In this document: piece by piece, positions 1 to 32,152 of the stretch | How positions within the stretch are numbered: position 1 is the stretch's first letter | How the letters are laid out: every line of letters starts with the position of its first letter | NCBI GenBank assembly: GCA_001464315.1 | Contig: LNFK01000069.1 | Span: 1 to 32,152, forward strand | Origin: Sphingomonadales bacterium Ga0077559 | GTDB taxonomy: Bacteria > Pseudomonadota > Alphaproteobacteria > Sphingomonadales > Sphingomonadaceae | DNA length: 32,152 nt | Direction: 5' to 3' | Notes under the pieces: model-generated | What the model was told of the DNA's origin: nothing | The model's database searches: none | The model's input: the letters and a program-made list of their open reading frames with translations, nothing else | Program-made: the position numbers and the translations under genes

Positions 1-794
1 CGGTCTTTGATGGCGCGAATATCCGCAAGCTGGAACACCGCCCCGTCCCAGACGCGGTGCGATGACACCTTGCCGTTGAGTTTGGTCTGCGGCGCCATTT
101 TTGCGTTCTTCAAGGACACATCGCCGCCCGCGATTTCCTTGCCCAGCCGCGCCACGCCCGGAATCGTGTTAGCCAGCGTCTTTGCGAACTGCACCGGCTG
201 CTTCACCGAGTTGAGCCATGTGCGGAACAGCATCTCGCCGAGCGCCGGATCAGATTCGGGCTTCCAATCCGATTTGACATTTTCCTGGACGGCCTTGGGC
301 TCAATGTCATGCACTGCCGCGCTCAACTCCACGCCGGACATTCCGTCGATGGCGGCGTGATGGACCTTTGCCATTAAAGCAAAGCTGCCTTTTGGAATGC
401 CCGGAATGTTATCCAGCCCTTCAATGATATTGAATTCCCACAACGGTCGCGAAAGGTCCATCGGTCGTGCCTGAAGACGCGCGACCTGAATACACAATTG
501 CCGCCAGTCACCCGGCTGAGGCAATGCCAGATGGCGGATATGATATTCGATGTCGAAATTGGCGTCCTCGACCCAATATGGGTGATCGAGATCGAACGGC
601 ACGCGCACCAATTTCTGGCGAAAGCTGCGCGCTTTATCGAGGCGGCTTTCGACGTGGTGGAGGATATCCTTGAAACGGACGAAGCCGCCAGGCGCGGTCG
701 AGGGGTCGTAAATCCCGACCGAGCCGATGTGCATCGGTGTTGTCGGCGTTTCCAGATAGACGAAACTCGCGTCCTGCCCGCTCAGCTGCTCCAT
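1..794 (-). CDS. Wax ester synthase / DGAT-family acyltransferase (3' part outside window)
   Basis: Open frame on the minus strand running off the left edge; the first 264 codons are visible. It begins MEQLSGQDASFVYLETP, typical of the WS/DGAT family N-terminus, and contains the catalytic motif HHAAIDG (HHxxxDG) at residues 145-151. Family members join acyl-CoA to a fatty alcohol or diacylglycerol, giving wax esters or triacylglycerol at the inner membrane face. Full-length members are about 450-500 residues, so roughly 40 percent is missing here. The start is the first ATG, with AGAGAGA just upstream. It is the last gene of a minus-strand run after threonine aldolase and the EamA exporter, 56 nt downstream of the latter. 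Family is secure from the motif; the true substrate (wax ester, TAG or other acyl acceptor) cannot be told. Confidence 0.88.
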   Translation of the reverse strand, partial: MEQLSGQDASFVYLETPTTPMHIGSVGIYDPSTAPGGFVRFKDILHHVESRLDKARSFRQKLVRVPFDLDHPYWVEDANFDIEYHIRHLALPQPGDWRQLCIQVARLQARPMDLSRPLWEFNIIEGLDNIPGIPKGSFALMAKVHHAAIDGMSGVELSAAVHDIEPKAVQENVKSDWKPESDPALGEMLFRTWLNSVKQPVQFAKTLANTIPGVARLGKEIAGGDVSLKNAKMAPQTKLNGKVSSHRVWDGAVFQLADIRAIKD

Positions 795-850
795 ATCTCT
801 CTCCCCACATTTTGACCGAGACTAACGCGCAACTGTTTGCTTGGCGAGTC

Positions 851-1777
851 TTAAGCTTTGCGTTGCCGCAACGCGACCAGAAGCCCGACCATGGCCAGAA
901 CCGCGCCGCCAAGCGCGAGTGCCGACCAACGATATCCCTCAAACGCGGTAGACAGCATCATGGCGATAATCGGCGTTAGCACGCCGGTATAGGCGGCCTT
1001 CCCGGGACCAATGGTGCGTACGAGATTGAAATATAGTGGAAAGGTCAGCACCGATCCGATAATCGCAAGATACAGCACACCGCCGAGATATTCCGCACGC
1101 GGATCGATCACGGGGGGACCAGCGACGGCAAATGCCAGCGATGCGTTGAAGACGGTGCCCCATAGCATCGACCATGATAATATGGTCACAGTAGGAAAGC
1201 GCGCGACCTTTGGAGCGACTTGCAGGACGTTCGAAATCGACGCGCTTATTACTCCGCACAAGGTCAGCGACAGTCCGAGCAATACCGCATCGCCGCCAAC
1301 CGGAGCGGCTCGATATTCCTGCAACATGAGTAACGCGACACCCGCTGCTGCAATTGCGGAGCCAATGATGAAGTTGCGACCGATCGGCCTGCCGAGCCAC
1401 CATTTCGCGAGTAACGAGTTGGGCACGATCAACAGCGCGAAAATGACGGCGACCAGCCCCGATGTGATATGATGCTCTGCCGCATAGACAAAGTTAAAGT
1501 TCAGCGAAAATTGCAGGAACCCCAGCAATACCGTCCAGCGCATCATTTGGGCATCGATCTTCAGCGGCTGACGCATGATGGCGGTCAGCGCGAACATACA
1601 GATGCCAGCGACGGCGAAGCGGTACACGACTGACCATACTGCAGGCACACTGCCGAGCTGGTCGCGGATGACAAACCAAGTCGAACCCCAAACGATTGAC
1701 ACGATCAGGAAGGGCACGAGCACGCGCGGGGTTAGCAGCCCCGGTTCGGAGGCTGTCGCGGGGTCTGCGTGGCTCAT
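851..1777 (-). CDS. EamA / drug-metabolite (DMT) superfamily transporter
   Basis: A 308-residue integral membrane protein made of about ten hydrophobic segments arranged as two repeats, as expected for EamA transporters. The first repeat opens with PFLIVSIVWGSTWFVIRDQLG (the W-G-S-T-W pattern common near the N-terminus), and the second repeat starts near residue 165. The C-terminus ends in the basic stretch LRQRKA. Members export amino acids, metabolites or drugs from the cytoplasm; substrate cannot be predicted from sequence alone. The start ATG overlaps the stop of the upstream threonine aldolase gene by 4 nt, so the two are probably co-translated. That pairing makes an amino acid or a related metabolite a reasonable, unproven guess for the substrate. 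Confidence 0.85.
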   Translation of the reverse strand: MSHADPATASEPGLLTPRVLVPFLIVSIVWGSTWFVIRDQLGSVPAVWSVVYRFAVAGICMFALTAIMRQPLKIDAQMMRWTVLLGFLQFSLNFNFVYAAEHHITSGLVAVIFALLIVPNSLLAKWWLGRPIGRNFIIGSAIAAAGVALLMLQEYRAAPVGGDAVLLGLSLTLCGVISASISNVLQVAPKVARFPTVTILSWSMLWGTVFNASLAFAVAGPPVIDPRAEYLGGVLYLAIIGSVLTFPLYFNLVRTIGPGKAAYTGVLTPIIAMMLSTAFEGYRWSALALGGAVLAMVGLLVALRQRKA

Positions 1778-2787
1778 AAAGCAGCTATTGCTTTAGCAAG
1801 CGGTGCAACATCGGCTTCTGTATGCTGCCAACTCATGACGAGCCGCGCCGCGCCTTCACCCCAATCGTAAAAGTCAAAGCCTTGAGCGCGCAACATCGAT
1901 GCTTCTGCCGCTGTAAGACGAATGAAAATCTCGTTCGCCTGCACCGGATACATTAGGCGGTCAGGCGCTGCACCTGCAATAATCTGCGCAGCCGAATTCG
2001 CCGCATGCGCATTCTCAAGCCACAATTCGTCCTGGAGCATCGCTAGCAACTGCGCCGCCAAAAACCTTCCCTTCGACTGCAAATGCCCGGCGCGTTTGCG
2101 GCGATAGCGCGTAGCTGCGGCATGCTCGGGGTCGAAATAGACCAGGGCCTCGGCGCCCATCCCGCCATTTTTCACAAAACCGAAGCTCAATATATCGACT
2201 CCGGCGCGCACCGTTACATCGGCGGGGTGGCAACCCAGCGACGCGACAGCATTGCCGAAACGCGCGCCATCCATATGGAGGCCGAGTTTGCGTTCGCGGC
2301 AGAAATCGCCGAGCGCTCTCACCTCGGCGGGGGTGTAAACGAGGCCATATTCGGTAGCGTTCGTAATCGACACAGCGGCGGGCTGAACCTGATGAACATC
2401 ATCGCGAATGTTGCTAAGCAGAGTAGAAATGGTGGCAGGCGAAAGCTTGGCGCCTTCGCCTTCGGCCAGCATAAGCTTTGCACCGGCCGTATAAAAACCG
2501 GGCGCGCCGCATTCATCGACTTCGATATGCGCCTCTTGGTGGCAAATGACACCCTGATGCGGCTGGCACAACGATGTCAACGCAAGGCAATTGGCGGCGG
2601 TACCAGTCGCGACCCATAAAACCGCCACGTCACATCCGAACAGAGCGGAAAATTCGGCATCAAGCCGAGCGCTCCATTGGTCGCCATCATAAGCCGTATC
2701 GATCTGGTTGGCATCGGCCATCGCCTGCATGACTTTTGGGTGCACCGGGGCGGCATTGTCGGAGAAGAAGCGCATAGAGTCGCGCAT
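1774..2787 (-). CDS. Low-specificity threonine aldolase family PLP enzyme
   Basis: A 337-residue fold-type I PLP enzyme of the beta-eliminating lyase/threonine aldolase family, which cleaves L-threonine or L-allo-threonine to glycine and acetaldehyde. Visible hallmarks are FFSDNAAPVHP at the N-terminus, HIEVDECGAPGFYTAGAKL (residues 87-105), HMDGARFGNA (171-180) and the probable PLP-binding lysine K206 in SFGFVKNGG. Length matches the family. The annotated ATG gives MRDSMRFF; a second ATG four codons later would also serve, and neither has a strong Shine-Dalgarno sequence. It is the first gene of a minus-strand run (aldolase, EamA exporter, acyltransferase) and diverges from tamA. Some members act on other beta-hydroxy amino acids, so substrate preference is open. 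Confidence 0.88.
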   Translation of the reverse strand: MRDSMRFFSDNAAPVHPKVMQAMADANQIDTAYDGDQWSARLDAEFSALFGCDVAVLWVATGTAANCLALTSLCQPHQGVICHQEAHIEVDECGAPGFYTAGAKLMLAEGEGAKLSPATISTLLSNIRDDVHQVQPAAVSITNATEYGLVYTPAEVRALGDFCRERKLGLHMDGARFGNAVASLGCHPADVTVRAGVDILSFGFVKNGGMGAEALVYFDPEHAAATRYRRKRAGHLQSKGRFLAAQLLAMLQDELWLENAHAANSAAQIIAGAAPDRLMYPVQANEIFIRLTAAEASMLRAQGFDFYDWGEGAARLVMSWQHTEADVAPLAKAIAAL

Positions 2788-2897
2788 GACTGGAAAGTCC
2801 GTCTGCCGTCAAGCGGTTAGCGCGTATTCTCGTTCGTCTTCTCCACCCATCGCATTCCGCACCCTCTTCATTTGCATCTGTTGCGCTTGGCGTTATC

Positions 2898-2903
2898 GGA
2901 GGG
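2898..2903 (+). promoter_or_regulatory. Shine-Dalgarno deciding the TTG start of tamA
   Basis: GGAGGG sits 6 nt upstream of the TTG at 2910. No ATG in this frame precedes the signal peptide, so this strong ribosome binding site supports a TTG start. Confidence 0.7.
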
Positions 2904-2909
2904 AACTTT

Positions 2910-5294
2910 TTGAAATCTGGCACGTTCGGCGCGTGGGGAGTTCTATTGATCCGATCGTTTGCCTTTTTGCTGTTGGCCGCTCCGGCTGCGGGTTTTGCCG
3001 CGTCGCCGGTGCTTGCCCAAAATGTGTCCGCGCCAGAACCCGCTACCCAAGAGGTCGAAACGCCCACGTCTGCTGCCGACGAGATATTGCCTGACGGCAC
3101 CGCGATGCCATCGCCGCCTGCGCCTCCTCCGATTGCCACCATTCGCCCCGTCGACCCGCGCACGCCAATCATCACCGACGAAGAATTCGACACTGCTATC
3201 CCGAGCCTTGACGATGCTCCGTTGGAAAGCATCGAGCAGTGGCAGAATGATGAAGATGTACAAGAGCAGACCGGCGATGCGGCGGCTAAGCAAGTTGAAC
3301 AGACCACTGAGGAACAGGCTAACCCCGCCTTGCGTGATGGCGACGCCGTCGAAATACTAGCTGATCCACCGGTGACCGATCCCATGCTCGACGACCCTTT
3401 GCCCCCAATCGACAGTTTCGATGCAGAGCCGCCGCCGGAGCCAACGCAGGCTGCCGATGAGCGCGAGCCGGGTAAGGTAGGTTATGTGCTGCGGATTGAA
3501 GGGCTAGACCCAGCCGCCAGCCCAGACGTCGCAACCAATGCCGATGGCGACACATACCGCAACGCGCGCAACCGCTTTTATGATCTGTCCGCGCTCGACG
3601 ACGGCGATGGCCGTGCCGATAGCCGCGCCGTGGTTAACCAGCGTGCGCGCGCTGACCGGCAATTGCTGATCGATATTCTGACCAGTGAAGGCTTTTTTGA
3701 TGCGACGGTGCGTTTGCAGCAGCAACGCGGCGGCGGTGCCGGAGGCGACGAGGCAGACGCGTCGGGTAATAGCAATACCGCAGGGCAGGACGAGCCGCTC
3801 AGCGTTGTATTTACTGTCGTGCCCGGGCGGCGTTATTATCTAGGGCAGATCGCCTTTGACGCACCGCAGGTATCGCCGGGTGACCTGATCACCAGCAATT
3901 TCGTGCCCAAGATAGGCGATCCGATTGTTGCCGACACGATATTAGCGGCCGAAGCGAACATCGCGGTCAAACTGCCCGAAAATGGCTATCCTTTTGCAAC
4001 CGTTGGCCAGCGCGATATCTTGCTCGATGGCGAAACCGGCCTTGGCGACTATACCTTGCCCGTGGTGCCCGGCGCACGCAGTGTGTTTGGCGATCTGCGC
4101 AGCGAGGGCAATGAGGCGTTCAGCGCTGAACATGTCGCGATATTGCGGCGGTTTAAAACCGGCGACTTATACGATGAGCGTTTGGTCGACGACTTACGTG
4201 CTGCTTTGGTGGCAACTGGCCTTTTATCCACCGTATCGGTGACGCCTGTGCCGGGTAACGGCGTGTCGGCAGATGGCACAGCTTATGCCGATTTGCTGGT
4301 GAAGCAGGAAGCAGGGCCAGCGCGGACCTTAGCGGCCAGCGCCGGCTATGGCACGGGGCAGGGTTTTCGTGCCGAGGGAAGCTGGACGCATCGCAACCTG
4401 TTTCCGCCCGAAGGCTCGCTCGCGGTTGCCGGTGTATTGGGCACGCTTGAGCAAGCGGCGAGCGTAACACTTGCGCGCGCCAATGCCGGACGGCGCGATC
4501 GCAACATGGAAGTGTCGCTGTCGGCCCTGCACAGCAATTATGAAGCGTTCGATGCCTATACCGGACGTCTGGCAGCAGTAATCAGCCGGGTATCGACGCC
4601 GATCTGGCAGAAAAGGCTCACTTGGTCGGCGGGTGTCGAGTTGCTCGCCACCTCTGAGCGGGAGTTCGACATCGCGCGGGTCAATCCAGAGCGCCGTATC
4701 TATTATGTTGGCGCATTGCCGCTGCAGGTCGGGTTTGACCGTTCGGACAATCTGCTCAATCCGTCCAAAGGCTATCGTCTCAATTTGCGCCTTTCGCCCG
4801 AAGCGTCATTGGGCACAGGCAAGCAATTTTATGCGCGAGCGACGCTGGATGCGTCTTATTATTTTCCGGTTAATGACAGTCTGGTGATCGCGGCGCGCGC
4901 GCGCGTCGGCACGATTTCGGGCATCGAGCGCATCGATCTGGCGCCATCGCGGCGTTTTTATGGTGGCGGCGGCGGTTCGGTGCGTGGTTTTGGATATCAG
5001 CAACTGGGTCCAAAAGATGCCGATGCGAACCCGATTGGAGGCCGCAGCACCAATGAAGCCGCCATCGAGGGGCGCTACCGTTTTGGCAATTTTGGCGTCG
5101 TTGGGTTTATCGATGCTGGACAAGTGTATGAATCGAGCATCCCCAAATTCGATAACTGGCGCTTTGGCGTGGGTCTAGGTGGGCGCTTCTACACCAATTT
5201 CGGGCCTGTTCGCCTTGATATCGCAACCCCGATCAACCGGCAGGCTGGCGAGTCCCTGGTCAGCGTTTACGTCTCGATCGGGCAGGCGTTTTGA
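2910..5294 (+). CDS. tamA: TamA-type Omp85 outer-membrane assembly protein
   Basis: A 794-residue BamA/TamA-family protein. Residues 1 to about 37 form a signal peptide ending near PVLAQ. Residues about 38-187 are an acidic, proline-rich, probably disordered segment. POTRA-like sequence begins at GYVLRIEGL (about 191) and the Omp85 beta-barrel fills the C-terminal half, ending SVYVSIGQAF with the terminal aromatic residue typical of barrel proteins. RFYGGGGGSVRGFGYQQLGP matches the conserved barrel-loop motif (G-x-x-S-V-R-G-F). TamA sits in the outer membrane and works with TamB in inserting some outer-membrane proteins and in lipid transport between membranes. The stop overlaps the tamB start by one base (TGATG). 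E. coli TamA is about 580 residues; the excess here is largely the N-terminal acidic linker. Confidence 0.9.
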   Translation: MKSGTFGAWGVLLIRSFAFLLLAAPAAGFAASPVLAQNVSAPEPATQEVETPTSAADEILPDGTAMPSPPAPPPIATIRPVDPRTPIITDEEFDTAIPSLDDAPLESIEQWQNDEDVQEQTGDAAAKQVEQTTEEQANPALRDGDAVEILADPPVTDPMLDDPLPPIDSFDAEPPPEPTQAADEREPGKVGYVLRIEGLDPAASPDVATNADGDTYRNARNRFYDLSALDDGDGRADSRAVVNQRARADRQLLIDILTSEGFFDATVRLQQQRGGGAGGDEADASGNSNTAGQDEPLSVVFTVVPGRRYYLGQIAFDAPQVSPGDLITSNFVPKIGDPIVADTILAAEANIAVKLPENGYPFATVGQRDILLDGETGLGDYTLPVVPGARSVFGDLRSEGNEAFSAEHVAILRRFKTGDLYDERLVDDLRAALVATGLLSTVSVTPVPGNGVSADGTAYADLLVKQEAGPARTLAASAGYGTGQGFRAEGSWTHRNLFPPEGSLAVAGVLGTLEQAASVTLARANAGRRDRNMEVSLSALHSNYEAFDAYTGRLAAVISRVSTPIWQKRLTWSAGVELLATSEREFDIARVNPERRIYYVGALPLQVGFDRSDNLLNPSKGYRLNLRLSPEASLGTGKQFYARATLDASYYFPVNDSLVIAARARVGTISGIERIDLAPSRRFYGGGGGSVRGFGYQQLGPKDADANPIGGRSTNEAAIEGRYRFGNFGVVGFIDAGQVYESSIPKFDNWRFGVGLGGRFYTNFGPVRLDIATPINRQAGESLVSVYVSIGQAF

Positions 5295-8200
5295 TGCTCT
5301 GGCGGCGCGTTGCGATCGGGGCTGGCGCATTGTTTGCGTTGCTGTTGCTTGTGATCGCGGGCACCTATGTCTGGCTGGATACAAAATCAGGACGCGATTT
5401 TGTCGCGCGGCAGATCGCCGGCTTTGAGCTCGAAAATGGCCTCAACATCCGAATTGGCAGCATAGATGGGTCGATTTACGGCGATACCTTGCTCAAGGAT
5501 GTGCGCTTCCGCGATCCCAAAGGTGAATTTGCCCAGTCGCCTGAGATTGTGCTCGACTGGAACCCGTTCGCCTATGTGCGCGGCGGGGTGAATATCAAAT
5601 CGATGACCGCGCGCGAACTGAATGTTGCGCGGATGCCGGCATTCCGGATTGTGCCCGACCGGGGCGATCCGTTGTTGCCCGATCTCGATATCAATATCGA
5701 CCGGCTGAAGATCGACCGCATCGTCTTTGCCAAGGCGATAACCGGCGAAGAGCAGATCGGCTCTTTGGAAGGCAAGGTCCGCATCGCCGACCGGCGCGCG
5801 GTGGTCGATGCGACAGCCGGGACATTGCAGGGCGACAGGCTAGTGCTGAAGCTTGATGCGGTGCCTGACGATAATCGCTTCGATTTCGATCTGAAAGTCG
5901 ACGCGCCTGCCGATGGCCTGGTTGCCGGACTGATAGACAAAAATGTGCCGGTCAAGGTCGCGCTGAATGGCCGCGGCAGCTGGCAAAAATGGGACGGTGC
6001 ATTGACCGCACAAACCGGCGAAGAAGAAGTCGCCGATCTGGCTTTGACCGCACGCAACGGCACTTTTACCGCGAAGGGCACTGCCGCGCCAGCGAGCTTC
6101 ATGGCCGACAGCCTGCTGATGCGGTCATTATCGCCGTTCGCCAATGTCGATATGGCGGTGAGAATGGAAGACCGCATTGCAACCATCAACGGCAGCCTTC
6201 GCTCCGCGGCTATGGTGGTTGGCGCTAGCGGCGTTGCCGATCTGGCCGGGGGCAGTTTTGAGGACCTCGCGCTCGATATTCGCTTGCTTCGGCCATCCAT
6301 TATCGCGCGCAGTGTCAGCGGCACGAATGTACGCGGCAGGGCGCTGCTAAACGGAGCATTTGCCCAGCCGACCGTTGCCTATTCGGCGACCGCGACGCGC
6401 ATTACTTTTGACACCACGACGTTCGAGCGGGTGACAGTGGCGGGCGAGGCTCAGGGCCAACCTGACCGTTTCCTCATCCCCGTTAACGCCCGAGCCGCGC
6501 GCGTTACTGGCATCAACCAGATTGCCGGCGGACTGCTGACCAATGTGCGGTTGAATGGCGACCTTGCGATTGCCGATGGGCGGCTGCTGTCGGACAATAT
6601 GAAAATCCGATCGGACCGGATCAACGCGACGGCACTTGTTATCGGCGATATCGACAAGGGTTTTTACACTGGCGCGCTTAACGGCAAGGTTGATGGTTTT
6701 CAGGTCGATAGCGTTGGTCTTTTTAATGTCGTCGCCGACGTTGATCTCGAAACGACATTAGGGCGGGGCTATGCGCTTGTCGGCACTGTCAAGGCACGGT
6801 CAACGCGGTTGTTAAGCCCGGGCTTTCAGAATTTCCTTGGCGGACAAATGTTCGTCAATGCAGCTATTCGTTATGGCACTGACGGCATCTTGCGGATCAC
6901 CCGAACCAGCGTAGTCGCGCCGCAATTCCGTTTGAACAGTGGCTCCGGAACTTACGTGACCGAAGGCGGCCGCGTCGTTTTCAGCGGTCAGGGCTACTCC
7001 AACCAATATGGCCCAGTCAGCGTGGCAATGACAGGAACGTTCGACCGGCCCGTGGTGCGCGTCGTGGCATCGCGGCCCGGCTTTGGCGTAGGCATGTCGA
7101 ATGTCGTCGGATTGGTGACGCGCAGCGCGCGGGGCTATGCCGTTACGTTCACAGGCGCGACTAATTATGGCCCGGTCAGCGGAGATATCGATATATTGTC
7201 GGGTAACGGCCCGCTCACAGTCGACATATTGCGCGGCGATTTTGCAGGGATCGGCGTAACAGGAAGCATTCGGCAGGCTACGGCTGGACCATTTGTCGGG
7301 ACATTGAACGGGGTGGGGTCAGGTTTTGACGGGACCATTGCATTGTCCGCGCAAGGCGCTTTCCAGCGCGCGGTGGTCGACGCAGTTGCCAATAACGCGG
7401 AACTGACAGGCGGGGAGCAAAAGCTCGCCATCGGACGCGGCATTATCAAAGCCGATATCATCCTGTACGACAGTCCGCAGATTGTTGCCGATGTTCAGGT
7501 CGAAAACGCATCGCTTAACGATATCTCGCTGGCTGCAGCACGTGCCAAGGTCAATTATCGCGGCGGCACGGGAACGGCGCAGATCCTGGCCGAAGGGCGA
7601 AGCGAAGTACCCTTCCGGATCGCTGCCAACGCCAGTCTGACACCTCTACTCTGGCGCATTGCGGCAAAGGGCCGCGCCAACAGCATCAATTTTGCCACCG
7701 TCGGTCCAATGCGGATCATCCCCAAGCGCAATGAATATGAAATTCAGCTTTCGACGATCAAGGTTGCCAATGGCACGGTCAAACTGGCGGGCAGTTATGG
7801 CAATGGCATCGAGCTGCAATCGCGGCTCGATAAGGTTAACATCGCGGTGCTCAATCCCTTCCTGCCCGGCCTCGGGATCAGGGGTACAGCAACGGGCAGC
7901 CTCGATTGGTCGCAAGCCTCGTTCGCCGCTTTCCCAAGCGCGGATGCCCGGCTGGAAATCACGCGTTTCGTCCGTTCTAATCTCGGTTCGCGTTCGCAGC
8001 CTGTCGACATAAGCCTTGTTGGACGCCTGTTGCCCACGGGCGGCAATGCGCGCGCGATTATCCGACGTCGCGGTGCAGCGGTCGGGCGACTGCAGATCGA
8101 CCTGACGCCATTGCCACCCGGCGGCGCGAGTTGGACCGAGCGCTTGTTTGCGGCGCCATTATCAGGCGGCATCCGCTATAATGGCCCGGCCGATACGCTG

Positions 8201-9457
8201 TTCTCGCTGGCGGCGCTCGCTGACCAGAGCCTGACCGGTAACATCGGTGTCGCTGCAGATTTCTCCGGCCAGGTGCAGACGCCTCGCTTGACCGGCGTTG
8301 TACGCGCCAACGATTTGATTTACGAAAACGACATTTACGGCACACGGCTAACCAAGTTGCGCGTGCGTGGTGTGTTCACCAACGACCAGTTGGAAGTCAC
8401 CGAACTGTCTGCGGTGGCTGGCACGGGGACGATCACTGGCAAGGGTTTTGTCAATTTGAGCTCGGACAAGGGCTTCCCGTTGCAACTCGACCTCGATTTG
8501 AACGAAGCGCGGGTTGCGCGCAGCGAGCTGATATCTTCGACCGCGACGGGCAAGATTAGCGTGACCAATACGCCGGATGGCGAATCGCTGATTCGCGGGA
8601 CGCTGGGCCTGCCCGAAACGCGTTTCAAAATCATTCGCCAGGGTGCAGCAGCAGTCGCCACGCTGACCGGTGTTCGCCGCAAGGCTGCAGCTGGCCGTCC
8701 GCGCGTATCGGGCGATGCCGACCCGATCAGCAGTCTGCCGAGCAAATGGAAACTCGACATCAATCTCGTCGCGCCCGACGAATTATATGTCAACGGCATG
8801 GGCCTTGAATCCGAATGGGGTGCCAATTTGCGGGTGACGGGCACCAGCGATGCGCCGCTGATCGCCGGAGAGATGCAGCTAATACGCGGCACGCTTGGTT
8901 TTGCCGGGCGTTCGTTCGAACTTGAAAGCGGACGGATTTCATTCAATGGCGGCTCCGCCAGCAACCCATCGATCCGCGTGGCAGCGGCCAGCGAAGTTGA
9001 CGGCATCACGGTACGGGTCAACATTCGAGGCACTGGCCAAAATCCCGACATTACCTTCAGTTCAACGCCCGCCTTGCCGCAGGACGAGATTATGGCGCGG
9101 ATATTGTTCGGCAATTCGATTGGCGAGCTAAGCGCGATTCAGGCGATCCAATTGGCCGCCTCGCTCAACAGTCTGCGCGGCGGATCGGGCGGATTAAATC
9201 CACTTAGCGTGCTGCAATCGGCCACCGGGTTGGACCGGTTGCGGATATTGGGCGCGGATGAGGCTACGGGCCGCGAAATGGCGGTCGCTTTCGGTCAATA
9301 TATTACTAATGATGTCTATGTTGAGATCGTCACCGATGCGCGCGGCTATACCGCGACTCAGTTGGAAATCAATCTGACCCCCGCACTGTCGATATTGAGC
9401 CAGATTGGCACCAGTGGTACCTCGAACGTCAATGTCCGTTACAAGAAGGATTATTGA
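5294..9457 (+). CDS. tamB: Translocation/assembly module protein TamB (DUF490, AsmA-like)
   Basis: A 1387-residue protein anchored in the inner membrane by an N-terminal hydrophobic segment (about residues 8-28, FALLLLVIAGTYVWL). The long repetitive beta-rich middle suits a periplasm-spanning groove, and the C-terminal DUF490 domain contains PLIAGEMQLIRGTLGFAGRS, RILFGNSIGELSAIQAIQLA and the terminal NVNVRYKKDY. TamB partners TamA; AsmA-like proteins are thought to carry phospholipids between the membranes. I take the ATG at 5294 as start because it overlaps the tamA stop by one base; a TTG one codon upstream is also in frame. The small lipoprotein that follows is coupled by another one-base overlap. 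Confidence 0.92.
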   Translation: MLWRRVAIGAGALFALLLLVIAGTYVWLDTKSGRDFVARQIAGFELENGLNIRIGSIDGSIYGDTLLKDVRFRDPKGEFAQSPEIVLDWNPFAYVRGGVNIKSMTARELNVARMPAFRIVPDRGDPLLPDLDINIDRLKIDRIVFAKAITGEEQIGSLEGKVRIADRRAVVDATAGTLQGDRLVLKLDAVPDDNRFDFDLKVDAPADGLVAGLIDKNVPVKVALNGRGSWQKWDGALTAQTGEEEVADLALTARNGTFTAKGTAAPASFMADSLLMRSLSPFANVDMAVRMEDRIATINGSLRSAAMVVGASGVADLAGGSFEDLALDIRLLRPSIIARSVSGTNVRGRALLNGAFAQPTVAYSATATRITFDTTTFERVTVAGEAQGQPDRFLIPVNARAARVTGINQIAGGLLTNVRLNGDLAIADGRLLSDNMKIRSDRINATALVIGDIDKGFYTGALNGKVDGFQVDSVGLFNVVADVDLETTLGRGYALVGTVKARSTRLLSPGFQNFLGGQMFVNAAIRYGTDGILRITRTSVVAPQFRLNSGSGTYVTEGGRVVFSGQGYSNQYGPVSVAMTGTFDRPVVRVVASRPGFGVGMSNVVGLVTRSARGYAVTFTGATNYGPVSGDIDILSGNGPLTVDILRGDFAGIGVTGSIRQATAGPFVGTLNGVGSGFDGTIALSAQGAFQRAVVDAVANNAELTGGEQKLAIGRGIIKADIILYDSPQIVADVQVENASLNDISLAAARAKVNYRGGTGTAQILAEGRSEVPFRIAANASLTPLLWRIAAKGRANSINFATVGPMRIIPKRNEYEIQLSTIKVANGTVKLAGSYGNGIELQSRLDKVNIAVLNPFLPGLGIRGTATGSLDWSQASFAAFPSADARLEITRFVRSNLGSRSQPVDISLVGRLLPTGGNARAIIRRRGAAVGRLQIDLTPLPPGGASWTERLFAAPLSGGIRYNGPADTLFSLAALADQSLTGNIGVAADFSGQVQTPRLTGVVRANDLIYENDIYGTRLTKLRVRGVFTNDQLEVTELSAVAGTGTITGKGFVNLSSDKGFPLQLDLDLNEARVARSELISSTATGKISVTNTPDGESLIRGTLGLPETRFKIIRQGAAAVATLTGVRRKAAAGRPRVSGDADPISSLPSKWKLDINLVAPDELYVNGMGLESEWGANLRVTGTSDAPLIAGEMQLIRGTLGFAGRSFELESGRISFNGGSASNPSIRVAAASEVDGITVRVNIRGTGQNPDITFSSTPALPQDEIMARILFGNSIGELSAIQAIQLAASLNSLRGGSGGLNPLSVLQSATGLDRLRILGADEATGREMAVAFGQYITNDVYVEIVTDARGYTATQLEINLTPALSILSQIGTSGTSNVNVRYKKDY

Positions 9458-9624
9458 TGCGTGTTATGTTTACCCTTCTGCTTCTGCTAGGCGGCTGTCA
9501 GAAGGATTTTGACGATCAATATACTGAGACCGAAAAAAAGGTTAAGGCTGCCGAGGCGAAGCTTGATGCGGAAATGGCAAAGGAGGCCGCCAAGGAACCC
9601 GGTGAAGGGTCTAATAATAACTAG
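9457..9624 (+). CDS. Small predicted lipoprotein coupled to tamB
   Basis: A 55-residue ORF whose ATG overlaps the tamB stop by one base (TGATG at 9455-9459). The start MRVMFTLLLLLGGC gives a short hydrophobic signal and a lipobox (L-G-G-C, lipidated Cys14). After the cysteine comes QKDFDDQY and then a charged Lys/Glu/Ala-rich helix (residues about 24-47, likely coiled coil), ending EGSNNN. The mature part is only about 42 residues, in the size range of small helical envelope lipoproteins. I do not recognise a named family. Translational coupling to tamB suggests a role with the TamAB machine in the periplasm, which is inference. Signal, lipobox, overlap and clean stop all argue that this is a real gene rather than noise. 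Confidence 0.72.
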   Translation: MRVMFTLLLLLGGCQKDFDDQYTETEKKVKAAEAKLDAEMAKEAAKEPGEGSNNN

Positions 9625-9667
9625 CGCGCCCCTTCCAATACAAGCGGTTCGCCCCTAACAGGCGTTT

Positions 9668-10339
9668 ATGTGGCATCTCCATCAATATCCGCTTTGTCCG
9701 TTCTCGCGCAAAGTTCGCTTGCTTTTGGGCGAAAAGGGGATCGCCTATAGTTTGGTGCGCGAGAATCCTTGGGAACAGCGCGACGATTTCCTGCATATGA
9801 ACCCTGCCGGACGCACGCCGGTGATGCGCGACGGCGAACGCAACATCACGCTGGCGGATTCTGTCGCGATTTCGGAATATATCGACGAGACGGTGTCGGC
9901 CAATCCGATGATCAGTGGAACTGCGCAATATCGCGCGGAAATCAGGCGGCTGGTCGCCTGGTTCGACGAGCAGTTTTATGGCGATGTGACTCAGCCATTG
10001 CTTCACGAGCGAATGAAGAAAAGGCTTATCGACCGGCAACCGCCTGACAGCAAGGTCCTGCGTGAAGCGATGAAACTTGCCAACGGACATCTCGATTATA
10101 TCGATTACCTGATCGACCACCGCGCCTGGATGTCGGGTTCGACGATGACCATGGCCGACCTCGCGGCTGCCGCACAAATTTCGGTGGCGGACTATCTGGG
10201 CGGTATCGACTGGAACGGGCATGAGCAGACCAAGGCTTGGTACGCCATGTTCAAATCGCGCCCGAGTTTCCGGCCGTTATTGTCGGAGCGGATGGAAGTG
10301 ATTGCGCCGCCTAGGCATTATGAACTGGTGGACTTCTAA
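9668..10339 (+). CDS. Glutathione S-transferase family protein
   Basis: A 223-residue two-domain GST-like protein. The thioredoxin-fold N-terminal domain begins MWHLHQYPLCPFSRKVRLLL with a CPFS motif (residues 10-13) in the place of the catalytic Cys/Ser, followed by the glutathione-contacting NPAGRTPVM and the S-E-Y region SVAISEYIDE. The C-terminal helical domain (about 90-223) carries MTMADLAAAAQISVADYLGGID. Such proteins conjugate or reduce substrates with glutathione in the cytoplasm; the cysteine at the active site hints at a thiol-transfer or isomerase type, but the substrate is unknown. It lies 43 nt after the small lipoprotein, and its stop overlaps the stop of the decayed gene on the other strand. 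Confidence 0.85.
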   Translation: MWHLHQYPLCPFSRKVRLLLGEKGIAYSLVRENPWEQRDDFLHMNPAGRTPVMRDGERNITLADSVAISEYIDETVSANPMISGTAQYRAEIRRLVAWFDEQFYGDVTQPLLHERMKKRLIDRQPPDSKVLREAMKLANGHLDYIDYLIDHRAWMSGSTMTMADLAAAAQISVADYLGGIDWNGHEQTKAWYAMFKSRPSFRPLLSERMEVIAPPRHYELVDF

Positions 10340-10763
10340 GCTTCGGCCAAAGCTACCAACTGGTCCGCACATGCGCCCCAGCCTGCTTCAAAACCCATTT
10401 CGGCGTGGCGCTGACAATCGGACTCGGTCCAGCGACGGCAGGTTGCAGTGTAGCGGGTGCCTTCACCCTCGGCAGTTATTTCCCATATGCCGATCATGAA
10501 CACGCTGTCGCCGAACTTGGTGTGTGGCGTAAATTCGAACATCGGCGCTGCACGATCGGTCCATTGTTCAGCGGCAGCGAAGCCCAACGCCTCTTTTGAT
10601 GCGAAGTGAGGAAAAATGCGCCTTTTGAGACGCCGGCCGCTGCGCAGATTTAGTCGACCGATGTCGCGGCATAGCCCTTGCGACGAACGACCTGATGGGC
10701 AGCGTCGAGCAGCTTGTTGCGTGGGCTGATGGGCGGTGCGGATAAGGGCCGAATCGGTCTCAT
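10336..10763 (-). pseudogene. Relic: TetR N-terminus joined to SRPBCC (AHSA1-like) C-terminus
   Basis: From the ATG at 10763 the minus strand reads as a TetR DNA-binding domain: RNKLLDAAHQVVRRKGYAATSVD, then a stop (TAA at 10652-10650, where Glu is expected), then ICAAAGVSKGAFF. A one-base deletion follows: TTTTTCCTCACTTC where CAT-CAC would restore FFHHF. The next frame continues with the TetR stretch HFASKEALGFAAAEQW, and then passes without a stop into TPHTKFGDSVFMIGIWE and ESDCQRHAEMGFEAGWGACADQL, which is the C-terminus of an AHSA1/SRPBCC protein. The rest of the TetR protein and the first half of the SRPBCC protein are missing. Stop, frameshift and junction together mean no functional product. 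The ancestral pair was probably a TetR regulator with its SRPBCC target. Confidence 0.75.
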
Positions 10764-10773
10764 GAGATAAACG

Positions 10774-10789
10774 TACCAACTGGTCGGTA
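10774..10789. promoter_or_regulatory. Leftover TetR-type operator palindrome
   Basis: TACCAACTGGTCGGTA is an imperfect 16-bp inverted repeat: the half-sites TACCAACT and TACCGACC share 6 of 8 bases. It lies 10 bp upstream of the start codon of the TetR relic. Position and form suit an autoregulatory TetR operator that has outlived its regulator. No experiment supports it. Confidence 0.4.
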
Positions 10790-10873
10790 TGTGTCAGCAG
10801 ATGTCAAATACGGTGATGACGGAAGCCGGTTTAGCCTTCGGCCTCAAATTCAGCAATTTTGTAAAAATGGCGC

Positions 10874-11539
10874 TCAGTCGAGCGGAATATATGCCGCGAT
10901 GTCACGCGGTTTCAAATAGAGCGCATCGTCGTGCGGTACGCTGTTGGTGAGCGCATAAAAGGCTTTTGCCTTGTCGGGGCTCATGCCCATCTCGCGGTAA
11001 TAATCGACATACTCGCGGTTGACGGGGTCATTTTCGGCAAAATCATCTGGTTCCATGCCGTCTTCGTCTAGCCAGCTGTGAACAGCGAACTCTGCTTCAG
11101 GCGCAGCGCTGCGTTTTACGCCCGCGAGGAATAACTCCACTCCACCCGATCGAACCGAACCGCCATTGGGGACATAAGTCGCGATGCCCGCCTTACGGAT
11201 CATGCGTGCCAAAGCTAGGTTGGCTTCATCATCGCCGGTGCCGGGGCAATCGACCATGTCGATTTGCTTTATGCCCGGGTAGGCGCGCAAAAGTGCCTTG
11301 AATTGCGCGGGCGTGTCGCTTTCGATGCTGCCCTGAAGTTCTACGCGGTCCGCCGCGACGACAAGAAATGGGCCAAAGCTAGCAAAAGATTTGGGAGTCG
11401 CCGTAGGCGCTGGCTGTGCCACTTCGACCCACTCGTAAGCCACGGTCTCGATGCTGACGCTGTTGAGCGCATGCCCGCCCGATGGCGCGAGGGTGAGCGC
11501 ACCAAGGGCGAGCATGCGAAAAGCGACGGCTAGCTTCAT
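10874..11539 (-). CDS. Secreted ClpP/crotonase-fold protein (COG3904-like)
   Basis: A 221-residue protein with an N-terminal hydrophobic signal (residues 1 to about 24, MKLAVAFRMLALGALTLAP). The core resembles predicted periplasmic ClpP-like proteins: VDCPGTGDDEANLALARMIR, then ATYVPNGGSVRSGGVELFLAG with candidate nucleophile S131 and the GG that would form an oxyanion turn, then FAVHSW with H154, then the acidic DEDGMEPDDFAENDP and the YVDYYREMGMSPDKAKAFY stretch common in this group. A periplasmic hydrolase role is plausible, but substrate and activity are unknown. Its ATG overlaps by 4 nt the stop of a decayed upstream frame, so it once was the second gene of an operon. The family assignment is from memory of these motifs. 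Confidence 0.68.
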   Translation of the reverse strand: MKLAVAFRMLALGALTLAPSGGHALNSVSIETVAYEWVEVAQPAPTATPKSFASFGPFLVVAADRVELQGSIESDTPAQFKALLRAYPGIKQIDMVDCPGTGDDEANLALARMIRKAGIATYVPNGGSVRSGGVELFLAGVKRSAAPEAEFAVHSWLDEDGMEPDDFAENDPVNREYVDYYREMGMSPDKAKAFYALTNSVPHDDALYLKPRDIAAYIPLD

Positions 11540-11713
11540 CCGATCTGTTTGCCACCCATGAACTGATAATTGGGTGTTTCGCCGTCAGTCTGTCGATGTG
11601 CGAATGGTCGGTAAACGAGCCAGCACCGATTGCGGCGAGCCCCTTGATGTTGCCAAGAAGTCGGCGTCGACCACTGGACCGGTCGGCAGGGCCTTCGCCG
11701 GATCTTCCAAAAT
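11536..11713 (-). pseudogene. Decayed C-terminal remnant of an unidentified gene
   Basis: On the minus strand a coding-looking stretch reads LEDPAKALPTGPVVDADF and on to LARLPTIRTSTD, then hits TGA at 11587-11585. Skipping one base there restores a frame DGETPNYQFMGGKQIG that ends at a TGA (11538-11536) overlapping the start of the ClpP-fold gene as ATGA. The overlap and codon quality suggest the tail of a former upstream gene broken by a one-base insertion and 5' loss. I do not recognise the family. Confidence 0.35.
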
Positions 11714-11766
11714 ACCCCGGCGCGGCCGAGGTCTATCTGACTAATTGGGCCAGTTGGAAAACAAAC

Positions 11767-11964
11767 ATGGTGTCGATCGTATCGACCATTGCCTATCTCG
11801 GCCTTGAGGCGCGGCGCGTCGAGGTGCAGTGTCAGGTGGCCCCAGTTATGGTCGGCTTCGCTGTCGTTGGCCTGCCCGAAAAAGCCGTTGCCGATCTACT
11901 GGCGTTGCTCAACTATCTAAAAGGTCAGGCGCTATCCTTCGCAAGCCCAGCAGAACTAGCGTAA
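11767..11964 (+). pseudogene. comM: Gutted comM (YifB, Mg-chelatase-like) relic
   Basis: The 65-codon ORF starts MVSIVSTIAYLGLEARRVEV and continues QCQVAPVMVGFAVVGLPEKAV, which is the N-terminus of alphaproteobacterial ComM/YifB, normally about 500 residues. After PEKAVA it jumps to DLLALLNYLKGQ, which in the full protein lies well over 100 residues further on, just before the AAA+ ATPase domain. It then ends after SPAELA. The inner part of the N-terminal domain and the whole ATPase are gone. ComM is a helicase that helps branch migration during natural transformation. The relic cannot encode that function; a full copy elsewhere in the genome is possible. Confidence 0.72.
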
Positions 11965-11997
11965 TTCCCAAAGAAGCTACCCGCACGTGCGCTTTGG

Positions 11998-12040
11998 AGT
12001 TTTCGCTCAAATCATGCTCCGCATGATTTGAGCGAAAACT
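11998..12040. repeat. Perfect palindrome, 20-bp arms, 3-nt loop, abutting tRNA-Leu
   Basis: Arms 11998-12017 and 12021-12040 are exact reverse complements around the loop TCC; the core of each arm is CGCTCAAATCATGC. The outer base of the right arm is the last base of the tRNA-Leu CCA end. On the tRNA strand it would form a very stable hairpin directly after the tRNA, perhaps a processing or termination signal, but no T-run follows. It could also be a REP-like mobile repeat. Confidence 0.8.
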
Positions 12041-12125
12041 GGTGCGGATGGCGGGACTCGAACCCGCACGCCCTTACGGACAACAGATTTTAAGTCTGTA
12101 GCGTCTACCATTCCGCCACATCCAC
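12040..12125 (-). tRNA. tRNA-Leu (anticodon TAA)
   Basis: An 86-nt minus-strand tRNA with encoded CCA. The acceptor stem is GTGGATG with CATCCGC, discriminator A, then CCA. The anticodon loop CTTAAAA between CAGA and TCTG gives TAA, reading UUA and UUG. There is a long variable arm, as in class II tRNAs, and a T-arm with GGGTTCGAGTCCC. A perfect palindrome begins at its very 3' end. Confidence 0.95.
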
Positions 12126-12185
12126 TTGGGCTTCGCAGACAGCATTACGCCTGCGTGGTCAAGAGCCTTTGGGAGGCGTCTGCGC

Positions 12186-12464
12186 CTACTTGTTCAATTG
12201 TTCGCGGACTTCTTTGCCCGGTTTGAAATAAGGCACGCGCTTGGAAGGAACTTCAACCGACGCGCCAGTGCGCGGGTTGCGGCCTTTGCGGGGTGACCGG
12301 TCGCGCGTTGAAAAAGCGCCGAAACCACGTAGCTCTACTCGGCCACCATCGGCGAGCCGCTGAACGATCTGGTTGAAGAACAGATCGACAATTTTTTCGA
12401 TCTCTTCGGTTTTGAGTTCGGTATTCTCGGCTTCCAATTTCTTAATCAATTCAGACCGGATCAT
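12186..12464 (-). CDS. ihfB: Integration host factor subunit beta
   Basis: A 92-residue DNA-bending protein of the HU/IHF family: MIRSELIKKLEAEN at the N-terminus, FFNQIVQRLADGGRVELRGFGAFS in the middle, the DNA-contacting beta arm RKGRNPRTGASVEVPSKRVP and the C-terminal FKPGKEVREQLN. IhfB pairs with IhfA to bend DNA sharply in replication, recombination and transcription. I take the ATG at 12464, with AAGGG 8 nt upstream, rather than a TTG two codons earlier. It lies downstream of rpsA on the same strand, the usual alphaproteobacterial order, but a strong terminator separates the two, so it probably has its own promoter in the 150-bp gap. Confidence 0.95.
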   Translation of the reverse strand: MIRSELIKKLEAENTELKTEEIEKIVDLFFNQIVQRLADGGRVELRGFGAFSTRDRSPRKGRNPRTGASVEVPSKRVPYFKPGKEVREQLNK

Positions 12465-12617
12465 TTGCAAAGCCCTTCATTTTTTGTGGCTAGGGCCCGA
12501 CCTTTTTTTGGAAACCATGCGACCAAGCGGCTCCGGTTCGGGTGAGATTTGAAAAATGACAGAAAATTTCCGATTTTACAATGCAATTACTGACTCGTCG
12601 TTTGCAGGTGGCAAATA

Positions 12618-12649
12618 AAAACCCGCCCTTGTTGCCAAGGGCGGGTTTT
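12618..12649 (-). terminator. Rho-independent terminator of rpsA
   Basis: A perfect 14-bp stem (AAAACCCGCCCTTG with CAAGGGCGGGTTTT) around a 4-nt loop, followed on the minus strand by a T-rich tail. It lies 39 nt past the rpsA stop and is the clearest intrinsic terminator in the window. Confidence 0.9.
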
Positions 12650-12687
12650 ATGTCCCAAAAATAGAACTTTGGTTAGAAAGCCGTGAC

Positions 12688-14394
12688 TTACTTCTTCGCA
12701 CCTTTCAGCGCTTCACCAAGGATGTCGCCAAGTGACGCGCCCGAGTCGGACGAACCATATTGCTCGACAGCCTGCTTTTCTTCGGCGAGTTGAAGCGCCT
12801 TGATCGAGAAGTTTGGCTTCTTCGAACGGTCGAAACCAGCGACTTGAACGTCGAACTTCTGGCCAACCTGGAAACGGTCGGGGCGTTGCTCGTCACGGTC
12901 ACGGCCAAGGTCGGCGCGCTTGATGAAGCCGGTCGCGCCGTCATCGCCAGCCTGCACTTCAAGGCCGCCATCGCGAACTTCAAGCACGGTAACGGTAACC
13001 GTCGCACCCTTCTTCAGGCCGCCAGCCGAAGCAGCGCCGGCTGCCGATGGGGCACCTTTTTCAAGCTGCTTGATGCCAAGCGAGATACGCTCTTTCTCGG
13101 CGTCGATGTCGAGCACGATCGCTTTGACGGTTTCGCCCTTGCGGTGCAGGTGCAATGCTTCTTCGCCAGTGATGCCCCATGCGATGTCGGACATGTGGAC
13201 CATGCCGTCGACGTCGCCATCGAGACCAATGAACAGACCGAATTCGGTTGCATTCTTGACTTCGCCTTCGACGGTCGAACCGACTGGGAACTTGTCAGCG
13301 AACGATGCCCATGGATTGTCGTGCGCTTGCTTGAGGCCGAGCGAAATGCGGCGCTTTTCCATGTCGATGTCGAGAACGACAACGTCGACTTCCTGGCTCG
13401 TCGATACGATCTTGCCAGGGTGGACGTTTTTCTTGGTCCAGGACATTTCCGAAACGTGGACCAGACCTTCGATACCGGCTTCGAGCTCGATGAACGCGCC
13501 ATACTCGGTGATGTTGGTGACTGCGCCCTTGAGCTTCGTACCGACCGGATATTTGGCAACCGCTGCATCCCAAGGATCGCTTTCCAGCTGCTTCATGCCA
13601 AGGCTGATGCGCTGCGTGTCCTTGTTGATGCGGACGATCTGCACCTTGACGGTGTCACCGATGTTGATGACTTCGCTCGGGTGATTGATGCGCTTGTAGC
13701 TAATGTCGGTGACGTGCAGCAGGCCGTCGATGCCGCCCAAGTCAACGAACGCACCATAATCGGTGATGTTCTTGACGACGCCTTCGATAATCTGACCTTC
13801 TGCCAGGTTCTGGATCAGGCCAGTGCGCTGTTCTGCGCGGGTTTCTTCGAGGATCGCGCGGCGCGATACGACGATATTGCCACGCTTGCGGTCCATTTTC
13901 AGGATGACAAAAGGCTGGGCGATATCCATCAACGGTGCAACGTCGCGCACGGGGCGGACATCGACCTGGCTGCCGGGAAGGAACGCAACGGCACCGCCGA
14001 GATCGACGGTGAAACCACCCTTGACGCGGCCAAAGATGACGCCGTCGACGCGGTTGCCGGCGTCGAATTCGCCTTCAAGAACGTCCCATGCAGCTTCGCG
14101 GCGAGCCCGGTCACGGCTGAGCATAGCTTCGCCGTTCATATTTTCTACTCGGTCAACGAAGACTTCGACTTCGTCGCCTACTTTAAGATCGGCTTTCTGG
14201 CCGGGCATCGCGAATTCACGCAGAGCCACGCGGCCTTCCGATTTCAAACCGACGTCGATGACAGCATGGTCATTGTCGATTGCGGTTACGGTACCTTTTA
14301 CTACGCGGCCTTCAAAGCCGCCATCTGCGCCGCCGAGTGATTCGTCGAGCATTGCCGCGAAATCGTCGCGGGTCGGGTTTGGCGAAGTTGCCAT
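12688..14394 (-). CDS. rpsA: 30S ribosomal protein S1
   Basis: A 568-residue protein with six S1 RNA-binding repeats at about residues 30-97, 115-180, 200-268, 286-355, 372-442 and 460-535. The central repeats show the usual pattern ITDYGAFVDLGGIDGLLHVTD and end RISLGMKQLESDPW. S1 binds mRNA and helps start translation on the 30S subunit. The start MATSPNPTRDDFAAMLDESL is standard for alphaproteobacteria. It lies between cmk and ihfB as usual, with a 250-bp gap to cmk that holds a REP-like repeat and a probable promoter. Codon use is strongly biased, as expected for a highly expressed gene, which explains the long open frames on the opposite strand. Confidence 0.97.
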   Translation of the reverse strand: MATSPNPTRDDFAAMLDESLGGADGGFEGRVVKGTVTAIDNDHAVIDVGLKSEGRVALREFAMPGQKADLKVGDEVEVFVDRVENMNGEAMLSRDRARREAAWDVLEGEFDAGNRVDGVIFGRVKGGFTVDLGGAVAFLPGSQVDVRPVRDVAPLMDIAQPFVILKMDRKRGNIVVSRRAILEETRAEQRTGLIQNLAEGQIIEGVVKNITDYGAFVDLGGIDGLLHVTDISYKRINHPSEVINIGDTVKVQIVRINKDTQRISLGMKQLESDPWDAAVAKYPVGTKLKGAVTNITEYGAFIELEAGIEGLVHVSEMSWTKKNVHPGKIVSTSQEVDVVVLDIDMEKRRISLGLKQAHDNPWASFADKFPVGSTVEGEVKNATEFGLFIGLDGDVDGMVHMSDIAWGITGEEALHLHRKGETVKAIVLDIDAEKERISLGIKQLEKGAPSAAGAASAGGLKKGATVTVTVLEVRDGGLEVQAGDDGATGFIKRADLGRDRDEQRPDRFQVGQKFDVQVAGFDRSKKPNFSIKALQLAEEKQAVEQYGSSDSGASLGDILGEALKGAKK

Positions 14395-14523
14395 GTTTGA
14401 GTGATCCTAACTAACGTTTTTATCCGGCCAATCGGTTGGTTCCGATGGTCTTTTGACCAGAAATGCCCCAACGACCCCATGCCGAAAAGGCGTTCAAATA
14501 CAGCAGGTATCGAATTGAAAAAC

Positions 14524-14619
14524 CACGTCATGCTGAACTTGTTTCAGCATCCATCCATCAACTTAGACCTTCGGTCTGTGAGGCGAAATAGACCCTGAAA
14601 CAAGTTCAGGGTGACGGTG
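14524..14619. repeat. REP-like inverted repeat element, copy 1
   Basis: Two arms of about 28 nt (14524-14551 and 14591-14619), both built on TGAACTTGTTTCAG with GTCA at the outer edge, face each other across a 40-nt spacer; the spacer contains a small AGACC-TTC-GGTCT hairpin. A related element lies at 17589-17665. Such elements are common between genes in sphingomonads. This copy lies between cmk and rpsA, in the rpsA upstream region. Confidence 0.75.
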
Positions 14620-14644
14620 CGTTCTATCCGAACACTCCGGCCAC

Positions 14645-15267
14645 TTAGCCCTTGCGGAGACGAGCCTCCACCAGCGCAATCGCGGCTTGAACGGCTGCGC
14701 CTATAGTCAAATCGCCGGTATCAAGCAAGAGTGCGTCTTCGGCTGGCTTTAACGGCGCATCGGCGCGGGTGCTGTCACGGATATCGCGCGCTTCTATGTC
14801 GGCGAGAATATCGGTGAAATTCACATTCATTCCGTGCGAGAGCATCTCGCTATGCCGCCGCCGCGCGCGGACTCCGGCAGGCGCGGTGACGAACAGCTTT
14901 ACATCGGCATTTGGCGCAATCACGGTTCCGATGTCACGGCCGTCGAGCAAGGCACCGCCGGGTTGGTTAGCGAAATCGACCTGGCGTTTGTTAAGGGCGG
15001 CGCGAACGGCGGGGTGAATGGACACCCGGCTTGCCAACCCTCCGATCTCTTCGCTCCGCAATATGGGATCCTCGAGAAGGGCATCAGCGAACTCGCATCC
15101 GGCTAGCGCCTCCGCCGCGTCATCGGGATCGCCACTGTTCAACTGCACCTGCCGCCCCACCGCACGGTAAAGCATCCCTGTATCCATGAGCGGTAGACCG
15201 AAATGCGCCGCCAATGCCTTGGCCAATGTACCTTTGCCCGATGCAGTAGGTCCATCGACTGCGATGA

Positions 15268-15271
<4 letters not shown>
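14645..15271 (-). CDS. cmk: Cytidylate kinase
   Basis: A 208-residue nucleoside monophosphate kinase that phosphorylates CMP and dCMP with ATP. It opens MIIAVDGPTASGKGTLAKAL with the P-loop GPTASGKGT (residues 7-15). The CMP-kinase-specific MDTGMLYRAVG follows, then LLDGRDIGTVIAPNADVKLFVTA and the lid region ARRRHSE. The length is slightly below the usual 215-230. The start overlaps the stop of the small membrane protein gene by 4 nt, which in turn overlaps aroA by 4 nt, so aroA, the membrane protein and cmk form one translationally coupled operon. Confidence 0.95.
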
Positions 15272-17358
<2,087 letters not shown>

Positions 17359-17383
17359 CGCGAAACTTCGCTCTTGATATCTC

Positions 17384-17410
17384 GGGGGGCGCCCGCTAGT
17401 GGCGCTCCTC
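17384..17410 (+). terminator. GC-rich hairpin after the TIGR02300 gene, possible terminator
   Basis: A 10-bp stem with two G-U pairs (GGGGGGCGCC with GGCGCTCCTC) around the loop CGCTAGT, 25 nt past the stop codon. No T-run follows, so intrinsic termination is uncertain. A TTGATA at 17374 could be the -35 element of the tRNA-Ala promoter. Confidence 0.35.
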
Positions 17411-17440
17411 ACCAAATAGCCGACCAGATTTCGGCAGGAT

Positions 17441-17516
17441 GGGGCCTTAGCTCAGCTGGTAGAGCGCTTCGCTGGCAGCGAAGAGGTCAGGGGTTCGACT
17501 CCCCTAGGCTCCACCA
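17441..17516 (+). tRNA. tRNA-Ala (anticodon GGC)
   Basis: A 76-nt tRNA with encoded CCA. The acceptor stem pairs GGGGCCT with AGGCTCC, followed by discriminator A and CCA. The D-arm is TAGCTCAGCTGGTAGAGC, the anticodon loop CTGGCAG between CTTCG and CGAAG gives GGC (reads GCC and GCU), and the T-arm is GGGGTTCGACTCCCC. It stands alone; no rRNA genes are nearby. Confidence 0.95.
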
Positions 17517-17588
17517 ACATTCGCCCCCTTCGGGGAGCTAAGACTGGCAAACCGGTCTAGCGCTGATAAGGGCGTCTCGTTTCATCAA

Positions 17589-17665
17589 TTTCGTCATTCT
17601 GAACTCGTTTCAGCACAACTTGCGACGTTAGTCTGTTATACCGAAACGAGTTCGGGATGACGAAA
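17589..17665. repeat. REP-like inverted repeat element, copy 2
   Basis: Arms 17589-17613 and 17641-17665 face each other across a 27-nt spacer. Each carries CGTCAT at the outer side and a GAACTCGTTTC core, matching the pattern of the element at 14524-14619 (GAACTTGTTTC). It lies between tRNA-Ala and obgE, so it may be transcribed as a structured leader or simply occupy the gap. Confidence 0.7.
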
Positions 17666-17692
17666 TCGTTTTGATAGCCTAAAGGCCAACCC

Positions 17693-18745
17693 ATGCATTT
17701 TCTCGACCAAGCAAAGATTTTCATCCGTTCGGGCGCGGGCGGGCCCGGGGCTGTCAGTTTCCGGCGCGAGAAATATGTTCAATATGGCGGTCCCGATGGC
17801 GGCAATGGTGGCAAGGGCGGCAACATCATTTTTGAAGCGGTTGCTGGCCTGAATACGCTGATCGATTTCCGCTACGCCCAGCATTTCAAGGCGCAGCGCG
17901 GTATTCAGGGCATGGGCCGTGACCGTCACGGCGCTTATGGTGAAGACCTCGTCATCAAGCTGCCGGTGGGCACACAGGTGCTGGCCGATGATGAGGAGCG
18001 CACTTTGTTGCTCGACCTCACCGAAGTTGGCCAACGAGTCGTGTTCCTGAAGGGTGGCGATGGCGGGCGCGGGAACGCGTCTTACAAGACCTCGACCAAC
18101 CGCGCGCCAACGCAGCATGGGCCCGGCTGGCCGTATGAAGAAATGTATGTCTGGTTACGCCTGAAGCTTCTCGCCGATGCCGGTTTGGTCGGGATGCCCA
18201 ATGCCGGCAAATCGACCTTTATCAATCAGGTATCCAACACCAAGGCGAAGGTCGGTGCCTATCCCTTCACAACCATACGTCCGCAATTGGGCGTCGTCAG
18301 CCATAAAAGCCGCGAGTTCGTGCTTGCCGATATTCCGGGTCTGATTGCCGGGGCGGCCGAAGGTGTTGGCATTGGCGACCGCTTTTTGGGCCATATCGAA
18401 CGCTGCCAGATACTCATACATTTGATAGATGCGACGCAGGATGATCCGGTTCTGGCGTGGCAGACAGTATGCGACGAACTTGCTGATTATGGTGCAGGAC
18501 TTGAGGACAAGCCACAGATTGTGGCGCTGAACAAAGGCGATTTGCTCGATCCCGAACTGATGGCCGACATTGCGGCGCAATTGCAGGCGGCGGGCGCGCT
18601 GGATGTGATCGCGATTTCGGGCGCGACCGGGCAAGGCGTCCCCGAAGTGCTAGACCGCGTGCTTGAAGCCCTCCCAGCCAAGAGCGGGCTTGAGTCTACA
18701 CAAAACACAGGGATTTCGGAAGACGGGACATGGTCGCCGATCTAA
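17693..18745 (+). CDS. obgE: Obg family GTPase (CgtA)
   Basis: A 350-residue ribosome-associated GTPase used in 50S assembly and growth control. The glycine-rich Obg fold fills residues 1 to about 158 (RREKYVQYGGPDGGNGGKGG and LKGGDGGRGN). The G domain follows with the P-loop GMPNAGKST (167-175), DIPG (213-216) and NKGD (280-283). No large C-terminal OCT domain is present. The last 16 nt overlap the start of proB in another frame, so the two genes are coupled. Obg next to proB is a common alphaproteobacterial arrangement; here the run continues into the sphingolipid genes. Confidence 0.95.
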   Translation: MHFLDQAKIFIRSGAGGPGAVSFRREKYVQYGGPDGGNGGKGGNIIFEAVAGLNTLIDFRYAQHFKAQRGIQGMGRDRHGAYGEDLVIKLPVGTQVLADDEERTLLLDLTEVGQRVVFLKGGDGGRGNASYKTSTNRAPTQHGPGWPYEEMYVWLRLKLLADAGLVGMPNAGKSTFINQVSNTKAKVGAYPFTTIRPQLGVVSHKSREFVLADIPGLIAGAAEGVGIGDRFLGHIERCQILIHLIDATQDDPVLAWQTVCDELADYGAGLEDKPQIVALNKGDLLDPELMADIAAQLQAAGALDVIAISGATGQGVPEVLDRVLEALPAKSGLESTQNTGISEDGTWSPI

Positions 18746-19863
18746 ACCCTGCTGCCTTCCTGCCGACAACTTGCCCCCTGCTCGTGGTCAAGGTCGGCTC
18801 ATCGTTGCTGGTGCAGCCCAACGGCGGTGTACGCCGCGAATGGCTGGAAACTTTGGTCGCCGATATCAGTGCCCGGCATCAGGCAGGTCAGCGGATCATT
18901 ATCGTTACGTCGGGCGCGATTGCGCTCGGTGCGCGGCAGATGGGCTTTGACAAGGGCGGGCGGGCCAGTCTGGCCGATGCGCAGGCCGCGGCGTCCGTTG
19001 GGCAGATTATCCTCTCGGGGATTTGGGCAGAGTTGCTTGGGGGACAAGGTTTGGCTGCGGCACAACTGCTCGTGACCCTTGATGATCTTGAGGACCGGCG
19101 GCGTTATCTGAATATCGCGGCGACGCTCGACCGTTTGCTAGGCGCAGGCGCGGTGCCTGTGATCAACGAAAATGACAGCGTTGCAACGGAAGAAATCCGC
19201 TTCGGTGACAACGACCGTCTGGCTGCGCGGGTTGCGCAGGCAGCAGGGGCTGCGGGCGTTGTATTGCTGTCAGATGTTGATGGGCTTTACGACCGCGCGC
19301 CGCATTTGCCGGGAGCGGAGTTGTTGTCAGCAGTTGAAAAAATCGACGGACGCATCCGCATCATGGTCGCCGAAGGGTCATCGTCGGGCATGGGATCGGG
19401 CGGTATGGCGTCGAAACTTGATGCTGCCGATATTGCGACGCGGGCAGGCATTGGAATTGCTATTACCTCGGGCCTTAACGACCATCCCCTGGCGGCGCTG
19501 GAACAAGGCGGGCCGTCTACCTTCTTCGCGCCCCGCGAAGGCGGGTCGGCCCGCAAGAGCTGGCTCGGCGGGCGGCTCACGGTCAAGGGCCGAATCCGGG
19601 TAGATGACGGCGCTGTTCGCGCGCTAACCGCTGGTAGCAGCCTGCTTCCGGCAGGCGCTCTCAGCGTCGAAGGGGAATTCAAACGCGGCGACGTCATCGA
19701 CATCAGCGCCGATGACGGCATCGCCATCGCGCGCGGACTTTCGGAATATGATGCCATCGATGCCGCGCGAATCTGTGGACACCGGAGCGGTGAGCTGGAA
19801 GCCATTCTCGGAACCGTCCCGCGCTCGGTTCTGGTTCACCGCGATCAGTTGGTGCTGCTTTGA
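18730..19863 (+). CDS. proB: Glutamate 5-kinase with PUA domain
   Basis: A 377-residue enzyme catalysing the first step of proline synthesis, ATP-dependent phosphorylation of glutamate. The amino acid kinase domain (about residues 15-265) shows LLVVKVGSSLL, IVTSGAIALGARQMG, VINENDSVATEEIRFGDND and LLSDVDGLYD. GSGGMASKLDAADIATRAGI follows, and the C-terminal PUA domain covers about 285-370. In other bacteria ProB is inhibited by proline. The start lies inside the end of obgE (16-nt overlap) and the stop overlaps the TTG start of the epimerase gene by 4 nt, so it links obgE to the sphingolipid genes. Confidence 0.95.
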   Translation: MVADLNPAAFLPTTCPLLVVKVGSSLLVQPNGGVRREWLETLVADISARHQAGQRIIIVTSGAIALGARQMGFDKGGRASLADAQAAASVGQIILSGIWAELLGGQGLAAAQLLVTLDDLEDRRRYLNIAATLDRLLGAGAVPVINENDSVATEEIRFGDNDRLAARVAQAAGAAGVVLLSDVDGLYDRAPHLPGAELLSAVEKIDGRIRIMVAEGSSSGMGSGGMASKLDAADIATRAGIGIAITSGLNDHPLAALEQGGPSTFFAPREGGSARKSWLGGRLTVKGRIRVDDGAVRALTAGSSLLPAGALSVEGEFKRGDVIDISADDGIAIARGLSEYDAIDAARICGHRSGELEAILGTVPRSVLVHRDQLVLL

Positions 19864-20771
19864 AGACAGTCGCGCTGACCGGTGCAACAGGGTTTGTCGG
19901 ACGGATAACGCTTGACCGCTTAATAGAGGCAGGATGGAAAGTGCGAGCGCTAACCCGGCGTAACCAACCCAAAAAAGCTGGCGTGACCTGGGTTCATGGC
20001 GCGCTCGACCAGCCCGAAACCCTCGAAGAGCTGTGCGAAGGTGCGAGCGCCGTCCTGCATGTTGCTGGCGTTGTGAACGCGCTCGATGTTGCAGGATTCG
20101 AGGCTGGCAATGTCACCGGCACCGCAAATATGCTCGCTGCGGCGAAAGAAGCGGGCATTCGGCGTTTCGTACATGTCTCTTCACTTGCCGCAAAGCATCC
20201 GGAGCTTTCGCTTTATGGCGCGAGCAAGGCACGTGCGGAGAGGCTGGTCGGTGCTTCCATGCTCGACTGGACGATCATTCGCCCGCCCGGTGTTTACGGC
20301 CCCGGCGACACCGAGATGTTCGACATGTTCCGTCTGGCTGAGAAAGGTTGGGCAATATTGCCGCCGCGTGGGCGGGTATCAGTCATTCATGTCGACGATC
20401 TCGCGCGCTTGCTGGTGGCGTTATTGCCCGCGCATGACGACGCGACTGTTCGGATATTCGAGGCAGATGACGGCACAAGTGATGGCTGGACCCATGAAGC
20501 CTTCGCCCGCGCAATCGGCTGGGCGATCGGACGGCGAGTGAACACGCTTCATGCCCCGCGATTCTTGCTTAAACTCGCAGGACAAGCCGACCGGCTTTTT
20601 CGCGGGAAAAAGGCCAAGCTCACGCCTGACCGTGCCAGTTACCTGTCGCATCCCGATTGGACCACCGACCGCGCCGCCATACCATCACCTGCGCTTTGGA
20701 CACCGCAAATTGAAACGCGGCAGGGTTTGAAGGATACCGTGCGATGGTATCGGGCGCAGGGCTGGATGTAG
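19860..20771 (+). CDS. cerR: NAD-dependent epimerase/dehydratase family protein, candidate ceramide reductase
   Basis: A 303-residue extended short-chain dehydrogenase. The nucleotide-binding motif TGATGFVG is at residues 7-14, HVSSLAAKHP holds the serine, and YGASKA gives the Y119-x3-K123 catalytic pair; IRPPGVYGPGD is typical of the extended family. By context this is the Caulobacter CC_1164/CerR type: it lies directly before a dedicated ACP and serine palmitoyltransferase. In the bacterial pathway this enzyme reduces the 3-keto group of 3-ketoceramide, after N-acylation. The start is TTG at 19860, overlapping the proB stop by 4 nt. Fold is certain; the specific substrate is inferred from neighbours. 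Confidence 0.75.
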   Translation: MKTVALTGATGFVGRITLDRLIEAGWKVRALTRRNQPKKAGVTWVHGALDQPETLEELCEGASAVLHVAGVVNALDVAGFEAGNVTGTANMLAAAKEAGIRRFVHVSSLAAKHPELSLYGASKARAERLVGASMLDWTIIRPPGVYGPGDTEMFDMFRLAEKGWAILPPRGRVSVIHVDDLARLLVALLPAHDDATVRIFEADDGTSDGWTHEAFARAIGWAIGRRVNTLHAPRFLLKLAGQADRLFRGKKAKLTPDRASYLSHPDWTTDRAAIPSPALWTPQIETRQGLKDTVRWYRAQGWM

Positions 20772-20835
20772 CCAGATTTTGCCCTTATGCCGCCTTAATC
20801 GGTTGCCATAGGGCGGGCAATTAGAAGGAAATCAT

Positions 20836-21078
20836 ATGACCGAACGCAGCGACATGTTTGACCGGCTAAAGGGCCTGATTGAGCCGTTCAATAAAAAGGG
20901 TGTCGCCGTTACCGACTCAACGACCTTTGCCGGTGACCTTGAATGGGATAGCCTGACGGTCATGGATTTCGTCGCCGAGGTGGAGGATAGCTTCGATATC
21001 GTGATCACGATGAACATGCAGGCAGAAATCGAAAATGTCGGCCAGCTGGTCGATGCGGTAACGAAGCTGACGGATTGA
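20836..21078 (+). CDS. Dedicated acyl carrier protein for sphingolipid synthesis
   Basis: An 80-residue acyl carrier protein with the 4'-phosphopantetheine site at Ser39 in LEWDSLTVMDFVAEVED. It carries the fatty acyl group handed to serine palmitoyltransferase, the gene 7 nt downstream. The equivalent Caulobacter protein (AcpR) is required for ceramide synthesis and differs from the housekeeping AcpP. A GAAGGA sequence lies about 8 nt before the ATG. The acyl-ACP synthetase that loads it in Caulobacter is not in this window. Confidence 0.9.
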   Translation: MTERSDMFDRLKGLIEPFNKKGVAVTDSTTFAGDLEWDSLTVMDFVAEVEDSFDIVITMNMQAEIENVGQLVDAVTKLTD

Positions 21079-21085
21079 GCCTGCA

Positions 21086-22285
21086 ATGACCGACCTGTTC
21101 TCCAAATTCGATGCACTTATTGCGCAGCGTGAAGGCCTGCTTTCAACCGGCGTAATGGATCCTTTCAGCCTCGTGATGGAAGAGGTGAAATCACCCACCG
21201 TCGCGGTTGTGAACGGCAAGGAAACCATCCTGCTCGGCACCTATAATTATATGGGCATGACATTCGATGACGATGTCATTGCGGCTGGCAAGAAGGCGCT
21301 CGATGAGTTTGGTGCAGGCACCACTGGTAGCCGCGTTTTGAACGGTACGTTTCAGGGTCACAAAGAGTGCGAGGACGCGCTTAAAGAATTCTACGACATG
21401 AAATATGCGATGGTGTTTTCCACGGGCTATCAGGCCAATCTGGGAATCATCAGCACTATTGCAGGCAAGGGCGATTACATCATCCTTGATATCGACAGCC
21501 ATGCCTCGATTTACGATGGCTGCAAAATGGGCGATGCCGAAATCGTCGCGTTCCGCCACAATGATGTCGAAGCGCTCGAAAAGCGGCTGAAACGGCTGCC
21601 TGCCGATGCGGGCAAATTGGTGGTGCTTGAGGGCGTCTATTCGATGCTGGGCGACGTCGCTCCGCTGAAGGAAATGATCCGCGTGTCGAAAGAAGCAGGC
21701 GCGATGATATTGGTCGATGAGGCGCATTCGATGGGCTTTATCGGCGAAAATGGTCGTGGTGTTGCCGAAGAACAGGGCGTGCTCGATGATGTCGATTTTG
21801 TGATTGGCACGTTCAGCAAGTCGGTCGGTACCGTCGGCGGCTTCTGCGTATCGAACCATCCGAAGTTCGAAATCATGCGGCTGGTCTGCCGTCCTTATGT
21901 GTTTACCGCGAGCCTGCCGCCAGCAGTTGTCGCCTGTTCGGCAACCAGCATCCGCAAATTGATGCACGGCGGCAACAAGCGCGCGCATCTGTGGGAAAAT
22001 TCAAAAACGTTGCACAAGGGCCTGCGCGATCTCGGTTTCCAGCTTGGTACGCCAGAGGCGCAGAGCGCGATCATTGCGGTAATCATGCCCGACCTCGGAC
22101 AGGGTGCCATGATGTGGCAGGCTCTGCTGGAGAATGGCCTTTACGTAAACCTGGCCCGTCCGCCCGCAACTCCGGCGGGCATGACATTGCTACGTTGTTC
22201 GCTGTGCGCCGAGCATACAGCTGAACAGGTGGCAGATATTCTCGACCGTTTCGAACGCGCGGGCAAGGCCGTGGGAATTATTTGA
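21086..22285 (+). CDS. spt: Serine palmitoyltransferase (committed step of sphingolipid synthesis)
   Basis: A 399-residue PLP-dependent alpha-oxoamine synthase that condenses L-serine with a long-chain acyl thioester to 3-ketosphinganine. The PLP lysine is K245 in GTFSKSVGTVGG; His139 (DSHAS), Asp211 and His214 (DEAH) complete the site. These positions are each exactly 20 lower than the published residues of the Sphingomonas paucimobilis enzyme (K265, H159, D231, H234), which is about 420 residues long. The glycine-rich GAGTTGSRVLNGT is also typical. It is soluble with no membrane segment. Coupling to the ACP gene, rather than a KBL/CoA-ligase neighbour, supports SPT over 2-amino-3-ketobutyrate ligase or 5-aminolevulinate synthase. 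Confidence 0.93.
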   Translation: MTDLFSKFDALIAQREGLLSTGVMDPFSLVMEEVKSPTVAVVNGKETILLGTYNYMGMTFDDDVIAAGKKALDEFGAGTTGSRVLNGTFQGHKECEDALKEFYDMKYAMVFSTGYQANLGIISTIAGKGDYIILDIDSHASIYDGCKMGDAEIVAFRHNDVEALEKRLKRLPADAGKLVVLEGVYSMLGDVAPLKEMIRVSKEAGAMILVDEAHSMGFIGENGRGVAEEQGVLDDVDFVIGTFSKSVGTVGGFCVSNHPKFEIMRLVCRPYVFTASLPPAVVACSATSIRKLMHGGNKRAHLWENSKTLHKGLRDLGFQLGTPEAQSAIIAVIMPDLGQGAMMWQALLENGLYVNLARPPATPAGMTLLRCSLCAEHTAEQVADILDRFERAGKAVGII

Positions 22286-22301
22286 AAACCGCCGGGGCGA
22301 C

Positions 22302-22955
22302 ATGACCAGACTTGATCGCCGCGAACGCATCATGGCGACAGGTTTCGCCGCAATGGCGGGCATGGTCGATGCAATCGGGTTTATGGCAAGCGGCGGTTTT
22401 TTCTTATCATTCATGAGCGGTAACTCGACTCGGCTGAGCATCGGGCTGGCCGAAGGCGCTCCTTATGTCTTCATGGTCGCTGCACTGATTATCAGTTTTG
22501 TCTGCGGAGTAATTTGGGGCTCGCTGACCGGAAACGCCAAAAATACGGCGGCGAACAAGCGGCAGGCGGTGATATTGGCCGGAATTTCGGTATTGCTAGT
22601 CGTCGCGCCAATATTGGCAGATTTTGGATGGCTGCTTCCCGCCATTTGCGTCGCAGCTTTTTGCATGGGCGCAGAAAATACATTGTATGAACGCGAAGGT
22701 TCGATCTCGTTCGGGCTTACATACATGACTGGCGCGCTCGTAAAAATCGGCCAAGGTATCGCAACTTTGCTGCGCGGCGGATCAAAGACGGCGTGGTTGC
22801 CTTATTTATTCTTATGGGCGGGGCTGGTCAGCGGAGCGGTCATTGGCGCATTGCTGTTCACCAAATATAGCATTTACAGCCTGTGGATGCCGGGCGCACT
22901 TGCCGCGATTTTTGCTATGGTGTCGGCCCGAGCCAAGCCGTTGCCTAGAACCTAG
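22302..22955 (+). CDS. DUF1275 (YoaK) family membrane protein
   Basis: A 217-residue membrane protein with about six hydrophobic segments. The family pattern is clear: AGMVDAIGFMASGGFFLSFMSGNSTRL near the N-terminus (the F-x-S-F-M-S-G-N-S/T motif), CMGAENTLYEREGSISFGLTYMTGALVKIGQ in the middle, and a C-terminal segment near GAVIGALLF. Function is unknown; members are thought to be transporters. It begins 16 nt after spt, so it is probably co-transcribed with the ceramide genes. Its stop TAG shares the palindrome CTAG with the stop of the convergent gene. Confidence 0.85.
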   Translation: MTRLDRRERIMATGFAAMAGMVDAIGFMASGGFFLSFMSGNSTRLSIGLAEGAPYVFMVAALIISFVCGVIWGSLTGNAKNTAANKRQAVILAGISVLLVVAPILADFGWLLPAICVAAFCMGAENTLYEREGSISFGLTYMTGALVKIGQGIATLLRGGSKTAWLPYLFLWAGLVSGAVIGALLFTKYSIYSLWMPGALAAIFAMVSARAKPLPRT

Positions 22956-23875
22956 CGCACGGCGCCTTTCACCAGCAATCTCGGCACCAGAAACAGCGCC
23001 GCCACTAAAGGCCATCGCCTTTGCCATGGTTTTATCTCAATTTGCGTTCCGGCATGGCGGTTGATCTTCCATGCCAGATAATCGATGCCGCCTGCATACG
23101 TAAACGCCGCTTTGGCTAGCCGGGCGACAGTCAGCATTTTGCCGCGGCGGCGAAGTGCGGGCCAGCGTTTGCGCTCCTGCATAATCCGCCCGTACGGGTC
23201 AGGCAGTATGTGGACTTTGTCGCCGCGCAGTTCGTTGGCAATTGGCGTATGGCGCAGCGCGGCCAGGCCGAAGCGGTCGTAGCGTACCGGATCAAATTCA
23301 ACCACTGACGCAGGCCGGTCATTGCGCTCTGCGCGCAGTTCGGCACCATAGGTCATCTGGAACCCTGATTGCCACAAATCGAGTACGCCAACTTCGCGCT
23401 CGGTAGTTGCCAACGCTGCATTGAGCAATGCTGGTGCGGCGCCCGAAATCGCCTTTGCAGCCATCTTCCGAGCCGCATCATCTGCCGCCCACACCAATCG
23501 CGACGGCTGGGCAAAGCGCGCCCAAACCGACACCGCCGATGCCGCCGGCCGGTTGAGGTCGTGAAAATCCTCTTCGCTCAGTATCGCGACTTTGGCCATC
23601 AGGCGTTCAAACTGAAACGGAAAGACGTTCGGCGGCAAACGCCGGTTCCATTTTGCAAGCCACTTGCGATCATAGGCGGAATCATAGCCCGACACGATCA
23701 GATAGAAATCGAGCATCTGCCCTTCGAGCTGCTCCGAGCGCAGGCATGATCCGTAAAATAGCACCGCGCGGGCGGCATTGGGATATTGCGCTGCGATATA
23801 TTCAGCGAAGGCATGCACTTGTGGCAATGCCGGCACAGCGATTTCATCGGCTACCAGTTGGGTGAGCGAGAGCAT
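22952..23875 (-). CDS. Nucleotidyltransferase-like protein, possibly related to Tam41 cytidylyltransferases
   Basis: A 307-residue soluble protein without a signal peptide. Residues 38-61 read VLFYGSCLR, then MLDFYLIV: a GS motif (42-43) followed by a D-x-Y pair (D56, Y58) where classical nucleotidyltransferases have D-x-D. The downstream LAKWNRRLPPNVFPFQF recalls the region after the catalytic motif in mitochondrial Tam41, which makes CDP-diacylglycerol. The C-terminal 60 residues are basic and amphipathic (KAAFTYAGGIDYLAWKINRHAG and a final hydrophobic stretch), suggesting membrane contact. It follows the lipid kinase gene by 45 nt. One guess is that it activates or modifies phosphorylated ceramide; the Caulobacter ceramide-phosphoglycerate pathway needs two further genes besides its kinase, and I cannot say whether this is one of them. 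Confidence 0.55.
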   Translation of the reverse strand: MLSLTQLVADEIAVPALPQVHAFAEYIAAQYPNAARAVLFYGSCLRSEQLEGQMLDFYLIVSGYDSAYDRKWLAKWNRRLPPNVFPFQFERLMAKVAILSEEDFHDLNRPAASAVSVWARFAQPSRLVWAADDAARKMAAKAISGAAPALLNAALATTEREVGVLDLWQSGFQMTYGAELRAERNDRPASVVEFDPVRYDRFGLAALRHTPIANELRGDKVHILPDPYGRIMQERKRWPALRRRGKMLTVARLAKAAFTYAGGIDYLAWKINRHAGTQIEIKPWQRRWPLVAALFLVPRLLVKGAVR

Positions 23876-23920
23876 GTCCGCGCCTTAGCGGTTTTCATTA
23901 CAGCTTGTTAAGCAGGAATG

Positions 23921-24889
23921 TCAGGCGGCAAGACGGAGGAACGGAACCGGCGGTGTGGAGCGCAATACGATGGGCTGGCCCGACTTTGCCTCAAACACCT
24001 CACCGTCGAGAACCACGCTGCTCTGTTCGCTGTCGATCCGAATGCTATCGCCTTCTTGCAGATGGAGCCCGTTGACCTTGTGCCGCCCTATCCGTCCCAA
24101 TATCGATGTAAATATCGTGTGAATCATCGCGCCAGGGCGCTGATCAATTGCCAAGAATTTCATATTGCCGCGCCCAACCTCTCCGGCCTTGCTACCGAGT
24201 AGCAATTTTTCAAGCGTCGTCACGATAAGCACCGAGAATATTCCCTGCAACTCACCTTTGCGGACGAACGAAACGCTGACGGGTTTGGCACGCCTCGGAA
24301 GGAAATCCGCCTTCAAGCCAAAAATCGCTGAGAACATCACGGCTACCGCAGCCAAGAAATGACTTAGCCCGTTGGGCAGACCCAGCGGATAGATTTTGTG
24401 GCGGCAATAGAGGATGGTTTCGGCCAATCCTGCTCCGCCCAGAAACATGCCGAGGACGGGCCGCGCACCCTCGCTACCATCGGTGAGCGCGATCATTTCG
24501 CGCGCTACGATATGCGCCGACATGTCACCCTTTGCGACCTCGATGATGCGTTCCAGCGCAACGAGCGGATCTCCCTCGGCACCCAAATCGAGCGCGATCA
24601 AGTTGGTTTTGCCGTTCGGCAACACCGCCACTGGCGGCGGGTTACCGTTGAAATGGCCGCCATGGTAAAGCTCGGTCAACGCCGACTGAACGGTTCCATC
24701 ACCGCCATTGATAACCAGTACTTTGGGCTTGACCCTAGCAATCATTTCCAAGGCCTTTGGGACCTGCGTAATATCCTCAACCTCATAATGGAATATGTCG
24801 GGATGGCGGGCGCAATAGCACCGAACCGCCGGCAATAGCGATTTGTTGCCGGTCGAATTGGGGTTCGAAAGAAGTGCTACCAGGGCCAA
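23921..24889 (-). CDS. cpgB: LCB5/diacylglycerol kinase family lipid kinase, candidate ceramide kinase
   Basis: A 322-residue lipid kinase. The catalytic-domain motif VINGGDGTVQSALTEL (GGDGT at 62-66) and VLPNGKTNLIALDLG (in place of P-x-G-T-x-N-D) are visible, with LGMFLGGAGLAETI later and SSVVLDGEVFEA near the end (the G-E-x-x-DGE type motif). The family includes diacylglycerol and sphingosine kinases. In Caulobacter the homologue CpgB phosphorylates ceramide on the way to ceramide phosphoglycerate. Neighbouring ceramide genes make the same role likely here. The first in-frame start is TTG at 24889, 10 nt after the DUF2141 stop, with a weak ribosome site (ACGGA). Confidence 0.75.
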   Translation of the reverse strand: MALVALLSNPNSTGNKSLLPAVRCYCARHPDIFHYEVEDITQVPKALEMIARVKPKVLVINGGDGTVQSALTELYHGGHFNGNPPPVAVLPNGKTNLIALDLGAEGDPLVALERIIEVAKGDMSAHIVAREMIALTDGSEGARPVLGMFLGGAGLAETILYCRHKIYPLGLPNGLSHFLAAVAVMFSAIFGLKADFLPRRAKPVSVSFVRKGELQGIFSVLIVTTLEKLLLGSKAGEVGRGNMKFLAIDQRPGAMIHTIFTSILGRIGRHKVNGLHLQEGDSIRIDSEQSSVVLDGEVFEAKSGQPIVLRSTPPVPFLRLAA

Positions 24890-24899
24890 TAGGGTTCCG

Positions 24900-25376
24900 T
24901 CACATATATCTAAGGTTGATGGAAATGCGCGTCACACCGGGACCAGCCTGGAAAGCAACCTTGCTGACTGCCGGCTTGCCCAGGTTCAAAATGTTGATGC
25001 TCGGATTGTTTGAAAATCCGCCGCCATCCTGGCTGATATCGGTTTTGCCATTGGCATTGCGATCATGACGCACCGCGATGCCATATTTCCCTTCGGACGG
25101 TACCGGCACACAAAAGCTCATATTGCCCGCGTTGGCGCGGGTTTCGACACGATGTAGCCAGCGGCCCTTGGCCAGCCAGGCGCTACCGGTGGCAGGATAA
25201 GACTGCACGCGGATGCGTCCTGCCGATTCCTTCACACCGCGCACACTAACAAGCACCGCAGGGCCCTTGCCCGCAGCGCAGCGCGAAAGATCATTGCTGA
25301 CTTCCTGACCGGAAGCAATTGCAGCGCCCGAAAACAGCACCGCTGCAGCGGCCAAAGAGGCTAAAAACTTACTCAT
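24900..25376 (-). CDS. Secreted DUF2141 domain protein
   Basis: A 158-residue protein with a signal peptide (MSKFLASLAAAAVLFSGAAIASG, cut near residue 22). The DUF2141 pattern follows: AVLVSVRGVKESAGRIRVQSY, then VPSEGKYGIAVRHDRNANGKTD and GGGFSNNPSINILNLGKPAVSKVAFQAGPGVTRISINLRY, with the D-x-N-x-N-G-K-x-D loop resembling a calcium site. A conserved pair of cysteines (33 and 88 or so) could form a disulfide. Function is unknown. It is the first gene of the minus-strand kinase block, has a good ribosome site (AGGAGT) and diverges from lptF. Its position suggests a periplasmic part in sphingolipid handling, which is inference only. Confidence 0.82.
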   Translation of the reverse strand: MSKFLASLAAAAVLFSGAAIASGQEVSNDLSRCAAGKGPAVLVSVRGVKESAGRIRVQSYPATGSAWLAKGRWLHRVETRANAGNMSFCVPVPSEGKYGIAVRHDRNANGKTDISQDGGGFSNNPSINILNLGKPAVSKVAFQAGPGVTRISINLRYM

Positions 25377-25502
25377 TCTATTACTCCTGGAACATTATCC
25401 GCGGGCGCACCCTCCTGAGCACGCCATCGATATTGCCCCTGAACCTGTTACCGTCTATCGGATGAGTTTGCGGCCAAATTAGGGTGACAGGGCGACCATA
25501 AG

Positions 25503-26738
25503 TTGAAATTTCTGACCGCCACCGACCGCTACATCTTCCGACTTGTGATGCTGCCCCTGCTATCGACGCTGGCGATTGCCGCATCCTTGCTACTGCTGGA
25601 AAAGATGTTGAGCCTGTTCGATTTCGTCGCAGCCGAGGGTGGGCCGGTCAATATCGTTTGGCGCATGCTTGCTAATCTGCTGCCCGAATATCTCTCGCTC
25701 GGGATACCCATCGGGTTACTGCTTGGAATATTGTTGGCTTTCCGGCGCCTTGCAACTTCGTCAGAACTGGACATTTTCCGGGCGGTGGGGATGAGCTATT
25801 TTCGCCTGCTGCGCGTACCGTTCATGTTTGCGATTGCGCTGGCGGCAATCAACTTCACCATTGTCGGATTCCTTCAGCCGACTGCGCGCTACTATTATGA
25901 GGAACTTCGTTTCGAGCTGCGCTCGGGCGCGTTCGGGGCAAAGGTCCGCGTTGGCGAATTTAACAATGTAGGCGAAAATTTGACCGTGCGGATCGAGGAA
26001 AGCCGCAATAATGGCAATCAACTGACAGGCATGTTCGTATATGCCGAAAGCAAAAGCGGTCAATCGCTTGCGGTGACTGCAGAAGAGGGGCAATTCCTGC
26101 GCACCGACGATCCTGACACTATCCTGCTGCGGCTGGAAAAGGGCACTTTGGTGCACGATGCGCCCAATTTTAAAACACCACGGGTGCTCAGCTTTACCAG
26201 CCATGATGTGCCGATTCCCCTGCCGCGCATAGAAAATTTCCGGGCACGCGGCGGCAAGGACCGCGAATATGTCCTTACCGAATTGGTCCGCATCGGCGGG
26301 GATAGTGCAAAGCCGACAATCGAACGCAATAAGGCCTGGGCCAATTTCCATTTCCGCATGGTCGAAGTGGCGATGATGCTGCTGTTGCCGTTCCTGGCAG
26401 TTGCGCTCGCCGTTCCGCCCAAGCGATCAACATCTGCGCTTGGGGTGTTTCTCGCTATTGTGATGGTGGTGACTTATCATAAGATCAACGAATATGCCGA
26501 GGGTGTCGGAGGAATGGGAATCGTTGATCCATTCATCGCTTTGTGGGTGCCGTTCCTGTTCTTTGCAGCGCTGATCCTATGGATGTACCATATTATCGCG
26601 CATGTACCTGGCGGTCAGCCGATTGGCGCGCTCGAAGTGTTTGCCGACAAGATCGGCAAATCGATCCGCAAAACATTCAGCTTTGGACGCAAATCGCGAT
26701 TGGCAACGATCGGTATGCCCGAAAAGGAAGAACAATAG
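25503..26738 (+). CDS. lptF: LptF/LptG-family permease (LptF)
   Basis: A 411-residue permease of the LPS export ABC complex. The N-terminal DRYIFRLVMLPLLSTLAIAA leads into three membrane segments with PEYLSLGIPIGLLLGILLAFRRLATSSELDIFRAVGMS (coupling helix for the ATPase). A periplasmic jellyroll domain follows (about residues 140-270), then three more segments (RMVEVAMMLLLPFLAVALAV onward). LptB2FG takes lipid from the inner membrane and pushes it to LptC-LptA-LptD. The start is TTG at 25503; no ATG in frame precedes the first membrane segment. It directly abuts lptG. In a sphingomonad lacking LPS the lipid carried might be a glycosphingolipid. Confidence 0.9.
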   Translation: MKFLTATDRYIFRLVMLPLLSTLAIAASLLLLEKMLSLFDFVAAEGGPVNIVWRMLANLLPEYLSLGIPIGLLLGILLAFRRLATSSELDIFRAVGMSYFRLLRVPFMFAIALAAINFTIVGFLQPTARYYYEELRFELRSGAFGAKVRVGEFNNVGENLTVRIEESRNNGNQLTGMFVYAESKSGQSLAVTAEEGQFLRTDDPDTILLRLEKGTLVHDAPNFKTPRVLSFTSHDVPIPLPRIENFRARGGKDREYVLTELVRIGGDSAKPTIERNKAWANFHFRMVEVAMMLLLPFLAVALAVPPKRSTSALGVFLAIVMVVTYHKINEYAEGVGGMGIVDPFIALWVPFLFFAALILWMYHIIAHVPGGQPIGALEVFADKIGKSIRKTFSFGRKSRLATIGMPEKEEQ

Positions 26739-27827
26739 ATGCATTTCTTCCCTTCCCGCAACATCACGCTGTATATGGCAAAGCTCTTCGTAACGCGCAG
26801 TTTTGCCGTACTGATGATGCTTGTTCTGATCCTGATGACGCTCGATCTGCTCGGTGAAAGCGGCAAAATCCTCTCGGTTCCCGGGAATGATCAGGGCGAC
26901 GTCCTCAGCTATATCGGCATGCGCGCACCGCAGATTATCGCCCGGTTTTTGCCGTTTTCGGTGTTGCTCGGCACGATCATCACCTTTGCCACGCTAAGCC
27001 AAAATAGCGAGGTGGTCGCCATGAAGGCGGCGGGCCTATCCGCGCATCAGATACTGGCACCGATGTTTGTCGCCAGCTTTGCGGTCGCGGTGTTTTCCTT
27101 CGCTTTTGCAGAATCAGTGGTTGCTCCCAGCACCGCGAAGCTCAAAACTTGGCAGGCCGTCGACTATGGCACGGTTCCGGCCGACACTGGTATCCGAACG
27201 AATGTCTGGGTGCGCGAAGGACAGGATCTTATAAATGCGCGTACGGTAACGGGGTCGGGCGAAGCAACGAAATTGGGCGGTGTAAGTTTGTATCTGCGCG
27301 CAAACGGCGGACTGCGGCAAGTAGTTAAGGCCGATGAAGCGCAATATGCTGGCGGCGGATGGCAGCTGAGTCGAGTGTCGTCATTCGATGTTGCTACAAC
27401 TGAAGAGCAAAACTTCGAAGGGCTGGTCGTTGGCAAGGGCATCACGCCCGACCGCTTCAATTATGTCAAAGTCGACGGCGATAGCCTCGGGTTTTTCCCG
27501 CTGATGCGGGCGACTGAAGATATGAAGGCGGCGGGTCGGCGCACCGATAATCTTGAAGGCATATTATGGCATAAATTGTCGGGACCGCTTTCGACATTAC
27601 TGATGCCGCTGCTCGCTGCGGTCGCGGCCTTTGGCCTCGCGCGATCCGGCGCTTTGTTCCTGCGCGCGGTTATCGGCATGGCGCTTGGATTTGCCTATTT
27701 TGTCGCGGACAATTTTGCCCTCGCGATGGGTAATCTGGGCGCATATCCGCCCTGGATTGCGGCATGGGGTCCTTTCTTGCTGTTCTTCCTGATCGGCGAG
27801 ACCGTGTTGGTCCGAACCGAAGAATGA
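26739..27827 (+). CDS. lptG: LptF/LptG-family permease (LptG)
   Basis: A 362-residue partner of LptF. The N-terminal FPSRNITLYMAKLFVTRSFAVLMMLVLILMTLDLLGES is the usual LptG start. PFSVLLGTIITFATLSQNSEVVAMKAAGLSAHQIL follows as the coupling region with the conserved N-S-E. The periplasmic jellyroll occupies about residues 125-265 and three C-terminal helices begin near LWHKLSGPLSTLLMPLLA. The ATG starts on the base after the lptF stop. It is followed 10 nt later by the flippase gene, so lptF, lptG, flippase and ceramide synthase appear to form one operon. The ATPase LptB is not in the window. Confidence 0.92.
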   Translation: MHFFPSRNITLYMAKLFVTRSFAVLMMLVLILMTLDLLGESGKILSVPGNDQGDVLSYIGMRAPQIIARFLPFSVLLGTIITFATLSQNSEVVAMKAAGLSAHQILAPMFVASFAVAVFSFAFAESVVAPSTAKLKTWQAVDYGTVPADTGIRTNVWVREGQDLINARTVTGSGEATKLGGVSLYLRANGGLRQVVKADEAQYAGGGWQLSRVSSFDVATTEEQNFEGLVVGKGITPDRFNYVKVDGDSLGFFPLMRATEDMKAAGRRTDNLEGILWHKLSGPLSTLLMPLLAAVAAFGLARSGALFLRAVIGMALGFAYFVADNFALAMGNLGAYPPWIAAWGPFLLFFLIGETVLVRTEE

Positions 27828-27837
27828 ACACGCGCAT

Positions 27838-29379
27838 ATGAGCGGACCGATCGAAGACGCGCTGGTCCCGCCTGTGCCTGCGGTCAGCAATCAGGAAGTA
27901 GCAAAGGGCGCAGGCCTAGCGGCATTGTCGCGGCTCGGCGCGCTGATCGAGGTCGTTGCCCAGCCTGCCTATACATGGATGTTTGGGCTGACGGGCTATG
28001 GCGTCTATGTCGTTTTATGGGCGGCTATCAACATATTGGCGAACATTCTCGATCTTGCCATGGGGCAGGCGTTACAGCGCATCGTGCCCGCAGAGGATGA
28101 TCCAGAACGCCAACATGGCGCGGTCAAATTTGCGTTGTTGACCGGCACCGGGCTCGGGATTGCTGCAGCATTTGCGATCACATTATCGGCGGACTGGTTG
28201 GCCTCGTTTGTCGCAACGGCCCCCGAAGAAGCATCCGCTCTGCCATATGCGATAGCATTGTTTGCCTGGAGCTTGCCGCTATGGATATTCATTGAAATTG
28301 CTACCGCTGCTGCCCGCGCTAAGCGCGCCTTTGGCCCTGAAATACGCTTGCGGATTTTCTGGGAGCAGGTTGCGCGGCTATTATTTGCAACAGGGTTTTT
28401 TGCTTTGGGGTTCGACCTGACCGGGCTTTTGCTGGGCCATATGTTGTCGCTCGCGTTGACGGCGATATTGGCCGCGCAATTGCTCGGGCGATATTATGAT
28501 CTCAAGCTGCTACTCCGCGCACCCATGCCGCCTATGTTGCGCCGCTCGGTACTCGGCAGCGGTGCTGCGATAATGCCGCCGGCGATTGCGCGGCGCGCCT
28601 ATAACGACCTGCCGCCAATCTTGCTCAACCTGATGGTCCCGGGCGCAGCCGGTGCGACAGCGGCAGCGTTGTACGGAATTGCGCGCAAGATTGCGTCGAT
28701 CCCGTTGATCGTTCGCCAGTCATTTCTTTATGTGCTGTCGCCCTTGGCGTCGGCGCAGGCAGCGGCCGACCGCAGCGCGATGCTGCCGATGTATCGTTTT
28801 TCGACGCATATGTCGTTGCTGCTTGCGGTGCCGCTGGCAGGGTTCATGATACTGATAGCGTCGGATATGCTGAATGCATTTGCGCCGGGGTCGCAAGCCG
28901 CTCTTCCGGTCTTGGTCATCCTGCTGGCGGCCCGTGCGGGGGAGGCGGTGATTGGCCCTGCCACGCCGATTGTAGAGATGGTCGGCCATCGAGCGCTGCC
29001 GTTACTAAACAGCCTGATCGGTATGGCATTATGGCTAGCTCTGGCAATGTGGCTGGTTCCGCAATATGGCGCGCTGGGAATGGCGTTGGCGGTATCTGCC
29101 GCGGTGGTTGCAACGGCATGGGCAGCGGTCGCCGAGTTGCGGATCAGTGATGGGTTGTCGCCCTTCGGCGCGGGCTTTTGGCGGGCGCTCGCGGCAGGCG
29201 CCTTCGTCATTGCGATGTTAGCGGGGACCGGAACGGCGCTGATGTCCTTTGGTGCGCCGGTACGTGCGATTGGCCTGTTTATTCTTTTTTGGCCATTGCT
29301 TTGGCTCGGGCTGCGCTACGGTCTCGATGCGCCAGACAAAGCTGCGCTGGGAAAGCTCGGCCAAAGGCTGCGGCTGTAA
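27838..29379 (+). CDS. MOP-superfamily lipid/oligosaccharide flippase
   Basis: A 513-residue membrane protein with about 12-14 hydrophobic segments arranged in two halves, as in Wzx/MurJ-type and polysaccharide-synthesis flippases. The N-terminus NQEVAKGAGLAALSRLGALIEVVAQPAYTWMFGLTGYGVY is typical (G-x-x-x-x-x-x-R and an amphipathic start). IVEMVGHRALPLLNSLIGMALWLALAMWLVPQYGALGMALA is the second-half pattern. Proteins of this kind turn lipid-linked glycans over across the inner membrane. Placed between lptG and ceramide synthase, it could flip a ceramide-linked oligosaccharide, but a role in capsule or O-antigen-like glycan is equally open. No glycosyltransferase lies in the window. Confidence 0.8.
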   Translation: MSGPIEDALVPPVPAVSNQEVAKGAGLAALSRLGALIEVVAQPAYTWMFGLTGYGVYVVLWAAINILANILDLAMGQALQRIVPAEDDPERQHGAVKFALLTGTGLGIAAAFAITLSADWLASFVATAPEEASALPYAIALFAWSLPLWIFIEIATAAARAKRAFGPEIRLRIFWEQVARLLFATGFFALGFDLTGLLLGHMLSLALTAILAAQLLGRYYDLKLLLRAPMPPMLRRSVLGSGAAIMPPAIARRAYNDLPPILLNLMVPGAAGATAAALYGIARKIASIPLIVRQSFLYVLSPLASAQAAADRSAMLPMYRFSTHMSLLLAVPLAGFMILIASDMLNAFAPGSQAALPVLVILLAARAGEAVIGPATPIVEMVGHRALPLLNSLIGMALWLALAMWLVPQYGALGMALAVSAAVVATAWAAVAELRISDGLSPFGAGFWRALAAGAFVIAMLAGTGTALMSFGAPVRAIGLFILFWPLLWLGLRYGLDAPDKAALGKLGQRLRL

Positions 29380-29418
29380 ATCATTGACAGTTGGTGCGCG
29401 CCGACTCAGGAAACGACC

Positions 29419-30570
29419 ATGACCGAAATCATCATCCGCCCCGTCCTGACCAAGGCCGACAAAAAGGCATTCGTGGATTTGCCGTTCCGCCTATACGCCA
29501 GCGACCCCAACTGGGTGCCGCCGTTGAAGGACGAGGTTCATGCCCTGATTACGCCGGGCAAGAATCCCTGGTTCGAACATGGCGAGGCGGAGTGTTTCTT
29601 GGCTCAGCGCGATGGCCATATCGTCGGTAGGATATCGGCACATATCGACCATCTCGCGCTTGCGCAGCCGGTCGAACAGGGCATGGGTCCCGGGGCGGGT
29701 AATTGGGGTATGTTCGAAGCGGTCGATGCTGAGGTCGCTGCGGCGCTTATCGCCCGCGCCGAAGATGCGCTCCACGCCAAAGGCATGACGCGTTCGATTG
29801 GACCGATAAGCCTGGCGATGTGGGATGAGCCCGGGTTGCTAGTTGAGGGCTTTGAACAGCCGCCGGTGGTGATGATGGGCTTCAATAGCTCAGCATACGG
29901 CGCATGGGTCGAGGCAGCGGGTTATATGGGCGTTCAGGATTTGCTGACATATGACCTTCCCATTGCAGACGGTTTGCCCGAACTCACCAACAGGATCGTT
30001 GCGATGGGCGAAAGGTCGGGCAGAATACGGATCCGCCGCGTTGATAAAAGTCGCTTCGATGAAGAGGCTGCACTTTTGCTGCGCTTATTGAACGACGCAT
30101 GGAGTGATAATTGGGGCTTCGTGCCGTTCACCGACGCAGAGATCGCTTATGCCGGGAAAAAGTTGAAACCGATCGTCTATGAAGACCTGATCCGCGTAGC
30201 CGAGGTCGACGGCGAACCCGTTGCCTTCATGATGACGATTCCGGATATCAACGAAAAGCTTCGCGAATTCGGTGGCTCACTGTGGCCATTCAATTGGGCA
30301 AAACTGCTTTGGTGGTTGCGCAAGCCACAAGTAACCACGATGCGCGTGCCGTTGATGGGCGTCGTCAAACGCCTGCAATCCAGCCGCATGGCGAGCCAGT
30401 TGGCCTTCATGCTTGTCGAATATATCCGCCGTGACGCGACTGCCAAATTCGGTGCCACAAGGGGTGACTTTGGTTGGGTGCTGGCGAGCAACGGGCCGAT
30501 GCGCTCGGTTGGTGAGGCGGTCGGCGGCACGGTCAACAAGGTATACCGGATCTATCAAAAAGCGCTCTGA
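29419..30570 (+). CDS. bcerS: Bacterial ceramide synthase (GNAT-fold N-acyltransferase)
   Basis: A 383-residue GNAT-like protein of the type found in Caulobacter (CC_1154/CCNA_01212), which N-acylates 3-ketosphinganine to 3-ketoceramide. The N-terminus IIRPVLTKADKKAFVDLPFRLYASDPNWVPPLKDEVHALI and HGEAECFLAQRDGHIVGRISAHIDHLAL are typical of this group, as are SIGPISLAMWDEPGLLVEGFEQPPVVMMGFN and the C-terminal RGDFGWVLASNGPMRSVGE. Older annotations often call such genes N-acetyltransferase. It lies 39 nt after the flippase gene and about 7 kb from spt. Family is recognised from memory; function depends on the spt/acp/cerR context and is likely but unproven. Confidence 0.78.
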   Translation: MTEIIIRPVLTKADKKAFVDLPFRLYASDPNWVPPLKDEVHALITPGKNPWFEHGEAECFLAQRDGHIVGRISAHIDHLALAQPVEQGMGPGAGNWGMFEAVDAEVAAALIARAEDALHAKGMTRSIGPISLAMWDEPGLLVEGFEQPPVVMMGFNSSAYGAWVEAAGYMGVQDLLTYDLPIADGLPELTNRIVAMGERSGRIRIRRVDKSRFDEEAALLLRLLNDAWSDNWGFVPFTDAEIAYAGKKLKPIVYEDLIRVAEVDGEPVAFMMTIPDINEKLREFGGSLWPFNWAKLLWWLRKPQVTTMRVPLMGVVKRLQSSRMASQLAFMLVEYIRRDATAKFGATRGDFGWVLASNGPMRSVGEAVGGTVNKVYRIYQKAL

Positions 30571-30682
30571 ACACTCCGCTGCACCTGCGACAAATTTATA
30601 CAATTTCCAATTTGCCTTGGCGGTATGAAGGCCTAGTTTCTGTTCGAGTGCATGTGGCTCATGCCACGTTCGAGGACAATTT

Positions 30683-32119
30683 ATGGCGATAGCATCATCT
30701 ATTGCGGCCAATCGTTTCGGATTGGGTGCACGCCCGAATGAGGTAATTCCCGCCGATCAGAAAGGCTGGTTGAAACGGCAAATCAAGGAATTTGATCCGG
30801 CACCGCAAGAACTCGAAGGCCAACCCAGCCGGTCCCAGATCGCGGCAGAATTTCGCGAATATCAAATCGACCGCAAAGACCGGCGGGACGCGATGAAGCA
30901 AGCCGCCTCGACCCAACCTGCCGACACAGCCTTCGATCCCGCGCAAATCGAAAAGGTCGTCAACAGTTTGCGCGCCCGCTATGTCGCTGCAGCCGATGCC
31001 CGGCTCAGCGCAGCTTTGGCCAGCGACACGACCTTTGCCGAGCGGCTGGTCCATTTTTGGTCCAACCATTTTGCCGTATCGATCGATAAGCTGCCGGTAT
31101 TGGGGCTTGGCGGCGATTTTGAATTCAATGCTATCCGGCCAAATATCATGGGCACGTTTTCGCAGCTGCTGACGTCTGCGGTCACGCATCCCGCGATGCT
31201 GCTCTACCTCGATCAGGCGCAATCGATTGGCCCCGGTAGTCCGCTCGCCCAACGCATTGCCGCCCGGCGCAACCGGGAGCTGGGGCTTAACGAAAATCTG
31301 GCGCGCGAGATATTGGAACTACACACGCTTGGCGTTCGGACGGTGTATGACCAGAATGATGTCACCGAATTCGCCCGCGCGCTGACCGGCTATACGGTGG
31401 GCGGTATGGCAAAAGGCCCCGTGCAGCGATTGCTGATGCAAAGCGGCGGCGCGGGCGATACGCAATTTTTTGCGCCAATCCATGAACCGGGCGAGCGGCA
31501 GGTCGTGGGCAATCAGTACCGCCAGCAAGGTGAGGCGCAGGCCAAAGCGATCCTTGCTGATCTGGCTGTCCATCCCGCTACCGCCAAACATATCGCGACC
31601 AAACTTGCGGCGCATTTTGTTGCAGATAATCCGCCCGAAACATTGGTCGCGCGGGTGGAGCAGGCGTTTCTTAAAAGCGGCGGTGATCTGCAAGCTGTCT
31701 ATATTGCGTTGATCGACGCCCCAGAGGCTTGGTTGCCGCAGCAAGCCAAATTCAAATCGCCATGGGATTGGACCGTGTCCTCTCTCCGCGCACTTAACGT
31801 ACGCACGCTACCGGGCAATGAGCGGCAAACAGTCAATATGTTCACGCAAATGGGGCAGCCGATTTGGCGTCCCGGCTCACCTGCAGGTTTTGCCGATACA
31901 TCCGAAAATTGGGCAGGCGGTGCTGCCTTAATGCGGCGGGTGGAAATCGCAAACCGCTTGGCCGAGCGTAGCGCCAACCGTGTCGATGCCCGCACTCTGG
32001 CACCGCTGATTTTGGCAGGACAGTTGAGCCCGGTGACAGGCGAGAGCATAGCTCGCGCCGAAAGCCCGTCGCAGGGCCTTGCCCTATTCTTGCTGTCTCC
32101 AGAATTTTTGAGGAGGTGA
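30683..32119 (+). CDS. DUF1800 domain-containing protein
   Basis: A 478-residue protein of the DUF1800 family. The N-terminus IAANRFGLGARPNE (R-F-G-x-G), then LSAALASDTTFAERLVHFWSNHFAVSID, FSQLLTSAVTHPAMLLYLD and NRELGLNENLAREILELHTLGV are all family marks (N-E-N-x-A-R-E-x-L-E-L-H-T-L-G). No signal peptide is obvious. Function is unknown; it almost always sits beside a DUF1501 gene, as it does here. The stop codon lies within the ribosome binding site of that next gene, so the two are tightly coupled. Confidence 0.92.
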   Translation: MAIASSIAANRFGLGARPNEVIPADQKGWLKRQIKEFDPAPQELEGQPSRSQIAAEFREYQIDRKDRRDAMKQAASTQPADTAFDPAQIEKVVNSLRARYVAAADARLSAALASDTTFAERLVHFWSNHFAVSIDKLPVLGLGGDFEFNAIRPNIMGTFSQLLTSAVTHPAMLLYLDQAQSIGPGSPLAQRIAARRNRELGLNENLAREILELHTLGVRTVYDQNDVTEFARALTGYTVGGMAKGPVQRLLMQSGGAGDTQFFAPIHEPGERQVVGNQYRQQGEAQAKAILADLAVHPATAKHIATKLAAHFVADNPPETLVARVEQAFLKSGGDLQAVYIALIDAPEAWLPQQAKFKSPWDWTVSSLRALNVRTLPGNERQTVNMFTQMGQPIWRPGSPAGFADTSENWAGGAALMRRVEIANRLAERSANRVDARTLAPLILAGQLSPVTGESIARAESPSQGLALFLLSPEFLRR

Positions 32120-32120
32120 T
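32111..32120 (+). promoter_or_regulatory. Strong Shine-Dalgarno for the DUF1501 gene
   Basis: AGGAGGTGAT complements the 3' end of 16S rRNA over its full 10 nt and lies 4 nt before the next ATG; it contains the DUF1800 stop (TGA at 32117-32119). Confidence 0.8.
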
Positions 32121-32124
32121 TGTT

Positions 32125-32152
32125 ATGCTGAACCGCCGGTTTTTTATCGCCT
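32125..32152 (+). CDS. DUF1501 domain protein (5' end only)
   Basis: Nine codons are visible before the window ends: MLNRRFFIA. The twin arginines suit the Tat signal usually found at the start of DUF1501 proteins, which are the standard partners of DUF1800. The call rests on the neighbour, the strong ribosome binding site and this short start, so it is tentative. Confidence 0.6.

Follow-up and report, generated by a model that had tools for sequence, protein, structure and literature searches.

Do the ceramide genes of Sphingomonadales bacterium Ga0077559 belong together with the transport genes beside them, and which lipid would the transporters carry? The window, meaning the whole stretch of 32,152 nucleotides analysed here, corresponds to a single contig of a draft genome that measures 2.86 Mb and is 99.8% complete, and the original prediction read this locus as a complete make-modify-export module for sphingolipids. 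Synteny within and beyond the order, together with the pattern of LpxC and LptFG, supports such a module for spt, acp, cerR, bCerS, the lipid kinase, the nucleotidyltransferase, lptF and lptG, and less firmly for the flippase; DUF1275 and the completeness of the module have to be given up.

Gene content of the locus

The locus comprises the following features.

17693..19863, plus strand: obgE-proB (NCBIfam matches over cut-off); family-level neighbours, judged to lie outside the module
19860..20771, plus strand: cerR-like NAD(P)-binding protein, ketoceramide reductase candidate (Pfam NAD_binding_10/Epimerase); adjoins acp-spt across the order
20836..21078, plus strand: acyl carrier protein for Spt (PF00550, PP-binding, 33.9 bits); kept beside spt
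21086..22285, plus strand: spt, serine palmitoyltransferase (NF047603, 793.1 bits, cut-off 670)
22302..22955, plus strand: DUF1275 protein (PF06912, 115.4 bits); judged not to be in the module
22952..23875, minus strand: nucleotidyltransferase of 307 aa with a Tam41-like fold, in the place of CpgC (CC_1161); proposed ceramide-1-phosphate cytidylyltransferase
23921..24889, minus strand: DAGK-type lipid kinase (PF00781, DAGK_cat, 50.4 bits) with a GGDGT motif, in the place of CpgB (CC_1160); proposed ceramide kinase
24900..25376, minus strand: DUF2141 protein (PF09912, 72.7 bits)
25503..26738, plus strand: lptF of the mostly bCerS-linked type (TIGR04407, 232.3 bits, barely above the cut-off of 230)
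26739..27827, plus strand: lptG of the mostly bCerS-linked type (TIGR04408, 310.3 bits, cut-off 240)
27838..29379, plus strand: Wzx-like flippase (Polysacc_synt, PF01943, 33.5 bits, cut-off 28.2)
29419..30570, plus strand: bCerS, bacterial ceramide synthase candidate of 383 aa; found in 97 of the 99 order genomes searched

The three predicted blocks, two on the plus strand with one on the minus strand between them, were all found in place: cerR-acp-spt (19860-22285, plus), the nucleotidyltransferase, DAGK-type kinase and DUF2141 genes (22952-25376, minus) and lptF-lptG-flippase-bCerS (25503-30570, plus), the last after a gap of 126 bases. Family matches also bear out the predicted gene names. 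The exception is bCerS: no Pfam or NCBIfam model matched this protein, and its name therefore rests on gene order and conservation. Spt passes the NCBIfam equivalog test for serine palmitoyltransferase and is the only strong Spt copy found in this genome; both LptF and LptG pass the NCBIfam test for Lpt permeases. For the cerR-like protein no NCBIfam model reached its cut-off, and the nucleotidyltransferase has no Pfam match. The N-terminus of the DUF2141 protein resembles a secretion signal, as judged by eye. Four places of the five Caulobacter-type ceramide genes (aasR, cerR, acpR, spt and cerS) are filled, that of cerS by bCerS without a family model. Among the window proteins scanned neither aasR nor LptC, CpgA or CpgD was seen, so that the module is not complete in the window.

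Conservation of the locus and its auxiliary genes

In 99 genomes sampled evenly across the order, bCerS is found in 97, Spt in 95 (E up to 1e-120) and LptFG in 92. Linkage could be scored for 89 of the 92 LptFG-positive genomes, among the matches listed and mostly with one row per genome: lptFG lies at most 12 kb from bCerS in 84 of these, on the same strand in all 84, and the two are on different contigs in the remaining five. The lptFG genes are linked to spt in 71 of 86 genomes, and lptFG, spt and bCerS all lie together in 68 of 86. By our own arithmetic, chance would place a single-copy lptFG pair no more than about 12 kb from a given gene in roughly 1% of 3 Mb genomes; the clustering thus exceeds this expectation. 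A synteny restricted to one strain, the outcome that was to speak against the original prediction, is not what we observe.

Forty further loci were fetched from the order, and several families among them clearly show the three-block design. The nucleotidyltransferase is not in the locus in 20 of the 40, mostly in the window's own family. Four loci of another family have no nucleotidyltransferase and a kinase without the GGDGT motif; one further locus (L067) has the nucleotidyltransferase and a kinase without the exact GGDGT string. Fatty-acid hydroxylase or desaturase genes often adjoin bCerS in these loci. DUF1275, predicted to be a transport candidate, occurs in only one of the 40, a congener, and is ruled out as the transporter of the module. 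The same holds for obgE (6 of 40) and proB (5 of 40) as module parts, whose proximity to cerR is confined to the window's family.

The partners that the prediction called unexplained can now be placed to some extent. DUF2141 travels with the nucleotidyltransferase: it is present in 19 of 21 loci with that gene and in 3 of 20 without (counted without a 40-bit match in locus L042). The nucleotidyltransferase itself has a clear fold relative in the CDP-DAG synthase Tam41, over most of its nucleotidyltransferase and winged-helix parts (domain names as in the available text of PMC7018664). Unlike the fold, the sequence gives no Tam41 relation: no Tam41 family is among the Pfam matches of 16 nucleotidyltransferase members (E up to 1), and a comparison with PDB sequences yields no Tam41 match. 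The lipid partner would also differ, being ceramide-1-phosphate here. The protein is most likely a CTP:ceramide-1-phosphate cytidylyltransferase, as proposed; our open-access search found no paper on CDP-ceramide. It is unlikely, though to be taken seriously, that the enzyme activates another substrate (e.g. glycerate or phosphoglycerate) or uses ATP.

The flippase is found in 54 of the 99 genomes: in 53 of the 56 with a strong nucleotidyltransferase against 1 of the 43 without, the latter genome being 64% complete (eight genomes with weak matches of 204-226 bits were scored as lacking the nucleotidyltransferase). This co-occurrence, and the fact that many loci from other families also have the flippase placed between lptG and bCerS, argue against a flippase that moves a polysaccharide carrier lipid and is tied to the nucleotidyltransferase by phylogenetic coincidence. 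The match to Polysacc_synt, however, is weak and unspecific, which leaves such a role some probability, though it is not favoured. In a tree built from 41 loci, all four informative independent pairs agree (p 0.125), and with only four such pairs the tie rests on few independent events. Moreover, five genomes of the window's family (G035, G059, G080, G088 and G097) carry the flippase away from bCerS, either at a distance of some 45-70 kb or on a different contig. Three genomes of that family have the nucleotidyltransferase without the flippase, and the flippase was not found in either sampled congener of the window, pointing to a patchy presence here. As a module member the flippase is supported, but with less weight than the other genes.

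LptF and LptG in genomes without an LpxC match

LptD and LptFG are the export machinery of LPS. No LpxC match was obtained in any of the order's 99 genomes, with positive controls from E. coli and Caulobacter, whereas LptD is present in 97, and the sampled related bacteria seem to be without LPS. Hence the Lpt machine most likely carries ceramide-type lipids to the cell surface. Of the 92 positive genomes, 78 have exactly two LptFG-type genes and one has a single gene. Another 13 have three to five matches, and the pair is therefore not the sole one everywhere. The genome studied here has exactly two, so that the window pair is its sole pair.

In a sample of 349 genomes from the phylum, bCerS is present in 33 and LpxC in 317. 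Both genes are present in 11, LpxC only in 306, bCerS only in 22 and neither in 10 (the last number obtained by subtraction). Leaving out the order, the corresponding counts are 11, 306, 5 and 10 (Fisher p 0.0003, a guide only as the genomes are related). A closer look at LptFG took in 16 selected genomes that have bCerS and 10 that do not, 26 in all. Four of the five LpxC-less genomes with bCerS have one LptFG pair, within about 2 kb of bCerS in three and about 12 kb away in one. The 11 genomes with both LpxC and bCerS contain four LptFG-type genes in seven cases and two in four cases, and the 10 genomes without bCerS have two in nine cases and four in one.

Phylogenetic trees separate two types of these permeases. 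In the LptF tree (45 rows), 14 rows of the order and nine other alphaproteobacterial rows fall on one side of a branch with support 100/99; the corresponding branch of the LptG tree has 96/94. Six of the nine rows lie near bCerS, the distance being 12 kb in one case and 6 kb in another; the copies of G136, G381 and G401 lie far from it. All six alphaproteobacteria with two pairs have one copy in each LptF/LptG group, the second, bCerS-type copy being near bCerS in three and far from it in the same three genomes just named. The window pair thus groups with mostly bCerS-linked copies of the LptF2/LptG2 type, apart from the LPS-type copies. From the LptF trees L156 (a frame of 907 aa) was left out, and over-long frames were trimmed; the long branch L160 was left out of the 45-row LptF tree and the LptG tree and kept in an earlier LptF set. 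A single clade of all bCerS-linked LptG is rejected (AU p 0.008). For LptF it is not rejected (p 0.145); the earlier set did reject it (p 0.0009), with a warning about long branches.

The arrangement also recurs beyond the order. Among the best 80 of at least 583 matches to named bCerS loci, 46 loci are at least 15 kb long; lptG is present in 37 of these, lptF in 35 and neither in nine. The 37 linked loci of this selection come from Alpha-, Beta- and Gammaproteobacteria, Thermodesulfobacteriota and Nitrospirota. Burkholderiales and Nevskiaceae rows fall within the window's LptF/LptG type, suggesting that transfer has occurred.

Several patterns count against reading LptFG as a sphingolipid exporter. 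LptFG was not found in five of five draft genomes (66-95% complete) of three genera of one family (g20, g29 and g34 of f2), and yet these retain Spt and LptD, and four of them bCerS. In two unbroken g29 loci lptFG is missing between DUF2141 and the flippase, and in one g20 locus bCerS follows directly after DUF2141. Either lptFG has been relocated to unassembled DNA or another exporter has replaced it. Likewise, neither LpxC nor LptFG was found in G233, where bCerS is present. The four genomes with LpxC, bCerS and two LptFG-type genes (G138, G197, G280 and G284) have no second pair and none adjoining bCerS: in G138 and G197 the genes are located on contigs other than that of bCerS, in G280 they are far away, and in G284 one gene is 13 kb off.

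Two other accounts would leave LptFG and its neighbours without a sphingolipid function. LptFG might export an LPS-like glycolipid made without LpxC, or another polymer lipid, with the ceramide neighbours sharing only an envelope role. LPS export is after all the common use of LptD and LptFG, as reflected by the LpxC count in the phylum. We consider this account improbable, given that LpxC (the lpx gene searched) is missing throughout the order and that the retained pair is of the second-copy type of the two-pair alphaproteobacteria, half of which carry it near bCerS. Alternatively, the clustering could be a neighbourhood inherited by descent without any shared function. That obgE-proB too adjoin cerR within the window's family, and that half of the other loci lack the nucleotidyltransferase, would fit such an origin; the same genes, however, are found together in other classes and phyla too, differently ordered and oriented, and the presence or absence of the nucleotidyltransferase mostly coincides with that of the flippase and with that of DUF2141, which makes mere descent very improbable. 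Overall, the comparative evidence that this LptFG pair belongs to the sphingolipid-linked type is good.

Relation to known systems and a proposed export route

Found across the order, the locus is a variant of a cluster already known. In its available text, PMC11324152 describes the Caulobacter crescentus cluster CC_1168-CC_1152 and names LptC2/F2/G2 and a flippase as its probable transporters; the transport idea is thus already published and not new. We matched the window to this cluster on the basis of gene order, with locus L135 as a go-between in place of C. crescentus sequences; the LptG of L135 falls together with a Caulobacteraceae contig. The genes cerR, acp, spt, those in the CpgC and CpgB places, lptF2, lptG2 and bCerS have equal relative order, and both clusters include a flippase. 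The nucleotidyltransferase and kinase (the CpgC and CpgB places) agree with L135 in place and orientation. Differences are that the genome studied here has no LpxC match and one LptFG pair only, that its flippase lies between lptG and bCerS, and that aasR, cpgA, CC_1158, CC_1153, cpgD and LptC2 were unseen in the window. Gene order in L135 suggests that CC_1157, considered unrelated to the cluster in the available text of PMC11324152, is the Caulobacter DUF2141 gene; if so, it can be argued to belong to the module. For two Sphingomonadales species the same text describes the genes, up to 17 of them, as scattered; for the core genes in most of our order sample this does not hold. Compared with the Lpt system for LPS, the window permeases pass the same family cut-offs and LptD is kept in the order, but LpxC is missing there and the permeases form a separate clade.

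As far as their available text goes, PMC11324152 states that the sphingolipid route to the outer membrane is presently not known, the 2024 localisation study PMC11087976 that no flippase or lipid transporter for it had yet been identified, and PMC11334938 does not contain the term 'Lpt'. Nor did we find a report of the LpxC/LptFG pattern in the open-access literature, subscription papers being mostly outside this scope. What our analysis adds is the LpxC/LptD/LptFG pattern, the LptF/LptG clade, the recurrence beyond the order, the Tam41 fold and the tracking of the flippase.

We consider it likely that the locus is a sphingolipid make-activate-export module in which LptFG passes the sphingolipid toward LptD. 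The route below builds on computed results (gene order and conservation, the lacking LpxC match, LptD, the LptF/LptG clade, the fold and the co-occurrences), from which we infer all substrates, all transport steps and the presence of LptB, LptC and LptA. (Dihydro)ceramide would be the joint product of Spt, its carrier protein, bCerS and CerR, and the DAGK-type kinase would phosphorylate it. The Tam41-like nucleotidyltransferase would then, most likely, convert ceramide-1-phosphate and CTP to CDP-ceramide for a phospho-headgroup, and the flippase may bring the phospho-headgroup lipid to the other side of the inner membrane. Together with LptB and other Lpt bridge parts, presumed to be encoded elsewhere in the genome, LptF-LptG would extract the sphingolipid from the inner membrane and deliver it to LptD and the outer membrane. 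In an order without LpxC, this pair would be the bCerS-linked LptF2/LptG2 type and mostly the sole one left.

A bolder reading, to which we give even chances, is that nothing inherent ties the Lpt bridge to LPS. Bacteria in several phyla would have dedicated bCerS-linked LptF2/LptG2 to sphingolipids, and lineages losing LPS would have kept this variant with the LptD bridge, such that the outer leaflet of Sphingomonadales is built by a sphingolipid-fed Lpt system; a Tam41-like enzyme would make CDP-ceramide, and the Wzx-like flippase would serve only the phospho-headgroup branch. An order without LpxC, with LptD and mostly with a single LptFG pair beside the ceramide synthase offers a natural experiment on sphingolipid transport free of LPS. 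If the proposal is true, the Lpt bridge would be able to serve a wholly different lipid.

Variation among ceramide loci

Two of the ceramide loci fetched for comparison (L251 and L252) lack lptF-lptG between DUF2141 and the flippase gene, and in L063 the pair is absent between DUF2141 and bCerS; all are from draft genomes of family f2. A single LptFG pair is present in G198, the genome of locus L149, where it adjoins bCerS. The LptG of this genome clusters with Nitrosomonas, and LpxC had no match there. In L066, L068, L069 and L070 the nucleotidyltransferase has been lost and the kinase is retained in place without the GGDGT motif; this kinase is possibly a pseudo-enzyme.

Genes near the window's ends

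Both edges of the window carry further genes:

3-794, minus strand: wax ester synthase/DGAT catalytic domain (PF03007, 216.8 bits), left end of the contig
30683-32119, plus strand: DUF1800 protein (PF08811, 379 bits), immediately 3' of bCerS

The DUF1800 gene had no match across the 40 other Sphingomonadales ceramide loci (tblastn, E 1e-5).

An upstream Omp85-type/TamB pair

About 8 kb from obgE, on its upstream side, lies a gene pair:

2910-9457, plus strand: Omp85-type gene, then TamB gene (TamB: PF04357, 202.7 bits)

The Omp85-type protein scores under the NCBIfam cut-offs of both BamA and TamA. Together the genes form a putative TamA/TamB-like pair, a further candidate for an envelope bridge besides Lpt.
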